A stretch of DNA of 64,000 bases from Aquabacterium sp. OR-4 (GTDB lineage Bacteria; Pseudomonadota; Gammaproteobacteria; Burkholderiales; Burkholderiaceae_C). The notes below the pieces were generated by a model. The model was given only the letters and a program-made list of their open reading frames with translations. It was not told where the DNA came from and did no database searches. The position numbers were made by a program, and so were the translations under genes. Each line of letters opens with the position of its first letter. Position 1 is the stretch's first letter. The DNA lies in assembly GCF_025290835.2 (NCBI RefSeq), contig NZ_JAOCQD020000002.1, forward strand, positions 248,001 to 312,000, given 5' to 3'. This document shows, piece after piece, positions 1 to 64,000 of the stretch.

Positions 1-532
1 TGGTGTGCGAGCGCGCATTGGCCACGTACAGCTTGCGGCCGTTGGGCGTGAGCACCACCGCGGCGGGCTCGGTGCCCACGCTGATCTCGCGCGGACGGCC
101 GATGCCGCCGTTGGCCAGGTTCAGCCGCAGCACCGAGACCGTGCCGCTCGCCGTGTTGGCCACATAGGCCTTGCTGCCGTCGGGCAGCAGGGCCACGCTG
201 CTGGGCTCCTGCCCCACCGGCACCTCGGCCAGCTTGCGGTGGCGGTCCTGGCGCAGATCGAACAGGCTCAGCGTGTGGTTGTCGGCATTGGCCACGGCCA
301 GGAAGGCGCCGTTGGCGCTGAGCGCCAGCGATTGCGACGCGGTGGGGCCGGCAAACCGCGCCAGCGGCGCCGGTGCGGCCTGGGCGGCATGGCGCTGGGC
401 GTCGGCCCTGCGCGCATCGCCGTGCGGCAGCGTGGGCAGCAGCACCGAGGCCATGGCGGCCACGCCGCTCAGCGTCAGCAGGCCGGGCAGGCGGGCCTGG
501 CCGCGCAGGCGGTGCAAGGTGAGGCGGCTCAT
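1..532 (-). CDS. YVTN-type beta-propeller protein (C-terminus outside the window)
   Basis: The gene reads leftwards and is cut by the window edge, so only about 177 N-terminal residues are visible. A hydrophobic stretch near residues 15-33 (LPGLLTLSGVAAMASVLL) looks like a signal or anchor segment. Then come repeating blades with the pattern SLALSANGAFLAVAN, SVALLPDGSKAYVAN and AVVLTPNGRKLYVAN, typical of YVTN/40-residue beta-propeller repeats in exported surface proteins. The ATG at 532-530 overlaps the stop of the upstream PEP-CTERM gene (ATGA), so the two are probably translated together. The blade type is recognised; the substrate or partner is not. The full length and a possible sorting tail cannot be seen. 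Confidence 0.8.
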   Translation of the reverse strand, partial: MSRLTLHRLRGQARLPGLLTLSGVAAMASVLLPTLPHGDARRADAQRHAAQAAPAPLARFAGPTASQSLALSANGAFLAVANADNHTLSLFDLRQDRHRKLAEVPVGQEPSSVALLPDGSKAYVANTASGTVSVLRLNLANGGIGRPREISVGTEPAAVVLTPNGRKLYVANARSHT

Positions 533-1143
533 GTGCGCTCTCCCCGGCGCGTGGGGTGGCGGCCGGCCAGGGCCGCGCCGCCGGCGGCCAGCAGCAGCAG
601 CGCCAGGCTGCCGGGTTCGGGTATGGCGTTGTTGCCGCGCTCGGCAATGTGCAGGTAGCCGCTGCTCAGCGCCTCGCCCTCCAGCTGGCGCAGCGTGATC
701 TCGTGCAGGCCCTCGGCCAGCTCGAACACCGCGCGGCTGATGCCCGGCGTGGCCAGGCAGACCACCGGATCGTCGCCACAGTCGGGTGTGGTGTTGACCA
801 GCACCTGCAGCGGCGAGCTGATGCCCAGCAGCTGGCCGCCGTCCAGGACCTCGAAACGCTCGAGGCCCAGGAAGGCATCGACGATGGTCAGTACGCCACC
901 CCCCGCGCCGAGCTGAAAGCGCCAGCCCGGCGCATCCAGCGCGATGCTGGGCGTGCCGCTGCTGGGCACGCAGAAGTTGCCCTGGTCGTCGGCGGGCGCG
1001 CAGCCCGCGGCGAACTGGCCCACGCCGTTGAGGCTGAACTGGGCATAGGTGTCAAACGGCACGGGGCCGGCCTGGGCGGATGGGGCCAGCCAGCCCAGCG
1101 CCAGCGCGGCGCCGGCCGCCAGCAGGCGACGGTGATCAGCCAT
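529..1143 (-). CDS. PEP-CTERM sorting domain protein
   Basis: A 204-residue exported protein. The N-terminus (MADHRRLLAAGAALALGWL, then APSAQA) is a signal peptide with a probable AQA cleavage site. The body has four Cys in two groups (CAPADDQGNFC and CGDDPVVC) that could form disulfides. The C-terminus is a classic PEP-CTERM signal: IPEPG, a hydrophobic run LALLLLAAGGAALAG, then a basic tail HPTRRGERT. Such proteins are sorted to the cell surface by exosortase; no exosortase lies in this window. The ATG at 1143 follows AAGGAG by 5 nt. It overlaps the downstream propeller gene by ATGA. A 21-nt inverted repeat lies about 30 nt upstream. The molecular role of the body is unknown. Confidence 0.88.
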   Translation of the reverse strand: MADHRRLLAAGAALALGWLAPSAQAGPVPFDTYAQFSLNGVGQFAAGCAPADDQGNFCVPSSGTPSIALDAPGWRFQLGAGGGVLTIVDAFLGLERFEVLDGGQLLGISSPLQVLVNTTPDCGDDPVVCLATPGISRAVFELAEGLHEITLRQLEGEALSSGYLHIAERGNNAIPEPGSLALLLLAAGGAALAGRHPTRRGERT

Positions 1144-1173
1144 GGGATCTCCTTGATGGCAGTGGAAGAGGCT

Positions 1174-1194
1174 GTCACCGAAGGCCTCGGTGAC
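1174..1194. repeat. Inverted repeat before the PEP-CTERM gene (possible operator)
   Basis: GTCACCGA - 5 nt - TCGGTGAC is a perfect 8-bp inverted repeat centred about 40 nt upstream of the PEP-CTERM start codon. It sits where a regulator could bind or the leader RNA could fold. No U-tract follows on either strand, so it is not a terminator. No promoter hexamers were convincing around it. Confidence 0.4.
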
Positions 1195-1397
1195 GGCCCG
1201 GCCATGGTCGAAGCCACCGCGCCGGCGCGGCAGGGTCAGATGTCCCAGCGGGCGGCGCCCGGCGCCACCGAAGCAGGCGCCAGGGTGCGCGGGCGGGACC
1301 CTGGTCCCGGCCCCCCCACACAGTGCATGGGCCTGTGCCTGGCCCGAGACCGGGACTGACAGCCCGAGCGGCAACCGGGCCGGGCGCTCGCCGCCGG

Positions 1398-3827
1398 CTA
1401 GTACGTCACCCGCGCCAACCAGGTCTGCTGTGCGGCGTCGCGGGCCTGGCCCAGGGTGTGGATGCCGCGCTCGGCCAGCAGTGGCACCAGCTTCAAAAAC
1501 ACCTCGGCCGTCACCAGCGCATCGCCCAGCGCGGTGTGGCGGCCCAGCACGGGGATGCCGAAACGCTCGGCAATGGCCTCGAGGCGGTGCGAGGCCTGCT
1601 GCGGGTGCACCAGGGCCGAGAGCAGCAGCGTGTCGAGCACCGGCTGCTCGAAGCGCAGGCCGGTGAGCCCTTCCTTGAGCTGAAGAAAGCGCATGTCGAA
1701 AGCGGCGTTGTGCGCCACCAGCACGGTGTCGGCGGCAAAGGCGTGAAAGGCCGGCAGCACCGCGGCAATGGTCGGCTGGCCGGCCACCATGGCCGGCGTG
1801 ATGCCGTGGATGGGCACGCCCTCGGGCGGGATCGGCCGCTGCGGATCGACCAGTTGCTCGAAGCTCTCCTGCCGCAGCAGCTTGCCGTTGACCACCCGGG
1901 TGGCGCCGATCTGGATGATCTCGTCGCCCTGCGCCGGGTTCAGGCCGGTGGTCTCGGTGTCGAACACGGTGTAGGTCAGCTCGGCCAGGCGGCGGTCGTT
2001 CAGCGCCTGGTCCAGCCCGTTCAGGCCGGCCTGGCGGAACAGGTCGAAGTCGTAGTACTCGGGCCGGCTGGCGTGCTGCGGCAGGCTGGCCGCACGCTGG
2101 CCCGGGCGCCCGGGGTCGGCTGGGGCCTCGGCGTCGGCCAGCGGCAGCAGAAAGCGGAAGAAGGCCTGGTGCCGCACCCGCTCGCGCTCGAACCAGAACT
2201 CGCCGCCATGGCGCTGCAGCACCTCGCGCACGGCCAGCGGGCTGGCCTGGCCGCCGATCGGCATCGGGTCGGTCTCCCAGCTCATCACGGTCTCGGTGCT
2301 CATGGCCTGGCCGGTCCAGATCAGGTCGAGGTGGGCGCGGCCCGGTGTCGGGGCCGGTGCCAGGCGCAGCTGCACCAGGCGGATGCCGTATTCGTCGGCC
2401 AGGCGGCCGGCCAGGTAGCACAGCGCCTGCAGCAGCCAGAAGCTGTCGACCTGCAGCCACAGGCCGCCATCCACCTCGGCCGGCGCGGCGCGCAGGCCCG
2501 GCTGCTGCAGACCGATGCGCTGCACCGCGGCGGCCACCAGGTCGGCGCCCAGCATGTCCTCCAGCGGCCAGCGGGTGCCGGCACCCCCACCGCCCTGCGC
2601 GGCCACGGCGTTCAGGCGCGCGCTCATGGCCTGGGCCTCGTCGCGCACCACGGCCAGAAAGCGCTCGCGCTGCGCGGGCTCGAGGTCGGGGTACTCCAGC
2701 ATCTCGGCGGCCGCCTGCAGATTGCCCAGCGCGGCACGGCTGCCTTCGGTGAGCTCGTGCAGCAGGCGGTCGCGCCCGGTCTCGTGGGCGAACTCGCGCG
2801 TCACGTTGGCCAGCATCAGCACAAAGCCGGCCAGGGCCGGCGCGCGGGCTGCTGGATCAGCGCCCGCCTCTCCCTCTTTGCCCCCCTCGCCCGCCTCGCC
2901 CCCCTCGCCCGCCTCGCTTTCCTCGCCCTGTTTCGCCTGGCAGCGCCCGTCCAGCGCGGCGGCCTCGGCCACCTGGCGCACCGGCGCCATCTGCACGCGC
3001 AGCAGCTGGCCGGCCGCGGTGGTGGTGAGAAAGTGCGCCGCAGGCTGGGCGTCGCCGCGGGCCAGCTGCTGGCCGATCTTCTCGAGCGCGTGGGCCACCA
3101 GCTGGCGCTCGAACACGGTGTAGATCGAGCGGCCCAGGCCGATCAACTCGGCGCCATCGGCCAGCGCCGGTGCCGCCGACAGGGCCCGGAACTGCGCCCG
3201 CGCGCTGCCGTTGTAAAGCAGCACCCGGCCATCGAGGTTGCACACCACCACGGCCTGGCTGAGCTCGGACATCAGCGCGGCCAGGCGGCTGCGCTCTTGC
3301 TCGATGCCGCGGCTGGCCTGGCGCACCTGGGCGGCGATGTCGGCCTGCAGCTGCTGGCGCTGGGCCACCAGCTGGTTCACGCCGGCGGCCAGCGCCTGCA
3401 GCGCCGGCGCGCCCTGCGGCGTGATCGGCGTGCCGGTATCGGTGCCCAGGCGCAGCTGCAGGGCCTCCAGCAACTGGCCTGCGGCCGCCGGCCAGGCCGC
3501 CAGCAGGCGCTTGAGCCCGCTCAGTACCGCCGCCACGCCCAGCAGCAGCGCCAGCAGCAGCAAGGCGGCGCGTGGCGCCAGCAAGGCGCCCAGCAGCGCG
3601 CCCAGCTGCGCCCGCTCGGGCGGGGCCAGCGTGGCCCACAGCAGGCCGGCGCTGGCCCCCAGCCACAGCAGCAGGCCGCCCAGCACCCAGGCGGCGGCAC
3701 CGGCCAGGGCCCGCAGCTCGCGCGCCTGCCGGCTCAGGCCGGCTGGGGGCGGGTGGGTGCTGGCGGCGGCGGCGACAGCGGCGGCGGCGACAGCGGGGCC
3801 GGGGCCAGGGCCGGGGCTGGCCGTCAT
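1398..3827 (-). CDS. Membrane PAS/pseudokinase fused to DEDDh 3'-5' exonuclease
   Basis: An 809-residue fusion. Two transmembrane helices lie near residues 40-66 and 75-108, followed by a PAS-like region, an acidic low-complexity repeat (EAGEGGEAGEGGKEGEAG) and a HisKA-like helix pair with LLHELTEG in place of the H-box. The ATPase-like part lacks the N-box Asn and the DxG box (IWTGQA instead), so it is probably a pseudokinase. The C-terminal 190 residues are a complete DnaQ/PolC-type exonuclease: D623-T-E625-TTG (Exo I), HNAAFD with D711 (Exo II) and H764-TALG-D769 (Exo III). The ATG overlaps the stop of the CheY-type gene (ATGA). It is the last gene of a coupled operon with a symporter-kinase. 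A hairpin CGGGACC-AG-GGTCCCG lies about 90 nt after the stop, without a U-tract. Whether the nuclease acts on DNA or RNA is unknown. Confidence 0.85.
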   Translation of the reverse strand: MTASPGPGPGPAVAAAAVAAAASTHPPPAGLSRQARELRALAGAAAWVLGGLLLWLGASAGLLWATLAPPERAQLGALLGALLAPRAALLLLALLLGVAAVLSGLKRLLAAWPAAAGQLLEALQLRLGTDTGTPITPQGAPALQALAAGVNQLVAQRQQLQADIAAQVRQASRGIEQERSRLAALMSELSQAVVVCNLDGRVLLYNGSARAQFRALSAAPALADGAELIGLGRSIYTVFERQLVAHALEKIGQQLARGDAQPAAHFLTTTAAGQLLRVQMAPVRQVAEAAALDGRCQAKQGEESEAGEGGEAGEGGKEGEAGADPAARAPALAGFVLMLANVTREFAHETGRDRLLHELTEGSRAALGNLQAAAEMLEYPDLEPAQRERFLAVVRDEAQAMSARLNAVAAQGGGGAGTRWPLEDMLGADLVAAAVQRIGLQQPGLRAAPAEVDGGLWLQVDSFWLLQALCYLAGRLADEYGIRLVQLRLAPAPTPGRAHLDLIWTGQAMSTETVMSWETDPMPIGGQASPLAVREVLQRHGGEFWFERERVRHQAFFRFLLPLADAEAPADPGRPGQRAASLPQHASRPEYYDFDLFRQAGLNGLDQALNDRRLAELTYTVFDTETTGLNPAQGDEIIQIGATRVVNGKLLRQESFEQLVDPQRPIPPEGVPIHGITPAMVAGQPTIAAVLPAFHAFAADTVLVAHNAAFDMRFLQLKEGLTGLRFEQPVLDTLLLSALVHPQQASHRLEAIAERFGIPVLGRHTALGDALVTAEVFLKLVPLLAERGIHTLGQARDAAQQTWLARVTY

Positions 3828-4198
3828 GCGGCCGGCTCCAGCAACTGGCGCAGGCGCTGCACCAGGGCCTTGGTGGCAAAGGGCTTGGTGAGGTAAGCGT
3901 CGGCGCCCAGCGCCAGGCCCTTGGCCACATCGGTGTCGCGGCCCTTGGCGGTGAGCAGCACGATGCGCAGGCCGGCCAGGCTGTCGTCGGCGCGCAGCTG
4001 CTGGCACACGTCCAGGCCGCTCAGGCGCGGCATCATCACGTCCAGCAGGGCCAGCGCCGGGCGCACCGCGCGCACGGCGTCGAGGGCCTCCTGGCCGTCG
4101 CGGGCCAGCGTCACCTCGAAGCCCTCGCGCTGGAGCAGGAACTCCAGCGAGACCAGGATGTTCGGCTCGTCGTCGGCGACCACGATGCGGGTGTTCAT
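3824..4198 (-). CDS. CheY-type single-domain response regulator
   Basis: A 124-residue receiver domain with no output domain. It has the acidic pair DD at residues 9-10, the phosphoacceptor D53 (LALLDVMMPR), the conserved Thr/Ala region (LLTAKG) and the Lys of YLTKPF. The ATG at 4198 overlaps the stop of the upstream kinase (ATGA), and its own stop overlaps the ATG of the exonuclease fusion, so it lies between a sensor kinase and a nuclease fusion in one coupled operon. It probably takes phosphate from the kinase. Its target is not evident; the downstream pseudokinase/exonuclease is an attractive but unproven partner. An in-frame start 36 nt upstream (4234) is possible but would sit deep inside the kinase gene. 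Confidence 0.9.
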   Translation of the reverse strand: MNTRIVVADDEPNILVSLEFLLQREGFEVTLARDGQEALDAVRAVRPALALLDVMMPRLSGLDVCQQLRADDSLAGLRIVLLTAKGRDTDVAKGLALGADAYLTKPFATKALVQRLRQLLEPAA

Positions 4199-7197
4199 GG
4201 CTTGTCTCCGGATGCGTTGTGGCTGTGCTGCCATGGCAGCGCGAAAGCAAAGCAGGCGCCTTGTGCTGCATCAGCCTCGAGCCACATGCGGCCGCCGAAG
4301 TGTTCGACGATCTGGCGGCTGATCGGCAGGCCCAGGCCGGTGCCGGCCGGGCGGTGCAAGGCGTCGCCGCCCTGGCGGAACTTCTCGAAGATCAGCGCGC
4401 GCTGGGCCACCGGCACGCCGGGGCCGTTGTCGTGCACGCGCACGGTGCAGCCGTCGGCATCGCAGTCCAGCATCACGCTGACGCAGCCGCCCACCGCCGG
4501 CGCAAACTTGGCGGCGTTGGACAGCAGGTTCATCAGCACCTGCATCAACCGGTCCTCGTCGGCCAGCAGCGTGGGCGCTGGCGCTGGTGCCGGTGCCGGC
4601 AGGTGCAGCCGCAGCTCGGCGCCGCGGGCGTGGAACATCTCGGCCGTGGTGTCCACCGCGCGCTGCAGCAGTGCCCGCAGGTCGATCGGCGTGCTGCGCC
4701 ATTCGGCATGGCCCGACTCGATCTTGGCCATGTCGAGCACCTGGTTCACCAGGCGCGACAGGCGTTCGGTCTCGGCCACCACGATGGCCAGAAACTGCTG
4801 GCGCTGGGCCGGCGCCATGTCGGGGTCGTCGTGCATCAGCTCCGACAGCGCGCGGATCGAGGTCAGCGGCGTGCGCAGCTCGTGGGTCACCGAGGACATG
4901 AAGTCGTCCTTCAGCCGGTCGAGCTCTTCCAGGCGCTCGTTGGCGGCGCGCAGCCCGTCGGTGGCGCGGCGCAGGGCCTGCTGCTGGGCCTCGAGCGCCT
5001 GGGCATGGCCACGCAGCTGCGAGGCCTCGTCCAGCATGCGCAGCACGTCGTCCATGGCCAGCGGCTCCTCGTCGACCACCGAGGCCACCATCACCCGGGC
5101 CGAGGCCGCGCCGATGGCGCCGCCCAGCTCGGTCTCGACCAGCTGCACCAGGCGCGCGTCGGGCACGATCTGCGCGGCATCGGCCAGGCCCTGGGCGCGT
5201 GCGTGGTCGTCAAACAGCTGTGCTGCCCGCGCGGCACCCACGAAACGCTGCGCCAGCGCACGCAGGTCAGCCAGCCGCGCGCGGCCGCGCCAGAACACCG
5301 GCGGCGAGGTGCCCGCGTCGGCCGCCGCCCTGCCAGGCAGCGCAGCGGCCGGCGCCCCGCGCTGGAACACGTCGACAAACAACAGCGCCTGCGCAGCCTC
5401 GCGTGGCGAGGGCCCGCGCCACAGCGACACACCGACATACAGCGCGGTGTTGACGCCCAGGCTCCACACCAGCGCATGGGTCAGGGGGTCGAGGCCCTGC
5501 AGGCCCAGCAGGCGCTCGGGCGCCAGCAGCGCCCAGCCCTCGGGGCCTTGCAGCAGCCAGTCGCCACGGCCCGGCGCCGCCAGCCAGCCCGAGCGCGCCA
5601 GCGAGGGCAGCATCAGCGTGTAGACCCACAGCGCAAAGCCGCCCAGCAGGCCGGCCAGCGCGCCCAGGCGGGTGCCGCCCTTCCAGTACAGGCCGCCCAG
5701 CAGGGCCGGCGCAAACTGCGCCACCGCAGCAAAGCTGATCAGGCCGATGCTCACCAGCGCATAGGCCTCGCCAGCCAGGCGAAAGTACAGGTAGCCCAGC
5801 AGCAGGATGGCGGCGATGCCGGCGCGGCGGATGCCCAGCAGCAGGCCGGTGAGATCGCCCGTCCCGGCGCGCCGCGTGCGGTGCAGCACACCGGTGCGCA
5901 GCAGCAGCGGCATCACCAGGTCGTTGCAGACCATGGTGGCCACCGCGATGGCCTCGACCATGACCATGCCGGTGGCCGCCGACAGCCCGCCGATGAAGGC
6001 CGCCAGTGCCAGCCCCGGCTGGCCGGCGGCCAGCGGCAGCGCGATCACGAAGCCATCGGCCTGCGCGGCGCCGCTGCCCGGCGCGGCCAGCAGCAGCCCG
6101 GCCAGCGCGATGGGCAGCACGAACAGGTTGATCAACAGCAGGTAGGCCGGAAAGGCCCAGCTGGCGCGCCGCAGGTGGCGCTCGTCGACGTTCTCGATCA
6201 CCATCACCTGAAACTGCCGCGGCAGGCACAGCAGCGACAGCATGGCCAGGGCCATCAGCGCCAGCCACTGGTCCCAGGCAAAGCGGCCATCGGCGCTGCC
6301 CGCGCCCAGCGTGAGCAGGCGGGCCAGCTCGGGCCGCGACTGGGCCTGCGCCAGCAGCGCGCCCGGCCCGTCAAACAGGCCCCAGGTGACATAGGCCCCC
6401 ACCGCCATGAACGCCAGCAGCTTGACCACCGATTCGGCGGCAATCGCCGCCACCAGGCCTTCATGGCGCTCCTGGCGCTGCAGCCGCTCGGCCAGGCCCG
6501 CGGCACCGCCCGCCGCACTGCCACCCGCACCAGCCCCGCCACCGGGCCGGCGGGTGCCGAAGACCATCGTGAACAAGGCCATCGCCAGCGCGATGGCCAA
6601 GGTGCTGTCGCGCCACCAGGGCCAGGCTGCGGCCGGCGGCGCGCCGGGCGGCTGGGTGAGCAGCGCATAGCCCACCGCAATGGCTTTGAGCTGCAGCGCG
6701 ATGTAGGGCACGATGCCCACCACGGTGATCAGCGTCACCAGGCCGGCCAGCAGCTGGCTCTTGCCGTAGCGGCTGCCGATGAAGTCGGCGATCGAGGTGA
6801 TGCGCTGCTGGCGCGTGATGCGCACCAGCTTGCGCACCACCAGCCAGGCCAGCATCATGCCCAGCGTGGGCCCCAGGTAGATCGGCAGGAACCACAGGCC
6901 ACCCGTGGCCGCGCGGCCCACGCTGCCGAAATACGTCCAGGCGGTGCAGTAGACGGCCAGCGACAGCGCATACACCCAGGCCCGCCCGATCACCGAGCGC
7001 CCGGCCGCGGCCCGCCGCTCGGCCCACCAGGCCACGCCGAACAAGGCTGCCAGATAGGCCAGCGCCGCCAGCACCACGGTGCTGGCGGCCAGCACCGGCA
7101 CGGCAGCTGGCACAGTGGCCAGCACAGGGGCCGGCACAGCGGTCATCGCAGCGGCCGGCACGGCGGCCAGTGCCAGGGCCATCAGGGCCTGGCTCAC
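4195..7197 (-). CDS. Sodium/solute symporter-histidine kinase fusion (CrbS/CbrA-like)
   Basis: A protein of about 1000 residues. The N-terminal 600 residues hold roughly 13 transmembrane helices of the SSS (SLC5) family, with motifs such as YCTAWTYFGSVGRA. A helical linker (QALEAQQQALRRATDG...LDRLKDDF) leads to a HisKA domain with H772 in SSVTHELRTPL, then an ATPase domain with N-box NLLSNAAKFAP, G1 DNGPGVP, F-box FEKFRQ and G2 GTGLGLPIS. This is the layout of CrbS/CbrA sensors, which link solute sensing or transport to transcription. Divergence from the DUF485-actP operon suggests acetate as the signal. The GTG start at 7197 overlaps the stop of the small membrane protein gene (GTGA); an ATG at 7182 is the alternative. 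Its stop overlaps the response regulator start. Confidence 0.92.
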   Translation of the reverse strand: MSQALMALALAAVPAAAMTAVPAPVLATVPAAVPVLAASTVVLAALAYLAALFGVAWWAERRAAAGRSVIGRAWVYALSLAVYCTAWTYFGSVGRAATGGLWFLPIYLGPTLGMMLAWLVVRKLVRITRQQRITSIADFIGSRYGKSQLLAGLVTLITVVGIVPYIALQLKAIAVGYALLTQPPGAPPAAAWPWWRDSTLAIALAMALFTMVFGTRRPGGGAGAGGSAAGGAAGLAERLQRQERHEGLVAAIAAESVVKLLAFMAVGAYVTWGLFDGPGALLAQAQSRPELARLLTLGAGSADGRFAWDQWLALMALAMLSLLCLPRQFQVMVIENVDERHLRRASWAFPAYLLLINLFVLPIALAGLLLAAPGSGAAQADGFVIALPLAAGQPGLALAAFIGGLSAATGMVMVEAIAVATMVCNDLVMPLLLRTGVLHRTRRAGTGDLTGLLLGIRRAGIAAILLLGYLYFRLAGEAYALVSIGLISFAAVAQFAPALLGGLYWKGGTRLGALAGLLGGFALWVYTLMLPSLARSGWLAAPGRGDWLLQGPEGWALLAPERLLGLQGLDPLTHALVWSLGVNTALYVGVSLWRGPSPREAAQALLFVDVFQRGAPAAALPGRAAADAGTSPPVFWRGRARLADLRALAQRFVGAARAAQLFDDHARAQGLADAAQIVPDARLVQLVETELGGAIGAASARVMVASVVDEEPLAMDDVLRMLDEASQLRGHAQALEAQQQALRRATDGLRAANERLEELDRLKDDFMSSVTHELRTPLTSIRALSELMHDDPDMAPAQRQQFLAIVVAETERLSRLVNQVLDMAKIESGHAEWRSTPIDLRALLQRAVDTTAEMFHARGAELRLHLPAPAPAPAPTLLADEDRLMQVLMNLLSNAAKFAPAVGGCVSVMLDCDADGCTVRVHDNGPGVPVAQRALIFEKFRQGGDALHRPAGTGLGLPISRQIVEHFGGRMWLEADAAQGACFAFALPWQHSHNASGDKP

Positions 7198-7412
7198 GGG
7201 CCGGCGTCGGCCGGCGTCTCGCCGTGCTCGAGCACCCAGGCCACGGCGGCGATCAGGCCCGCCCACACGGCAAACAGCGCCAGCGGCAGCAGCGGCAGGC
7301 CGCTGGCGCCCAGCGGCTGATCCCACAGCGCCAGCAGCGGCCAGCCCAGCAGCAGCCAGCCGGCACCGAACCAGGCCAGCAGGCGCTGCACCGTGAGGCT
7401 CTTGCTGTTCAC
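7194..7412 (-). CDS. Small two-helix membrane protein leading the symporter-kinase operon
   Basis: A 72-residue protein starting with GTG at 7412 (VNSKSLTVQRLLAWFGAG), preceded by GGGAG 9 nt upstream. It has two hydrophobic segments, about residues 10-30 (LLAWFGAGWLLLGWPLLAL) and 40-60 (LPLLPLALFAVWAGLIAAVAW), and a short polar tail. Its stop overlaps the GTG start of the kinase. I recall small two-TM proteins ahead of such kinases in related bacteria, which suggests an accessory subunit of the sensor, as DUF485 proteins are for ActP. No domain was recognised. Confidence 0.7.
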   Translation of the reverse strand: MNSKSLTVQRLLAWFGAGWLLLGWPLLALWDQPLGASGLPLLPLALFAVWAGLIAAVAWVLEHGETPADAGP

Positions 7413-7767
7413 CTGCGTGGGCTCCCGGTGGGTGATCGGTGGGTGACCCCGGTGGTGGGCCGATAGACGGGCGGCGGATGCCCGCTGCGGTGGCAAACGG
7501 CCGCTGGCCGCGCGCCTGCCGCCGGTCTGCAGCGGCCTGCACACGCCAGGATTGTGGTGCTGCGCCTGACCCACGGCTGACGTCTTGCCAAACCCTGATC
7601 TGGCTCAAACACGGCACTAGTGCAAACCCTTGGTTTCATGGCAGGGTCAGTTCATGGTCAGGCATGCGCCGCAGACTTTGTCCCATCCCAGCCTTGTGCA
7701 GACCTGCCAGCAGATGGACGTTCGTCTAGCCTGTTAGCTCGGCGTGCACACCCGACAGGAGAATGTG
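7413..7767. other. Divergent intergenic region between the kinase operon and DUF485-actP
   Basis: About 355 nt without a convincing gene. It must hold the promoters for both divergent operons. Visible elements are a perfect palindrome at 7614-7623, a direct repeat TTCATGG at 7635 and 7651 (16 nt apart), and a small inverted repeat GACG-TT-CGTC near 7717. No clear -35/-10 pair or sigma-54 site could be assigned. Confidence 0.5.
7614..7623. promoter_or_regulatory. Palindrome GCACTAGTGC, possible operator
   Basis: A perfect 10-bp palindrome, GCACTAGTGC, near the middle of the region shared by the symporter-kinase operon and the DUF485-actP operon. The position suits a dimeric regulator controlling both. 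No known regulator was matched to it; the call rests on symmetry and position only. Confidence 0.3.
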
Positions 7768-8076
7768 ATGAGCAATGACGTGGTCGCCCGCATCCGGGCC
7801 AATCCCAAGTACCAGGAGCTGCGCCGCAAGCGCAACAGCTTCGGCTGGTGGCTGACGCTGCTGATGATGCTGGTGTACTACGGCTACATCGCACTGATCG
7901 CCTGGAACAAGGAGTTCCTGTCGCAGCCGCTGGGCAGCGGTGTCACCACCCTGGGCATCCCCATCGGCATGGGCGTGATCATCTTCACCATCGTCATCAC
8001 CGGCCTGTATGTGCGCCGCGCCAACAACGAGTTCGACGCGCTCACCCGCGACGTGCTCGCCAAGGAGGTGAAGTGA
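7768..8076 (+). CDS. DUF485 membrane protein, ActP partner (YjcH-like)
   Basis: A 102-residue protein beginning [19 protein letters not shown], with AGGAG 7 nt before the ATG. It contains the DUF485 core: two transmembrane helices ([20 protein letters not shown] and [20 protein letters not shown]) separated by a short loop, and a polar end [22 protein letters not shown]485 proteins are almost always encoded directly upstream of ActP-type acetate/glycolate symporters (yjcH-actP in Escherichia coli). The stop codon overlaps the actP start by one base (TGATG), supporting a shared transcript and complex. Confidence 0.93.
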
Positions 8077-9890
8077 TGTCGCGCCCCCTGCAAACCGCCG
8101 CGGCGCTGCTGGCGCTGCTGGCACTCGGCGCGGCCCATGCCGCCGGTGGCGACGTGGGCCAGGCCGCCAAGCAGAGCACCAACTGGACGGCCATCGGCAT
8201 GTTCGGCGTGTTCGTGATGGGCACGCTGTGGATCACCAAGTGGGCCGCGGCCAAGACCAAGAGCGCGGCTGACTTCTACACCGCCGGCGGCGGCATCACC
8301 GGCTTCCAGAACGGCCTGGCGATCGCCGGCGACTACATGTCGGCGGCCTCGTTCCTGGGCATCTCGGCAGCGGTGATGGCCTCGGGCTACGACGGCCTGA
8401 TCTACTCCATCGGCTTCCTGGTGGGCTGGCCGGTGATCACCTTCCTGATGGCCGAACGGCTGCGCAACCTGGGCAAGTTCACCTTTGCCGACGTGGCCGG
8501 CTACCGCTTCAAGCAGGGCCCGATCCGCGCCTTCGCGGCCAGCGGCACGCTGGTGGTGGTGGCCTTCTACCTGATTGCGCAGATGGTCGGCGCGGGCCAG
8601 CTGATCAAGCTGCTGTTCGGGCTGGACTACTGGCTGGCGGTGGTGATCGTTGGCGCGCTGATGATGGTCTACGTGCTGTTCGGCGGCATGACGGCCACCA
8701 CCTGGGTGCAGATCATCAAGGCCGTGCTGCTGCTCACCGGCGTGAGCTTCATGGCCTTCATGGTGCTGGCGCAGTTCGGCTTCTCGCCCGAGGCGCTGTT
8801 TGCCGCCGGCGTGAAGGTCAAGGCCACCATCGCCGCCAATGGCAAGGAGGCGGCCATGGCCGCGGCCACGGCGGCCACCGCCGCGGCGGCCACGCCCGAG
8901 CTGGCGGCCAGCGCCGCAGCCGCCATGGCCAAGGCCAGCGCCATCAACCCCGAGAAGGTGGGCCTGTCGCTGATGAACCCGGGCGGCTTCGTCAAGGACC
9001 CGATCAGTGCCATCAGCTTCGGCATGGCGCTGATGTTCGGCACCGCCGGCCTGCCGCACATCCTGATGCGCTTTTTCACCGTGCCCGATGCCAAGGAGGC
9101 ACGCAAGAGCGTGTTCTGGGCCACCACCTGGATCGGCTACTTCTATGTGCTGATCTTCATCATCGGCTTCGGTGCCATCACGCTGGTGCTGACCAACCCC
9201 GAGTTCGCCGACGTGGCCAAGGGCGTGATCAAGGGCGGTGCCGGCACGGCCAACATGGCCGCGGTGCTGGTGGCCAAGAGCGTGGGCGGCGACGTGTTTT
9301 TCGGCTTCATCTCGGCGGTGGCCTTCGCCACCATCCTGGCGGTGGTGGCCGGCCTCACGCTGAGCGGTGCCTCGGCCGTGTCGCACGACCTGTACGCCAC
9401 GGTGTTCAAGGGCGGCAAGGCCGACAGCGCGGCCGAGCTGCGGGTCTCGCGTGCCACCACGCTGGCACTCGGTGTCATCGCGGTGGCCCTGGGCATCACC
9501 TTCGAGAAGCAGAACATCGCCTTCATGGTGAGCCTGGCCTTCGCCATTGCCGCGTCGGCCAACTTCCCGGTGCTGTTCATGAGCGTGCTGTGGAAGGACT
9601 GCACCACCCGCGGCGCGGTGATCGGCGGTTTCCTGGGCCTGATCTCGTCGGTGGGCCTGACCATCGTGTCGCCGTCGGTGTGGGAGGCCACGCTGGGCAA
9701 CCCCAAGGGCTCGGCCTGGTTCCCGTACACCTCGCCGGCCCTGTTCTCGATGACCATCGGCTTCGCCAGCATCTGGCTGTTCTCGATCCTCGACCGCAGC
9801 GCCCAGGCGCAGCAGGAGCGGGTGGACTTCGAGGCCCAGCAGGTGCGCTCGGAAACCGGCCTCGGCGCCGCCGGCGCATCGGGTCACTGA
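8076..9890 (+). CDS. actP: Cation/acetate symporter ActP
   Basis: A 604-residue SSS-family symporter with an N-terminal signal-like helix ([12 protein letters not shown]) and about 13 further membrane segments. Family features include [20 protein letters not shown] and the SAASFLG motif of acetate permeases. It imports acetate and similar short carboxylates with Na+ or H+. It is longer than the 549-residue E. coli protein, partly because of an Ala-rich periplasmic or cytoplasmic insertion ([19 protein letters not shown], about residues 255-290). AAGGAGGTG precedes the ATG. It is cotranscribed with the DUF485 gene and divergent from the CrbS-like kinase, so regulation by that kinase is likely. 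Four terminator hairpins follow. Confidence 0.93.
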
Positions 9891-9910
9891 ACCGGCCTGC
9901 CCTGCCCCTC

Positions 9911-10025
9911 AGCCCGGCCCTGGCCGGACTCTTCACTTGCAGCCCGGCCCTGGCCGGGCTCTTCACTTGCAGCCCGGCCTCGGCCGGGCTTTTCACGCGC
10001 AGCCCGGCCCTGGCCGGGCTTTTTC
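9911..10025 (+). terminator. Four tandem copies of a 30-bp intrinsic terminator after actP
   Basis: The unit AGCCCGGCCCTGGCCGGGCT followed by CTTCACTTGC is repeated at 9911, 9941, 9971 and 10001. Each copy folds into a stem AGCCCGGC/GCCGGGCT with a four-base loop. The stem is imperfect in copy 1 (GGACT) and has a CT/CG change in copy 3. The last copy ends in TTTTTC and is the best Rho-independent terminator; copies 1 and 2 have CTTC instead. The array separates actP from feoA. The 30-bp period points to duplication of a single terminator. Confidence 0.85.
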
Positions 10026-10090
10026 ATGGGCGGTCGGCGGGCACGCCGGGGCTTGCGCCAGGCCAAATCCGAGCCCGGTCGCGGCAGAAC

Positions 10091-10111
10091 AAATGAGATA
10101 AACTCTCATTT
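10091..10111. promoter_or_regulatory. Fur box before feoA
   Basis: AAATGAGA - TAAAC - TCTCATTT is a perfect 8-bp inverted repeat with 5 nt between the arms. It is AT-rich in a GC-rich background and matches the AATGAGA/TCTCATT half-sites of betaproteobacterial Fur boxes. It ends 21 nt before the feoA ATG, and the central TAAACT could also serve as the -10 box, so Fe2+-Fur would block transcription of feoAB. Confidence 0.85.
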
Positions 10112-10132
10112 AGATTTGGAGTACCGCACGCC

Positions 10133-10390
10133 ATGAGCCGCACTGCACCCGCCGCCACGCTGGCCGACCTGCCCGATGGCCGCGCCGCCACGGTGCACGG
10201 TGTCGACGACGAGGGCGGCACCCTGGACACCCTGCAGCTGCGCCGCCTGCGTGAACTGGGCTTTCTGCCCGGCGAGCCGGTGAAGGTGCTGCGCCGCGGC
10301 CCGGGTGGCCGCGAGCCGCTGGCGGTGCAGGTGGGCGACACGCTGTTTGCCCTGCGTCTGGCCGAGGCACGCTGCGTGCTGGTGGACTGA
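10133..10390 (+). CDS. feoA: Ferrous iron transport protein A (FeoA)
   Basis: An 85-residue SH3-like FeoA protein. Typical features are the early LADLPDGRAATV, the central LRRLRELGFLPGEPVKVLRRGPGG and the final PLAVQVGDTLFALRLAEA. FeoA is a small cytosolic partner of the FeoB Fe2+ transporter. GGAG lies 11 nt before the ATG. The stop codon is immediately followed by the feoB ATG, with no gap. A Fur box lies directly upstream, so expression should rise under iron limitation. Confidence 0.94.
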   Translation: MSRTAPAATLADLPDGRAATVHGVDDEGGTLDTLQLRRLRELGFLPGEPVKVLRRGPGGREPLAVQVGDTLFALRLAEARCVLVD

Positions 10391-12283
10391 ATGTCCCAGG
10401 CTGCTTCCGTCTCCGACCGCCTGCCACAGAGCGTGGCCCTGGTCGGCAACCCCAACTGCGGCAAGACCGCGCTGTTCAACCTGCTCACCGGCGCGCGCCA
10501 GAAGGTGGCCAACTACGCCGGCGTGACGGTCGAGCGCAAGATCGGCCAGGCCCGCCTGGCCGATGGCCGCCAGGTGCAGGTGATCGACCTGCCCGGTGCC
10601 TACAGCCTGACCCCCGCCACACCCGACGAGCAGGTGACGCTCGAGGTCATCGAGGGCCGCCGCCCCGGCGAGCGCCAGCCCGATGCGGTGGTGGCCGTGG
10701 TCGATGCCACCAACCTGCGCATGAACCTGCGCCTGGTGCTCGAGCTGCAGCGCCTGGGCCGGCCGATGATGGTGGCGCTGAACATGGCCGACGTGGCCCG
10801 CGCCCGCGGCCTGCAGATCGATACCGCCGCCCTGTCGCTGGCGCTGGGCTGCCCGGTGGTCGAGACCGTGGCGGTGCGCCGCAACGGCCATGCCGAACTG
10901 CTGAGCCGGCTGCAGGCCTGGCGCCTGCCCCAGGCTGCCGATGCCGCACCGGTGCATGCCGCGGCGGCCGATCCGGCGGCACTGATGGCACGGGTGCGCG
11001 AGATCCTGGCCCAGGCCGTGCACAGCGCACCGGGCACCCACACGGCCGACCGGCTGCAGCTCACGCTCGACCGCTGGGTGTTGCACCCGGTGTGGGGCCT
11101 GGCCATCCTGGCCGCGGTGCTGTTCGTGGTGTTCCAGGCGGTGTTTGCCTGGGCCGCCGCGCCAATGGACCTGATCGAGGCCGGCATGGCCGCGCTGGGC
11201 GACTGGCTGGGCGCCAACATGGCCGACGGCCCGCTGCGCAGCCTGCTGGTGGACGGCGCCATTGCCGGCGCCGGCGCGGTGCTGGTGTTCCTGCCGCAGA
11301 TCCTGATCCTGTTCTTCTTCATCCTGGTGCTCGAGGATTCGGGCTACCTGCCGCGCGCCGCCTTCCTGCTCGACAACGCGATGGGCAAGGTGGGCCTGTC
11401 GGGGCGGGCCTTCATCCCGCTGCTGTCGAGCTTTGCCTGTGCGGTGCCCGGCATCCTGGCCACGCGCACCATCGCGCACTGGAAAGACCGCCTGGCCACC
11501 ATCATGGTGGCGCCGCTGATGACCTGCTCGGCCCGCCTGCCGGTGTATGCGCTGCTGATCGGCGCCTTCATCCCCGAGCAGTCGGTGGGCCCTTTCAACC
11601 TGCAGGGCCTGGTGCTGTTTGCGCTGTACCTGGCCGGCGTGGCCTCGGCCTGCCTGGTGGCCTGGATCTTCAAGCGCGTGTGGCTGCGCAGCAGCTACCA
11701 GCCGCTGATGCTGGAACTGCCGCCCTACCGCTGGCCCGGCCTGCGCAACCTGGGCCTGGGCCTGTGGGAGCGCGCGCGCATCTTCATCGAGCGGGTGGGC
11801 ACGATCATCTTCGCGCTGTCGGTGCTGCTGTGGTTCCTGTCCACCCATCCGGCGCCGCCCGAGGCTGCGGGCGCCACGCTGCCGGCCATCCAGTACAGCT
11901 TTGCCGGCCAGCTGGGCCGCGCGCTGGAGCATGTGTTCGCGCCGGTCGGCTTCAACTGGCAGATCTGCATTGCGCTGGTGCCCGGCATGGCCGCGCGCGA
12001 GGTGGCGGTGGGTGCCCTCGGCACGGTGTATGCGCTGTCGGCCAGCGACGATGCGGTGGCCGAGGCCCTGGCGCCGATGATCGCCGCGCAATGGTCGCTG
12101 GCCACCTCGCTGGCGCTGATGGCCTGGTTCGTGTTTGCGCCGCAGTGCATTGCCACGCTGGCCACCGTGAAGCGCGAGACCAATGGCTGGCGCTGGCCGC
12201 TGGTCATGACCGGCTACCTGTTCGGCCTGGCCTATCTGGCGGCCTTCGTCACCTACCGCGCCACGCTGTGGCTGGGTGGCTGA
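10391..12283 (+). CDS. feoB: Ferrous iron transporter FeoB
   Basis: A 630-residue protein with an N-terminal GTPase domain: G1 GNPNCGKT (residues 19-26), G2 region NYAGVTVE, G3 DLPG, and NMAD as G4. A helical domain and then about eight or more membrane helices follow, including Gate regions with conserved Cys (SSFACAVPGILATRT, MTCSARLPVY). It is shorter than the 773-residue E. coli FeoB, as is common in betaproteobacteria, and lacks the C-terminal FeoC-binding extension. It moves Fe2+ across the inner membrane. It is translated directly after feoA and followed by a small DUF6587-type gene. Confidence 0.95.
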   Translation: MSQAASVSDRLPQSVALVGNPNCGKTALFNLLTGARQKVANYAGVTVERKIGQARLADGRQVQVIDLPGAYSLTPATPDEQVTLEVIEGRRPGERQPDAVVAVVDATNLRMNLRLVLELQRLGRPMMVALNMADVARARGLQIDTAALSLALGCPVVETVAVRRNGHAELLSRLQAWRLPQAADAAPVHAAAADPAALMARVREILAQAVHSAPGTHTADRLQLTLDRWVLHPVWGLAILAAVLFVVFQAVFAWAAAPMDLIEAGMAALGDWLGANMADGPLRSLLVDGAIAGAGAVLVFLPQILILFFFILVLEDSGYLPRAAFLLDNAMGKVGLSGRAFIPLLSSFACAVPGILATRTIAHWKDRLATIMVAPLMTCSARLPVYALLIGAFIPEQSVGPFNLQGLVLFALYLAGVASACLVAWIFKRVWLRSSYQPLMLELPPYRWPGLRNLGLGLWERARIFIERVGTIIFALSVLLWFLSTHPAPPEAAGATLPAIQYSFAGQLGRALEHVFAPVGFNWQICIALVPGMAAREVAVGALGTVYALSASDDAVAEALAPMIAAQWSLATSLALMAWFVFAPQCIATLATVKRETNGWRWPLVMTGYLFGLAYLAAFVTYRATLWLGG

Positions 12284-12296
12284 CGCCGCGCGCAGC

Positions 12297-12536
12297 ATGG
12301 ACCTGCAATCGCTGGCCACCGGCCTGATCGTCGGCAGCGCGCTGGTCTACGCCGCCTGGGCGCTGATGCCGGCCGCCTGGCGCCGCACGCTGCGGCACCG
12401 GCTCACCGGCCAGGCCCAGCCCGAGGCCGCGGGCGGCTGCGGCGCCTGCTCGGGCGGCTGCACGCCGCCGCCGCAGCGCTCGGCCTCGGCCGCGGCCGAA
12501 CAGCCGATTCACATCCGGCGCCGACCGCAGGCCTAG
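12297..12536 (+). CDS. Small membrane-anchored Cys-rich protein (DUF6587-like) after feoB
   Basis: A 79-residue protein, MDLQSLATGLIVGSALVYAA, with one N-terminal membrane helix followed by a basic stretch (WRRTLRHRLTG) and a compact Cys cluster, GGCGACSGGC. The layout matches the small proteins that follow feoB in betaproteobacteria (DUF6587), thought to substitute for FeoC. The three Cys could bind iron or an Fe-S cluster, which is inference. I chose the ATG at 12297; a GTG at 12276 would overlap feoB and add seven residues. No good Shine-Dalgarno sequence is visible, so translation is probably coupled to feoB. Confidence 0.75.
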   Translation: MDLQSLATGLIVGSALVYAAWALMPAAWRRTLRHRLTGQAQPEAAGGCGACSGGCTPPPQRSASAAAEQPIHIRRRPQA

Positions 12537-12630
12537 CCACCGGCCACCGGCGTGCCTGGATGACCGGGTGCCCGTGCACCTGGACCCCTGGCTGCCCGGC
12601 GCGGCACGCCCCTGCGCAGGGCCGCGCAAG

Positions 12631-13242
12631 TCAACCCCGCTGCAGCCGGTGGCGCAGCACCACGAAGGCCAGGCCGGCCAGCACCGCGGCATCCAGCGGC
12701 GTGGCTGAGTCGCGCTCAGGCAGGCCCAGCGCCTGCTGCAGGCTGGCCCAGCGCAGGTCGATGGTCACCGCGCCCTGCTGCTGGTAGGGCGGCAGCTGGC
12801 GAAACTTCCAGTCGTGGAACATCGCCGACACATCGTGGCGCGCATTCGGCAGGCCCACGCCCAGCAGCGGCTGCAGCGCACGGTCCAGCAGCGCCAGGTC
12901 GAAGTCGAGGTAGTAGCCCACCAGCGGCCGCGGGCCGATGAAGTGCAGCAGCCCGGCCATGGCCGCGCGCTCGGCGGCGTCGCCCACTCCGGCGCCGTCG
13001 AGCAGCGAGACCTCCAGGCGCTGGCTGGCCAACACCCGGTCGCCCTGCCCACGCACCGCGGCCAGCGCCAGCAGGCGGTCGCGGTTGGCGTCGCGGCCGC
13101 TGGCCAGCACATCCAGCGCCACCCATTCGCCGGCGGGTGGCGGCTGCCACAAAAAGGCCCATTGCGGATCGGCCAGCTGGCGCTGCGACCATTCGCGCTT
13201 GATGGCCGCCCAGCCACCGCCGGCGCCGCCCAGGCGCGGCAT
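12631..13242 (-). CDS. DEDD exonuclease-like protein with degenerate active site
   Basis: A 203-residue protein of the DnaQ-like (DEDDh) fold. The Exo I motif, normally DxExTG, reads D44-V-L46-ASG, so the second acidic residue is lost. Exo II is kept as YYLDFDLALLDR (D115). In Exo III the His five residues before D184 (LDAAVLAGLAF) is Ser179. Two of the catalytic residues are therefore missing and the protein is probably inactive or uses another mechanism. Its ATG overlaps the stop of the upstream cNMP/CBS/DUF294 gene (TGATG), a pairing I recall from other proteobacteria, where the exonuclease-like protein is annotated as a Pol III epsilon homologue. A structural or nucleotide-binding role is possible. 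Confidence 0.8.
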   Translation of the reverse strand: MPRLGGAGGGWAAIKREWSQRQLADPQWAFLWQPPPAGEWVALDVLASGRDANRDRLLALAAVRGQGDRVLASQRLEVSLLDGAGVGDAAERAAMAGLLHFIGPRPLVGYYLDFDLALLDRALQPLLGVGLPNARHDVSAMFHDWKFRQLPPYQQQGAVTIDLRWASLQQALGLPERDSATPLDAAVLAGLAFVVLRHRLQRG

Positions 13243-15233
13243 CACAGCGCATCCAGGTGAAAGCGCAGGCGCAGCAACTGCTTGAAGCGCTTGACCACCG
13301 CCAGCGTGTCCTTCAGAAGATCGCGGTCCAGGCTGGACAGGCGGTCGACCTCGATGCCGCCGCCAGGCGCCTGGCCGGCCTCCAGCGCCGCCAGGCCCAG
13401 CTTCAGCTTCAGACCCATGAAAAAGTGCAGGCTGTCCACCAGATCGGTGGCCAGGCCCTGCTCCAGCGCGCCGGCGGCCACCAGCGCCTCGAGGCGCGCC
13501 ACCGTGCCGGTGGCCTGCACCCGGTGCGCCAGTGCCAGGCTGCGCACGCCATGCACCAGCGGAAAGCTGCCGGCCTTCTTCAGATCGAGCAGGCCCGGCC
13601 CATCTTCCAGCGAGAACAGCCGCGACCACCAGCCGCCACCGCCCTCGAAGGCATTGATCGCCGCGGCAAAACGCGCCAGCAGCGCGTCGTTGTCGGTGAC
13701 CAGGTTGAAGACCTCGCCGCGCACCTGGGCCAGCAGCGTGGCATCGCCCGCCACCGCGTGGGCATCGAGAAAAATCGCCAGCGACATCAGGCTGTCGGGC
13801 GACGGCATCAGCAGCCAGCGCCGCACGCGCTCGCCGAAATCGGCCGCCTCGTGCCGCCACTCGGGGTTGCTGAGCATGATCTGGCCCGGGCATTCGGGGT
13901 AGCCAAAATCGGCCAGCGCCTGTGAAAACCGCTGGCAGATGGCGGCCAGATCGGCCGGCGGCGTGTAGCCGTCGCGCAGGATCAGGCCGTTGTCCTGGTC
14001 GGTCTTGAGCAGCTGCTCGCCGCGGCCCTCGCTGCCCATCACGAACAGGCAGCTGTTGGCCACCAGGGCCGGCGGCGCCATCAGCTGCCAGGCGCGCTCG
14101 AACAGCAGCGCATTGAGTTCCTGCACCAGGCGCGCGATCAGGCCCACCTTGGTGCCGCCGCGCTGCAGCAGGCCGATCACCTGGGTGATCTGGGCGGCCG
14201 GCGCGGCCAGCGCGGCCAGCTCGGTGGCTTCGAGGATCTGCCGCGTCACCAGCGTGCTGTGGTTCGACAGGAAGCCCAGCAGGTCCACCTGCTCCAGCAC
14301 GCCCAGAATGGGCCCGCCGGGCGCCTGGCGGCCGGCCTGGCCAGGGCCGGCGGGAGCACGCACCACCACGCGCTGCACGCGGTGGCGGATCATCACCGCC
14401 AGCGCCTCGAACAGCGGCGCGTCGGGCGCCACGCACACCAGGGGATGGCTGGCCAGATCGCCCACCGGCAACTGATCGAGCGGCCGGCCATGCAGGATGG
14501 CGCGCTGCAGCCCGGCGGTGGTGAAGATGCCCAGATGCTGCGTGCCATCGGCCGCCGCACTGGCGTTGGCCGGGCCGTCAGCAGGGGCCGTGACCACGCC
14601 ATCGGCCACGCCACCGGCCGTGGCGTCGGCCGGGCCGTCGGCACGCTTGGCGCCCGGGGCCGCCACCCCCACGCCGCGCACCAGCACATGCGTGACCCGC
14701 TGCCCGACGAACAACCGCACCACCGACACGATGTCGAGCGCGGCGTCCACATACTGCGGCGGGCGCAGCACCGCCTGATCCACCCGCGCCAGGGTCAGGC
14801 TCTGCAGCTCATGCTGGCGGTGGTGGGCCGACAGCGCGGCCAGCTTCTTCGACAAATCGGCAAACAGCAGCGCCGCGAAGGTGGCGTTGTGCGTGATCAG
14901 CGTGTTCACCGTGTCGCGCGGCAGCCGGTAGGCCAGCACCTCGCTGGCGGCCACGAAGCGGTGGCTGGCCACGCCGGTGACCAGCGCCCGGCCATCGAAG
15001 CAGTCGTCGGGGCCGTAGGTGGCCACCAGGTCGTCGCCCTCCCACTGCCGCACATGGCCCTGGATCAGCACCACCAGGTGCTCGGGCGAGGCGCCGGCCG
15101 CCAGCATCACCTGGTCGGGTGGCACGAACTCGATGTCGACGCTGTCGCGCACCAGGCGGCGCTGCTCGGCGCTCAGGCAGTCGAAGGGCGAGACGTTGAA
15201 GTTGAAGGCGTGGGGCACGGCGGGCGCAGGCAA
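13242..15233 (-). CDS. cNMP-binding/CBS/DUF294 nucleotidyltransferase-like protein
   Basis: A 663-residue regulatory protein with a cyclic-nucleotide-binding-like domain (residues 15-135), a CBS pair (155-325) interrupted by a low-complexity insert with repeated ADGPA units (193-231), and a DUF294 nucleotidyltransferase-like domain. The latter carries the signature GSEGRGEQLLKTDQDN at 400-415, as in PII uridylyltransferase-type enzymes. A C-terminal helical DUF294_C domain follows. The only upstream start codon in frame is TTG at 15233 (LPAPAVPHAFNFN); a GTG five codons further in is the alternative. It overlaps the exonuclease-like gene. Family members occur near acetate-switch kinases. The substrate is unknown. 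Confidence 0.85.
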   Translation of the reverse strand: MPAPAVPHAFNFNVSPFDCLSAEQRRLVRDSVDIEFVPPDQVMLAAGASPEHLVVLIQGHVRQWEGDDLVATYGPDDCFDGRALVTGVASHRFVAASEVLAYRLPRDTVNTLITHNATFAALLFADLSKKLAALSAHHRQHELQSLTLARVDQAVLRPPQYVDAALDIVSVVRLFVGQRVTHVLVRGVGVAAPGAKRADGPADATAGGVADGVVTAPADGPANASAAADGTQHLGIFTTAGLQRAILHGRPLDQLPVGDLASHPLVCVAPDAPLFEALAVMIRHRVQRVVVRAPAGPGQAGRQAPGGPILGVLEQVDLLGFLSNHSTLVTRQILEATELAALAAPAAQITQVIGLLQRGGTKVGLIARLVQELNALLFERAWQLMAPPALVANSCLFVMGSEGRGEQLLKTDQDNGLILRDGYTPPADLAAICQRFSQALADFGYPECPGQIMLSNPEWRHEAADFGERVRRWLLMPSPDSLMSLAIFLDAHAVAGDATLLAQVRGEVFNLVTDNDALLARFAAAINAFEGGGGWWSRLFSLEDGPGLLDLKKAGSFPLVHGVRSLALAHRVQATGTVARLEALVAAGALEQGLATDLVDSLHFFMGLKLKLGLAALEAGQAPGGGIEVDRLSSLDRDLLKDTLAVVKRFKQLLRLRFHLDAL

Positions 15234-15315
15234 GGCAGCAGCAGCAAGCCCGATGGCACCACAGCCAGCTGACAGCCAGCCTGCGCGGCATCAAGCTTGC
15301 GCGGGCCGCCGCCGG

Positions 15316-17187
15316 CTACACCACGCAGGTGCGGTTCTTGCCCGTGCGCTTGGCTTCGTAAAGCCCCTCGTCGGCGCGCTCCAGTGCGCGCTGCAGCGGC
15401 TCGCCGTCGCGCCAGGCGCTCACGCCGGCCGAGAAGGTGACGAAGACCTCCTGCCCGTTGTGCATGAACAGGCTGGCGGTGAGCTGGCGCTGCAGCCGCG
15501 TGAGGGCCTGCTGCGCCTCGTCCAGCGGCGTGTCGGGCAGCAGCACCACGAACTCCTCGCCGCCAAAGCGCGCCACATGGTCACCGGGCCGCAGCCAGCC
15601 GCGCACGCGCTCGGCCAGGGCCTTCAGCGCCTCGTCGCCGGCGGCGTGGCCCAGCGAGTCGTTGAGCTTCTTGAAGTTGTCGATGTCGATCAGGCCCACG
15701 GCCAGCGGTGCCTGGGCCGGCGCACCGGTGGCCGGCAGCGCGCGGCGGCGCTGCGCCTCGGCCTCGAAGGCGCGCTCCAGGCCGCGGCGGTTGGCCACCT
15801 GGGTCAATGCGTCGGTAGACACCTCTTCGTCCAGGCGGCGCAGTTCAAGCTCGAGTGCGCGCACGCGCGCCTCCAGTGCGCCGGCACGCGCATGCTCGGC
15901 GGCCAAGCGGTCACGGGCCCCGGCCACCACGCTGTGCACTGCGCGGCTCTCGCCCACCATCTCCTGCACCAGGCTGGCCAGGTGCTCCAGTGATTCAGCC
16001 GCCGCAATGCGCGTGGCGTACGCGGCCATCTGGTCGCCAAAACGCCCGGTGGCCTGGCCCAGCTCGCCCAGCTCGGCCATCACCTGCTGCACCACCTGGC
16101 GCAAGGCGTCGCGGGCCAGCACACGCTCGGCCGCCAGCGTGCGCTGCTGCTCGCGGGTGCGGGCCAGCAGGTCGCGCGCAGCGCGCACGGCACGGGCGCT
16201 GGTGCCGCCCTCGGGCCCGGCGCCGGCATCCAGCCGGGCGCGCAGGGCCTGGCCCTGGCCCTGCAGCCAGTCGCCCTCGTCGGTGGGCGCGGCGGGGCCG
16301 GCCAGGCCTTCGCTGAGCGCTCGGGTGAGCGCCAGCAGTTCGTCCACCAGCTCTTCGCGCAGGCCGAACAGGCCGCGCACCCGTTGGCAGACGCCGGCCA
16401 CCGCCTCGGCCAGCGCGGGCGTGGCGCCTTCGCGCTGCACGCGGGCGGCCAAGGCGGCCAGTTCATCGGCCAGCTCGCCGGCCCGTGGCTCGTTGCCCGG
16501 CAGGCCGGCGCGCACCGTGCCGGTGAGCTCGTGCACCAGTTGCTGGGTGGCGGCGGCATCGGGCGCGTTGGCCTCGGCCGCAGTGACATCGGCTGCGCCG
16601 GCCCGCGGCGCCGCAAGCGCCGGCCCCTTCGGCGGTGCGGCAGGCACGGCGGGCGGCATGGCGGCCGACGGCTCGATCGGCGTGTCGGCAGCGCCCACGG
16701 CCGCATCCGGTGTGTCGATCTCCCAGGTGCCCACCAGCTGGCCCAGGCGCTGCTGCAGGCGGGCGGCGTCGCTGCGGCTGCCTTCCAGCACACGGGCCAG
16801 GCTGTCCTTCTTGCGCGCGGCAGTCCACTGGCGGCCGCCGCGCTCCAGGCCCTTGGCCAGGCGCTCGATCAACCGTGCCCAGGCCTCGCCCTGGGCCCCC
16901 GCTGCGCCGGCGCAGCGCTCGAGCGACTTCTGCGCATCGTCCCAGCGGCCCGCCATCAGCGCGCCGGCCAGCTCGCCGCGCAGTGCCGGCTCGTCGGTCA
17001 GGCGCATCGCCAGGCGCTCGATCATGGCCCGCGCGCGTGGCGGCAAGGCGGCATCGCCGGGCTGCGCTTCGCCGGATTCTTCGGCATAGGCCCGGGCGTA
17101 GTTGGCGGGGGTGGGTTCCAGCTGGGCGGTCGCCAGGCGACGCAGGGCGCCCTTGGCCCAGGCCGCGGCGTTGGATGGGGTCGTCAC
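15316..17187 (-). CDS. Diguanylate cyclase (GGDEF) with long helical N-terminus
   Basis: A 623-residue soluble protein. The first 450 residues are helical and rich in Ala, Arg and Glu, with a low-complexity Pro/Ala linker (about 170-205) and a coiled coil (LEARVRALELELRRLDEE) leading into the GGDEF domain. That domain begins at STDALTQVANRRGLERAF and has the active motif FGGEEF, so it should make c-di-GMP; no RxxD inhibitory site was confirmed. No membrane segment or receiver domain is visible. The GTG start at 17187 has AAGGTG 5 nt before it. It lies downstream of the REC-PAS-GGDEF-EAL gene on the same strand, 81 nt away. Confidence 0.87.
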   Translation of the reverse strand: MTTPSNAAAWAKGALRRLATAQLEPTPANYARAYAEESGEAQPGDAALPPRARAMIERLAMRLTDEPALRGELAGALMAGRWDDAQKSLERCAGAAGAQGEAWARLIERLAKGLERGGRQWTAARKKDSLARVLEGSRSDAARLQQRLGQLVGTWEIDTPDAAVGAADTPIEPSAAMPPAVPAAPPKGPALAAPRAGAADVTAAEANAPDAAATQQLVHELTGTVRAGLPGNEPRAGELADELAALAARVQREGATPALAEAVAGVCQRVRGLFGLREELVDELLALTRALSEGLAGPAAPTDEGDWLQGQGQALRARLDAGAGPEGGTSARAVRAARDLLARTREQQRTLAAERVLARDALRQVVQQVMAELGELGQATGRFGDQMAAYATRIAAAESLEHLASLVQEMVGESRAVHSVVAGARDRLAAEHARAGALEARVRALELELRRLDEEVSTDALTQVANRRGLERAFEAEAQRRRALPATGAPAQAPLAVGLIDIDNFKKLNDSLGHAAGDEALKALAERVRGWLRPGDHVARFGGEEFVVLLPDTPLDEAQQALTRLQRQLTASLFMHNGQEVFVTFSAGVSAWRDGEPLQRALERADEGLYEAKRTGKNRTCVV

Positions 17188-17268
17188 GAAATCACCTTGG
17201 TTCAGCCCATCGCGGCAGCGGCCGCGGCGGGGCGTGGTGGCGGCACGCGGCGGTGGCGGCGGCCAAGT

Positions 17269-19521
17269 TCAGGTGCGGCTGCGGGCGCCCGAGCGCACGG
17301 CTTCGAGCCGCGTGGTGGTGCCGTGCATGATCCAGGGCGCATTGCCCGGCAGCACGGTCTGCTGCAGCCACACTTCGAGGTCGTCGGGCGCGATCGGGCG
17401 GCTGAACAAAAAGCCCTGCATCACGCCGCAGCCCAGGCGCAGCAGCTCTTCCATCTGGCGCAGGTTCTCCACGCCCTCGGCCACCACGCGCAGGCCCAGC
17501 GAACGCGCCAGCGCGATGATGGCGTTGACCACCGCCGAGCTCTGCGGCGTGATGCCCAGGTTGCGCACGAAGCTGCGGTCGATCTTGAGCTCCGAGATCG
17601 GCAGCGTGGTCAGCGAGGCCAGGTTGGAGTAGTCGGTGCCGAAGTCGTCTATCGCGATCTCGACACCGATCTCGTTGAGCCGGTGCAAGAAGGGGATGAC
17701 GTTCTCGGAATCCTTCTTCAGGCTGTTCTCGGTGATCTCGACCTGGATCACGCGGTGCGGCATGCCATTGGCCATCACCGCCTGGTGCAGGTGCTCGACC
17801 AGGTCGCTGCGACTGAACACGCGGCTGGGCAGGTTGACGGCGATCGAGTCCTCGAAGCCGAAATGCTCGGACCAGATGCGCGCCTGGCGCGCCGCCTCGC
17901 GCAGCGCCCATTCGGACATCGGCACGATCAGGCCGGTTTCTTCGGCCAGCGGAATGAAATCGTTGGGCGGCACCAGCGCATGGCCGCGCTGCCAGCGCAT
18001 CAGCGCCTCCACGCCCACCATGCGCGCCGATCGCACATCGACCTTGGGCTGGTAGTGCAGCACCAGCTCGCCGCGCTCGATGGCCTTGTGCAGCGCGCTT
18101 TCAAGCTCGAGCTTCTCGCGGCCGCGGCCGGCCAGCATCGGGCTGTAGACCGCGGTGGCGTCGCGGCCCGAGTTCTTCACCGAGTACATCGCCACGTCGG
18201 CATTGCGCAGCAGGTCGGCCACGCCCTGGCCGTCGCGCGGGAAGATGGCGATGCCCACGCTGCAGGTGACGAAACATTCCTGCCCGCCAACAAAGATCGG
18301 CTCGCGCATGGATTCGAGGATGCGGTCGGCCACGCGGCGCGCGTCGGCCTCGTCGCCCACCTCGGGCAGCAGCGCGATGAACTCGTCGCCGCCCAGCCGG
18401 CCCACCGCCTCGAGCGTGCGGTGCGAGCGCGCGCCGGCGCTTTCGATGCGGTCTTCCATCACCTGGTCGCTGTGGCGCACGCAGCCGCGCAGGCGGCGCG
18501 ACACCTCGACCAGCAGCTCGTCGCCAGCGGCATGGCCCAGGGTGTCGTTGATGACCTTGAAGCGGTCGAGATCGATCAGCAGCAGCGCGGCCGGGTGGCC
18601 GTAGCGGCGCGCCCAGTCGAGCGCGCGCTCGGTGCGCCAGATCAGCTGGCGGCGGTTGGGCAGGCCGGTCAGTGCGTCGAAGTTGGCCAGGTGGCGGATG
18701 CGGTCTTCGGCCACGCGGCGGTCGGTCACGTCCTGCACGATGCCGGTGTAGCCGATGGTGTGGCCAAGCTCGTTGTACTCGGGCTCGGCCTCGATGTGCA
18801 CGATGCGGCGCAGGAAGGTGTCGCGGTGGTAGACCGGCACGTCGATGGCCAGCACGGTGCTTTGTGCGGCCACGTCGCCCAGCACGCGCAGCACGCCGCG
18901 GCGCTCGGGGTGCGGCACCATGCGGATCAGGCCGCGCAGCGAGATCGGCTCGTCGGGCGCCAGCCCGAAGACGCGCGCCGCCTCGGGTGCCAGCGCCAGC
19001 ACGCCGGCCTGGCCATCGCCCACCGGCAGGCGCCAGTCGAAGCTGCCCATGCGGGCCAGGTCTTGCGCGCGGGCCAGCTTGGCCTTGCTGCGCTCGAGCT
19101 CGAGCCGGATGCGCGCCGAGCGCAGCAGGTAGCGCAAGCGGCCCGACAGCAGGCTCCACTGCGTGCTCTTGACGAAGAAGTCGGTGGCGCCCACCCGGTA
19201 GGCGCGGGTGATCGAGGCCTCGTCGTCCAGGCCGGTGAGCATCAGCACCGGCAGGTTCTCGCAGCCGGGCTTGTGGCGCAGCTCCTGGCAGGTGTCGAAG
19301 CCGTCGCGGCCGGGCATCAGCGCGTCGAGCACGATGATGTCGGGCGTCCAGCGGGCCAGCATCTCGAGGGCCTGCTCGCCGCTGGAGACCTCGGTGATCT
19401 CGAAACCACGCTCGCGCAGGGCCACCGCGGTGAGCAGCAGGGTGACTTCGTCGTCGTCGACGAGCAGCACCTTGGGGCGTTCGGTCGAATCGTCAGTGTC
19501 GAAGGCGTGCGGGAGGGCCAT
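17269..19521 (-). CDS. Response regulator with PAS, GGDEF and EAL domains
   Basis: A 750-residue c-di-GMP turnover protein. The N-terminal receiver domain has DDD at 22-24 and phosphoacceptor D66 (IVLDALMPG). A PAS domain follows, then GGDEF with intact RLGGDEF and EAL with VEALMRW, EITEN, DDFGTDYSN, KIDRSFV and EGVE. Both catalytic domains keep their key residues, so the protein may make and degrade c-di-GMP depending on phosphorylation. The GGDEF domain has an insertion (QVMEDRIESAGARSHRTLEA) between its first half and GGDEF. The upstream Hpt protein gene, 12 nt away, is the likely phosphodonor. Confidence 0.92.
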   Translation of the reverse strand: MALPHAFDTDDSTERPKVLLVDDDEVTLLLTAVALRERGFEITEVSSGEQALEMLARWTPDIIVLDALMPGRDGFDTCQELRHKPGCENLPVLMLTGLDDEASITRAYRVGATDFFVKSTQWSLLSGRLRYLLRSARIRLELERSKAKLARAQDLARMGSFDWRLPVGDGQAGVLALAPEAARVFGLAPDEPISLRGLIRMVPHPERRGVLRVLGDVAAQSTVLAIDVPVYHRDTFLRRIVHIEAEPEYNELGHTIGYTGIVQDVTDRRVAEDRIRHLANFDALTGLPNRRQLIWRTERALDWARRYGHPAALLLIDLDRFKVINDTLGHAAGDELLVEVSRRLRGCVRHSDQVMEDRIESAGARSHRTLEAVGRLGGDEFIALLPEVGDEADARRVADRILESMREPIFVGGQECFVTCSVGIAIFPRDGQGVADLLRNADVAMYSVKNSGRDATAVYSPMLAGRGREKLELESALHKAIERGELVLHYQPKVDVRSARMVGVEALMRWQRGHALVPPNDFIPLAEETGLIVPMSEWALREAARQARIWSEHFGFEDSIAVNLPSRVFSRSDLVEHLHQAVMANGMPHRVIQVEITENSLKKDSENVIPFLHRLNEIGVEIAIDDFGTDYSNLASLTTLPISELKIDRSFVRNLGITPQSSAVVNAIIALARSLGLRVVAEGVENLRQMEELLRLGCGVMQGFLFSRPIAPDDLEVWLQQTVLPGNAPWIMHGTTTRLEAVRSGARSRT

Positions 19522-19533
19522 CAGACCTGAATC

Positions 19534-19986
19534 CTACCTGTGCTGGGTCAGCAAGTGTTGCACGGCCGCATCGACTCGCACCGCCTCGACCTCGAGCCGG
19601 TCGAGCACCGTGCCCACGTCGTGACTTTGTCCATCCCTGATGGCCTGCTCGGCCTCGGCGCACAGCACCGACAGGCGCAGCGCGCCGATGCTGGCCGACG
19701 AGGACTTGAGCGTGTGCACCGCCAGCCGGGTGATGGCGGCGTCGCCCGCGGCGCGCGCCGCCACGATCTGGCCGCGCAGGCGCGCCAGCGATTCGCTGTA
19801 GGCGGTGAGCACCCGCGCCATCAGGCGGTTGGCGCCGCTGGGGTCGAGCTGGTGCAGCTGGGCCAGCGTGCGCGCATCCAGCGGACCGCCGGCCGCATCG
19901 GCCGCAGCATCGGCGGTGGCTGCGGCGCTGGAGGTGGGGTCGGTTGGATCGTGGCTCATCGGGGGCGGAGTGTCGGGTTTCAGCAT
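19534..19986 (-). CDS. Histidine phosphotransfer (Hpt) domain protein
   Basis: A 150-residue protein whose C-terminal 110 residues form a four-helix Hpt domain with the phosphoacceptor H91 in VHTLKSSSASIGA. The N-terminal 35 residues are Ala/Thr/Pro-rich and probably unstructured. The ATG at 19986 has GAAGG 4 nt upstream, better than the internal ATG at 19959. It ends 12 nt before the REC-PAS-GGDEF-EAL gene and probably relays phosphate to it. The divergent histidine kinase at 20181 is a candidate phosphate source. Confidence 0.88.
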   Translation of the reverse strand: MLKPDTPPPMSHDPTDPTSSAAATADAAADAAGGPLDARTLAQLHQLDPSGANRLMARVLTAYSESLARLRGQIVAARAAGDAAITRLAVHTLKSSSASIGALRLSVLCAEAEQAIRDGQSHDVGTVLDRLEVEAVRVDAAVQHLLTQHR

Positions 19987-20166
19987 GCGGCCTTCGCAAC
20001 AACCCCGATTCCGCCCGCCGGATGGGCTGAGCATGACTTGCGCGCCGGGTCGCGTCAATCGCCGGCAGGACGGGCGCCTTGCACGCGCTGCCAGTGACCG
20101 CGCGACGGCCGCGCGCACCGGCTGCAAGGGCCGGCTGCAAGGGCCGGCCGGGCCACCGGGCGTCCG

Positions 20167-20172
20167 TACAAT
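20167..20172 (+). promoter_or_regulatory. -10 box TACAAT giving a nearly leaderless mRNA
   Basis: TACAAT lies 8 nt before the ATG at 20181. A start point 7 nt after the hexamer would leave a 5' leader of about 2 nt, and no Shine-Dalgarno sequence is present. The -35 region is not recognisable. Confidence 0.5.
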
Positions 20173-20180
20173 GCCGCCGC

Positions 20181-21905
20181 ATGTCGCGCGACCACCCAGC
20201 CGGTGAACCACCGCCCGGTGCGACGCCGACACCCTCGGCGTCGTACGCGCTGCCCATGCTGCCGCTGGCCCTGCTGGCCTGTGGCCTGGTGGCGGCGCTG
20301 CTGGGCAGCCAGCAACTGCTGCCCGGCTGGCTGGGCGCGCTGGCCCTGCTGCTCAGCACGGCGGGCGCCTTGTTCAGCGGCGCCTGCTGGGGCCACCAGC
20401 GCCAGCTCGAGCGGCTGCGCGAAAGCCGGCTGCACCTGCAGCTGCTGGGCCAGCTGCTTGAGCAGTGGCAATGGCAGACCGATGCCGAGCACCGCCTGGT
20501 GCGCCTGCAACCGCCGCAGGGCGCACCGGCCTCGGCCTGGATGCAGGGCGCCTTCAGCGGCGAGCTGCTGTGGCAGCGCTTCGATGACCCCGACCACAGC
20601 CTGCAGCCGCGCCTGCAGGCCCACGCCCCCTTGCATGAGCTGCGGGTGTGGCAGTCGGGCGGCGCGCCCGGCGAGCCGGGCCGCGGCTGGCGGCTGCGCG
20701 GCCTGCCACGCTTTGACGGCCGCGGCCGCTTCACCGGCTACCTGGGTGTGGCCGAGCCCACCGAAGCGGCCGATGCCGCTGCAGCGTCGCGCCAGGCGCT
20801 CGACAGCCTGCTGCGCGACGGCCCCGGCGCCTTCTGGCTGCTGCGCCAGCGCAGCGGCGCGGGCCCGGCACCCGACCCCACGGCGCCCGACCCCCAGGCG
20901 CCCGATGCAGCCGCCCTGCCCGCCGCCGACGCCTGGCAGCTGGTGCAGGCCAGCCCCGAAGCCTGGGCCCTGATGCGCCTGCCCGGCCCGGCCACGGCGC
21001 CAACGGCTGCGCCCGCGCTGGGCTGGCAGGGCCTGCTGCTGCAACTGCCCGAGGCCATGCGCGAGCGCGTGCTGGCGCTGGCACCCGGTGACTCGGCCAC
21101 GGTGGACGGCTGGGTGCTGCGCCTGATCGAGCACCGGCCCGGCCCGGCCCAGGGCAGCGACACCGGCATGCCGGCGCGCCGCCTGCTGTGCGCCAGCCGC
21201 GCCAACGACGGCAGCGACCTCGCGCAGCAGGCGCTGGCGGCCGAGCATGCGGCCTTCAGCTACTCGATCTCGCACGACCTGCGCGCGCCGATCCGGGTGG
21301 TCGAGGGCTTCGGCCGCATCCTCAAGGAAGACTACGGCAGCGCGATCGACCGCATCGGCAACGACCATCTCGATCGCGTGATGGCCGCCGCAGCGCGCAT
21401 GAACCACATGATCGACGCGCTGCTGGCCTTGTCGAAGCTGTCGACCCAACCGCTGGCACGCCAGCCGGTGAACCTGTCGCAGCTGGCCGGTTTTGTGGCC
21501 GACGAGCTGCATCGGGCCCAGCCCGAACGCCAGGTGCTGGTGAGCGTGGCCCCCGGCCTGCAGTGCAGTGGCGACCCCACGCTGCTGCGCATGGCGCTGG
21601 AGAACCTGCTGGGCAATGCCTGGAAGTACAGCGCCAAGGTGGCTCAGGCCGAGATCGTGTTCGAGCGGCTGCAGCAAGGCGGCCGTGCCGTGTACGTGGT
21701 GCGCGACAACGGCGCCGGTTTCGACATGCGTTTTGCCGACCGCCTGTTCGGCGTGTTCCAGCGCCTGCACAGCGCCAGCGACTTTGCCGGCCACGGCGTG
21801 GGCCTGGCTTCGGTGCGGCGCATCGTGCGCCGACACGGCGGCGAGATCTGGGCCGAGTCCGAGGTCGGGCAAGGGGCGCGGTTCTTCTTCACGTTGAAGG
21901 ACTGA
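20181..21905 (+). CDS. Membrane sensor histidine kinase
   Basis: A 574-residue kinase. Two hydrophobic segments near residues 25-45 (LPLALLACGLVAALLGSQQL) and 50-70 anchor it. The middle contains two weakly conserved PAS-like regions rich in Pro and Ala. The kinase core has H365 in SYSISHDLRAPIRVVEGF, of the type found next to bacteriophytochrome-like kinases, then N-box NLLGNAWKYS, G1 DNGAGFDM, F-box FGVFQRL and G2 GHGVGLASV. It is complete and should be active. It has no receiver of its own. It is divergent from the Hpt/REC-PAS-GGDEF-EAL pair, a plausible downstream pathway. It has no Shine-Dalgarno sequence; the start is set by the adjacent -10 box. Confidence 0.88.
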   Translation: MSRDHPAGEPPPGATPTPSASYALPMLPLALLACGLVAALLGSQQLLPGWLGALALLLSTAGALFSGACWGHQRQLERLRESRLHLQLLGQLLEQWQWQTDAEHRLVRLQPPQGAPASAWMQGAFSGELLWQRFDDPDHSLQPRLQAHAPLHELRVWQSGGAPGEPGRGWRLRGLPRFDGRGRFTGYLGVAEPTEAADAAAASRQALDSLLRDGPGAFWLLRQRSGAGPAPDPTAPDPQAPDAAALPAADAWQLVQASPEAWALMRLPGPATAPTAAPALGWQGLLLQLPEAMRERVLALAPGDSATVDGWVLRLIEHRPGPAQGSDTGMPARRLLCASRANDGSDLAQQALAAEHAAFSYSISHDLRAPIRVVEGFGRILKEDYGSAIDRIGNDHLDRVMAAAARMNHMIDALLALSKLSTQPLARQPVNLSQLAGFVADELHRAQPERQVLVSVAPGLQCSGDPTLLRMALENLLGNAWKYSAKVAQAEIVFERLQQGGRAVYVVRDNGAGFDMRFADRLFGVFQRLHSASDFAGHGVGLASVRRIVRRHGGEIWAESEVGQGARFFFTLKD

Positions 21906-21976
21906 CGCGGGGCGGGCTTGGCGGGCCGGGTGGCGTGGCCGGCTGGTTTTCCGACACCGCACTGCTGCTTTGCAGT

Positions 21977-22016
21977 CATCGAGGCGGGCGCCTCGCCCGC
22001 CCGGCGGGCTCGAACA
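21977..22016 (+). repeat. Left arm of a 40-nt inverted repeat
   Basis: Begins CATCGAGGCGGGCGCCTCGC and ends GGCTCGAACA. It matches the reverse complement of 22284-22323 with one mismatch in 40 nt. Inside it GAGGCGGGCGCCTC is itself nearly palindromic. Outside it, TTCCGACACC plus a small hairpin (ACTGC...GCAGT) is mirrored at the other arm. Confidence 0.85.
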
Positions 22017-22283
22017 GGCTGCCGACAAACGGCTTTGTTGACGATGCATGGCCGCCGATGGCATGGCCTTTCATCAGCGAAGACTCTGGCAGCTCGAGGC
22101 AAGTGGGCGGGTCACGCCACTGACAAAGCACAGGGCCACGAACAAGAGCGCAGGGCTGAGGCTGAGGATCAGGCCCTGGCTGTCACTGTCACTGCCCAAG
22201 ACCTACCCACCCCACCCTGCGCCCGCAAGTCTTGACCGGGGGCCCGCGTGCGTGGAGCGGCTACACCTGCATCCGGCTGGCTA

Positions 22284-22323
22284 TGTTCGAGCCCGCGGGG
22301 CGGGCGAGGCGCCCGCCTCGATG
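22284..22323 (-). repeat. Right arm of the 40-nt inverted repeat
   Basis: Begins TGTTCGAGCCCGC and ends GCCTCGATG. It pairs with 21977-22016 at 39 of 40 positions across a 267-nt spacer that has no gene. The flank (CACCGAGCAAGATGCTCGGTG, then GTGTCGGAA) contains another hairpin and the mirrored outer motif. Confidence 0.85.
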
Positions 22324-22374
22324 CACCGAGCAAGATGCTCGGTGGTGTCGGAAAGTTGGGATGCGCTTTCTTTG

Positions 22375-22404
22375 CCTACTTTCTTTTCGCAAAAAGAAAG
22401 TAGG
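22375..22404. repeat. Strong hairpin CCTACTTTCTTTT / AAAAGAAAGTAGG
   Basis: A perfect 13-bp stem with loop CGCA. It could act as a terminator on the plus strand, although the bases after the stem (TCGCCC) are not a U-tract. The same hairpin followed by CGCCCGCCGGGGCG is familiar from intergenic repeats in many Burkholderiales, where it gives rise to spurious small proteins with SFRKKKVGRPPGRTPG. I treat it as a repeat rather than a gene. Confidence 0.7.
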
Positions 22405-22533
22405 TCGCCCGCCGGGGCGAACACCCGGCGCGGTGCCACAGGCAGCCAAAGACGACATCAACAGCCACCCGCAAACCAGCAAACCAGCAAACCAGCAAGC
22501 GAGCAAGCCGACAGCCACCGCGCCCAGACGCCG

Positions 22534-23325
22534 CTAGCCCTGCCCCCGCGCCAGCAACTCCACCGCATCCACCAGCCGCTCGGCCTGTTCGGCCAAAGAG
22601 CGCCGCTCCTCACCCGCCAGGCGTTGCAGCCGCTCGAGGGCCTGGTGGCGCTGCAGCGAGTAGCGGTGCATCAGCACACCCACGGCCACGGGCACGGGAT
22701 CGAGCGGCGCACCGCGCGGCGCATGGGCCACGGCGGTATGCGCCACGGCGGTATGCGCCACGGCGGCATGGGCCACCGCAGCTGCGGCCATGCTGGCTGC
22801 AGCCTGAGCCGGCACCACCGGGGCACTGGGCGAGGAGGAGGGAGAAGGAGAGGCCGCAGCCAGGCCCGGCTGCGCCGGGGCCACGGCCGCCACCGGCGCC
22901 GCCACATCGCCGCGCCGGTGCGGCAGGTTGGCAAAGGCGGCTTCCACGGTGGGCAGGATCTGGCCGATGTCCAGCGGCTTGACCAGGTAGGCCACCGCGC
23001 CCAGCGCCGTGACCTGCTGCACCGTCTCCTCGTCGGCAAAGGCCGACAAGAACATGAACGGCGTGTGCAGGTACTCGCGCAGGTAGGCGGCCACGTCGAA
23101 GCCGCTCTTGCCTTCCATGCGGATGTCCAGCAGCGCCAGCTCGGGCCGGTGCTGGCGGGCCAGCAGGATGGCGTCGTCGCCGTTGTCGGCGTCGATCACC
23201 TCGTAGCCGGCCTGGGCCAGGCCATGGGTCACGGTGGCCAGCACCAGCCGGTCGTCGTCGACGACCAGGATGCGGCCCTTGTGCGTTGCACTCGAGGAGA
23301 TGCCATTGCTGCCGGCTTCGGCCAT
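22534..23325 (-). CDS. Response regulator with ANTAR RNA-binding domain
   Basis: A 263-residue protein with a receiver domain at 17-130 (DDD at 23-25, phosphoacceptor D67 in LALLDIRM, K in YLVKPL), a long Ala/Pro/Ser linker and a C-terminal ANTAR-type helical domain (AVGVLMHRYSLQRHQALERL). ANTAR proteins bind twin hairpins in mRNA leaders and prevent termination. The linker carries VAHAAVAHTAVAHTAVAHA, from a 15-bp tandem DNA repeat. GGAAG precedes the ATG by 8 nt. It lies 146 nt downstream of the eight-PAS HisKA_2 kinase; that pairing (HisKA_2 kinase plus ANTAR regulator) is known from other proteobacteria. No target leader was found in this window. Confidence 0.85.
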   Translation of the reverse strand: MAEAGSNGISSSATHKGRILVVDDDRLVLATVTHGLAQAGYEVIDADNGDDAILLARQHRPELALLDIRMEGKSGFDVAAYLREYLHTPFMFLSAFADEETVQQVTALGAVAYLVKPLDIGQILPTVEAAFANLPHRRGDVAAPVAAVAPAQPGLAAASPSPSSSPSAPVVPAQAAASMAAAAVAHAAVAHTAVAHTAVAHAPRGAPLDPVPVAVGVLMHRYSLQRHQALERLQRLAGEERRSLAEQAERLVDAVELLARGQG

Positions 23326-23471
23326 TGCTGGACTTCCATCTGGCGCCTTGCCCGCGGCGCCTTGTGCCCCATTGTCGCAAACGGGGCGGCACCCGGCCCG
23401 AGCCCGCCCGCCCAGCCGGCAAAACCAGGGCCGGCGGGCCTTCGCGACGCTTGCCGTCGCGTGAACTGGCC

Positions 23472-26400
23472 TTAGATCGGCTCGAGCAGATAGATGCTCG
23501 GCGGCACCAGCACCACCTTGGCCTCGACCTCCACGCCGGCCTGGCTGAGCGTGAGCGTGGCGCTGCGGCGTGGCAGCAGCGCGCGCACCAGGCCCAGGCC
23601 CGACACGCCCGGCGGCACCTGGGCCAGGCTGAAGCCCTCGCGCAGCTGGCCTGGGCTGTAGATGGCGATGGCCAGGCGGGCCTCGTCGCAGGTGAGCACG
23701 CAGCGGATCTCGCCGGCCGTGCCGTGCTTGACCGCGTTGGTGAGCAGTTCGTTGACCGTCAGTGCAATCGGGATCGATTCGGCCTCGGGCAGCGCAAAGC
23801 GGTGCGGCGGTGTGCCGGCCACCACCACGCCGATGGCGCGGCCGAAGGTGCGCTGCACGCTGGCGGTCACCGCCTCCAGCAGCGGCTTGATGCGCAGCGG
23901 CCCCGACGCCCCCACCTGCAGGCCGTGCACCTGCGCAATGGCCTGCACCTGGCCCACCGCCTCGCCGATCAGGTCAGCCACCTCGGGGCGGCGCGCGGCG
24001 GTCTGCTGCAGCAGGCCGGCCACGCCCTGCAGGTTGTTCTTGATGCGGTGGTGCACTTCCTTGACCAGCATCTCGCGCTGCGCGATGGCAGCCTCGAAAC
24101 GCGCCTGCTCGGCTGCGCGCTGCTCGGTCACGTCACTGGCCACCAGCAGCAGCTGGGCCTCGGCCGCGCCGCCGCCGCCGGGCGCGCCCAGCGAGACGAT
24201 GCGCATGTCCCACACCCGCGTCTCGCCCTCGCCATCGGCGCGCGAGGGCCGCGGCCATTCGCGGCGCAGGCCGTCGGGGCCGCCCTGCAGCGCATGGGCC
24301 AGGTCGGCATGCAGGGCGGTCGCGTCGGCGCTGGCAAACCAGCGCTCGGGCGGCTGGCCCAGCACCGCCTCGACCGGGCGGCCGAAGAACATCGCCGCCA
24401 TCTGGTTCAGCCGCAGCACGCGGCCGCTGCCGGCCTCGAACAGCGCGATGGCCAGCGGCGCGGTCTCGATGATGCGCTGCAGGCTGGCCTGGGCCTGGGC
24501 GATCGACACCTCGGCCTGGCGCCGGCGCTCGATGTCGAGCAGCGCAAAGGTGATCTGGCTGCCCGGGCCCAGGCTGGTGCTGCGGCTGCCCTCGCGGCCG
24601 GTGACCACCGCATTGCCCACCACCCAGAACTCGCGCCCGTCGCGGCCGCGCAGCTTGCATTCGAAGGTTTCGGCCTGGCCATCGGCCAGCGCCTGCAGGT
24701 AGTGGGTGGCGCGCAGCGGGTGGTCGGGCTCGGCGGTGGCCACGATGGCGATCGGCTCGCCGACAAAATCGGCCAGCTCGCCGCCGAACATGCGCCGCGC
24801 CGAGCGGTTCATCCACTCGATGCCGCCACCGTCGCCCACGGTGACGATGCCGACCAGCACCGAGTCGAGGATGGCCCGCGTGCGCTCGGCCTGCAGCTGC
24901 ACCGCCTCGCGTGCACGGCGGCGCTCGTCCACATCCACGTACGAGCAGATCAGCCCGGCCTCGGGGTCGGCCTCGTCGACCCGGCGCTTGCTCACCTGCA
25001 CCCACAGCAGCCGGCCGTCGCGGCGGCGCAGCCGGCGCTCGCCGCGCCACAGGCCGGCGGCCTGCAGCGCCTGGCGCTGCTCGTCGGCCAGGCGGCTCTG
25101 GCTGTCGGCATCCTCGAACAACACCGCCAGTGGCAACTGCTCGAGCTCGTGCACGGTGTAGCCGGTGAGTTCGGCCAGCGCCTCGTTGGCGCGCTCGATG
25201 CGGTCATGGCGCAGGTAGGCCACGCCCACGTCGGACAGGCTGAACATCAGCGCCCGCTCGCGCGCCAGCGCCTCCAGCTCGGCCTGCTGGGCCTTCAGCC
25301 GGGTGACATCGGTCAGCACCAGCACCAGCTCGGGCTCGCCGGCCGCTGTCTCGGCCAGCGCGCGGCTCACCGACAGCGCCAGCCACACCGGCGCCGCGCC
25401 CGGCAGCGCCGACGGCTGGCGCATCTCGATCTCCTGGCGGGCCTCGCCGTCGAGCGCGCGGCGCAGGGCCTGGCGGGCCTCGGGCTGCTCGGCCAGCAGC
25501 TCGGGCAGGCGGCTGCCCGCGGCCTGGCCGGCGGCCAGGCCCAGCATGGCCTCGAAGCGGTGGTTGCAGCGCACCAGCTGCTCGCCGCGCAGGTAGGCGA
25601 TGCCGGCGCTGGTGCCTTCGAGAATGGTCGACAGCTCGCGCAGCAGCTGCTGGCTGCGCTGGTGCGCCTCTTCCTGCTCGGTGACGTCGAGCGTCACCAC
25701 GCTCAGCGCGGTGCGGCCGCCGGTGAGCTCGCCCGGCTCCACCCGGGTGAGCAGCCAGCGCAGGCTGGCATCGGGCATCTGCACGGCGTAGCGCACCTGG
25801 GCCCGCTGGCCTTCGCGCAGCGCGCGCTGCAGGCGCTCGAAGGCCTCGCGCGAGGCCGGCGCCACCTGCTCGCGGCCGATCGACTGCAGCCCGGCCGGCA
25901 GGCCGGACACCGGCGCCGCGCCGTGCTGGGGCGCGGCCGGGCTGGCTGCACCACTGGCCGCGCCACCGGCGGCAACCCCGGCCCCACCATCGGAAGAACC
26001 ACCGCCCAGACCGCCGGCCGCCCCGGCACCGGCCATGCCGGCGCCTGCCGCGCCCGCCAGCACCGGCCCGCCGCCGCGCGCCGGCCGGCTCTTGAGCCAG
26101 CCGCGCGAGGCCTCGTAGGTGGCCACGCCGACGCCGGCGGTGTCCATCAGCGCGCCGATCTCGAGCTGGGCCAGGTCGTGCTCGTCTTCGAGGCTGCGGT
26201 CTTCCACCACGGCCATCACGCGCAGCCGCCCCTGCTCGTTGCGGAAGGCGCGCAGCCGGGCCCGCAGCCGCTGGCGCCGGCCCTCGGGCGCGCCAGGGCC
26301 CGGCGGCAGCCTGACGGTGGACATCACCTCCAGCGGCGGCGCATCGGGGCGCAGCTCGGGGTGCGGGCGGTCGCCCTCCCAGGCCAGCAGCTGGGTCAGG

Positions 26401-27308
26401 TCGGCCGGCGCATCGTGCAGCAGCACCGGCGTGTGGCCCACCAGCGCCTCGAAGGCGGTGTTGCTGCGCACCACCAGGCCCTCGGCGTCGTAGACCAGCA
26501 TGCCGATCGGGCTGAGGTCGAACCAGTGCTCGAGCTCGTTGCCCGAATGCTCGGCCTGCTGGCGCGCCTGGTACTCGGGCGTCACGTCCTGCAGCAGGGC
26601 CAGCAGCAGCGGCCGGCCGTCGTCGGCGCTGACCCACAGCGAGGCATGGCGGAACCACCGCACCCGGCCATGGGCGTCGATCAAGCGGCGCTCGAGCTTG
26701 AGCGTGGGGCGGCGGCCCGCGTGCAGGTCTTGCAGCAGCTCGGCGCGGCCCTGCTGCACGGCGGCATGGTCGTCCTGCGGCATCAGCGACAGCAGATCGT
26801 GGCCCAGCAGCTGCTCGGGCGGCAGGCCCAGGGATTCATAGAAGGCCCGGTTGGCGGCCACGCTGACAAACTGCTCGTCCTGCACCAGCAGCGGCTGCGG
26901 CGTGTCCCACAACAGGCGCACCAGCTCGGTGGTGGCGCCGGCCGCCAGCGGCGGCAGCGGTGGCGGAGGCGGCTCGAGCGGCGCGCGCAGCACCCAGCCG
27001 CTGCCGGCGTTGCGCGCCAGCGTGAAGGGCAGCGTGGGCCCGTCGGTGAGGGTGATGCTCAGCAGCGCTTCGGGGCGGCCGGCCTGCAGCGCCGCCAGCA
27101 GGGCTTCGCGCGCGGCGGCCTGCAGGCGCTCCAGCGCCTCGGCGGCGGCCTGGCCGGGTTCGCAGCCCAGCAGCCGGGTGGCGGCCTTGTTGCACCAGGC
27201 CACGCGCTGGCGCACGTCGAGCAGCACCAGCACCTCGGCCACACCGTCGAGCAGCGCCGTGAGCTGGGCATTCGACGGCAGCGTGACCGGACGCGCGAGC
27301 AAAGCCAT
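23472..27308 (-). CDS. Multi-PAS soluble sensor kinase of the HisKA_2 type
   Basis: A 1278-residue cytosolic kinase with no signal or membrane segment. I count eight PAS-like modules in series, several ending in the typical DVT-like motif (LQDVTPE, LDVTEQ, LTDVTR, SYVDVDERR, SDVTEQ). The fourth carries a Gly/Ala-rich insertion. The C-terminal HisKA_2 domain has H1086 in EVHHRIKNNLQGV, then an ATPase with NELLTNAVKHG and GLGLV; the G1 box is degenerate (YSPG). The downstream ANTAR regulator is the likely partner. A TAAACT box ends 6 nt before the ATG and no Shine-Dalgarno sequence is visible, so the mRNA may be leaderless. The input is unknown. Confidence 0.9.
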   Translation of the reverse strand: MALLARPVTLPSNAQLTALLDGVAEVLVLLDVRQRVAWCNKAATRLLGCEPGQAAAEALERLQAAAREALLAALQAGRPEALLSITLTDGPTLPFTLARNAGSGWVLRAPLEPPPPPLPPLAAGATTELVRLLWDTPQPLLVQDEQFVSVAANRAFYESLGLPPEQLLGHDLLSLMPQDDHAAVQQGRAELLQDLHAGRRPTLKLERRLIDAHGRVRWFRHASLWVSADDGRPLLLALLQDVTPEYQARQQAEHSGNELEHWFDLSPIGMLVYDAEGLVVRSNTAFEALVGHTPVLLHDAPADLTQLLAWEGDRPHPELRPDAPPLEVMSTVRLPPGPGAPEGRRQRLRARLRAFRNEQGRLRVMAVVEDRSLEDEHDLAQLEIGALMDTAGVGVATYEASRGWLKSRPARGGGPVLAGAAGAGMAGAGAAGGLGGGSSDGGAGVAAGGAASGAASPAAPQHGAAPVSGLPAGLQSIGREQVAPASREAFERLQRALREGQRAQVRYAVQMPDASLRWLLTRVEPGELTGGRTALSVVTLDVTEQEEAHQRSQQLLRELSTILEGTSAGIAYLRGEQLVRCNHRFEAMLGLAAGQAAGSRLPELLAEQPEARQALRRALDGEARQEIEMRQPSALPGAAPVWLALSVSRALAETAAGEPELVLVLTDVTRLKAQQAELEALARERALMFSLSDVGVAYLRHDRIERANEALAELTGYTVHELEQLPLAVLFEDADSQSRLADEQRQALQAAGLWRGERRLRRRDGRLLWVQVSKRRVDEADPEAGLICSYVDVDERRRAREAVQLQAERTRAILDSVLVGIVTVGDGGGIEWMNRSARRMFGGELADFVGEPIAIVATAEPDHPLRATHYLQALADGQAETFECKLRGRDGREFWVVGNAVVTGREGSRSTSLGPGSQITFALLDIERRRQAEVSIAQAQASLQRIIETAPLAIALFEAGSGRVLRLNQMAAMFFGRPVEAVLGQPPERWFASADATALHADLAHALQGGPDGLRREWPRPSRADGEGETRVWDMRIVSLGAPGGGGAAEAQLLLVASDVTEQRAAEQARFEAAIAQREMLVKEVHHRIKNNLQGVAGLLQQTAARRPEVADLIGEAVGQVQAIAQVHGLQVGASGPLRIKPLLEAVTASVQRTFGRAIGVVVAGTPPHRFALPEAESIPIALTVNELLTNAVKHGTAGEIRCVLTCDEARLAIAIYSPGQLREGFSLAQVPPGVSGLGLVRALLPRRSATLTLSQAGVEVEAKVVLVPPSIYLLEPI

Positions 27309-27314
27309 GCAGCC

Positions 27315-27320
27315 AGTTTA
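27315..27320 (-). promoter_or_regulatory. -10 box TAAACT directly before the multi-PAS kinase
   Basis: On the minus strand TAAACT is followed by GGCTGC and the ATG, so a start point 7 nt after the hexamer would fall on the start codon. This fits a leaderless transcript. No -35 element is obvious. Confidence 0.45.
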
Positions 27321-27492
27321 GCGGCCGGGCCGCCGGGGCTGCCGGCCTGCCGCACCGCCCGCAGCGCGCCAGCGGCCGAGCGGGTTTCGTCGCGGGCGGG
27401 CTCAGGGTGGTTCGCGCAACGCAGCCGCACACCCGTGCGGCGAGCAGCGCAAGGCCGCCATGGGCCTGCGCAGCAGACAGCCGCTGGGCTGA

Positions 27493-28704
27493 TCAGTCGA
27501 GCTGGCGGGCGGCGGCCAGGGCGCGCAGCACGGCGCGGTTGACCGTGCCCACCGAGATCATCAAGCCCTCGGCCGCGCTGCGGATGTCGTACACCGAGGC
27601 CGACTCGACCGCCCGCACCAGCTCCAGGTACGGGTGATGCGGCCCGCTGCCCTGCACCAGCGCCGCGCGCACGTTGTCGCTGGTGGGCACCGAGTTGAGC
27701 AGCGTGTCGAAGGGCTGCTGCATCAACCGGTCGAGCAGCGAGAACACGCCGCAGATGAACAGGTCGCCGCGCTGCTCGTCGTCGCTGCCGGCGTCGCGCG
27801 CCAGCTCTTCCATCAGCAGGCCGCGGCGCACCGCGGCATAGATCACCGGCTTGAGGTTGGCGTCGCGCCCGCCCGAGGCCAGCAGCAGCGCCAGCCAGCG
27901 CTTGAGGCGCTGGTAGCCCAGCATCATGATGGCGTGGCGGAACGAGCTGATCTCGACGCTCAGCCCGAAGGCCGGCGAGTTGATGTAGCGCAGCAGCTTG
28001 TAGGCCATGGTGGGGTCGTTTTTCATCACCGCCTCGAGGCGCTCGATGGCCTCGCCGCGGTCGACCCGGTTGATCAGCTCGACGATGGCCTGCAGCTCGG
28101 GCCGCGCCTGGCTGGGCCGCGCGCCGCTGGCCACCGCCGGGTCGTCGATCGGCCAGCCCAGCACCGCGATGGCGCCGCGGCCGAAGGCGTCGTTCATCTC
28201 GGTGAGCGTGCGCACGCCCGACTGCACATGCGGAATGGTGCGCGACACGCCGCCCGGGGGCGGCAGGCCGTCGCGGCGCTCGTCGGCCAGGTCGATGATC
28301 GAGTAGGCGAAGCACGGCAGCACCTCGCGCGGCAGCGGCGCCAGCGGCCGGCCCTTGATCAGCAGCGTATTGCCGTTCTTGTACAGCGCGGCCAGGGCCT
28401 GGCTGTGCGCCGGATCGGCGGCGATGAAGGCCGGCAGCTCCAGCATCAGATGCGGCGGCAGCGCGCTGGACAGCAGCTCGCCCAGCAGCGCCTCGCTGGC
28501 GATGTTGAGCGACAGGCGGCCGGCCTCGGCCGGCCAGGTGTCGGCCAGCAGCGCCAGCAGATCGGCGGCCTCGGGCCGGGCCTCGGGCAGCACCGGTGAC
28601 ACGGTCAGCCGCAGGGCGGTGATCGCACGGTGGCGATCGATCATCGGTGAATAGCCCAGGGCCACCTGCCCCAGCACGCGATGCTCGTTGGTTTGCTCAG
28701 TCAT
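27493..28704 (-). CDS. HDOD domain protein with EAL-like N-terminus, downstream of flgL
   Basis: A 403-residue protein of the YuxH type. The N-terminal 200 residues resemble a degenerate EAL domain without catalytic motifs (VALGYSPMIDRHRAITALRL, LMLELPAFIA). The C-terminal half is an HDOD domain (VDRGEAIERLEAVMKNDPTM, LLRYINSPAFGL, FRHAIMMLGYQRLKRW) lacking metal-binding HD residues. Such proteins act in signalling, often with c-di-GMP and motility. The gene starts 39 nt after the flgL stop on the same strand and is probably the last gene of the flagellar operon. The ATG at 28704 is preferred over TTG at 28722; GGCGGA-CACT-TCCGCC just before the ATG forms a 6-bp hairpin that could hide the ribosome site. 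Confidence 0.85.
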   Translation of the reverse strand: MTEQTNEHRVLGQVALGYSPMIDRHRAITALRLTVSPVLPEARPEAADLLALLADTWPAEAGRLSLNIASEALLGELLSSALPPHLMLELPAFIAADPAHSQALAALYKNGNTLLIKGRPLAPLPREVLPCFAYSIIDLADERRDGLPPPGGVSRTIPHVQSGVRTLTEMNDAFGRGAIAVLGWPIDDPAVASGARPSQARPELQAIVELINRVDRGEAIERLEAVMKNDPTMAYKLLRYINSPAFGLSVEISSFRHAIMMLGYQRLKRWLALLLASGGRDANLKPVIYAAVRRGLLMEELARDAGSDDEQRGDLFICGVFSLLDRLMQQPFDTLLNSVPTSDNVRAALVQGSGPHHPYLELVRAVESASVYDIRSAAEGLMISVGTVNRAVLRALAAARQLD

Positions 28705-28743
28705 GGCGGAAGTGTCCGCCAAAGCGGCAATGGTTGTAACGCG

Positions 28744-29946
28744 TCACTTGAGGAAATCGAGCAGCGACATGCGCTGCACGATGGCGTAGCTCTGCAGGGC
28801 GGCCTGGTAGCCGCTCTCCTGCTGCTTGTAGTCGGAGATGGCCTGGACCATGTCCACGTCCTCGACGTCGGCCTGCACCGTCTTGGCCCACAGCATGCGA
28901 TCCTGGTTGCGGCTGTCCAGCGAATCGAGGCGGTTCAGGTCGGTGCCGGCCTGGGCGCGCACCGACTGGAACTGGCCGATCACCGCATCCAGGTCGCGCA
29001 GCCCGGTGGACACCGCCTGCGCCACCTGCGAGCCGCTGGCATTGGGGTCGGACAAGGCGGTGATCGCCCGGTCGAGCGCGGCGAAGGCGCTCAGCTCGGG
29101 CGCCGAGGGCGCCACCGCAAAGCTGTCGCCGTCGTCCGGCTGGCCGGTCAGCGTGAAGGCCATGCCGTCGATGCTGATCGAGCTGCCCGAGGTGTAGCCC
29201 ACATCGCTCAGCGCGGTGGGCGCGCCGTCCTGCAGCACGCTGAAGGTGGTGACACCGCCCGACACGCTGAAGCTCACCTCGTAGTTGGCACCGGTGATCG
29301 CGGTGGGGTCGGCCACGCTGCCGGCGCTGATCCAGGCCTTGCCGGTGTTGCCGCTGTCCGGGCCGGTGACGAACACGCCATTGCCGCTGCGCGCCGAGAG
29401 CCACACCGCCTGGCCATCCAGCGTGGTGGGCATCAGCTCGCGGGTCGAAGCCTGCATCTGGCCGGCCGCCGCGGTGGGCGCCAGCGTCACGCCGCCCACG
29501 GTGTCGAGAAAGGGCACGGTGCCGGCCGTCTGGCCGCCGAACACGTAGCCACCGGCGCCATCGCCCTGGTTGGCCAGCGCCAGCAGCTGGGTGCGGAAGT
29601 TGCGCAGCTGCTGCACCTGCGCATTGCGCTCGCTGGGGCTGTAGGTGGCGTTGCCGGCGCTCACCACCGTCTCGCGCGCGGCCTGCAGCATGTCCATGGC
29701 CTGGCCCAGCGTGGCCTCGCCCAGCGACATGGCGTTGCGGCTGGCGTCCACCGAGCGCTGGTCGGAGCCGATGCGCTGTTGCGCCAGGTAGGCGCGCTCG
29801 GCGCGTGCCGCGCCGGTGGGGTCGTCGCTGGTCTTGTTGATGCGCTTGCCGTTGGTCATCGAGGCCTGCACCTCCGACAGGTCGCGCTGGCGGCGTTGCA
29901 GGCTGTCGATGGCGGTGTCGAAGCGCAGCGAGGTCGAAACTCTCAT
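28744..29946 (-). CDS. flgL: Flagellar hook-filament junction protein FlgL
   Basis: A 400-residue flagellin-like protein (HAP3). The conserved N-terminal helix MRVSTSLRFDTAIDSLQRRQ and the motif GKRINKTSDDPTGAARA match FlgL. The C-terminus (DLDAVIGQFQSVRAQAG, then YQAALQSYAIVQRMSLLDFL) is the matching helix. FlgL joins the hook, through FlgK, to the filament. The middle is longer and more variable than in the 317-residue Salmonella protein. It starts 27 nt after flgK, with AGGGTGAG upstream. It is followed by the HDOD gene. Confidence 0.96.
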   Translation of the reverse strand: MRVSTSLRFDTAIDSLQRRQRDLSEVQASMTNGKRINKTSDDPTGAARAERAYLAQQRIGSDQRSVDASRNAMSLGEATLGQAMDMLQAARETVVSAGNATYSPSERNAQVQQLRNFRTQLLALANQGDGAGGYVFGGQTAGTVPFLDTVGGVTLAPTAAAGQMQASTRELMPTTLDGQAVWLSARSGNGVFVTGPDSGNTGKAWISAGSVADPTAITGANYEVSFSVSGGVTTFSVLQDGAPTALSDVGYTSGSSISIDGMAFTLTGQPDDGDSFAVAPSAPELSAFAALDRAITALSDPNASGSQVAQAVSTGLRDLDAVIGQFQSVRAQAGTDLNRLDSLDSRNQDRMLWAKTVQADVEDVDMVQAISDYKQQESGYQAALQSYAIVQRMSLLDFLK

Positions 29947-29973
29947 GTCATCTCACCCTGGGTGGAGCTGGCG

Positions 29974-31899
29974 TCAGCGGCCGACCATGCTGATCACCGA
30001 ATCGAGCAGCGTCTGGGCGGTCTGCAGGATCTTGGCGGCGGCCTGGTAGCCCTGCTGGTACTGGATCAGGCGCGCGACTTCCTCGTCGACGTTGACCCCG
30101 GTCTCGCCGCTGAGCTGCTCGGTGGCGCGGTTGAAGGCGGTGCTGGCGCTGTCGGCGGCAATGGTGGCGCCTTGCGAGCGCACGCCGATCTGCGAGAACA
30201 GGCTGGCATAGGCATCGCCGGAGATCTGGCCGCCCACCAGCGTGCGGCTGGCCAGCGCATCGAGGCTCAGCGCGTTGCCGTTGCTGGCCGAGGGCTGCAG
30301 ATTGGGCGCGATCTGGATGCGGTCGCCGGTGCGCGGCACGCCGGCCAGCGTGAGCGAGATGCCGTCAAACAGCACCGGCTGGCCGGGCTGGAAGCTGCCG
30401 CTGCCCTGCACCGCGCCATCGCTGTCGAGCAGGTCGAAGTTGCCGGCATCGTCGCTGAACTGCAGGGTCAGCGTGCCGTAGCCGGCGGCCGGCGGCGCCA
30501 CGATCTCGGTGGCGGCCACCGACATGGTGCCCTGGTTGGCGCTGCTGACCGTGGCCACCACCGGGCTGGCGGCGGCCAGGCCGCGCGGATTGCGCAGCGC
30601 CACCGACAGATCGGTGGCCGCGGTGGCCAGCGGCCGCAGCAAGAAGCGGTCGTCGGCGGCGGGCGCGCTGGCGCCGGCGCTGATGCGCACGCCGTCGTAG
30701 ACATCGCCATTGGCGATCGACACCGCCTGCGCGCCGGCGCCATCGGCCAGGCGCGTGACCAGAAAGCGGTTGCCATCGGCCGGATCAACCCGCAGCAGGT
30801 AGTCGCTGGCGCGCAGCGCGCTGGCGTCCTCGATCACCAGATCCACCGTGCCGATCACCGCGCCACTGCCATCGCGCGCATTGCTGTTGGCCGGCAGTGC
30901 CTGCGGCTGGCCCACGCTGAACAGCGCCGAGCCGCCCTGGCGGTCGAGATCGAGGCCCAGGCTCTGCTGCTCGTTGAGCGCAAAGCTGACGCCGGCCACG
31001 AACTGGCCCAGCCGGTTGCGCGCCTCGTTCAGGTCGCCGGCCTGGAACTGCAGCAGCCCGCCGATGCGCCCCGAGGTGATGAAGCCGTCGGCCAGCAGCG
31101 TGAGCTTGCCGTTGAGCGTGACGCCCACCCCGGCTTTGGAGCGGTCGTACGGGTCTTCCTGCAGCGACAGCTTGTTGGCCGTGGCGCCCAGCACCAGGGT
31201 CTGGCCGGTGGCCACGAACACGCCCACGCTGCCATCGTCGGCAGCGATGGTCTGCACATCCAGCTGCTCGGCGATGCGCGAGACCAGCACGTCGCGCTGG
31301 TCGAGCAGGTCATTGGGCGCATGGCCCGAGGCGGTGGCCGTGGCGATCTGGCGGTTCAGGCCGGCCAGCTGCTGGGCCAGCACATTGACCTCGTTGACCG
31401 CGCCGCTCAGGTCGCTCTTGACATTGGCCTGCAGCGATTCGACATGGGCCGCGGTGTCGTTGGCCAGCGCGGCAAAGTCTTGCAGGCGGCCGATCACGGC
31501 CTGGCGCGCCGACAGGTCCGACGGCGCGGCGGCCAGGTCGGCAAACGAGTTGAAGATCTGCGTCGCGGCATTGCCCAGGCCGGTCTCGCCGCCGGGAAAC
31601 ATCTGCTCGAGCTGGCTCAGCAGGCCGGCCACCACGGTGTCGGAGGCGGCGGCCGACTTCAGCGACGCGGCGCGGTCGGTGAGAAAGGCGTTGGAGGCGC
31701 GCTCCACCGTGTCCACCGTCACGCCGCGGCCCAGGAAGCCGCCACCAAACTCCTGCGGCGTGGCCGTCGACTGGATGTTGCGCTGGCGCGAGTAGCCCTC
31801 GGTGTTGGCGTTGGCGATGTTGTGGCTGGTGGTCTGCACCTGCCGGTAGGCCGCGAACAGGGCCTGCGAGCCCAGTGACAGCAGGCTGGACGCGCTCAT
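29974..31899 (-). CDS. flgK: Flagellar hook-associated protein 1 FlgK
   Basis: A 641-residue HAP1. The N-terminus (SLLSLGSQALFAAYRQVQTTSHNIANANTEG shortened to its core SHNIANANTEGYSRQ) is the rod/hook family signature, and the C-terminus ends GVNVDEEVARLIQYQQGYQA then ILQTAQTLLDSVISMVGR, as in all FlgK proteins. It forms the first junction layer between hook and filament. It lies between flgJ (73 nt upstream) and flgL (27 nt downstream) in the standard order and is somewhat longer than the Salmonella protein (553). Confidence 0.96.
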   Translation of the reverse strand: MSASSLLSLGSQALFAAYRQVQTTSHNIANANTEGYSRQRNIQSTATPQEFGGGFLGRGVTVDTVERASNAFLTDRAASLKSAAASDTVVAGLLSQLEQMFPGGETGLGNAATQIFNSFADLAAAPSDLSARQAVIGRLQDFAALANDTAAHVESLQANVKSDLSGAVNEVNVLAQQLAGLNRQIATATASGHAPNDLLDQRDVLVSRIAEQLDVQTIAADDGSVGVFVATGQTLVLGATANKLSLQEDPYDRSKAGVGVTLNGKLTLLADGFITSGRIGGLLQFQAGDLNEARNRLGQFVAGVSFALNEQQSLGLDLDRQGGSALFSVGQPQALPANSNARDGSGAVIGTVDLVIEDASALRASDYLLRVDPADGNRFLVTRLADGAGAQAVSIANGDVYDGVRISAGASAPAADDRFLLRPLATAATDLSVALRNPRGLAAASPVVATVSSANQGTMSVAATEIVAPPAAGYGTLTLQFSDDAGNFDLLDSDGAVQGSGSFQPGQPVLFDGISLTLAGVPRTGDRIQIAPNLQPSASNGNALSLDALASRTLVGGQISGDAYASLFSQIGVRSQGATIAADSASTAFNRATEQLSGETGVNVDEEVARLIQYQQGYQAAAKILQTAQTLLDSVISMVGR

Positions 31900-31972
31900 G
31901 CCGCCCCCTGCCCTGGCCCGAGGCCCAGACGCCTGCCTGGCGCGGCGCGCATGTCAGATCGGGCCATCGCGC

Positions 31973-32947
31973 TCACCCGGCCGCGCGCTGGGCGCGCTGC
32001 GTGGTCTGGATCACCCGCGCCAGCTTGCTGGCGTAGGCCGGGTCGGTGGCGTAGCCGGCGTTCTGCAGGCCCTGAGCAAAGGCGCTGGCGTCGCCACCGG
32101 CGGCGCGCACCGCGGCGTAGCGCGGGCTGTCGCCGATCAGGCGCGCATAGTCGGCAAAGGATTCGGCGTGGCTGGCATAGGCGCGAAACTTCTGCACCAC
32201 CTTCTGCGCCTGGCCGTTGACGTATTCGGTGGTGGTCACATCCACGGTCGGGCCCTTCCAGCTGGCGCCGGCCTTGATGCCGAACAGGTTGTTCGACGCC
32301 GTGCCGTCGCGGCCGATGATTTCCTTGGCTCCCCAGCCGGTCTCGTGCGCGGCCTGGGCGATCATGAAGCTGGCCGGGATGCCGCTGGCCGCCTCGGCGC
32401 TGCGTGCGGCCGCGCCATGCTGCTGCACGAAGCCCAGCACCGCCTTGCTGGGCACGCCTGGCGCGCCAGCCACCGCCGTGCCGTTGGCCGCCGCGGCGGC
32501 TGCGGTGCTGCCGGTGGCCGCGGTGCTGCCGCCGGCCGGATGGGCGCGCAGCGACGACAGCTGGCTGTTGGCCGGCGTGCTGCTGGGCGTCACGCCCATC
32601 TGCCGCTCGAGCTGGCGCGCAATCAGGTCGGCCAGGCCGCCCGGGCGGCCGGCGCTGCCGGTGGCCAGCTGGGCGTCGAGCATCTCGGTGCCCAGCTTGC
32701 TGGCCTCGTTGTCGAGCATGCCGCTGGACTGGCTGGCCGCGCGCATGCTCTTGAGCACCTGCTGCATGAACAGCGCCTCGAACTGCGTGGCCGCCTCGCG
32801 CGCCGCGGTCTTGGGGTCCTTGGCGGCGGCGTTGCGCAGGCCGTCGAGGTTGCGTGAGTCGCTGGCCAGGCGGTTGCCGCGCGTTGACGCCGCAGCGGCC
32901 GGGCTGCTGCCGGCGGCCTGGCTGGTCAGGGAGGCGGCGGTGGCCAT
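31973..32947 (-). CDS. flgJ: Flagellar rod cap/peptidoglycan hydrolase FlgJ
   Basis: A 324-residue two-domain protein. The N-terminal rod-cap domain has EAATQFEALFMQQVLKSMR and SKLGTEMLDAQLA. A Thr/Ala-rich linker (about residues 125-165) leads to a C-terminal glucosaminidase domain with the catalytic Glu in AAHETGWGAKEI and SNNLFGIKAG. It caps the growing rod and opens a hole in peptidoglycan. The ATG at 32947 is 2 nt after the flgI stop. The two-domain form is usual in beta- and gammaproteobacteria. Confidence 0.95.
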   Translation of the reverse strand: MATAASLTSQAAGSSPAAAASTRGNRLASDSRNLDGLRNAAAKDPKTAAREAATQFEALFMQQVLKSMRAASQSSGMLDNEASKLGTEMLDAQLATGSAGRPGGLADLIARQLERQMGVTPSSTPANSQLSSLRAHPAGGSTAATGSTAAAAAANGTAVAGAPGVPSKAVLGFVQQHGAAARSAEAASGIPASFMIAQAAHETGWGAKEIIGRDGTASNNLFGIKAGASWKGPTVDVTTTEYVNGQAQKVVQKFRAYASHAESFADYARLIGDSPRYAAVRAAGGDASAFAQGLQNAGYATDPAYASKLARVIQTTQRAQRAAG

Positions 32948-32949
32948 GC

Positions 32950-34086
32950 TCAGATCACCTCGATCTCGGCGTTCAGCGCGCCGGCACTCTTCATGGCCTG
33001 CAGGATGGCCAGCAGGTCTTGCGGCGTGGCGCCCAGCGCATTGAGCGCGCGCACCACGTCGGCCAGCTTGGCGCCCGGCGGCAGCTGCATCAGCGCCCCG
33101 CCCTGCTGGGTGATGGCGATGTCGACCTTCTCGGTCTTGGTGGTCTGGCCCTGCGAGAACGGTGCCGGCTGGCTGACCTGCGGCGTGGCATTGACGGTGA
33201 CCGTCAGCGCGCCATGGGCCACCGCGCAGGTGCCCAGCGTGACCGCCTCGTTGAGCACCACCGAGCCGGTGCGCGCGTTCAGCACCACCCGCGCCGCCGG
33301 CTTGGCCAGCGTGACCTCGAGGTTCTCGATGTCGGCCACGAAGCCCACCGGATCGGGCATGTTGTCGGCCATGCGCACCCGCACCACGCGGCCGTCCACC
33401 GCCTGCGCGGTGCCTGCGCCCTTGGCCTGGTTGATGGCCTGGGCCACCGCGCGGGCGGTGGCAAAGTCGTTGGCCGAGACATCGAGCTGCATCACGCCGG
33501 CGCGCGACAGCTGGGTGGGCACGGCGCGCTCCACCGTGCCGCCCTCGGGCACCCGGCCGGCGGCCAGGTGGTTGATCTGCACCTTGGCGCCGCCGGCCGA
33601 GGCGCCGGCACCGCCGACGATCATGTTGCCCTGGGCAATGGCGTAGATCTGGCCATCGGCGCCGCGCAGCGCGGTGGCCAGCAGTGTGCCGCCGCGCAGG
33701 CTCTTGGCATTGCCGGCCGAGGCCACGGTCACGTCGATGCGCTGGCCGGGCTGGGCAAAGGCCGGCAGGTCGGCAGTGACCACCACCGCCGCCAGGTTCT
33801 TGGGCTGCATCTGCACGCCGGGCGGCAAGGCAATGCCATGCTGCTGCAGATAGGCCGCCAGCGCCTGCGGCGTGAACGGTGCCTGGGTGCTTTGATCGCC
33901 CGTGCCGTCCAGGCCGAACACCAGGCCGAAGCCGGTGAGCTGGTTGGGCCGCACGCCCTGCACGCTGGCCAGCTCCTTGATGCGCGCGGCGTGTGCCGGC
34001 CACCACACGGCGGCACTGGCCACCAGCAGGGCCAGCAGCACCACGGCGCGCAGCAGGCGCTCGCCGGAGAAGCGTTCGCGGCTCAT
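32950..34086 (-). CDS. flgI: Flagellar P-ring protein FlgI
   Basis: A 378-residue protein with an N-terminal signal peptide (LLRAVVLLALLVASAAVWWPAHA), then the invariant RIKELASVQGVRPNQLTGFG segment and GLVFGLDGTGDQ. The end (DVVRALNALGATPQDLLAIL, then AMKSAGALNAEIEVI) is the family C-terminus. It assembles the periplasmic P ring around the rod. Its ATG overlaps the flgH stop (ATGA), and its own stop is 2 nt before flgJ. Length matches the family (about 365). Confidence 0.97.
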   Translation of the reverse strand: MSRERFSGERLLRAVVLLALLVASAAVWWPAHAARIKELASVQGVRPNQLTGFGLVFGLDGTGDQSTQAPFTPQALAAYLQQHGIALPPGVQMQPKNLAAVVVTADLPAFAQPGQRIDVTVASAGNAKSLRGGTLLATALRGADGQIYAIAQGNMIVGGAGASAGGAKVQINHLAAGRVPEGGTVERAVPTQLSRAGVMQLDVSANDFATARAVAQAINQAKGAGTAQAVDGRVVRVRMADNMPDPVGFVADIENLEVTLAKPAARVVLNARTGSVVLNEAVTLGTCAVAHGALTVTVNATPQVSQPAPFSQGQTTKTEKVDIAITQQGGALMQLPPGAKLADVVRALNALGATPQDLLAILQAMKSAGALNAEIEVI

Positions 34087-34844
34087 ATCGGCAGCACGTT
34101 CAGGAAGAAGCGGGCCAGCCAGCCCATGCTCTGCGCCTCGGCCTGCTGGCCGCGGCCACGCTGCTCGACGCGCACATTGGCGATCTGCGTGCTCTGCACA
34201 CTGTTGCCCGGGGCGATGGCCCGCGGGTCGACCTGGCCCGAGAAGCGCAGCACGTCGACATTGGCGTTCACGCCCACCTGCTTCTCGGCCGAGATCACCA
34301 GGTGGCCGTTGGGCAGCACCTGCACCACGGTGGCGGTGATGGTGCCCGAGAAGTCGTTGCTGCTGACCGTGGTGCCCTTGCCCTCGTAGGTGTTGCTGTC
34401 GGAGCCGGTGGCCGAGGCGCGGGTCAGCGAGCTGCTCTTGAGCAGCGGCAGCGCGCTGATGCTGGCCGAGACCGAGCCCTTGCGGTCGACATTGCTGGTC
34501 GAGCTTTGCGTGGCGCTGACCTTCTCGGAGATCTGCACGGTGATGGTGTCGCCCACCATGCGGGCACGGTGGTTCTCGAACAGCGGGCGGTAGCTGTCGG
34601 CACGAAAGATCGCGCCGCTGGGGGCCTGCACCTGGGCCTGGGCCAGCGCCGCCTGCTGCAGCGACGCCGGGTGCAGCGCCGATGGCGGCAGCGGCAGGGC
34701 CGCGGTGGGCAGCACCAGATCGACCTCGGGCACGCGCGCCAGCGACAGGCAGCCGGCCAGCGGCAGCGCAGCGGCCAGGCCGGCCACGGCCAGGGCCAGG
34801 CGCCGCAGCGCCAGCCGGGCCGGCTGGGCCAGGCGCGCGCTCAC
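34083..34844 (-). CDS. flgH: Flagellar L-ring lipoprotein FlgH
   Basis: A 253-residue lipoprotein. The N-terminus ([22 protein letters not shown]) is a signal with lipobox LAGC. Family motifs include [19 protein letters not shown] in the form [18 protein letters not shown], then [18 protein letters not shown] and [20 protein letters not shown]. It forms the outer-membrane L ring. The GTG start at 34844 overlaps the flgG stop (GTGA), and its stop overlaps the flgI ATG, so flgG-flgH-flgI are translationally coupled. Confidence 0.96.
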
Positions 34845-35623
34845 AGCTGACCCAGACGCTGCAGCATCTGGTCGGAGGTCTGCACGGCCTTGGAGTTGAC
34901 CTCGTAGGCGCGCTGGGTCTGAATCATGGTGACCAGCTCTTCGACCATGTTGACGTTGCTGTTCTCGAGGTACTGCTGCTTGAGCACGCCCATGCCGTTG
35001 GCATTGGGGTTGGCCACCTGCGGCGCGCCCGAGGCGGCGGTCTCGGCGTAGATGTTCTCGCCGCGCGGCTCCAGGCCGGCCGGATTGATGAAGTTCGACA
35101 GCTGCAGCTGGCCCAGCTGCTGCGGTGCGGCCTGGCCCTGCAGCGAGGCGGTGACCACGCCGTCGCTGCCGATGGTCACCGTCTGCGCGCCCTGCGGCAC
35201 GGTGATGGTGGGCTGCAGCAGGTAGCCGGCGTTGGTCACCATCTGGCCCTGCGAATTGAGCTGGAAGGCGCCGTCGCGGGTGTAGCCGGTGCTGCCGTCG
35301 GGCATCTGGATCGGAAAGAAGCCCAGGCCGTTGATGGCCACATCGTAGGTGTTGCCGGTCTGCTGCAGGCTGCCCTGCGAGAAGTTGCGCGCCATGCCCA
35401 CGGTGCGCACGCCCAGGCCCATCTGCAGGCCGGTGGGCAGCGTGGTCTGCTCGGTGCTGTTGGCGCCGGCCTGGCGCAGGTTCTGATACATCAGATCCTC
35501 GAACACCGCATGGCCGCGCTTGTAGCCGTTGGTGGCGCTGTTGGCGAGGTTGTGGGCAACGGCGTCGAGCTGCGTCTGCTGCGCTTCCATGCCGGTCTTG
35601 GCAATCCACAGTGATCGGATCAT
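34841..35623 (-). CDS. flgG: Flagellar distal rod protein FlgG
   Basis: A 260-residue protein, the normal FlgG length. It starts [20 protein letters not shown] and has [14 protein letters not shown], the rod motif [17 protein letters not shown], and the C-terminal [20 protein letters not shown] then [14 protein letters not shown]. It builds the distal rod. An ATG further upstream in frame would add 32 residues without family similarity; I use 35623, although no strong Shine-Dalgarno sequence is present (CGGAG lies 9 nt upstream). An intrinsic terminator on the same strand lies between flgF and this gene. Confidence 0.97.
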
Positions 35624-35689
35624 GGGCCGCGCTCCGTGTGAAGAAAATGAGGCACGCAGCGATGATCGCCCCGACTTGAGGCCATCCAA

Positions 35690-35717
35690 GAAGCGAAAAG
35701 CGCCGCGAGAGCGGCGC
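35690..35717 (-). terminator. Intrinsic terminator/attenuator between flgF and flgG
   Basis: On the minus strand GCGCCGC-TCTC-GCGGCGC forms a 7-bp GC stem followed by TTTTCGCTTC. It lies 42 nt after the flgF stop and about 65 nt before the flgG start, inside the flagellar gene series. It would end or reduce read-through from flgBCDEF, making flgGHIJKL partly separate. Confidence 0.75.
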
Positions 35718-35758
35718 ATATCCAGACCCCGTGCGGCCGGCCGCAGCCGGCGCCGCGC

Positions 35759-36490
35759 TCAGCTGCTGCTCGACAGCAGGCGCGTGGCCGACTGCTCGCG
35801 GTCCTGCGCGGTCTGCAGCATCTTCATCTGCTGCTCGAACTGGCGCGCCGCCGAGATCATGGCCACCATCGATTCGACCGGGCTCACGTTGCTGCCTTCC
35901 AGCGCGCTGTCCTGCAGGCGCGCCGTGGCGTCGGCCGGCAGGTCGGCACCGTCTTCGGCGCGAAACAGGCCGTCCTCGCCGCGGATCAGCGCCTGCTCCG
36001 GCGTCACCAGCTTGAGCCGGCCCACGCCCTGCGGCGCGGCACTGCCCACGCGGGCGGTGATGGTGCCGTCCTCGCCGATCTGCACCGAGGCGTTGGCCGG
36101 CACGGTGATCGGCCCGCCGTCGCCCAGCACGGTGAGGCCGGTGCGGGTGACCAGGGTGCCGTCGGGGCTGACATCGAGCGCGCCGAAGCGGGTGTAGGCC
36201 TCGGTGCCGTCGAGGCCCTGCACCGCCAGCCAGGCGTTGCCGCGCATGGCCACATCGAGGTTGCGGCCGGTGGCGGTGATCGGGCCGGCCTCGTCGTTGT
36301 AGCCGGGCGTCGTCTCGAGCGCATAGACCCGGGTGCTGGCGCCATCGCCGCGCACCGGCACCGCGCGAAACGCGGTGAGCTCGGCGCGAAAGCCGGTGGT
36401 CGAGGCATTGGCGAGGTTGTTCGACACCACTTCCTGGCGCTGCAGCGCGGCCTTGGCGCCGGTCATCGTCAGGTAGATCACGCGGTCCAT
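35759..36490 (-). CDS. flgF: Flagellar proximal rod protein FlgF
   Basis: A 243-residue rod protein, MDRVIYLTMTGAKAALQRQE followed by VSNNLANASTTGFRAELTAF. It has the DVAMRGNAWLAVQGLDGTEA motif, GEDGTITAR, and the C-terminal ALEGSNVSPVESMVAMISAA then MLQTAQDREQSATRLL. It is shorter in the middle than FlgG and slightly shorter than E. coli FlgF (251). GAGGAG lies 7 nt before the ATG. It sits 43 nt downstream of flgE. An intrinsic terminator follows. Confidence 0.96.
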   Translation of the reverse strand: MDRVIYLTMTGAKAALQRQEVVSNNLANASTTGFRAELTAFRAVPVRGDGASTRVYALETTPGYNDEAGPITATGRNLDVAMRGNAWLAVQGLDGTEAYTRFGALDVSPDGTLVTRTGLTVLGDGGPITVPANASVQIGEDGTITARVGSAAPQGVGRLKLVTPEQALIRGEDGLFRAEDGADLPADATARLQDSALEGSNVSPVESMVAMISAARQFEQQMKMLQTAQDREQSATRLLSSSS

Positions 36491-36533
36491 CGCTCAGCTC
36501 CTCAATGCCAGAAGGTCGGCGGCGCCAGACCGG

Positions 36534-37796
36534 TCAACGCAGGCTCACCAGCGTCTGCAGCACCGAGTCCTGCGTCTTGATGGTCTGCGCGTTGGCCTGG
36601 TAGATGCGCTGCGCGACCATCATGTTGACCAGCTCCTGGGTCAGGTCGACATTGCTGTCCTCGACCGCACGCGACTGCAGCAGGCCCAGGTTGCCGCCAC
36701 CGGGCGTGCCCACCACCGGATCGCCCGACTCGAAGGTGCGCGCCCAGACATTGCCGCCCAGCGGCTGCAGGCCCTGCGAGTTGCGGAAGTTGGCCAGCTC
36801 CACCCGCGCCAGCGGCGCCGACTGGCCGCTCGAGTAGCTGCCGATCACCGTGCCGTCGTCCTCGACCGAGATCGAGGTCAGGCGGCCGGGCGGGAACCCG
36901 TCCTGCGACACGTCGGTCGGGCCGAAGGTCGAGCCGAACTGGGTCAGGCTGGTGAAGTCGATGATCACCTCCTCGAAGGCCACCGTCTCGGCCGAGGTGC
37001 CCTGCCCGGTGGCCGGAATGGCCACCACCAGCGGCTCGGCCGGCGTGATCGGCGGCGAGCCGTCGGGCGGGAAGGTGGCCACGCTGATCGGCTCGGGCGA
37101 CTCCATCGAGCCCAGCACCGGCTCGCCATTGGCCGTGGCGTAGATGTTCCAGGCGTCGGTGGCCGTCTTCTGGAAGAAGTAGGTGATCGACACCTGCTGG
37201 CCCTTGGCGTCGTAGATGCTGATCGAGGTCGAGTTGTTGTAGGTGGTGGCGTCCGAGAAGTCGATCGGCACCAGGTTGCCGGTGTCGTCTAGCTTGGCGG
37301 ACTGGCGCGAATCGAGGTTGACCTCCATGTTCATGCGCGAGGTCTGCTTGGGCTCGATGCCCGAGGTGGGCAGCTGCAGCGGCTGCGACTTGCCGGGGAT
37401 CTGGCCTTCCTGGTAAGTGACCGGAATGGCCATCAGCTTCATGCCGCCGTTGTTGGTGACGAAGCCGTCGCGGTCGACCTTGAACTGGCCGTTGCGCGAA
37501 TAGACCATGGTGCCGGTCGCGTCCTGCAGCTGGAAGAAGCCGGCGCCGTTGATCGCCACGTCCAGCGGGTTGTCGGTGGCGGTGATGCTGCCCTGCGAGA
37601 ACTGCTGCGCCACGGTGGCCACCGCCACGCCCAGGCCGGTGGAGGTGCCGGCACCCGCGGCACGCGCGTACACATCGGCAAACTCGGTGCGCGAGGCCTT
37701 GGCGCCCACGGTGCTGGAGTTGGCCACGTTGTTGCCGATCACCTCGAGGTTGCGACTGGCGGCCGACAAGCCCGTGACGCCTTGCTGGAAACTCAT
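36534..37796 (-). CDS. flgE: Flagellar hook protein FlgE
   Basis: A 420-residue hook subunit. The N-terminus MSFQQGVTGLSAASRNLEVI then NNVANSSTVGAKASRTEFAD and the C-terminus EDSNVDLTQELVNMMVAQRI then ANAQTIKTQDSVLQTLVSLR are the family coiled ends. The centre contains the hook core DVAINGAGFFQLQDATGTMV and FSQGSITATDNPLD. AGGAG precedes the ATG by 8 nt. The 124-nt gap to flgD holds an inverted repeat GTGACC-TGG-GGTCAC (37855-37869) of unknown role. Confidence 0.96.
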   Translation of the reverse strand: MSFQQGVTGLSAASRNLEVIGNNVANSSTVGAKASRTEFADVYARAAGAGTSTGLGVAVATVAQQFSQGSITATDNPLDVAINGAGFFQLQDATGTMVYSRNGQFKVDRDGFVTNNGGMKLMAIPVTYQEGQIPGKSQPLQLPTSGIEPKQTSRMNMEVNLDSRQSAKLDDTGNLVPIDFSDATTYNNSTSISIYDAKGQQVSITYFFQKTATDAWNIYATANGEPVLGSMESPEPISVATFPPDGSPPITPAEPLVVAIPATGQGTSAETVAFEEVIIDFTSLTQFGSTFGPTDVSQDGFPPGRLTSISVEDDGTVIGSYSSGQSAPLARVELANFRNSQGLQPLGGNVWARTFESGDPVVGTPGGGNLGLLQSRAVEDSNVDLTQELVNMMVAQRIYQANAQTIKTQDSVLQTLVSLR

Positions 37797-37920
37797 GGAA
37801 ACACTCCTGGTGCAAACGGAAGCGGCGGCATCGGAGCCACCGAGGGGTACTGCAGTGACCTGGGGTCACCGGCCTGCCTCGAGCATGCCGGTGCGGACTG
37901 CCGGAGAAAAATCAGGGGGA

Positions 37921-38586
37921 TCAGTGCACGGACTTGACCGCGTCGTAGCTCACCGTGCCGCCGTACTCGAGCGACAGGTTCAGCGTGCCGCCGCTGGTGC
38001 TGACCGCGTTGACCTTGTCCAGCATCAGCGGCGTGGCGCTGACGCTGGTGCCGGCGGTGCTGGCGGTGATGCGGAACCGGTAGCTGCCATCGGTTTCGAG
38101 GTCGCTGGCCTGGAACGAGAAGTCCTGCTGGCCGCTGGCCTGGGCGCCCAGGCTCACCGACTTGACCACCGTGCCGGCGCTGTTGAGCACCTCGACCTTC
38201 ACGCTGTCGGCCGAGGCGCTCAGCTCGAACAGGCCGCTGGCCTGGTTGCCGTCCATGGCCAGGCGGTCGCCCTCCACCATCACGTCGTGGCCCACCAGCG
38301 AGGCGCCCTGCAGCGCCTGCATGCTGACGAACTGGCTGGCCAGCTTGCTGATCGACGCGTTCATCGACTCGATGCCGCTGACGGTGCTGATCTGCGCCAT
38401 CTGCGAGGTCATCTGCGCGTTGTCCATCGGGTCCAGCGGGTCCTGGTTGGTGAGCTGGGTGGTCAGCAGCTTCAGGAAGCGGTCCTGCTGCTCCTGCGCA
38501 GTGAGCGCCTTGGCAGCCACCGTGCTGCCGGTGTTGAACGACGAGAAGTCGGTGCTCAGGCTGGTGCTGGAGGTGGTGGTGGTCAT
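37921..38586 (-). CDS. flgD: Flagellar hook cap/assembly protein FlgD
   Basis: A 221-residue hook scaffolding protein. It has the hallmark QDRFLKLLTTQLTNQDPLDP then MDNAQMTSQMAQISTVSGIE near residues 35-75, and a C-terminal Ig-like part (FQASDLETDGSYRFRITAST). It caps the growing hook and is later removed. The first 25 residues are Ser/Thr-rich and variable. It lies between flgC and flgE as usual. Confidence 0.95.
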   Translation of the reverse strand: MTTTTSSTSLSTDFSSFNTGSTVAAKALTAQEQQDRFLKLLTTQLTNQDPLDPMDNAQMTSQMAQISTVSGIESMNASISKLASQFVSMQALQGASLVGHDVMVEGDRLAMDGNQASGLFELSASADSVKVEVLNSAGTVVKSVSLGAQASGQQDFSFQASDLETDGSYRFRITASTAGTSVSATPLMLDKVNAVSTSGGTLNLSLEYGGTVSYDAVKSVH

Positions 38587-38620
38587 CGCGGGCTCCGAAA
38601 ATCAGGTCGCGGGCCGGGCA

Positions 38621-39028
38621 TCAGCCCTGGCCCATCTGCAGGGTCTTCATCAGCAGGCTCTTGGCGGTGTTCATGACCTCGACGTTGTTCTGGTACGAAC
38701 GCGAGGCGGAGATCATGTTCACCATCTCCTCCACCGGACTCACATTGCTGTAGGTCACATAGCCCTGTGCGTCGGCGCCGGGGTGCTTGGGGTCGTGCAC
38801 CTTGCGCCCCGGCGTGTCCGACTCGACCACGTCGCTCACGCGCACGCCGGCCGAGGTGACCTCGCCCATCAGCGCGGTCTGGAACACCACCTGGCGCGCC
38901 TTGTAGGCCTGGCCGTCGGGGCCGGCCACGGTGTCGGCATTGGCCAGGTTGCTGGCCACCACGTTCAGGCGCTGGGTCTGCGCACTGACCGCACTGCCCG
39001 ACACGTCGAAGATCTTGAACATGCTCAT
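38621..39028 (-). CDS. flgC: Flagellar proximal rod protein FlgC
   Basis: A 135-residue rod protein. It begins MSMFKIFDVSGSAVSAQTQR then LNVVASNLANADTVAGPDGQ, and ends GYVTYSNVSPVEEMVNMISA then VMNTAKSLLMKTLQMGQG, matching FlgC in length and motifs. It lies 49 nt downstream of flgB. Confidence 0.96.
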   Translation of the reverse strand: MSMFKIFDVSGSAVSAQTQRLNVVASNLANADTVAGPDGQAYKARQVVFQTALMGEVTSAGVRVSDVVESDTPGRKVHDPKHPGADAQGYVTYSNVSPVEEMVNMISASRSYQNNVEVMNTAKSLLMKTLQMGQG

Positions 39029-39077
39029 CGCATTGCTCCGGCTGGCTCAGCGCTGGGGATCGGCATCGGCATCGACA

Positions 39078-39491
39078 TCAGCCCTGGCTGGGGCTCTTCA
39101 TGGCATCGCTGAGCGTGCGCACGCTGCCATTGATGAAACGCAGCGTGGCCTCGTAGCGCACGCTGTTGTCGGCAAAGGTGGCGCGCTCGCGGTCCAGGTC
39201 GACCGTGTTGCGGTCGACCGAGTCCTGGGCGTAGCGGGCATACAGCAGGTGGGGCGGCTCGCCATCGGCGCTGGGCACCATCTCGAAGTGCCGTGCGTGG
39301 GTGGCGGCCATGGTGCTGCTGGCCGTGGCGCCGCCGTTGGCCTCGCGCAGGGCCTGGGCAAAGTCGAGCTCGCGGGCCTGGTAGCCCGGCGTGTCGGCAT
39401 TGGCGATGTTGCTGGCGATCAGGCGCTGACGCTCAGCGCGCAGCACCAGGGCATTGGCCTGGAAGTCCAGCGTCTGGGTCAGTCGTTGCAT
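39078..39491 (-). CDS. flgB: Flagellar proximal rod protein FlgB
   Basis: A 137-residue rod protein: MQRLTQTLDFQANALVLRAE then RQRLIASNIANADTPGYQAR are the FlgB hallmarks, with ERATFADNSVRYEATLRFIN near the end. It is the first gene of the minus-strand flagellar series and divergent from flgA. The start is fixed by family alignment; only a weak GAAAGA is seen upstream. Confidence 0.95.
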   Translation of the reverse strand: MQRLTQTLDFQANALVLRAERQRLIASNIANADTPGYQARELDFAQALREANGGATASSTMAATHARHFEMVPSADGEPPHLLYARYAQDSVDRNTVDLDRERATFADNSVRYEATLRFINGSVRTLSDAMKSPSQG

Positions 39492-39667
39492 GAGCGTCTT
39501 TCGCGGGTGATGGGCATGCGGCCTTGGCAACAGGCTCCACGGCCGGCATGGCGGCCAGGGTCCTCGATGCCAGGCCATTGTGGGCAGCGCTGCGCCGGAA
39601 CATGAGCGCGATAAGCCGGCCGATCCGGCGACATTTCTGCCCTAAGCCGGCCGCGCCGGCAGGCACC
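39492..39667. promoter_or_regulatory. Divergent flgB/flgA control region with 11-bp direct repeats
   Basis: 176 nt between the divergent flgB and flgA starts. TAAGCCGGCCG occurs at 39612-39622 and 39643-39653, 31 nt (about three helical turns) apart, with the AT-richer CGACATTTCTGCCC between them. The repeats are candidates for binding a master regulator such as FlhDC. No sigma-28 or sigma-54 promoter was convincing here. Confidence 0.4.
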
Positions 39668-40618
39668 ATGCGCAGCGTGACGAACACCCTGCCCATGCCC
39701 CGCCCCGCCTGCCTGCCGCGCCTGCCGCGTGCACGGGGCGCCGCCGCTGCATCGTGGCCACGGCCCGCGTCACCCTCATGGCATGCCGCCCGCCCATGGG
39801 TCGGTGCCGCGGCCGTGCCGGCCTGGCTGGCGGCGCTGCTGTGCGCCCCCGGCCTGGTGTCTGCCGCGACGGCCACGGCCACGGCCACGGCTACTGCCAC
39901 CACCACCACCACCGCCAGCGAGGCCGGCGCCGGCCTGCCGGCGGTATCGGCCCCGTCGCGCGAGACCGCCGCCATGCCGCTGGCGGGCGACGAGCTGGCG
40001 CAATGGATGCGCCAGACCGCGCAGACCGCGCTCGACGGCCACACCGACAACGGCCCGGCGCCGCGCGTGGAAGTCAGCGTCGGCCGCCTCGATCCGCGCC
40101 TGAAGCTGGCGCCCTGCCGCAAGGTGCTGCCCTACCTGCCGCCGGGCAGCCGCGCGCTGGGTGCCACGCGCATCGGCCTGCGCTGCATGGAAGGCAGCAA
40201 GCTCTGGAATGTGTCGCTGCCGGTCACGGTAAAGGTCTTTGCCCGCTCGCTGGTGGCCGCCACCGCGGTGCCAGCCGGCACCGTGCTGCAGCGCCAGCAC
40301 CTCAGCGTGGCCGAAGTCGATCTCGCGGCCAGCAGCGACCCGGCCATCGGCCAGCCCACGCTGGCCGTGGGCCGCACGCTGGCGCGCAACCTGGCCGCAG
40401 GCGATGCCCTGCGCCAGGCCGATCTGAAACCCCGCCTGTGGTTTGCCGCCGGTGACCAGGTGCGCGTGGTGGCCATGGGCGCCGGCTTCCAGATCGCCGC
40501 CGACGCCCAGGCCCTGGGCCCGGGCCACGATGGCCAGACCGTGCGTGCCCGCATGGACGGTGGCCGCATCGTCTCGGGCGTGGCCACGGCCGACCGCCGT
40601 ATCGAGTTGCCGATGTGA
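39668..40618 (+). CDS. flgA: Flagellar P-ring assembly chaperone FlgA
   Basis: A protein of up to 316 residues. The last 190 residues are the FlgA SAF domain: RVEVSVGRLDPRLKLAPCRK, YLPPGSRALGATRIGLRC, then VPAGTVLQRQHLSVAEVDLA and VGRTLARNLAAGDALRQADL. It is a periplasmic chaperone for the FlgI P ring. The N-terminus is unusually long (about 60 residues before the hydrophobic segment VPAWLAALLCAPGLVSA), and the true start could be ATG 39695 or later. After the signal is a low-complexity stretch ATATATATATATTTTTAS, from a run of ACGGCC and ACC repeats. It is divergent from flgB and 166 nt upstream of flgM. Confidence 0.9.
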   Translation: MRSVTNTLPMPRPACLPRLPRARGAAAASWPRPASPSWHAARPWVGAAAVPAWLAALLCAPGLVSAATATATATATATTTTTASEAGAGLPAVSAPSRETAAMPLAGDELAQWMRQTAQTALDGHTDNGPAPRVEVSVGRLDPRLKLAPCRKVLPYLPPGSRALGATRIGLRCMEGSKLWNVSLPVTVKVFARSLVAATAVPAGTVLQRQHLSVAEVDLAASSDPAIGQPTLAVGRTLARNLAAGDALRQADLKPRLWFAAGDQVRVVAMGAGFQIAADAQALGPGHDGQTVRARMDGGRIVSGVATADRRIELPM

Positions 40619-40705
40619 GACACCTCTTGTTACCCAAAACCGTGTCCGACGGTGCCCTGGAACCCCTGAATTGCGGGGTGATTCCAGATTTCGGACCGAA
40701 AGCCC

Positions 40706-40732
40706 TAAAGTCCGGTGACAGCCGGTCGATAC
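40706..40732 (+). promoter_or_regulatory. Sigma-28 (FliA) promoter for flgM
   Basis: TAAA at 40706-40709, a 15-nt spacer, and GTCGATAC at 40725-40732 match the FliA consensus TAAA-N15-GCCGATAA with two changes in the -10 box. The first bases after TAAA are G-T, as in TAAAGTTT. It lies 52 nt before the flgM start, so flgM is expressed from a late flagellar promoter as well as any read-through from flgA. Confidence 0.8.
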
Positions 40733-40784
40733 CCCGAACATATTTCAAGGGCGGGCGGCTTGTACCTCCCAAATGGAGTCCACC

Positions 40785-41075
40785 ATGAAGATCGGCCAAC
40801 TCGATACCAAGGGCGTCACGCCTGCAGTCAGCGAACGACGTGCCACTGGCACCGGCAGCGCGGGCAGCAGTGCCGAACCCAGTGCCAAGGTCGAACTCTC
40901 GACCACGGTCAGTCAGCTCTCGGCCAGCGGCAGCGAAGGCGTGTTCGATGCCGAGAAGGTCAAGCGCATCTCGGACGCCATTCGCGACGGCAAGTTCGAG
41001 GTGAACGCCGACGCGATTGCCGACAAGCTGATCAGCAATGCCCGCGAGCTGCTGAGCAGCGTCGGCAAGTCCTGA
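40785..41075 (+). CDS. flgM: Anti-sigma-28 factor FlgM
   Basis: A 96-residue small protein, MKIGQLDTKGVTPAVSERRA, mostly disordered in its first half (Ser/Gly/Ala-rich), with the sigma-28-binding helices at the end: FDAEKVKRISDAIRDGKFEV then NADAIADKLISNARELLSSV. It holds FliA inactive until it is exported through the completed hook. GGAG lies 6 nt before the ATG; an in-frame ATG at 40773 would put the ribosome site inside the gene, so it is rejected. A sigma-28 promoter lies upstream, and flgN follows after 48 nt. Confidence 0.95.
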   Translation: MKIGQLDTKGVTPAVSERRATGTGSAGSSAEPSAKVELSTTVSQLSASGSEGVFDAEKVKRISDAIRDGKFEVNADAIADKLISNARELLSSVGKS

Positions 41076-41123
41076 CCGCCTCCCACATCCACACGCGGTG
41101 GCCGCCGGCCGCCGCCCACTGGC

Positions 41124-41540
41124 ATGCTGCACTCGCCCGCTGAATTGGCCGCCCTGCAAGCCGAGACGGGGCAGCGCGCCGACCTCGACCTGCTGGTGAC
41201 CGCGGTCGAGCAGCGCCTGGGTGCGCTCACCGATGCGCTGCGCGACCGCAATGCGCCGTCGATCGAGCTGCACGCCACCGAACTGCACCGCGATCTGGCG
41301 CGTGCGGTCGAAGCCTTCATGCATGCGGCGCGCCACGGTGGCGTGCCCGACCCGATGCGCCTGCGCCTGGCCACGGCCGGGGCCCAGGTGGCGCGCCAGC
41401 GCGAGGCCCTGGCCCGCGCCACCGCCGCGCTCGACCGCGCCATCGATGTGCTGATGCCGGCACCGGCCGGCCAGGCCTCGGTCTACGGCGCCAGCGGCCG
41501 CGCCGAATCCCTGCTGCGTGGCGGCAGCCTCAGCGCCTGA
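41124..41540 (+). CDS. flgN: Flagellar export chaperone FlgN
   Basis: A 138-residue helical protein, MLHSPAELAALQAETGQRAD, with the FlgN/FlgK-FlgL-chaperone pattern of long helices (LDLLVTAVEQRLGALTDALR, LHRDLARAVEAFMHAARHGG). It delivers FlgK and FlgL, encoded at the far end of this cluster, to the export gate. It directly follows flgM, the usual place. A shared hairpin lies between its stop and the convergent hslO gene. Confidence 0.88.
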   Translation: MLHSPAELAALQAETGQRADLDLLVTAVEQRLGALTDALRDRNAPSIELHATELHRDLARAVEAFMHAARHGGVPDPMRLRLATAGAQVARQREALARATAALDRAIDVLMPAPAGQASVYGASGRAESLLRGGSLSA

Positions 41541-41576
41541 GACTCCGCACACGGTGCGCTAGCGGCAGCCGCAACG

Positions 41577-41598
41577 GGCGCCGCAGGCACGCGGCGCC
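41577..41598. terminator. Bidirectional hairpin between flgN and hslO
   Basis: GGCGCCGC - 6 nt - GCGGCGCC, a perfect 8-bp GC stem between the two convergent stop codons. It has no U-tract on either side, so termination efficiency is doubtful; it may act with Rho or block 3' decay. Confidence 0.45.
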
Positions 41599-41626
41599 AG
41601 GTCACGAGCAGGCCACTACCAGACGA

Positions 41627-42607
41627 CTACTGCACGCTCGACGACGACGGCGGTGACTCGCGCCCGGGCGTGAACAGCTCGCCCACGTCCACCGCGTCAA
41701 AGCGGTACTGCACGCCGCAGAAGTCGCAACCCACTTCCACCTCGCCGCGCTCGGCGATGATGCTGCGCACCTCGTCCACGCCCAGGCCGTTGAGCATGCC
41801 GGCCACGCGCTCGCGCGAGCAGGTGCACGCAAAACGCGGCGTCAGCGGCTCGAACACGCGCAGCGTCTCCTCCCAGAACAGGCAGTGCAGCACCTGCTGC
41901 GGCGCCAGCGTCAACAGCTCCTGCGAGGTCAGCGTGGCCGCCAGCATGGCGATGCGCTGGAAGTCCTCGTTGGCGCCGATGTGCGCCTCGTCGGGGTTGT
42001 AGGCCACGCCGCTGGCCGACATCACGCCGCCGGTGATCGGCAGGCGCTGGATCAGCAGGCCGGCGGCCACCTCGTCGTTGGCGGCCAGCACCAGGCGGGT
42101 GTCGAGCTGCTCGCTTTGCAGCATGTAGTGCTCGAGCACCTCCGAGAGCTTTTGCAGGGGCTCGCGCTGGTCGCCGTGCAGCGGCACCACGCCCTGGTAG
42201 GGCTGCTGGCCGGGCAGGCGGTCCTGCGGGTCGAGGGTGATCGCGCAGCGCCCCTGGCCCTGCACGTTCACCAGCGCGGCCAGCCCGGCACCGGCCGGCA
42301 CCGCGCCGTTCACCTTGGCGGTGACGCGGTAGCCCAGGTCGGAGCGGGTCTCGGCCACCGCCAGCTTGACCGGGCCGTCGCCCTGCACCTGCAGCACCAG
42401 CGCGCCGTTGAACTTCAGGTTGCTCTGCATCAGCACGCCGGCGGCGGCCATCTCGCCGAGCATCTGGCGCACCTCGGGTGCGAAGGCATGGCCACCATCG
42501 CTGGCGCTGGCGCGTCGGGCCATGGCCTCGCGCCAGCTGCCTGTCAGACGCACCAGCATGCCGCGCACCGGCAGGCCCTCGAACATGAACTTGATCAGTT
42601 GATCCAT
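41627..42607 (-). CDS. hslO: Redox-regulated chaperone Hsp33 (HslO)
   Basis: A 326-residue Hsp33. The N-terminal domain contains VRLTGSWREAM and LGEMAAAGVLMQSNLKFNGA then LVLQVQGDGPVKLAVAE. The C-terminal redox switch has the zinc-binding Cys set CTCSRERV (CxC) and GCDFCG (CxxC), which form disulfides under oxidative stress and activate holdase function. The tail is Ser-rich (ESPPSSSSVQ). It lies 14 nt after the gamma carbonic anhydrase gene on the same strand and is probably cotranscribed with it. Confidence 0.95.
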   Translation of the reverse strand: MDQLIKFMFEGLPVRGMLVRLTGSWREAMARRASASDGGHAFAPEVRQMLGEMAAAGVLMQSNLKFNGALVLQVQGDGPVKLAVAETRSDLGYRVTAKVNGAVPAGAGLAALVNVQGQGRCAITLDPQDRLPGQQPYQGVVPLHGDQREPLQKLSEVLEHYMLQSEQLDTRLVLAANDEVAAGLLIQRLPITGGVMSASGVAYNPDEAHIGANEDFQRIAMLAATLTSQELLTLAPQQVLHCLFWEETLRVFEPLTPRFACTCSRERVAGMLNGLGVDEVRSIIAERGEVEVGCDFCGVQYRFDAVDVGELFTPGRESPPSSSSVQ

Positions 42608-42621
42608 CGCGGGGGTCGCCT

Positions 42622-43149
42622 TCAGCGGTCGATGCGCAGCAATTGCTCGCGGTGCAGCCGCGCCTGGGCCACGTAGTGCCGCGCGCTCATCTGCACGCGG
42701 GCCACCTGCTCGGGCGTGAGCTCTCGCACCACCTTGGCCGGGCTGCCGACGATCAGCACGCCGTCGGGAAACTCCTTGCCCTCGGTGACCAGCGCGCCGG
42801 CCCCCACGATGCTGTTGCGGCCGATGCGCGCGCCATTGAGGATCACGCTCTGGATGCCCACCAGCGTGCCGTCGCCGATGCTGCAGCCGTGCAGCATCAC
42901 CTGGTGGCCGATGGTCACGTCGTCGCCAATCTGCAGCGGCATGCCGGTGTCGATGTGCAGCACGCTGCCGTCCTGCACATTGCTGTTGCGGCCGATGCGG
43001 ATGTGGTCGTTGTCGGCACGCACGATCGCGCCGTACCAGACGCTGGCATGTTCGGCGAGATGGACGTGGCCGATCACCTGGGCCGAGTCGGCCACCCAGG
43101 CGTCGGGGTGGATCTCGGGCCTGCGCTCGCCGAGTTGGTAGATGGCCAT
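42622..43149 (-). CDS. Gamma-class carbonic anhydrase family protein
   Basis: A 175-residue left-handed beta-helix protein of the gamma carbonic anhydrase/YrdA type. It begins [20 protein letters not shown] and has repeated hexapeptides ([58 protein letters not shown]). The three metal-binding His are present ([12 protein letters not shown]). Enzymatic activity in this subfamily is often unproved. It precedes hslO and is divergent from the DUF455 gene. Confidence 0.92.
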
Positions 43150-43220
43150 CGCCGGGTCCTGTAGGTCGTGTCGGAAGAAGCCTGCCGCCCGCCCCCCCAG
43201 GGCGCCGCGGCGGCAAAGCC

Positions 43221-43226
43221 TATGAT
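43221..43226 (+). promoter_or_regulatory. -10 box TATGAT before the DUF455 gene
   Basis: TATGAT ends 7 nt before the ATG at 43234, so transcription would start at or next to the start codon. It resembles the arrangement at 20167 and 27315. The alternative ATG at 43222 lies inside the box and is therefore unlikely to be the start. Confidence 0.5.
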
Positions 43227-43233
43227 TCTAGGG

Positions 43234-44055
43234 ATGCTGCCCGCGCCCTCTGCCCTGCCCTGTATCCGACCCCACGCACTGGCGGCCCTGCAGCTGAGCG
43301 AGCCCACGGCCAAGGCCGCAGCAGCCCTGGCGCTGTGGCAGGCCTTGCGCGAGCGCAGCCTGGGCATAGACCCCGCCACCGCGCTGCCTGAACCCGCCGG
43401 CCTGCCCGGCCGCCCTGCCCGCCCGGCCCTGGTGCCGCATGTGCAGCTGGCGCGGCGATCGCCCTTCACGCGCGACGGCCGTGCGGCGCTGCTGCACGCC
43501 ATCGCCCACATCGAGTTCAACGCCATCAACCTGGCGCTCGATGCCGTGTGGCGCTTCGAGGGCCTGCCCGAGGCCTTCTACCGCGACTGGCTGCAGGTGG
43601 CGGCCGAAGAGGCCATCCACTTCGGCCTGCTGGCGCGCCACCTCGACGCCATGGGCTATGCCTATGGCGACTTCGATGCGCACGACGGCCTGTGGACCAT
43701 GACCGAGCGCACCCGCCACGACGTGCTGGCGCGCATGGCCCTGGTGCCGCGCACGCTGGAGGCGCGCGGGCTCGATGCCACACCGCCCATCCAGGCCAAG
43801 CTGCGCCGCGCCGGTGATCTGCAGGCGGTGGCCATCCTTGACCGCATCCTCACCGACGAAGTGGGCCATGTGGCCATCGGCAACCGCTGGTATCGCTGGC
43901 TGTGCACGCGGGCCGGCCTCGACGCCGAGACCGCCTATGCCCCGCTGGCCCGGCAGCACGATGCGCCGCGCCCGCGCCCGCCGTTCAACCTGGACGCCCG
44001 GCGCGCCGCGGGTTTCACCGAGACCGAGCTGGCGGCGCTGGGCCCCACGCCGTAG
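43234..44055 (+). CDS. DUF455 ferritin-like protein
   Basis: A 273-residue protein of the DUF455 family. A four-helix ferritin-like fold is indicated by the helices AIAHIEFNAINLALDAVWRF, WLQVAAEEAIHFGLLARHLD and ILTDEVGHVAIGNRWYRWLC, each carrying Glu or E-x-x-H residues that could bind a di-iron centre. The family has no established function; relatives include tRNA-modifying di-iron enzymes such as MiaE. The start at 43234 is chosen because a -10 box lies just before it. It is divergent from the carbonic anhydrase gene, with 84 nt between them. Confidence 0.85.
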   Translation: MLPAPSALPCIRPHALAALQLSEPTAKAAAALALWQALRERSLGIDPATALPEPAGLPGRPARPALVPHVQLARRSPFTRDGRAALLHAIAHIEFNAINLALDAVWRFEGLPEAFYRDWLQVAAEEAIHFGLLARHLDAMGYAYGDFDAHDGLWTMTERTRHDVLARMALVPRTLEARGLDATPPIQAKLRRAGDLQAVAILDRILTDEVGHVAIGNRWYRWLCTRAGLDAETAYAPLARQHDAPRPRPPFNLDARRAAGFTETELAALGPTP

Positions 44056-44077
44056 CCGCCACGTTCAGCCGCGCCCC

Positions 44078-45205
44078 TCAGCCGCGCACCGCCGGCTGGT
44101 CGCCCTCGTCGTCCGGAAAATGCCGCATCCAGGCCTTGCGCAGCAGGTGCGGCAGCAGCAGGTGCATCGGCATGCGCAGCCAGTGCGAGCGCAGGTACAG
44201 CAGGCTGCGCGCCAGGCCGTCGCCGCCCTGCGCGGCGCTGGGGTGCATGGGCCGCAGCGCACGTTCGAGCAGGCAGGCCATCAGGGTCCGCTGCGGCCAG
44301 GCCGGGGCCAGGGCCACCACGGCAGCGCGCTGACCCGCCGGCACGCGCGGGCCGAACAGCCGCTCGATGTGGTGCAGGGCATGGTGCAGCGGCACCTGCA
44401 GGCGCAGCCCGGCGGCGCGCGCCAGCAGCTGCGGCCAGAAGTCCGGCTCGCGGGTCTCGAAGTGCTGCAGCAGCCAGTCCATGTCAAGCAGGTCGCGCAG
44501 GCCGTGGTCGAACTCGCCTTCCTGGAACAGGTGCACCGCGCTGTGCAGCACCATGTCCACCGGCTGCAGCACGCGCCAACGCGGATCGGTGGCATCCACC
44601 GCGCGCGAGGCGGCGATCAGCGCTGCACCATCCACTGCAAAGCTCGAGGTCGGCGCGGTGATGGTGTGGTGCAGGTCGATCACCGTGCCGCGCTGCACAT
44701 GGGTGAGCGGCGGAATCTCGTGCATCCACTGCCGGTAGTAGCGCTGGTTGTAGGCGTCGCGCTCCTGCGCGATCCAGCCGCCGGCCAGCAGCGCCGATTC
44801 GGCCTCGTCGAGCTGGTCGCGCGGCACCAGCAGGTCGATGTCCGACAGCGTGCGCCCGGCTGCCGCCGGCAGGCCGGTAGCCAGGTAGGCACCGCCCTTG
44901 AGCACCAGCACCGGCCCGTCGATGCGCCGCAAGGCTGCACGCATGCGCAGCATCTCCTGGCGGGCCAGGCCGTGGTGGCGCTGGGCGATGTCGAGGGCCA
45001 GCCGCAGGTAGCTGCGCGGCCGTTCGGGCACCGCCTCGAGCCCGCCATGGGCCTGCAGCCACAGCGCCAGCCGCGCACCCAGCAGGCTGGAGCGCGCCTG
45101 CCCGAGCAGGTCGGCCCAGTCGTCGGCGTCCAGCGGCGCCGGCAGGGCCTGGCGCCGCCACAGGGGCGACAGCATGTCGCCGTGCGGTGATCGGCGCGGC
45201 CTCAT
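44078..45205 (-). CDS. Nucleotidyltransferase-family protein of the HPr-rel-A cassette
   Basis: A 375-residue protein with a nucleotidyltransferase-like region near residues 115-150: VLVLKGGAYLATGLPAAAGR then TLSDIDLLVPRDQLDEAE, with the SDIDLLV acidic pair. A downstream part resembles putative nucleotidyltransferases of surface-polysaccharide and lasso-type clusters (VIDLHHTITAP, VLHSAVHLFQEGEFDHGLRD). The ATG at 45205 overlaps the stop of the HprK-like gene (ATGA); a second ATG 30 nt later (MLSPLWRR) is possible. It is the last gene of a four-gene cassette. What it modifies is unknown; a protein or small-molecule acceptor is possible. Confidence 0.82.
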   Translation of the reverse strand: MRPRRSPHGDMLSPLWRRQALPAPLDADDWADLLGQARSSLLGARLALWLQAHGGLEAVPERPRSYLRLALDIAQRHHGLARQEMLRMRAALRRIDGPVLVLKGGAYLATGLPAAAGRTLSDIDLLVPRDQLDEAESALLAGGWIAQERDAYNQRYYRQWMHEIPPLTHVQRGTVIDLHHTITAPTSSFAVDGAALIAASRAVDATDPRWRVLQPVDMVLHSAVHLFQEGEFDHGLRDLLDMDWLLQHFETREPDFWPQLLARAAGLRLQVPLHHALHHIERLFGPRVPAGQRAAVVALAPAWPQRTLMACLLERALRPMHPSAAQGGDGLARSLLYLRSHWLRMPMHLLLPHLLRKAWMRHFPDDEGDQPAVRG

Positions 45206-46119
45206 GCGGCCTCGGCCGCCAGGCGGTCGAACACCTTCACCGCGTCGTCCAGGCTGGCATAGCGGAAGTCGTGGCAATCGCAGCCGCGCACCAGGTCCAC
45301 CAGGCGGTGGAAGCCCTGCTCGCCCAGCTGGGCGTAGTTGAAGGCATTGCGCGCCAGCTCGATCACGCTGGCGGCGCGCGAGCGCGGGCTCAGCACCGGC
45401 GCCGAGCCCTGCTGCCAGCGGGGAAACACCACCCAGCGCGCCACGGCCGGCTCGTGCATGCGCGCCACATGCGCGGCCGGCGCCTGCATGTGGGTCACGT
45501 TGCCCTTGGTGGTGTTGACCGTGACCCGGTTGAACACCGCCTGCGGCGCCCAGGCGCGCATCACGTCGATCGAGCGGTTCTTCAGGCTCACCGGGCGGCA
45601 CAGCGGCCAGATGCGCCCCGAACCATCGCGCTCGACCAGCGCCATCTCGTCGGACACCAGGCGCCAGCCGGCATGGATCAGGCCTGCGCACAGCGTGCTC
45701 TTGCCCGAGCCCGGCGGCGCCGGCAGGATCACCGCCAGGCCGTTGCGCTCGATCACCGCCGCGTGCAGCAACAGGTACTGGTGGGCCTGGCTGGCCACGC
45801 ACCAGTTCATCGACCACTCGAGCAGCGGATAGGCGTGATCGAGCGCCATCGGCTCGAACACCGGCTGGCCATCATAGAAAAAGCGCGCCTGCGGCTTGAT
45901 CCAGCGCCGCAGCCCGCCGCTGCGCATCACCTGCAGCGAGAAATCGGCAAACTCGGCGGGCTCCGGCACCGGGTAGTCGGCGTACAGCAGCGACACGCCT
46001 GCCGCCACCTCGGCCACCGGTGACTGCAGCTGCATCACGAAGGGCCCGGTGCGCAGCCGCAAGCGACCATCGCGCAGCCGCCCGGCGCATTCGGCCGCCC
46101 CCAAGTCACGCAGCATCAT
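45202..46119 (-). CDS. HprK-related kinase A
   Basis: A 305-residue protein related to HPr kinase/phosphorylase. It has a Walker A motif at 137-142 (LPAPPGSGKST) preceded by LLLHAAVIERNGLAVI, and a later acidic region LVSDEMALVERDGSGRIWPL. Classical HprK phosphorylates Ser46 of HPr, but no HPr or PTS gene lies nearby and the C-terminal HprK signature is absent, so another substrate is likely. The ATG overlaps the stop of the PqqD-like gene, and its stop overlaps the nucleotidyltransferase gene. This matches the family named HprK-related kinase A, found in PEP-CTERM-containing betaproteobacteria. Confidence 0.87.
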   Translation of the reverse strand: MMLRDLGAAECAGRLRDGRLRLRTGPFVMQLQSPVAEVAAGVSLLYADYPVPEPAEFADFSLQVMRSGGLRRWIKPQARFFYDGQPVFEPMALDHAYPLLEWSMNWCVASQAHQYLLLHAAVIERNGLAVILPAPPGSGKSTLCAGLIHAGWRLVSDEMALVERDGSGRIWPLCRPVSLKNRSIDVMRAWAPQAVFNRVTVNTTKGNVTHMQAPAAHVARMHEPAVARWVVFPRWQQGSAPVLSPRSRAASVIELARNAFNYAQLGEQGFHRLVDLVRGCDCHDFRYASLDDAVKVFDRLAAEAA

Positions 46120-46418
46120 GGCGCCGGTGCCTCGATCAGGCCAACGCCGCGCAGCTTGGCCAGCGCCGCCTCGACGGCCGAGGCCAGCTCCAGTGGCCCG
46201 ATCTCGGGCATGGCCGGGCCCAACAGGGCTTGCAGGCCGGCGGCGTCGCTCGGCGCCGATTGCAGCTGATCCAGCACCGCGGCGGTCAGCGCATCCAGCA
46301 GGTGCACCTGGCTGGCGCCGGCGTCATGCACCAGCCATTCGCCGTCCACCTCGCGCCAGTGCAGCAGTTCGGCATGCGCTGTCCAGACCGTGGCCGGATT
46401 GGGCGCCTCAACGCCCAT
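46116..46418 (-). CDS. PqqD-like protein of the HPr-rel-A system
   Basis: A 100-residue protein with the PqqD/RRE fold pattern: ELLHWREVDGEWLVHDAGAS then QVHLLDALTAAVLDQLQSAP, and a C-terminal helix AALAKLRGVGLIE. PqqD proteins bind leader peptides and present them to modifying enzymes. Here no radical SAM enzyme is next to it; the neighbours are an HprK-like kinase and a nucleotidyltransferase downstream and a Tat-signal protein upstream. Its stop overlaps the kinase ATG (ATGA). No strong Shine-Dalgarno sequence precedes the ATG. Confidence 0.85.
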   Translation of the reverse strand: MGVEAPNPATVWTAHAELLHWREVDGEWLVHDAGASQVHLLDALTAAVLDQLQSAPSDAAGLQALLGPAMPEIGPLELASAVEAALAKLRGVGLIEAPAP

Positions 46419-46487
46419 TGACCCGGGCTTTCTGCCGCTGGACGGCGGCGCGCAAAGGCATCGGCAAGGCGCGCTTCGTCAGCCCGC

Positions 46488-47147
46488 TCAGGCCGCGCGG
46501 CTGACCAGGTACTGGGAGTAGAAGTTGGCGTAGTCGGCCGCGTTGCTGGCCGAGATCTGCGAGCGCACTTCGGCCGGCGTGTACGGAAAGTTCAGCACGC
46601 CAGGCGACGCCTGCTCGGTCAAGGCGTTGAACATCGCGGTGATCCACACACGCACGACGCTGGGCGCGTTGTTGAGCGCGTAGAGCAGGTCCAGCACCGA
46701 GGTCGTGGCGTCAGCGCCCACCGGATCAACGCCGAACAAGTCCTTGAACCGCAGGATGCTCAGCGGATCGGTGGCGCTTTCAGCGACCTTGCCCGTCGGC
46801 CACGAGGGCGCGCTGGTCGGCCAGTTGCGGGCCACCGGGTGAACGAACATCTTCACGGCCGTGGTGTAGTAGTACTCCGGCGCAAAACCCGAGCAGGTCG
46901 AGCCGGTGCCGGTGTTCGAGTTGACACCCGACATCGCGCCCGACAGCGAGCACACCCGGTTGTCGGGCAGCAGGTTGGGCGCGGCAAAGCTCTGCAGCGG
47001 CACCGCAGCGCCCAGCACCACACCGCCGCGGCGCAGGCCCTTGAGCAGCGCGCGCCGGCGGGCCAGGGCATCCCCCGAGAGCGATTCGGTGGCTGCGGCG
47101 GGAAACTGCCCCTCGCCAGGCAGTCGGGAAGTGGGTTCGTTTTGCAT
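46488..47147 (-). CDS. Tat-signal protein of unknown function heading the HPr-rel-A cassette
   Basis: A 219-residue protein with a leader-like N-terminus of about 25 residues (MQNEPTSRLPGEGQFPAAAT), then a twin-arginine-type signal RRRALLKGLRRGGVVLGAAV and a probable cleavage site after SFA. The mature part has two Cys (VCSLSGAM, STCSGF), aromatic-rich EYYYTTAVKMFVHPVARNW, and ends YANFYSQYLVSRAA. No known domain was recognised. GAGG lies 6 nt before the ATG. It is 69 nt upstream of the PqqD-like gene on the same strand, so it is the natural candidate for the partner or substrate of the cassette. Two GAAC/GTTC inverted repeats lie upstream of its start. Confidence 0.8.
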   Translation of the reverse strand: MQNEPTSRLPGEGQFPAAATESLSGDALARRRALLKGLRRGGVVLGAAVPLQSFAAPNLLPDNRVCSLSGAMSGVNSNTGTGSTCSGFAPEYYYTTAVKMFVHPVARNWPTSAPSWPTGKVAESATDPLSILRFKDLFGVDPVGADATTSVLDLLYALNNAPSVVRVWITAMFNALTEQASPGVLNFPYTPAEVRSQISASNAADYANFYSQYLVSRAA

Positions 47148-47170
47148 CGTGGACCTCGGCCGAACGCCCG

Positions 47171-47234
47171 GAACCGCTGGCGGTTCTGTTCGAGCCCGAG
47201 CGGCGGCACACCACTGACGGGAACGGTAGCGTTC
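47171..47234. promoter_or_regulatory. Two GAAC...GTTC inverted repeats before the Tat-signal gene
   Basis: GAACCGC-TG-GCGGTTC (47171-47186) and GAACG-GTAG-CGTTC (47221-47234) lie 50 nt apart between the divergent Tat-signal gene and the fecR-like gene. Both are perfect in their arms and share the outer GAAC/GTTC. They may be operators of one regulator. Confidence 0.4.
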
Positions 47235-47430
47235 TGATACCGGAGAAGATAACCCGGATCGGTGACGATTCCGTGGTCAATAGTGCGCAAACCCCGCACT
47301 TCAGGGCCCCGCCAGACGGCGCGGGATCAGCCTTTCCCCCCAAGTTGCACCGCCCCGGAACGGTGCCGGATGCCCGCTAAGATCGGCGCATCACCGCACC
47401 CGGGCCGATGCCGCCATCGCCCTGCACGCC

Positions 47431-47901
47431 ATGTCCCGTCCGATCTTCCGCATTTTTGCCATCGGCGCCTTGCTGCTGGCCACCGTGCCCAGTTGGGCGC
47501 AAGCCAGCGAGGCCGCTGCCGGCGTGGTCAAGCGCAGCGCGGGCAGCGTGACGCTGCTGCGCGGCGGCGCCGCCCCCGGCCTGGCGCTGGCGGTGGGCCA
47601 GCCGGTGCGGGTGGGCGATGTGGTGCGCACCGGCGGCGACGGCCGGGTCGGCATCACGCTGGCCGACGACACGCTGCTGGCCGCCGGCCCGAACAGCGAG
47701 CTGGTGCTGAGCGAATTCGCCTTCAATGCCACGACGCAAGAAGGCGGCATGCTGCTGTCGCTGTGGCGCGGCACCATGGCCATGGTGACCGGCCTGCTGG
47801 CGCGCAAGTCGCCCGAGAAGGTGAATGTGCAGACCCGCACCGTGGTGCTGGGTGTGCGCGGCACCGAATTCATCGTCGACGCTGGCGAGGGTGCACGATG
47901 A
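47431..47901 (+). CDS. FecR domain protein
   Basis: A 156-residue exported protein. The signal peptide is MSRPIFRIFAIGALLLATVP with a probable cut after AQA. The rest is a FecR domain: GVVKRSAGSVTLLRGGAAPG, GQPVRVGDVVRTGGDGRVGI, then LADDTLLAAGPNSELVLSEF and VNVQTRTVVLGVRGTEFIVD. No membrane anchor or sigma-regulator domain is present, so this is a stand-alone periplasmic FecR module. Its stop overlaps the next gene (ATGA). FecR, an OmpA-type lipoprotein and a CHASE2 adenylate cyclase in a row is a recurrent arrangement. TAAGAT at 47378-47383 could be a -10 box. Confidence 0.9.
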   Translation: MSRPIFRIFAIGALLLATVPSWAQASEAAAGVVKRSAGSVTLLRGGAAPGLALAVGQPVRVGDVVRTGGDGRVGITLADDTLLAAGPNSELVLSEFAFNATTQEGGMLLSLWRGTMAMVTGLLARKSPEKVNVQTRTVVLGVRGTEFIVDAGEGAR

Positions 47902-48560
47902 CCGCCGGCCGCCACACCCCCACCGCCATGACGCGCATGAGCCAACACCCCCGCCGTCCCGCGCCGCAGCGCCACGCCGGCGCCCTGCTGCTTGCCCTGG
48001 TGGCCGTGCTGGGCGCCGGTTGCGCCAGCGTGACCGACCGCGTGGTGCTGCTGCCCCAGCCCGATGGCCGCCCCAGTGCGGTGGAAGTCAAGGCCGGCAG
48101 CCAGCGCCTGCTGCTGGCCCAGCCCTACGCGGCAGCCGAACTGAAGGGCCAGGATCTGCAGCCGGTCACGCTGGACGCCGCCACGGTGGCCCAGCGCTAC
48201 GGCGAACTGCTGGCCAGCCAGCCGCCGCGGCCGCAGCGTTTCGTGGTGCGCTTCGAATCCAACGGCAACCGCCTGACGCCCGAATCGGCGCCAGTGCTCG
48301 ACGACATGCGCAAGGCGCTGAGCAGCCTGCAGGCGCCCGAGGTGATCGTGACCGGCCACACCGACCGCGTGGGCAGCCTCGAGGCCAATGACCGCCTCTC
48401 GGTGGTGCGCGCCGAGGCCTTGCGCGAGATCCTGATCGAGGCCGGCCTGCCGCGCGCGGCGATCACCGTGATCGGCCGGGGCGAGCGCGAACCCGAGGTG
48501 CCCACCGACGACGAGGTGGCCGAGCCGCGCAACCGCCGTGTCGAGATCAAGCTCCGCTGA
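47898..48560 (+). CDS. OmpA-family lipoprotein
   Basis: A 220-residue lipoprotein. The start at 47898 overlaps the fecR stop (ATGA); a later ATG (MSQHPRRPAP) is possible. The lipobox is LGAGC in LLLALVAVLGAGCASVTD. The C-terminal OmpA domain has NRLTPESAPVLDDMRKALSS and the peptidoglycan-binding motif VIVTGHTDRVGSLEANDRLS then RVEIKLR. It probably anchors to both the outer membrane and peptidoglycan. Its end overlaps the cyclase gene by 23 nt. Confidence 0.88.
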   Translation: MTAGRHTPTAMTRMSQHPRRPAPQRHAGALLLALVAVLGAGCASVTDRVVLLPQPDGRPSAVEVKAGSQRLLLAQPYAAAELKGQDLQPVTLDAATVAQRYGELLASQPPRPQRFVVRFESNGNRLTPESAPVLDDMRKALSSLQAPEVIVTGHTDRVGSLEANDRLSVVRAEALREILIEAGLPRAAITVIGRGEREPEVPTDDEVAEPRNRRVEIKLR

Positions 48561-50790
48561 GGCGGAGCCTGCATCGGATCGACCCATCCGGGCGGCGCTG
48601 CGCCGCCGGGCCCGCCGGTGGCTGGCGCCGGCCCGTGTGGCAGGCCTGTTGGTGCTGCTGCTGGGCAGCCATGCGCTGGGCCTGCTGAACCTGCCGCCAC
48701 TGCAGCGGCTGGATCTGCTGCTGCACGACAGCCTGCTGGCCGCCTTTGCCCCCACCGAACGCGAGCCGCGCGTGGCCATTGTCGACATCGACGAGCGCGC
48801 CTTGGCCGCCCATGGCCGCTGGCCCTGGCGGCGGGCCCTGCTGGCCGAACTGGTGGACTGCATCACCGGCGACCAGGGCGCCCACCTGGTGGCGCTGGAC
48901 ATGGTGCTGGCCGAGCCCGATGCCGGCCCCGACACCGCCGCGCTGAAGCGCCTGCTCGACGGCCCCCTGCGTGACCGGCCCGAGGCCGCGGCCGCCCTGC
49001 ACAGCCTGCTGCCCAGCCTGGACGACGATGCGCTGCTGGCCGCCACGCTGGCCCGCCGGCCGGTGGTGCTGGGGCTGGTGCTGACGCCGCAGCCCCACGG
49101 CGCCAACACCGGCGCCCTGCCGCCCGCCGTGATGCCCGACCGCGCGCTGGGCCCGCGCCTGTACGAGCTGCCGGTGTGGCATGGCCACGGGGCCAATCAG
49201 CCGCTGCTGCAGCAGGCGGCGCGCGGCGCCGGCCATCTGAACGGCCTGGTGGATGTGGACGGCGTGGTGCGCCGCGTGCCCCTGCTGGTGCGCCGCGAAG
49301 GCCGCGTGCTGGGCAGCCTGGCCCTGGTGACCGCCCAGCACTGGCTGGGCAGCCCGGTGGCGGTGAACCCGCTGCCGCCGGCCGCGGCGGCGGCCTGGTC
49401 GCCACTGGGCGGTTTGCGGCTGGCGGGCCCGCGCGGCACGCTGGCCTTGCGCGTCGACCGCCATGGCGAGGTGCAGGTGCCCTACCGGCGCGACGGCGGC
49501 TTCAAGCGCTACTCGGCCGCCGATGTGCTGTCGGGCCGGGTGCCGGCCGATGCGCTGCGTGGGCGCATCGTGCTGGTGGGCGTGGGCGCGGCCGGCCTGG
49601 GTGACCAGCGCCTCACGCCGCTGGCCGGCACCGTGCCGGGCACCGATGTGCAGGCCAGCCTGCTGGCCGGCCTTCTGAACGGCGAGGTGCGCGCGCAGCC
49701 GGCCTGGGCCGGCCCGCTGCAGGCCGCGCTGCTGCCACCCGTGGCCTGGCTGCTGCTGCGCGGCTACCGGCACCGGCGGCTGGCCGTTGGTGCGCTGTGG
49801 ACCGCGGCGGTGCTGCTGGCCAGCCTGGCCCTGCTGGCCGCCGCCTGGGCCGGCCTGAACGCCTGGCTGCCGGGCGCGGCCCTGATCGCCCTGCCGCCGC
49901 TGCTGCTGGCCCTGCACCTGGTGCGCTCGTACCAGGCCATGCACGGCGCACGGCGGCAGCTGGCGGCGCTGTTTGGCCAGTATGTGCCGCCCGAGCTGGT
50001 GGCGCAGATGAGCCGCGAGCCGGCGCGCTACAGCATGTCGAGCCGCAGCGCCGAGATCACGGTGATGTTTGCCGACGTGCGCGACTTCACGCGCATCGCC
50101 CAGCAGCTGCCGCCGGCGCAGCTGAGCGCGTCGATGAACCTGCTGCTGTCGCACCTGACCGACATCGTGCGCGAGCACCGCGGCACGCTGGACAAGTACA
50201 TCGGCGATGCGGTGATGGCCTTCTGGGGCGCGCCGCTGGACGACCCCGACCAGGCCCGCCATGCCGTGGCCGCGGCGCTGGCCATGCAGGCCCGGCTGCC
50301 GGTGCTGCGCGCCGAGCTGGCGCCGCTGGGCTGGCCCGAGCTGGGCCTGAGCATCGGCATCAACACCGGCACCGTGGTGGTGGGCGACATGGGCTCGCGC
50401 CACCGCCGCGCCTACACGGTGATGGGCGACGCGGTCAACGTGGCCGCCCGGCTGCAGGCGCTGGCCGCCCGCGAAGGCCTGGGCCTGGTGATCGGCGAGC
50501 GCACGCGCCAGGCCCTGGACGGCCGCTTGTGTCTGGCGCTGGGCACCTGGCAGGTGCGCGGGCGCGACGGCGCCGAAGCCGCCTGGCACCCACTGGCCTG
50601 GCACCCGGGTGAAAACGCGGTGGCTGACCGCCTGGCCCAGCGCTGGGCGCGCCTGCGCGAGGCGGTGGAGGCCGGCCGCCACGACGAGGCCCGCGCCATG
50701 CTCGACACGCTGCAGGCGGTGGATGGCGTCGATCCGCTGCTGCTGTGGCAGCGTGCGGCGCTGCAGCGCCTGGCCGCGCGCCGCGACTGA
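48538..50790 (+). CDS. CHASE2-domain class III adenylate/guanylate cyclase
   Basis: A 750-residue membrane cyclase. After an N-terminal helix (VAGLLVLLLGSHALGLLNL) comes a periplasmic CHASE2 domain (RVAIVDIDERALAAHGRWPW, LVALDMVLAEPDAGPD, YSAADVLSGRVPADALRGRI), then three membrane helices (about 385-460) and a class III cyclase domain: MFADVRDFTRIA with D513, LDKYIGDAVMAFWGAP with K553 and D557, and YTVMGDAVNVAARLQ. The catalytic residues are intact, with the Lys/Asp pair of adenylate cyclases. A GTG start at 48538 overlaps the OmpA gene; the exact start is uncertain. CHASE2 presumably senses a periplasmic signal with the FecR and OmpA neighbours. Confidence 0.9.
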   Translation: MSRSSSAEAEPASDRPIRAALRRRARRWLAPARVAGLLVLLLGSHALGLLNLPPLQRLDLLLHDSLLAAFAPTEREPRVAIVDIDERALAAHGRWPWRRALLAELVDCITGDQGAHLVALDMVLAEPDAGPDTAALKRLLDGPLRDRPEAAAALHSLLPSLDDDALLAATLARRPVVLGLVLTPQPHGANTGALPPAVMPDRALGPRLYELPVWHGHGANQPLLQQAARGAGHLNGLVDVDGVVRRVPLLVRREGRVLGSLALVTAQHWLGSPVAVNPLPPAAAAAWSPLGGLRLAGPRGTLALRVDRHGEVQVPYRRDGGFKRYSAADVLSGRVPADALRGRIVLVGVGAAGLGDQRLTPLAGTVPGTDVQASLLAGLLNGEVRAQPAWAGPLQAALLPPVAWLLLRGYRHRRLAVGALWTAAVLLASLALLAAAWAGLNAWLPGAALIALPPLLLALHLVRSYQAMHGARRQLAALFGQYVPPELVAQMSREPARYSMSSRSAEITVMFADVRDFTRIAQQLPPAQLSASMNLLLSHLTDIVREHRGTLDKYIGDAVMAFWGAPLDDPDQARHAVAAALAMQARLPVLRAELAPLGWPELGLSIGINTGTVVVGDMGSRHRRAYTVMGDAVNVAARLQALAAREGLGLVIGERTRQALDGRLCLALGTWQVRGRDGAEAAWHPLAWHPGENAVADRLAQRWARLREAVEAGRHDEARAMLDTLQAVDGVDPLLLWQRAALQRLAARRD

Positions 50791-50803
50791 ACGCACCCGC
50801 GGT

Positions 50804-50826
50804 CGGTAACCGGTAACCGGTAACCG
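50804..50826. repeat. Tandem CGGTAAC heptamer (three copies)
   Basis: CGGTAAC is repeated three times plus CG, in the gap between the convergent cyclase and xerD genes. Overlapping copies read GGTAACC, which is palindromic. It is short and non-coding; no function was recognised. Confidence 0.7.
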
Positions 50827-50875
50827 CCAGCCGGCAGCTTGCAGCGGCGGCTGCGGCAAAGGCCGCCGCCAGCGC

Positions 50876-51805
50876 TCAGGCCCGCGGATGGTGCTTGGCG
50901 TGCAGCTGGCGCAGCCGCTCGCGCGCCACGTGGGTGTAGATGGTGGTGGTGGCGATGTCGGCGTGGCCCAGCAGCATCTGCACCGCGCGCAGATCGGCGC
51001 CGTGGTTGAGCAGGTGGGTGGCGAAGGCATGGCGCAGCGTGTGCGGCGACAGCGGCACCAGGATGCCGGCGGTGCGCGCATGGCGCTTGACCAGGATCCA
51101 GAACATCTGCCGCGTCATCGGGCCGCCACGCGCAGTGACAAACAGCGCCGTGCTCTGCTGCCCGCCCAGGATGGCGGCGCGCGCCTCGCGCAGGTAGCGC
51201 TCGATCCAGTCACCGGCCTCGGCGCCAAAAGGCACCAGGCGCTCGCGGCTGCCCTTGCCCATCACCCGCAGCACGCCCTCCTGCAGGCCCAGGTGCACGC
51301 TGGCCAGGCCCACCAGCTCGCTCACGCGCAGGCCGCTGGCGTACATCAGCTCGAGCATGGCGCGGTCGCGCAGGCCCAGCGGCTCGGCCACGTCGGGCGC
51401 GGCCAGCAGGGCCTCGACCTGGGCCTCGCTCAGCACCTTGGGCATGCGCATCGGCTGGCGCGCGCCGGCCAGCCGCAGCGTGGGGTCGGCCGTGGTGCGG
51501 TGCTCGCGCAGCGCCCAGCGGAAGTAGCGCTTGAACACCGTGAGCCGCCGGTTCGCGGTGGTGGCGCGGGAGGCCGCATGGCGGTGGGCGATGTAGCCCA
51601 GCAGGTCGGACTCGCGCGATTCGTCCAGCGTGCGGCCGTTCTGGTCGGCCAGCCAGTGGGCGTACAGGGTCAGGTCGCGCCGGTAGGCCTCGAGCGTGAG
51701 CTTGGACAGCCCGTCCTCGATCCACAGCGCATCGGCGAAGCGGCGGATGGCGTCGCGGCTGGCATCGGGCAGCGCGGGCGGGCTGTCGTCGGGCGAACGG
51801 CGCAT
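50876..51805 (-). CDS. xerD: Site-specific tyrosine recombinase XerD
   Basis: A 309-residue tyrosine recombinase. The N-terminal SAM-like domain is FADALWIEDGLSKLTLEAYR. The catalytic residues R160 (YASGLRVSEL), K184 (VMGKGSRERL), H255 and R258 (PHTLRHAFATHLL), H281 (LGHADIATTT) and the nucleophile Y290 are all present. It resolves chromosome dimers at dif together with XerC, which is not in the window. Length and motifs are standard for XerD, not an integron or phage integrase. It lies 21 nt downstream of the Bug protein gene on the same strand. Confidence 0.95.
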   Translation of the reverse strand: MRRSPDDSPPALPDASRDAIRRFADALWIEDGLSKLTLEAYRRDLTLYAHWLADQNGRTLDESRESDLLGYIAHRHAASRATTANRRLTVFKRYFRWALREHRTTADPTLRLAGARQPMRMPKVLSEAQVEALLAAPDVAEPLGLRDRAMLELMYASGLRVSELVGLASVHLGLQEGVLRVMGKGSRERLVPFGAEAGDWIERYLREARAAILGGQQSTALFVTARGGPMTRQMFWILVKRHARTAGILVPLSPHTLRHAFATHLLNHGADLRAVQMLLGHADIATTTIYTHVARERLRQLHAKHHPRA

Positions 51806-51826
51806 GCAGGTGCAGGTGAAGGCGTC

Positions 51827-52804
51827 TTAGTCCAGCTTGAGCCGCTGCGCCTCGACGACCTTCTTGTAGACCTCGAACTCGGCCTTGATCTGGGCGCCGA
51901 ACTCGGCCGGGCTGTTGGCCACGATCAGCGAGCCGGTGTCCTCGATGCGCTTTTTCACGTCGGGCAGGGCCACCGTGGCCTTGACCGCGGCGTTGACCTT
52001 GTCGACCACCTCCTTCGGCAGGCCCTTGGGGCCGTAGATGCCGTAGTAGGCCATGCGGTTGACGGGCTCGAGCCCCACTTCCTTGAAGGTGGGCACATTG
52101 GGCAGCTGCGGCAGGCGCTGCGGCGCAGCCACCACGATCGGGATCAGCCGGCCGTCCTTGATGAAGGGCAGTGCCGAGGGCAGGTTGTCGAAGATCATCG
52201 GCACCTGGCCGGCCACGGTGTCGTTGAGCGCCGGGCCCGCGCCGCGGTAGGGGATGTGCAGCACGAAGGTGCCTGACAGGTTCTTGAACAGCTCCATCTG
52301 CAGGTGGCCGATGCCGCCGGTGCCGCTGCTGCTGTAGCTGTACTTGCCGGGGTTCTTCTTCAGCTCGGCCAGGAAGGCCTTGTAGTCCTTGGCCGGAAAG
52401 CTGGGGTGCACCGCGATCACGTTGGGCGTGGCCGCCACATTGGTGATCGGCGAGAAGTCGGTCAGCGGGTTGTAGGCGATCTTCGGGTTGATGGCCGGGT
52501 TGGCCGCCGTGGTGCTGACCGTGGCCATGCCCAGGGCATAACCGTCGGGCGTGGCGCGCGAGGTCTCGGTGGCGCCCACCGAGCCGCCGCCGCCGGCCTT
52601 GTTCTCGACTACCAGGGTCTGGCCCAGCGCCGGGCCGATTTTTTCGGCCACCACGCGGGCGATGATGTCGGTGGTGCCACCGGGGGCGAAGGGCACCACC
52701 AGGCGCACCGGCTTGGTGGGATAGGCCTGGGCCAGCGCCAGCGCAGGCGCCACGGCCAGGGTGGCCAGCAGGTACGGGGCAAAGCAACGACGGTTCATGT
52801 GCAT
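51827..52804 (-). CDS. Tripartite tricarboxylate-type binding protein (Bug family)
   Basis: A 325-residue periplasmic binding protein. The signal peptide [20 protein letters not shown] is cut before [20 protein letters not shown], the hallmark of Bug proteins. Other conserved parts are [40 protein letters not shown] and [20 protein letters not shown]. It binds a small carboxylate, although its membrane partners TctA/TctB are absent here, which is common for orphan Bug proteins. ATG 52804 is 10 nt after GGAG; ATG 52798 is the alternative. It is divergent from the AEC transporter. Confidence 0.92.
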
Positions 52805-52873
52805 GTTGAGGTGTCTCCGGTGCGGTGCAAGGCCCACAGTCTGCATCAAGCCGGGCTGGCACACTGGTGGCAC

Positions 52874-53776
52874 ATGCCCGACCCATTGATCCTGCTGCCC
52901 GACTTTGCGCTGATTGCGCTCGGTTACCTGCTGTGCCGCCACACCCCGCTCGACCGCCCGGTCTGGGACGGGGCCGAGAAGCTGGTGTACTACCTGCTGT
53001 TTCCGGCGCTGCTGTTTTACGCCATCGTCAAGAACCCGATCCAGCCCACCGCCATGCTGCAGTTCGCCGGCACCGGCCTGGCGGTGGTGGGCTGCGGCAT
53101 CGCGCTGGCCTATGCGCTGGCCCGTGCCCCGGGGGTTGACCGGCTGATGCACGCCTCGGGCGCGCAGACGGCCTTTCGCTTCAACAGCTATGTGGCGCTG
53201 GCGCTGGCCGAGCGCCTGGCCGGCGCCGAGGGCGTGGCGCTGCAGGCGGTGCTGATCTCGGTGTGCGTGCCGGTGTGCAACATTGCCGCGGTGTGGCCGC
53301 TGGCGCGTGCCGGCGGCCATGGCTACCTGCGCGAGTTGGTGCGCAACCCGCTGATCGTGGCCACCGTGTCGGGCCTGGTGGCCAACCTGGCCGGGCTGCA
53401 GCTGCCGGCGCTGGCGGCCACCACCTTGTCGCGCGTGGGTGCCGCGGCGCTGCCACTGGGCCTGATGGCGGTGGGCGCCGGCCTGCGCTTTGGCGCGCTG
53501 CGCGAGGCGCCCTGGCTGGCCGGCGGCTTCATGGCCATCCGCCATGCGCTGCTGCCGGCGGTGGCGCTGGGCCTGGTGCTGCTGCAGCGCCTGCCCACGG
53601 CGCAGGCGGCGGTGCTGGTGTCGTTTGCGGCCATGCCCACCGCCAGCAGCGCCTATGTGCTGGCCACGCGCATGGGCGGGCATGGCGGCTATGTGGCCGG
53701 GCTGGTCACCGTGTCCACCCTGCTGGCCATGCCCGGCCTGCCGCTGGCGCTGGCGCTGCTGGGCTGGCTGCGCTGA
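52874..53776 (+). CDS. AEC family transporter (auxin efflux carrier-like)
   Basis: A 300-residue membrane protein with about ten helices: [80 protein letters not shown] and so on. The split five-plus-five helix layout and [20 protein letters not shown] match the AEC/MdcF permease family. Substrates of such carriers are usually organic acids. It shares a 69-nt divergent region with the Bug binding protein and is convergent with the wHTH gene. Only a weak ribosome site (GGTGG) is seen. Confidence 0.9.
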
Positions 53777-53851
53777 GCGGCGGTGGGCGACGCTGCCGCG
53801 CGGGCCCGCGGCGGCCCGGGCCGCGCCCCCGGCGGCGCCCCAACAGCGCCG

Positions 53852-54586
53852 TCAGCGCCCTTCCGGCACCGCCAGCAGGTGCAGCAGCGTGGCGGTGGGC
53901 TTGGCCTGGTCGGACAGCGCAGCGTATTTTTCCCACAGCGCATCGAGCTCGCTGCGCAGCGCGTCGCGCTCGCGGGCGGCCAGCCACAAGCGGCCCCAGC
54001 AGAACAGGTAGTCGTCGGCCGGCGCACCGGGCCCTTCGCTCACCACCTGGGTGGCCAGACCGCCCTCGCGCAGGCTGATCTGCAGCGCCAGCCAGCGGGC
54101 CTGGCGCGCCAGCGCCGCGCCCAGCGCAGGACGGGCCATGGCCTGCCAGTGCGCGCCCATGTCCTCGAACGCCGCCTCGTAGCTGGCCAGCGGTGCGTCG
54201 CGCAGGCTCACCACCAGGCGGTCGGCCACGCAGCGGTACTGCGGCAGGCGGTGGCGGCCCCGCAGCAGCGGCGCACAGGGTCGGATCAGGCCCAGCTCGA
54301 GCAGGCGCTTGATCCAGTAGCTCATGGCCGGTTTTTTCATGCCCAGCAGCGCCGCCGCATCGGCCAGGCCTGCCGCGCGGCCGAGAAAGGGCCGCAGGTG
54401 CAGGCGCTGTGTGGGCTGCCACAGCAGCGCCGCTGCGGCCGGATCGGTGATCTGCAGCTCGGCCGCGGCCACCCAGGCGTACGCGTCACCGGGCTGTTGG
54501 GCCGCGGGCACAGCCTGGGCCACGGGCATGCCCACGGCCGCGGGCTGGGCGGCGTCGGCGGGGGAACGCACGGCGGGCTTGGGCAT
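53852..54586 (-). CDS. Winged-helix transcriptional regulator
   Basis: A 244-residue protein. Residues 45-125 carry a winged HTH of the ArsR/MarR type (DAAALLGMKKPAMSYWIKRL then LELGLIRPCAPLLRGRHRLP). The rest is helical with no recognised ligand domain (FEDMGAHWQAMARPALGAAL, FCWGRLWLAARERDALRSEL). The N-terminal 35 residues are Ala/Pro-rich and may be unstructured. It is divergent from the Thr-rich lipoprotein gene, a possible target, and its 3' end faces the AEC transporter across 75 nt of GC-rich DNA with possible hairpins. Confidence 0.75.
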   Translation of the reverse strand: MPKPAVRSPADAAQPAAVGMPVAQAVPAAQQPGDAYAWVAAAELQITDPAAAALLWQPTQRLHLRPFLGRAAGLADAAALLGMKKPAMSYWIKRLLELGLIRPCAPLLRGRHRLPQYRCVADRLVVSLRDAPLASYEAAFEDMGAHWQAMARPALGAALARQARWLALQISLREGGLATQVVSEGPGAPADDYLFCWGRLWLAARERDALRSELDALWEKYAALSDQAKPTATLLHLLAVPEGR

Positions 54587-54705
54587 GACGGTGGCGGTGG
54601 CGGTGGCGTCGTTCAGGCCGACCCATGTTATTTGAACCCTGGGCCGCCTACGCTGCGGCCGCGGCCTGCAACGGGCCGCGTGTCAGGCCACAGGAGAAGC
54701 CCACA

Positions 54706-55872
54706 ATGCCCCGCCACCGCCCCCCGTGTTCAACCCCTTGGCAACGCCGTGCCTGGCTGCGGACGGCCGGCCTGGCCGCGCTGGGCCTGGCCGGATGCGG
54801 CGGCGCAGGCACGGACGCCGGCGCGCCCGGTGGTGCCGAGGCCAGCGCCGCCGGGGCCGCGGGCAGCGGCGGCGGCACGGCCGCTGGCGTTGGCGGCACG
54901 CGCGCCGGCACCCCACCCGCCACGCCCGCCGGAGCGGCCACCGGCACCATGACAGGCACCACCACAGGTACCACCACGGGCACCACCACCAACACCACAC
55001 CCGCCGCAACGCCCGGCCCGGCCGGCACCCTGGTCTACCGCAACGGCAGCATGGGTGCGGTGTGGCGTTTTGCCAGCGCCAGCGGCCTGAGCTACGAGCC
55101 CGGCCCGCTGCCCTTTGTGCGCGTGGGCAGCGTGGTGTCACCGCAGGGGCAGATCATCAATGCGCTGGAGCGCGACAACAGCGGCGTCAGCTTCGAGATC
55201 CGCCGGCTGGATGGCAGCCTGGTGAGCACGCAGCGCATGAACCGGCCCTTTGCCATCATGACCAGCGCGCTGCGCTTCGACCCCGCCGGCGCGCGGGTGG
55301 CGCTGAGCCTCGACGAACCCACCTCGGCCACGGTGGACGATCGCATCGAGCGCACCCTGGTGATGCGCTGGCCCGACGGTGCGCTGCTGGCGCAGTTTGA
55401 CGGCTGGGCCAAGCCGGTGTTCGCCGGCCACGATCTGCTGCTGCGCCACCCCGACAGCGGCCGCCTGCGCCTGGTGGACACGGCCTACAGCGACCGCGGC
55501 TGGCTGGCCGACATCCGCACCGAAACGCCGATGGGCAGCTACAGCGCCTCGGACGACGGCCGCCACGTGCTGTGGAGCGACGGCCCGCTGATCCGCGCCT
55601 ACGACCGCCAGACCGCCACCGCCTGGGTGGCGGCGCAGCGCACGGTGAGCGATCTGCACAGCCCCTGCCTGTCGCCCGATGGCCGCTGGCTGGCGCTGCT
55701 GACGCTCGACCAGGCCTCGCTGCAGACGCTGCCCCACCTGTTCTACACCGTGGTGCCGCATGTGCTGCCCTTCAGCCTGGGCCGCACCGTGACGGTGGAC
55801 TCCGCGCGGCATGCCTTTGACGGGCCGCTGGCCGAATGCATCGGCCCGATGGGCTGGACCCTGGCCAGCTGA
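54706..55872 (+). CDS. Thr-rich-linker lipoprotein with WD40/TolB-like domain
   Basis: A 388-residue lipoprotein. AGGAGAAG precedes the ATG (54706). The N-terminal signal RRAWLRTAGLAALGLAGC ends in a lipobox (LAGC). Then come a Gly/Ala linker and a Thr run (GTMTGTTTGTTTGTTTNTTP) built from 12-bp DNA repeats. The C-terminal 260 residues form a propeller-like sequence (FDPAGARVALSLDEPTSATV, SASDDGRHVLWSDGPLIRAY, SPDGRWLALLTLDQASLQTL). It is a surface or periplasmic protein with no known function. It is followed after 66 nt by a beta-barrel-like gene and is divergent from a wHTH regulator. Confidence 0.8.
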   Translation: MPRHRPPCSTPWQRRAWLRTAGLAALGLAGCGGAGTDAGAPGGAEASAAGAAGSGGGTAAGVGGTRAGTPPATPAGAATGTMTGTTTGTTTGTTTNTTPAATPGPAGTLVYRNGSMGAVWRFASASGLSYEPGPLPFVRVGSVVSPQGQIINALERDNSGVSFEIRRLDGSLVSTQRMNRPFAIMTSALRFDPAGARVALSLDEPTSATVDDRIERTLVMRWPDGALLAQFDGWAKPVFAGHDLLLRHPDSGRLRLVDTAYSDRGWLADIRTETPMGSYSASDDGRHVLWSDGPLIRAYDRQTATAWVAAQRTVSDLHSPCLSPDGRWLALLTLDQASLQTLPHLFYTVVPHVLPFSLGRTVTVDSARHAFDGPLAECIGPMGWTLAS

Positions 55873-55882
55873 GACCCCTCGC

Positions 55883-55888
55883 TACACT
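55883..55888 (+). promoter_or_regulatory. Possible -10 box TACACT before the barrel gene
   Basis: TACACT in CGCTACACTCGCGG lies 50 nt before the ATG at 55939, in the 66-nt gap after the lipoprotein gene. No -35 match was clear. If used, the barrel gene has its own promoter. Confidence 0.3.
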
Positions 55889-55938
55889 CGCGGCACCTTT
55901 CAGCCCGGGCCCTGGCGGCCCTTGATGCCCCTGCCGCG

Positions 55939-57417
55939 ATGACCCTGCGCCGCCTTGCTGCCACCCTGACTGCCCTGACCACCACCACACTGGCCGCCGC
56001 CCTGCTGCCCGGCGGCGCGGCGCATGCGACCGGTGCCGACCGGCCACAGTCGATCGGCGTGGGCTACGAGCGCTGGACGCTGCCCGGCAAAGAGGCCATG
56101 GGCACGGCCCATGCCCAGGTGCTGTTCGAGGTGGCGCCTGACTGGTGGGTGGGCCCGGCCGTCTACGGCGCGGTCAGTGGCCAGCGTGGCGGCTTCTTCG
56201 TCGGCGGCGTGGCCGCGCAGCGTCCGATCACGCTGTGGCCGGGGCGCCTTTGGTTGCTGCCCCAACTGGCCGTGGGCGGTGGTGGCGGCGGTGGTGCACC
56301 AGTCGGCAATGGCCTGATGATCCGCCCTGGCCTGGGCCTGGCCACCGGCCTGGGCGACTGGAAGCTTTCGGCCGGCGTGTCGCAGGTGCGCTTTGCCGGC
56401 ACCGACATCCGCAGCAGCCAGTTCGCGCTGCAGCTCGAATGGCACAGCTGGTTCAGCGCCCAGCCGCTGAGCCGCCTGGGCCAGCGCATGGGCGCCTCGG
56501 GCCGCAGCGGCCTGGGCGTGGACCGCATGGCGCTGCTGGGCGGCAGCTACCGCCTGAAGGCCGGCGCGCCCAATGCCAACGTGCGCCTGGTGGGCGTGCG
56601 GCTGGACCGCCTGCTCGACGCCGGCCTGCCGGTGGGCGTGGAAGCCGCCGCCGCGGCCGACGGGCCGAGCGCCGGCTACATGGAGCTGCTGGCCCATGCC
56701 GGCCGTGAATGGGCGCTGGCCGACACGCTGCATGTGGGCGTGCGCGCCGCGGTGGGCCTGGGCGGCGGCGGCGCCGTGCCCACCGGTGGCGGCGTGATCG
56801 GCCATGCCGAGGGCACGCTGGCCTGGCAGCCCAGCCCGGGCTGGCGCGTGGGCGTGGCCGCCGGGCCGGTGGCCGGCCGCAGCAAGGCGCTGCGCGGCAA
56901 CCGGTTTGAGCTCAGCCTGAGCGCCGACCTGGAACCCGGTCTCGACAGCCGTGGCCCGCGCGAAGGCACGGTGCGCCGCATCGAGTGGGCCGGCTCGCTG
57001 CAGCAGATCGACCGCGTGGACCGCCGCGACGGCACGCGCCGTGCGATGCAGACCGTTGGCCTGCAGCTCAACCACTGGCTGAACCCGAACGTCTATGTCA
57101 CCGGCCAGGCGCACAGTGCCTTTGGTGGCGGCGTGGGCGCCTATTCCATCGGCCTGCTGGGTGCTGGCGCGGCCACCGCGCCGCGCTGGGGCGGCTGGCA
57201 GTTTGGCGCCGAGCTGCTGGCCGGCGGTGCCGGTGGCGGTGGCGTGCAAAGCCTGGCGGGTGCCATCGGCCAGGGCATGGCCTGGGTGGGCAAGCTGCCT
57301 GCGGGTGATGGCCCGCACTGGCGCGCCGGCGTGGGCCTGGCCCGCGGCAAGAGCGGGCCGGTGAGCCCGGTGCTGCAGCTGGGCTGGGTGGTGCCGTTCG
57401 GGCAGATCGTTCGTTGA
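55939..57417 (+). CDS. Exported protein with outer-membrane-barrel-like sequence
   Basis: A 492-residue protein with a signal peptide (LAATLTALTTTTLAAALLPG, cut near AHA). The mature part alternates Gly and aromatic residues in strands ending in polar turns (VGYERWTLPGKEAMGTAHAQ, VAPDWWVGPAVYGAVSGQRG, RIEWAGSLQQIDRVDRRDGT, QTVGLQLNHWLNPNVYVTGQ), the pattern of outer membrane beta-barrels. The last strand ends QLGWVVPFGQIVR rather than the usual terminal Phe. No family was recognised. It probably pairs with the preceding lipoprotein. Its stop is one base from the stop of the convergent DMT transporter gene. Confidence 0.7.
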   Translation: MTLRRLAATLTALTTTTLAAALLPGGAAHATGADRPQSIGVGYERWTLPGKEAMGTAHAQVLFEVAPDWWVGPAVYGAVSGQRGGFFVGGVAAQRPITLWPGRLWLLPQLAVGGGGGGGAPVGNGLMIRPGLGLATGLGDWKLSAGVSQVRFAGTDIRSSQFALQLEWHSWFSAQPLSRLGQRMGASGRSGLGVDRMALLGGSYRLKAGAPNANVRLVGVRLDRLLDAGLPVGVEAAAAADGPSAGYMELLAHAGREWALADTLHVGVRAAVGLGGGGAVPTGGGVIGHAEGTLAWQPSPGWRVGVAAGPVAGRSKALRGNRFELSLSADLEPGLDSRGPREGTVRRIEWAGSLQQIDRVDRRDGTRRAMQTVGLQLNHWLNPNVYVTGQAHSAFGGGVGAYSIGLLGAGAATAPRWGGWQFGAELLAGGAGGGGVQSLAGAIGQGMAWVGKLPAGDGPHWRAGVGLARGKSGPVSPVLQLGWVVPFGQIVR

Positions 57418-57418
57418 T

Positions 57419-58402
57419 TCAGCGCGGCGGCGACAGCCGCCGCCCCAGCCACACCGTGGCCACCACCGCCAGGCCGAAGCCCAGGCTCTCGGCCGCCACC
57501 GGCTGGCCGTGGATGGGCCAGGCGAACAGCATCGCAAAAAAGGGCTGCAGCAGCTGCACCTGGCTGACCCGCACCGCATCGCCCCAGGCCAGCGCGCGGT
57601 ACCAGGCAAAAAAGCCGATCCACATCGAGAACAGGCTCACATAGGCAAAGCCCAGCCACGCCGAGGGCGCCACCGCCGCCCAGGCGGGCTGCTGCGCACC
57701 GCTCCACAGCGCCAGCGGCAGCGTGACCGGCAGCGCGGCAATCGTCACCCAGCAGATCACGCGCTCGGCGCCCAGCGCCGGTGTGATGCGCGCGCCGGCC
57801 ACATAGCCCACCGATGCCGCCAGCACGCCCAGCGCCAGCCCCAGATCGGCCGCTGATGGTGCGAAGCCCTGCCCAGCCTGCTGCGCCCGCCACAAGCTGA
57901 AGGCCACCACCAGCGCGCAGCCGGCCAGCGCGCAGGCCCAGAAGCCGGCCGCCACACGCTGGCGCCAGGCCAGCGCCGCCACCGCCGAGGTGAGCAGCGG
58001 CGCCAGGCCGATGATCACGGCCGCGTGCTGGCTGGTCTCGGTGCGCAGCGCCACGGCCAGCAGCAGCGGGTAGCCGATGGCATTGCCCAGCGCCGCCAGC
58101 GCCAGCAGCGGCCACATCGCGCGCGTGGGCCAGGCGGCCCGCGTCAGCAGCAGCAGCGTGGCCGAGCACAGCGCCGCCACCACGGCGCGGGCGCTGGTGA
58201 CAAACAGCGGCGAGAGCTGCGGCGCGGCCGTGCTGCCGGTGGCCAGCTGGGTCATCGGCACGGTGAGGCCGAACATGGCCATCGCCGCGATGCCCAGCAG
58301 CAGGCCCAGGCGGGCGGAGCCTGCGCCGGCCGCCGCAGGGCTGGCGGGCCTGGCGGATGTGGCCGGCGCAGCCGTCGCGTCGGTGCCCGGGCGCGGCGGC
58401 AT
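57419..58402 (-). CDS. EamA/DMT family transporter
   Basis: A 327-residue membrane protein with ten helices of the drug/metabolite transporter superfamily (two EamA repeats): GLLLGIAAMAMFGLTVPMTQ, FVTSARAVVAALCSATLLLL, LGFAYVSLFSMWIGFFAWYR then VSQVQLLQPFFAMLFAWPIH. The first 25 residues are Ala-rich and cytosolic. It begins 10 nt after the NicB-like gene on the same strand and is probably in that operon, so it may move a nicotinate-related compound; this is inference. Its stop is one base from that of the convergent barrel gene. Confidence 0.88.
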   Translation of the reverse strand: MPPRPGTDATAAPATSARPASPAAAGAGSARLGLLLGIAAMAMFGLTVPMTQLATGSTAAPQLSPLFVTSARAVVAALCSATLLLLTRAAWPTRAMWPLLALAALGNAIGYPLLLAVALRTETSQHAAVIIGLAPLLTSAVAALAWRQRVAAGFWACALAGCALVVAFSLWRAQQAGQGFAPSAADLGLALGVLAASVGYVAGARITPALGAERVICWVTIAALPVTLPLALWSGAQQPAWAAVAPSAWLGFAYVSLFSMWIGFFAWYRALAWGDAVRVSQVQLLQPFFAMLFAWPIHGQPVAAESLGFGLAVVATVWLGRRLSPPR

Positions 58403-58412
58403 CGGCCCAGGC

Positions 58413-61400
58413 TCAGCGCGCCGCACCGGCCGCCGCGGCGCGGCGCTCGATGTCGGCACGTACCTCGGCGCGCACCCGCGCCACCGCCGCCGGCAGCTCG
58501 GCCCAGGCCGGCCGGCCGGGCGCGAAGCGCTGGCGCATCCAGCCGGCCAGCTCGGCGATCTGGCGATCGTTGAGCGCGTCGCCAAAGGCCGGCATGTGGC
58601 CGATCTCGACAAAGGCCGGGCGCTGCAGGCCCTCGATCACGGTGCGGATCAGGTTGTCGGGCCGCGCGCTGTGCAGCGTGGCGTTGAGCGCCAGCGGCTG
58701 GTTCAGGCCCAGCAGCTGCGGGCCGTCGCCGTCGTGGTGGCAGGCGCCGCAGGCGCTGTCGAACAGGCGCTGCGCCGGGCCCAGCAACTGCGGCTGGCGC
58801 GCCGCGGCGGCCTGCACCGTGGCCTGGGCCAGCGCCTGGGCCTGGGCCTCGATGGCCACCGCCGGCATGCCCGTGGGGGCTGGCTGCAGCGACACCAGGT
58901 AATGCGCCATTGCCCGCACATCGGCCTCGCTGACCTGGGCCAGGGCCTGCACCACCTCGGCCATCGGCCCACCGGCGATGCCGTGGCGGGCGTGGTGGCC
59001 ACGGCGCAGATAGTGGGTGAGCGCGTCTTCGGTCCACGGCACCGGGCCGTTGGCCAGCGCGCCCAGCGGCGGTGCCTCCCAGCCATCCACCCGCGCGCCG
59101 GCCAGGTAGGCCGTGCGCGACAGCTCGGCGCCCTGCGCATTGCGCGGCGTGTGGCAGGCACCGCAATGGCCCAGGCCGTTGACCAGGTAGGCGCCGCGGT
59201 TCCATTGCGCGCTGCGGTTCGGCTGCGCCGCCACCGGGCCGGCTTGCAGGTGCAGCGCGTTCCAGCCGGCCATCAGCGGGCGGACGTTGTACGGGAAGGC
59301 CAGGCGCGTCTCGGGCACTGGCTGGTGCACGGCGGGCTGCACCATCAGGTAGGCGTACAGGGCCTGCAGATCGTCGTCGGTGGTCTGGCTGAAGGCGGTG
59401 TACGGAAAGGCCGGGTAGAGGTGGCGGCCATCGCGCGAGAGGCCCTCGCGCATGGCGCGCTGGAAGGCGCTGAAGCTCCAGGTGCCGAGGCCTGTTTCGG
59501 CATCGGGCGTGAGGTTGGTGGTGAACACCGTGCCAAAGGGCGTGTGCATGGCCCGACCGCCGGCATTGGGCACGCCGCCCTCGGCGGTGTGGCAGGCCAC
59601 GCAGTTGCCGATGGCGGCCAGCTGGCGGCCGCGCTCGATCACCTCGGGCGCATACAGGCCGGCGGCGCTGGCCTGCACCGGCGCGATGGCGGGCTTCCAC
59701 CCCGTCAGGCCGGCCAGCAGGCCCAGACCGCCCGCCGCCAGCGCGCCGGCCATGGCCCACCACGGGCGCGCGCGGCGCTGGGGATCGGCCACCTGATGGG
59801 CGGGCTGGACTTCGGCCACCGGTGGGGTTGCCGCAGCGCTCGCCCCGGGCGCCGGAAGTGGATGCATCGCCGCCCGCAGCACCTCGGGCGTGAACGGCGG
59901 CTGGCGCAGGCGCACGCCGGTGGCATCGAAGATGGCATTGGCAATGGCTGCGGTGCCGGGCACCGAGGCCGATTCGCCCACGCCCAGCGGTGGCTCGCCG
60001 GGGCGCGGCATCAGCAGCACCTCCACCACCGGCACCTCACGGAAGCTGAGGATGGGGTAGCTGCCCCATTCGCGGCTTTCGGGCAATTGCGTGGCCGGGT
60101 CGATGGCCACCCGCTCCTTCAGTGCCCGGCTGGTGGTCTGCAGCACGTTGCCGTGCACCTGTTGCTCAATGCCTTTCGGGTTGACCATCAGGCCCTGGTC
60201 CTGCCCCACCACCACGCGCTTGACATGCACCTCGCCGGTATCGCGATGCACCGCCACATCGGCCACCCAGGCCGCCCAGGCGGCGCCATAGCCCGGGAAC
60301 TTGCTGTGCACATAGCGGGCATAGGCCACGCCCTGGCCCTGCAGCCATTCGCCCTGCGCGCCTTCGGCCGCCTGGCCCTGCGGCTGGGTGTGCGGCACCC
60401 AGCCGGCCTTGGCGGCGGTGGCGCGCAGCAGCTCGGCGGCGCGCTCATCGCCCAGGTGCTGGAGGCGGTAGGCCACCGGATCGGCGCCGGCGGCGTGGGC
60501 CAGCTCGTCGATGTAGCTCTCGTGCGCAAAGCTGTTGGGCAGGGCCGAGACACCGCGCAGCCAGCTGGCGCGCAGGATGGGCGCCATGTCGTTGACCGTG
60601 ATGCGCTGCGCCGGGTAGCCATAGGGCGGCACCGAGGTGCGGTCGCCCATCTCGAAGGCCTGGCTGACGGCGGGCACCGCGCAGGTCAGCAGCAGGGCCA
60701 GCGTGGGCGCGCCGTTGCTGGGGTAGCTGGTGGCAAAGTCGTAGGCCAGCGGCGCGCCCTGGGCATCAAGCCCGCCGCGCACCTGCATCAGCTGGGCCGC
60801 GCCCTTGGGCTCCCAGGCATGCTCCTGCTCGCGGGTGAGCTGCACGCGCACCGGCGCGGCCACGGCACGGGCCAGCAGCAGCGCGTCGGCGGCCACGTCG
60901 TCGGCGCCGTTGCGGCCGTAGCAGCCCGAGGCCTCCAGGCGCACCACGTCGATCGCGGTGTCGACCAGGCCGGTGAGTCTGGCCAGATCGGCGCGCAGCA
61001 CATGCGGGTTCTGCGTGCCGGCCCAGACGGTGGCGCTGGCCTGCCCGTTCACATCGGTGGCCCACTCGGCCACGGCGCACGAGGGGCCGATGGACGCATG
61101 CAGTTGGTAGGGCCAGACATAGCTGCGGTCGAGCCGCTGGGCGGCACCGGCCAGCGCGGCGTCCACATCGCCTTTGCTGCTCACCACCCGCGCGGTGGCC
61201 GGATTGGCGCTGATGGCCGCGGCCAGATCGCTCAGGTCGGGCTGCGGCGTGAACGGCGCCCACTCGATGCGCAACGCGCGCATCGCGGCGTCGGCCTGCT
61301 CTTCACGCTGCGCGACGATGCCGATGAAATCGCCGATCACCACCAGCTTGACGATGCCGGGGATGTGGGCGATGGAGGCTTCATCCACCCCCCGCAGCGA

Positions 61401-62132
61401 GCGGCCGACGAACTCGCCCGCATCCACGCCGGCATAGGGCGGACGCACCACGCGGCCGTGCAGCATGCCGGGGCGGCGCACGTCGTGCACATACACGGCC
61501 TCGCCGCTCACCTTGGCCGGCAGGTCCACGCGCGGCGCGCTCTGACCGACCAGGCGGTAGTCGGCCACGGCCTTGGTAGGCGTGGCGGCATCGAGCATCA
61601 GCTCGGTGTGCTGGCCGGCCACCAGTTCGGCATAGGCCAGCGTGCGGCCATCGGACGCATGCACCGCGCCGGCCTCGGTGCGCAGCGTGGCCGCATCACA
61701 GGCCCAGCGGCGCGCGGCCTCGGCCAGCAGCCAGCACCGGGCCTGGGCCGCGGCCAGGCGCAGGGGCTGGGCGTGGATCTGGATCGAGCTGCTGGCAATC
61801 GTCGGGCCCTGGTTGGGCGCTCGGCCGGTGTCGCCCAGCAGCATGCGGGTGCGCTCGAAGGGCTGATCCAGCTCTTCGGCGGCAATCTGCGCCAGCGCGG
61901 TGGCCAGGCCGGTGCCCAGGTCCACATGGCCGGCCAGGCCCAGAGCGAAGCCGTCGTCACACAACGCCAGCAGCACTTCGGCACCTTCGGCCGGGTTGCC
62001 CGGCACCATGGCCGGCTGGCCCCTGGCCGGCGGTGGCGGTGCGGGCGGATCGCGCAGCACCAGCAGCACGCCGGGCGCGGCGCGGAAATCGGCGCGGCTG
62101 CGCCAAAGTTCAGCGCGGGGCGTGTCGCTCAT
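58413..62132 (-). CDS. nicB: NicB-like molybdenum hydroxylase large subunit with three c-type hemes
   Basis: A 1239-residue fusion. The first 750 residues are a xanthine-dehydrogenase-family molybdopterin subunit (GHVDLGTGLATALAQIAAEE, VRRPGMLHGRVVRPPYAGVD, GTQNPHVLRADLARLTGL, PLGVGESASVPGTAAIANAI). Near residues 785-810 a hydrophobic helix (WWAMAGALAAGGLGLLAGLT) leads to a cytochrome part with three CxxCH sites: CVACH at 844, CGACH at 990 and CGACH at 1128. This is the layout of NicB, the nicotinate dehydrogenase subunit that passes electrons from substrate to the respiratory chain. Relatives also oxidise isoquinoline or aldehydes, so nicotinate is inferred from the nicotinamidase next door. 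The ATG overlaps the NicA-like stop (ATGA). Confidence 0.85.
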   Translation of the reverse strand: MSDTPRAELWRSRADFRAAPGVLLVLRDPPAPPPPARGQPAMVPGNPAEGAEVLLALCDDGFALGLAGHVDLGTGLATALAQIAAEELDQPFERTRMLLGDTGRAPNQGPTIASSSIQIHAQPLRLAAAQARCWLLAEAARRWACDAATLRTEAGAVHASDGRTLAYAELVAGQHTELMLDAATPTKAVADYRLVGQSAPRVDLPAKVSGEAVYVHDVRRPGMLHGRVVRPPYAGVDAGEFVGRSLRGVDEASIAHIPGIVKLVVIGDFIGIVAQREEQADAAMRALRIEWAPFTPQPDLSDLAAAISANPATARVVSSKGDVDAALAGAAQRLDRSYVWPYQLHASIGPSCAVAEWATDVNGQASATVWAGTQNPHVLRADLARLTGLVDTAIDVVRLEASGCYGRNGADDVAADALLLARAVAAPVRVQLTREQEHAWEPKGAAQLMQVRGGLDAQGAPLAYDFATSYPSNGAPTLALLLTCAVPAVSQAFEMGDRTSVPPYGYPAQRITVNDMAPILRASWLRGVSALPNSFAHESYIDELAHAAGADPVAYRLQHLGDERAAELLRATAAKAGWVPHTQPQGQAAEGAQGEWLQGQGVAYARYVHSKFPGYGAAWAAWVADVAVHRDTGEVHVKRVVVGQDQGLMVNPKGIEQQVHGNVLQTTSRALKERVAIDPATQLPESREWGSYPILSFREVPVVEVLLMPRPGEPPLGVGESASVPGTAAIANAIFDATGVRLRQPPFTPEVLRAAMHPLPAPGASAAATPPVAEVQPAHQVADPQRRARPWWAMAGALAAGGLGLLAGLTGWKPAIAPVQASAAGLYAPEVIERGRQLAAIGNCVACHTAEGGVPNAGGRAMHTPFGTVFTTNLTPDAETGLGTWSFSAFQRAMREGLSRDGRHLYPAFPYTAFSQTTDDDLQALYAYLMVQPAVHQPVPETRLAFPYNVRPLMAGWNALHLQAGPVAAQPNRSAQWNRGAYLVNGLGHCGACHTPRNAQGAELSRTAYLAGARVDGWEAPPLGALANGPVPWTEDALTHYLRRGHHARHGIAGGPMAEVVQALAQVSEADVRAMAHYLVSLQPAPTGMPAVAIEAQAQALAQATVQAAAARQPQLLGPAQRLFDSACGACHHDGDGPQLLGLNQPLALNATLHSARPDNLIRTVIEGLQRPAFVEIGHMPAFGDALNDRQIAELAGWMRQRFAPGRPAWAELPAAVARVRAEVRADIERRAAAAGAAR

Positions 62133-62602
62133 CCACGCTCCGCCATCGCCTGCGCGGCGGCCTGCACCGCCGCCAGGATCTCGAGGTGCGTGCCGCAGCG
62201 GCACAGGTTGTGCGACAGCGCCGCCCTCGCCTGCGCCTCGGTGGGCCGCGGCGTGCGGCGCAGAAGCGCCACGGTGCTCATCACCATGCCGTTCAGGCAG
62301 TAGCCGCATTGCGCGGCCTGGGTGCTCACGAAGGCCTGCTGCACCGGGTGCAGCGCGTCACGCCGGCCCAGGCCTTCCAGCGTGGTGACTTCGCGCCCGC
62401 CCACGCCTTCCACCGGCATGGCGCAGCTGCGTGCGGCCACGCCATCCACCAGCACGGTGCAGGCACCGCACTGGCCCAGGCCACAGCCGTACTTGGGGCC
62501 GTTCAGGCCCAGGTCGTTGCGCAGCACGGTGAGCAAGGACGTGCCGGCGGTGGCCTGCACCGCGCAGTCGCGCCCGTTCACATGCAGCAGGCGCTGGCTC
62601 AT
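62129..62602 (-). CDS. nicA: NicA-like 2Fe-2S subunit of molybdenum hydroxylase
   Basis: A 157-residue ferredoxin-type subunit with two [2Fe-2S] sites: C40, C45, C48 and C60 (YGCGLGQCGACTV...SC) and C99, C102, C134, C136 (CGYCLNGMVMS...CRCGTH). Length and Cys pattern match NicA. The ATG at 62602 overlaps the stop of the binding-protein gene (ATGA), and its stop overlaps the large-subunit ATG. There is no FAD subunit, as expected when a cytochrome-fused large subunit accepts the electrons. Confidence 0.88.
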   Translation of the reverse strand: MSQRLLHVNGRDCAVQATAGTSLLTVLRNDLGLNGPKYGCGLGQCGACTVLVDGVAARSCAMPVEGVGGREVTTLEGLGRRDALHPVQQAFVSTQAAQCGYCLNGMVMSTVALLRRTPRPTEAQARAALSHNLCRCGTHLEILAAVQAAAQAMAERG

Positions 62603-63783
62603 CGGCGCAACTGTCCCGCAGCATCCACGATGCTCAGTTCCACATGGCGCCAACCCAGCCGGGCGCTGCGGCTGTAGTTGACGAAGACCCCGCCCAGGTT
62701 CAACTCGCCCAGACCCAACAGCGCTTGCGCCAGACGCTCGCGGCTGGGGTTGGCACCGGCGCGCTGCAGGCCCGCCAGCGCGATCCTGGCAGCGGCAAAG
62801 CCTTCGATGGACGCGAAGGACAGCGGCTCGGCGGGATGGGCGGACTTCATCGCGCGCTGGTACTCGAGCACCAGAGGCAAGGCCCCGCTGAACGGAAAGG
62901 GCACGGCCTGCGCGATGACGATGCCACGGGCCTTCGCGGCACCGATGGCCTTGACCAGCGGCTCGGCGATCACCACCGACATCGTCAGCAGCGACAGGCC
63001 GCTGCCTGCGGTCTCGCGCAGGGCCTTGGCCAATTCGCTGGCATAGCGGCCGGCGCAGACCATCAGCACCGCATCGGGTTTGCTGGCCAGGGCCTGGGCG
63101 GCGGCAGCGGCCATGTTGGCCTCGATCCGGTCGGGCGCACCATCGACCATGACCACGCTGACCTGCATGCCGGCCTCCTGCGCGGCGGCCTGGGCCACGC
63201 GGGCCATGGCCGGGCCAAAGGCGATGCTGTAGGCCACCACGGCCACACGCTGCTGGTTCATGGTGCGCGCATGCTGGATCAGCGCGCGCACCTCGTCGGC
63301 ATAGCCGGCGCGGAACGGGAAAACGTTCTCGGCGTCGATCACCGCCTTGTCGCCCTGCAGCGGCGCGATCATCGCGATGCGCTGGCGGCCGAACACCTCG
63401 TCCTTGGCCAGTGCGGTCAGGCCCCCGGTGTTGACGAAGCCGATGAAGCCCAGCACGCGCGGGTCGGGCAGAAGCTGCTTGTTGACGATCTCGACCATGC
63501 GGCCCGGGTTCAGATCATCGTCATGGTTGACGACACTGACCGGCCGGCCGTTGACGCCGCCGCGCGCATTGACCTGGGCGAACAGCGCATTCATGCCCAG
63601 CAGCATGCCGCGCGAGTTGTTGGCAGCCGAGGCATTGGTGGTTGACGCCACCTGGGCCAGCACGATGGGCTCGCCAGCAGCATGCCCCACAGGCGGCACG
63701 GCCAGCGCGGCGCTGCCCGCGCCGCCCAGGCTCAGCAGCCGCAGCACATCGCGCCGGCGCGCCGTCATGGTCGAGCGACTCAC
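62599..63783 (-). CDS. Tat-exported branched-chain-type ABC substrate-binding protein
   Basis: A 394-residue periplasmic binding protein of the LivK type (ABC transporter family 4). The N-terminus has a twin-arginine signal RRRDVLRLLSLGGAGSAALA and a cut near HAAG. The body follows the family pattern (GMNALFAQVNARGGVNGRPV, VLGFIGFVNTGGLTALAKDE, VAVVAYSIAFGPAMARVAQA). The GTG start at 63783 overlaps the nicotinamidase stop (GTGA); ATG 63768 is the alternative. No permease or ATPase genes are visible, so it may serve a transporter outside the window or another role. The ligand is likely to be nicotinamide, nicotinate or a related ring, by context only. Confidence 0.87.
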   Translation of the reverse strand: MSRSTMTARRRDVLRLLSLGGAGSAALAVPPVGHAAGEPIVLAQVASTTNASAANNSRGMLLGMNALFAQVNARGGVNGRPVSVVNHDDDLNPGRMVEIVNKQLLPDPRVLGFIGFVNTGGLTALAKDEVFGRQRIAMIAPLQGDKAVIDAENVFPFRAGYADEVRALIQHARTMNQQRVAVVAYSIAFGPAMARVAQAAAQEAGMQVSVVMVDGAPDRIEANMAAAAAQALASKPDAVLMVCAGRYASELAKALRETAGSGLSLLTMSVVIAEPLVKAIGAAKARGIVIAQAVPFPFSGALPLVLEYQRAMKSAHPAEPLSFASIEGFAAARIALAGLQRAGANPSRERLAQALLGLGELNLGGVFVNYSRSARLGWRHVELSIVDAAGQLRR

Positions 63784-64000
63784 GCCAGGGCGATGTCGCT
63801 GCTCTGGATGCGCTTGACGCCCTTGGCCGTCATCTGCTTCCAGGCGGCCGCCAGCGAGCCGTTCAGGTCGATGCCGCGGCAGGCGTCTTCCACCACAAAC
63901 ACCTCGAAGCCGGCCTTGCGCGCATCCATCGCCGTCCAGGCCACGCAGAAATCGGTGGCCAGGCCGGTGATGTAGAGCTTCTTGATGCCGCGCGCCTTCA
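63780..64000 (-). CDS. pncA: Nicotinamidase/isochorismatase-family protein (N-terminus outside the window)
   Basis: The last 73 codons of a cysteine hydrolase. The visible part reads KKLYITGLATDFCVAWTAMD then ARKAGFEVFVVEDACRGIDL and NGSLAAAWKQMTAKGVKRIQ. The Cys of ATDFCV is the catalytic nucleophile of nicotinamidases, and the GIDLNGSLAAAW segment is typical of PncA. PncA converts nicotinamide to nicotinate, the substrate of the NicAB-like enzyme downstream. Its stop overlaps the binding-protein start (GTGA), so all four genes are coupled. The Asp and Lys of the catalytic triad lie outside the window. Confidence 0.85.
   Translation of the reverse strand, partial: KARGIKKLYITGLATDFCVAWTAMDARKAGFEVFVVEDACRGIDLNGSLAAAWKQMTAKGVKRIQSSDIALA

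Follow-up and report, generated by a model that had tools for sequence, protein, structure and literature searches.

A conserved proteobacterial gene set for a transporter-type kinase, a stand-alone receiver and a membrane pseudokinase-exonuclease, frequently close to a putative nucleotidyltransferase

In Pseudomonas, the CrbS/R (MxtR/ErdR) two-component system combines an SLC5/STAC hybrid kinase with a LuxR-type activator and a stand-alone exonuclease under transcriptional control, and its targets include ActP and PP_0354/PP_0353, according to the accessible text of three reports (PMC8402216, PMC5715377, PMC9927547). PP_0354, a CBS-domain protein, and PP_0353, an RNase_T exonuclease, are encoded by a single operon whose first gene is a direct target according to the same partial texts. 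As far as the available portion of PMC9927547 goes, the P. putida PP_0353 mutant has a defect on pyruvate, not acetate, which is not shared by the PP_0354 mutant. The SLC5-STAC kinase CbrA, also from Pseudomonas, has a PAS domain, binds histidine and possesses a two-TM subunit, CbrX, encoded just upstream (PMC13022988, accessible part). In Caulobacter, the stand-alone receiver DivK pairs with the PAS-bearing pseudo-histidine-kinase DivL, which has lost the phospho-acceptor His and keeps an Arg at +3 (R553); the R553A substitution weakens DivK~P binding, as described in the available sections of PMC4211667. Finally, PMC3710099 (available part) classes the DUF294_C domain alongside the C-terminal domains of nucleotidyltransferases of the GlnD/E-like kind.

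We analysed a 64,000-nucleotide stretch of Aquabacterium sp. OR-4 (the window), which contains the following features:

7194..7412, minus strand: 72-aa two-TM protein, GTG start
4195..7197, minus strand: SLC5-STAC-HisKA-HATPase kinase, 1000 aa
3824..4198, minus strand: stand-alone receiver, 124 aa, without output domain
1398..3827, minus strand: fusion protein, 809 aa, with two TM helices, PAS, pseudo-histidine-kinase core and DEDDh exonuclease
2976..3266, minus strand: PAS-like region of the fusion, residues 188-284
2130..2825, minus strand: pseudokinase core of the fusion, residues 335-566
1410..2015, minus strand: DEDDh exonuclease domain of the fusion, residues 605-806
7744..8076, plus strand: DUF485 protein, small ActP partner, divergent from the kinase operon
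8076..9890, plus strand: cation/acetate symporter ActP, adjoining the kinase operon (NF006903, 918 bits, cut-off 750)
12631..13242, minus strand: degenerate stand-alone exonuclease-like protein, 203 aa, catalytic residues lost, coupled to DUF294 by TGATG
13242..15233, minus strand: DUF294 protein with cNMP_binding, CBS, DUF294 nucleotidyltransferase and DUF294_C domains and a GS...DQD motif

The four minus-strand genes are coupled as originally described, with the same coordinates, sizes and three stop/start overlaps: GTGA between the two-TM gene and the kinase (7197-7194), and ATGA both between kinase and receiver (4198-4195) and between receiver and fusion (3827-3824). A scan of positions 7300-7800 for a consensus promoter and terminator found neither. 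The hydropathy of the 72-aa protein peaks at residues 11-29 and 39-57, and ActP scores 781 bits against the equivalog TIGR02711, below its cut-off of 1099.

Similar to CrbS/CrbR, as far as that system is described in the accessible texts, the window has an SLC5/STAC kinase, ActP, a CBS-domain protein and an RNase_T exonuclease. By contrast, its receiver lacks an output domain, and an exonuclease is fused to a membrane pseudokinase inside the kinase operon. The small two-TM protein encoded just upstream of the kinase recalls CbrX-CbrA, a likeness of position, size and two TM segments only. Unlike CbrA, the window kinase has no PAS by Pfam. CbrB, the partner of CbrA, is of the NtrC type. The receiver and the PAS-bearing pseudokinase, with its lost His and retained Arg, resemble DivK-DivL; whereas DivL relays its signal towards the CckA-CtrA pathway, the window pseudokinase carries its own enzyme and is a candidate docking site.

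The kinase matches HisKA (65 bits) and HATPase_c (92 bits), and a Pfam scan of its 1000 residues found no receiver (Response_reg). Its phospho-acceptor His772, N-box, DNG and GTGLGL motifs are intact. Positions 5-625 of the kinase profile match residues 8-590 of chain 10ed_A (E 1.3e-98), which we take to be CbrA because the code 10ED occurs in the accessible part of PMC13022988, and Lys259 aligns with the Na2-site Lys196 of CbrA, the sole ligand-related position compared. By sequence comparison, we assign it as an SLC5/STAC kinase, in which a STAC four-helix domain comes after an SLC5-like transporter domain. Among 36 members, all match HisKA and HATPase_c and only 7 match Pfam SSF, which the window kinase does not. 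In profile score, the class of the window kinase is closer to one of hybrid, CrbS-like kinases (545-766 bits) than to one of CbrA-like kinases (~400 bits), both names being inferred from domain layout: PAS and receiver occur in 3/3 CrbS-like members scanned (686-747 bits), and a receiver is absent from 2/2 CbrA-like members scanned. The kinase alignment leaves out L065, whose reference held a stop, L101, L110 and L114. Thus, the description as a CrbS-like symporter-kinase stands for the SLC5/STAC architecture and the nearer class, but not for a receiver within the kinase or a LuxR-type DNA-binding regulator.

The receiver is a stand-alone protein as predicted, matching Response_reg (96 bits) with Asp53 as phospho-acceptor, and Pfam found no DNA-binding domain in its 124 residues. 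D9, D10, D53, K105 and T/S83 are each present in 95/95 aligned rows, and its 120 best homologues are 122-143 aa long. Covariation between receiver and fusion (mutual information, 95 rows) was uninformative, and the receiver-kinase positive control also missed the known interface.

The predicted architecture of the fusion was borne out and extended. Two TM helices are read from hydropathy and from helices 33-66 and 69-111 of the predicted structure. The PAS-like region is strongly conserved; it falls under the Pfam cut-off (PAS_4, 19.2 vs 23.1 bits), and that of a divergent relative (L138) passes (PF00989, 30.5 vs 22.6 bits). The pseudokinase core, with DHp helices 342-377 and 384-412 and a CA-like part at 423-563, is not matched by Pfam, yet profiles align it over its full length with the adjacent kinase (208 columns at a probability of 97.9 and an E value of 4.5e-13). 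Foldseek on the predicted structure matches WalK- and VicK-type kinases; this fold assignment combines sequence with Foldseek hits that have low TM-scores and align several domains at once, the VIA list being filled by the exonuclease domain. In addition to the N-box Asn and DxG reported missing at the outset, the core lacks GxGxG and the phospho-acceptor His, replaced by Glu361. This His is found in 0/112 distinct relatives, whereas Arg364, at +3, is kept in 111/112 (114 rows, with L078/L013 and L084/L128 as identical pairs). Judged by these residues, the fusion cannot be a kinase.

The C-terminal domain matches RNase_T (126 bits, residues 621-777), and its best folds in the VIA list are the PolC, DinG, epsilon and ExoX nucleases. 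D623, E625, D711, H764 and D769 are all kept in 91/91 relatives aligned, and the five occur in 109/112 distinct relatives; the three exceptions, all from one genus, have lost catalytic residues and kept the rest. By residues and modelled fold, it is a complete DEDDh exonuclease domain. Those database entries that carry a name are called either 'DNA polymerase III epsilon' or simply '3'-5' exonuclease'. A housekeeping proofreading subunit was rejected by the dnaQ_proteo score (108.5 vs cut-off 222.7 bits) and the fusion architecture; DnaQ/PolC-type proofreading exonucleases differ from the fusion in both context and architecture. A known anti-phage system was also rejected, since PADLOC gives the fusion only DEDDh-domain matches, the receiver a weak SduA match, and the kinase and DUF294 none.

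The neighbourhood is conserved in relatives. Among the 80 kept loci, with denominators set by sufficient upstream DNA, a receiver precedes the fusion at a distance of at most 1 kb in 73/77, with a kinase in 70/75, a relative of the 72-aa two-TM protein in 57/66 and all four genes together in 57/66. These counts leave out L109, whose fusion frame is broken (60 aa), and L006/L127, which are the genome of the window itself. The receiver stop overlaps an in-frame, open fusion start in 50/73 loci, and a divergent subfamily (33-38% identity) has the order receiver-fusion-(TM2)-kinase in 6/12. A chance, one-off gene is ruled out, as the best 80 of 467 relative-encoding loci match along most of the fusion; moreover, RNase_T is also present in 118 of the 120 homologues listed for fusion residues 1-600.

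Co-occurrence points the same way: at a limit of 860 bits, chosen after the scores were seen, the kinase class is found in 15/22 fusion genomes vs 5/348 others (Fisher 1.3e-17, kinship ignored here and in every other association count), where model A5 includes rows from six class genomes and raises their scores. Seven of the 22 lack the class at this limit; a 764-bit kinase adjoins the fusion in G062, only CbrA-like kinase scores are seen in G086, G119, G209, G229 and G298, and G377 gives no match. Fusion absences are uncertain because the search overlooked at least one genome (G355), whose fusion has all five catalytic residues. At seven loci (L088, L091, L092, L295, L297, L299, L311), the fusion adjoins DUF485-ActP and neither a kinase nor a receiver was found in the vicinity, and L078, L088, L091 and L092 have no receiver upstream; the fusion may thus do without an adjacent receiver. 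Altogether, since the neighbourhood is conserved and the kinase class co-occurs with the fusion, these genes belong together: proteobacteria have kinase, receiver and fusion as a conserved set, in many cases close to a putative nucleotidyltransferase.

That nucleotidyltransferase, DUF294, is a fifth proposed partner that the original prediction overlooked. In the window, it lies 9.4 kb from the fusion and its direct partner is the dead exonuclease copy, but the fusions of many relatives adjoin DUF294 or are in line with it. DUF294 is found within 7 kb of the fusion in 37/49 loci with 5 kb on both sides, and not near it in 12/49. It is co-directional with kinase, receiver and fusion in L313, L220, L223 and L224, is directly overlapped by the receiver in L314, where no fusion was found, and forms one ORF with DEDDh in L279, L280 and L281. 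In a tree that took in every second stand-alone exonuclease, the DEDDh domains of fusions group with DUF294-linked ones (support 94/96, just under the tool's star).

In the class-wide genome sample, a stand-alone DEDDh protein lies beside DUF294 in 6/19 fusion genomes vs 82/87 fusion-less DUF294 genomes (Fisher 1.1e-8, kinship ignored; G098, excluded by the score limit at 230.2 against 230, and G148, excluded by the same-strand rule, were counted as pairs by hand). Catalytic residues are altered in 4/8 stand-alone copies of fusion genomes vs 1/94 others, the 102 copies possibly including one overlapping locus (G248) twice. DUF294 is missing from three fusion genomes, the very ones whose exonuclease domain is dead; they count as one event because all belong to one genus. 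DUF294, of the GlnD type, is the gene most closely tied to the exonuclease of the fusion. The removing activity of GlnD resides in an HD domain, whereas the usual companion of DUF294 is a DEDDh protein of a different fold. No paper on a DUF294-exonuclease pair came up in literature searches under the name DUF294; in P. putida, the pair is known as PP_0354/PP_0353 in the accessible text of PMC9927547.

The linkage is established by comparison, and docking, substrate and ligand are inferences in the following scheme. We propose, with a probability of about 0.5, a membrane signalling module with an enzymatic rather than transcriptional output, composed of kinase, receiver, pseudokinase docking, exonuclease gating and a DUF294 partnership. 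The SLC5-STAC kinase and its small two-TM partner would sense or transport a solute, probably a monocarboxylate, and the kinase, given its family and intact motifs, would phosphorylate the receiver. Because the His is absent from all 112 relatives and the Arg needed by DivL is kept in 111, the histidine-kinase fold of the fusion may serve as a receptor for the phosphorylated receiver, as DivL does for DivK~P. Docking would then act along with the PAS and membrane parts to switch the intact DEDDh 3'-5' exonuclease, the putative partner enzyme of DUF294; in most fusion-less genomes, the stand-alone DEDDh protein beside DUF294 would take this role. The original idea that acetate or a similar solute controls nucleic acid processing survives in that the genes belong together, but is not supported as stated: owing to the DUF294 tie, nucleic acid is only one candidate substrate, others being a nucleotidylated protein or RNA end. 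A bolder version, speculative and rather doubtful, has DUF294 write a nucleotide modification on a protein, carrier or RNA end, and DEDDh act as the eraser of that same mark. The DEDDh domain would replace the HD domain of GlnD, and the eraser, welded to the pseudokinase, would let the transporter-kinase erase the mark via the phosphorylated receiver with no change in transcription.

Alternatively, the fusion might be a membrane-bound ribonuclease or DNase that trims carbon-metabolism transcripts upon sensor firing, with DUF294 merely a co-regulated neighbour. The retained catalytic residues and nuclease folds fit this reading, as do the mRNA decay proposed for PP_0353 in the available part of PMC9927547 and the differing phenotype of the PP_0354 mutant there. 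We nevertheless hold it to be improbable, as it leaves unexplained the DEDDh-DUF294 ORFs, the receiver-DUF294 overlap and the loss of catalysis where DUF294 is missing. That the exonuclease domain mainly binds or scaffolds, catalysis being secondary, is suggested by the three one-genus fusions and by the dead stand-alone copy in the window, but the presence of all five catalytic residues in every one of the distinct relatives outside that genus makes it very improbable indeed.

The role of the receiver could also differ. It may act elsewhere, as a phosphate sink or on another target, while the fusion is controlled through its own PAS and membrane signal and shared carbon-source control groups the genes. 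Fusions beside ActP with neither kinase nor receiver nearby (L295, L297, L299, L311), those with no receiver upstream and the conserved PAS region speak for such an arrangement; the in-frame overlapping junctions, the retained Arg364 and the same genes kept in rearranged order by the divergent subfamily speak against it, and we judge it unlikely.

Literature searches, with most subscription journals outside their reach, found no description of the fusion architecture or the operon. Under the proposed module, a nutrient signal may act straight on an enzyme rather than on a gene, through a widespread and apparently unstudied two-component output route from a stand-alone receiver via a pseudokinase to a built-in enzyme. 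The family, frequently annotated as DNA polymerase III epsilon, has the architecture of a signalling protein, and DUF294 is a concrete candidate partner for the exonuclease left unexplained by CrbS/R regulon studies. If the writer-eraser reading were true, this would be a two-component system with reversible nucleotidylation as its direct output, and a new reversible modification linked to carbon-source sensing.

The four overlapping minus-strand genes match the original prediction exactly. They encode a 72-residue protein with two hydrophobic segments, a kinase of 1000 residues, a receiver of 124 residues with an intact acidic pocket, and the 809-residue fusion of a pseudokinase to a DEDDh exonuclease. 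The N-terminal part of the kinase matches the SLC5-STAC chain 10ed_A (profile E-value 1.3e-98; single-sequence E-value 2e-62), whereas its C-terminal part comprises intact HisKA and HATPase domains. We took 10ed_A as CbrA because that code occurs in the accessible text of a paper on CbrA (PMC13022988), which also describes CbrX as a two-TM peptide bound to the CbrA kinase. The two-TM gene of the window occupies the same place beside the kinase as CbrX beside CbrA, a likeness of position and of two TM helices.

A scan of species genomes yielded at least 467 loci encoding some relative of the fusion, of which the best 80 were retained for neighborhood counts; they come from Burkholderiales, Rhodocyclales, Colwellia, Thiofilum, Wenzhouxiangella and others. 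Among these 80 loci, a receiver gene is found no more than 1 kb upstream of the fusion in 73/77, the kinase lies upstream in 70/75, and the four-gene set is complete in 57/66, with an in-frame overlap at the receiver-fusion junction in 50/73. In a divergent subfamily, the same four genes are retained in a different order (6/12 loci). At an E-value of 1e-20, 21 of 370 genomes of the class encode the fusion, or 22 once G355, detected later, is added. The operon is real and conserved, and no description of it, of the fusion or of its DUF294 link was found in the literature searched. Three genomes (G099, G217 and G375) possess two fusions, one adjoining the acetate symporter pair DUF485-ActP and the other accompanied by the receiver and kinase. 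At four loci (L295, L297, L299 and L311), the fusion adjoins DUF485-actP and neither a kinase nor a receiver is close by; in the case of L295, L297 and L299, the same genome has a second fusion with both. Loci L066 and L064, from the two other lineages scanned, have a VC_2705-family symporter in the neighborhood.

The SLC5-STAC profile of the kinase (A5, 35 rows, six of which, plus the window itself, stem from sampled genomes) scores at least 865 bits in 20 genomes, 15 of which encode the fusion, compared to 22 fusion genomes overall. The next-best matches are mostly 1150-1340 residues long and, in 3/3 scanned, are hybrids with PAS and receiver domains, a layout as in CrbS; matches near 400 bits lack a receiver in 2/2 scanned.

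The original prediction described the genes of the operon but overlooked a DUF294 protein 9.4 kb from the fusion, which makes the operon more informative than supposed. This protein (13242-15233) has cNMP, CBS, nucleotidyltransferase and DUF294_C domains, and is coupled to a following 203-residue protein, a damaged DEDDh relative. Other features of the window are as follows:

529-1143, minus strand: reading frame directly downstream of the operon, ending in IPEPGSLALLLLAAGGAALAGR..., which we take to resemble a PEP-CTERM sorting signal
9910-10020, plus strand: tandem repeat between actP and feoA, with a GC-rich palindrome of 30 bp as its unit (3.7 copies)
10133-12283, plus strand: feoA-feoB iron transport genes, between actP and DUF294
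15316-17187 and 17269-19521, both minus strand: two large frames adjoining DUF294, presumably with GGDEF-like and receiver-GGDEF-EAL-like motifs, judging from the sequence

In raw counts, 54 of the 80 best loci retained for the fusion include DUF294, which lies within 7 kb of the fusion in 37/49 loci having 5 kb on either side. On a single strand, L313 carries DUF485-ActP-DUF294-TM2-kinase-receiver-fusion (TM2 being the two-TM gene), and L220, L223 and L224 carry DUF294-TM2-kinase-receiver-fusion. At L314, it is DUF294 itself that the receiver overlaps, and no fusion was detected there.

DUF294 occurs in 106 sampled genomes, 87 without a known fusion and 19 with one. By raw counts that ignore kinship and include two pairs added by hand, a DEDDh protein adjoins DUF294 in 82/87 of the former, compared to 6/19 of the latter. 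Catalytic residues of the stand-alone copies are altered in 4/8 in fusion genomes versus 1/94 elsewhere, again ignoring kinship. A consistent variant, in which Glu replaces the third Asp of DEDDh enzymes, occurs in 60/102 stand-alone exonucleases adjoining DUF294 (L150-L291). Moreover, DEDDh and DUF294 share a single ORF at L279, L280 and L281. In the tree, the DEDDh domains of the fusions form one group (99/89), including one DUF294-adjacent exonuclease of G148, and this group joins four DUF294-linked exonucleases (94/96); support for separating every DUF294-linked and fusion domain from the remaining RNase_T proteins of the relatives is just 85/76. In raw counts regardless of kinship, the exonuclease domain of the fusion is intact in 19/19 fusion genomes having DUF294; it is dead in 3/3 without DUF294, all of one genus. 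Altogether, the fusion looks like the form taken by the DUF294-linked exonuclease in fusion genomes.

The one-chain proteins (L279, 2018-4192; L280, 528-2687; L281, 2228-4324) contain DEDDh, CBS, DUF294 and DUF294_C domains, an arrangement also seen in L290 except that its first domain is degenerate. The genus with the dead exonuclease domain includes one genome in which an ImuB-like (IMS) gene is followed by a weak receiver and then the fusion (L306, 4707-8743).

The exonuclease might act on nucleic acid or on what DUF294 produces. The latter is favored by the disappearance of the catalytic residues from fusions in genomes lacking DUF294, although this is a single event. A further reading, that DUF294 adds and the exonuclease removes one nucleotide modification, appears rather unlikely. 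One study groups DUF294_C with GlnD-type domains (PMC3710099), and another predicts nucleotidylation as the mode of action of the P. fluorescens protein Pflu5625, which combines cAMP-binding, CBS and nucleotidyltransferase domains (PMC5715377). In P. putida, PP_0354 (CBS) and PP_0353 (RNase_T) lie in a single operon (PMC9927547), and ErdR binds the PP_0354 promoter region (PMC8402216). Growth of the PP_0353 mutant is impaired on pyruvate but not on acetate, whereas the PP_0354 mutant has no pyruvate growth defect (PMC9927547), a result that gives no help to the idea of an added and removed modification.

As for signaling, the most likely route would run from the kinase via the receiver and pseudokinase to the exonuclease. 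The kinase would phosphorylate the receiver, which would dock on the pseudokinase part of the fusion and thereby alter the activity or access of the exonuclease. The putative docking step rests on the analogy to DivK~P docking on the pseudokinase DivL and on one conserved residue, Arg364 of the fusion; a covariation test of receiver docking was uninformative. The module is a variant of the two-component system assembled from known parts.
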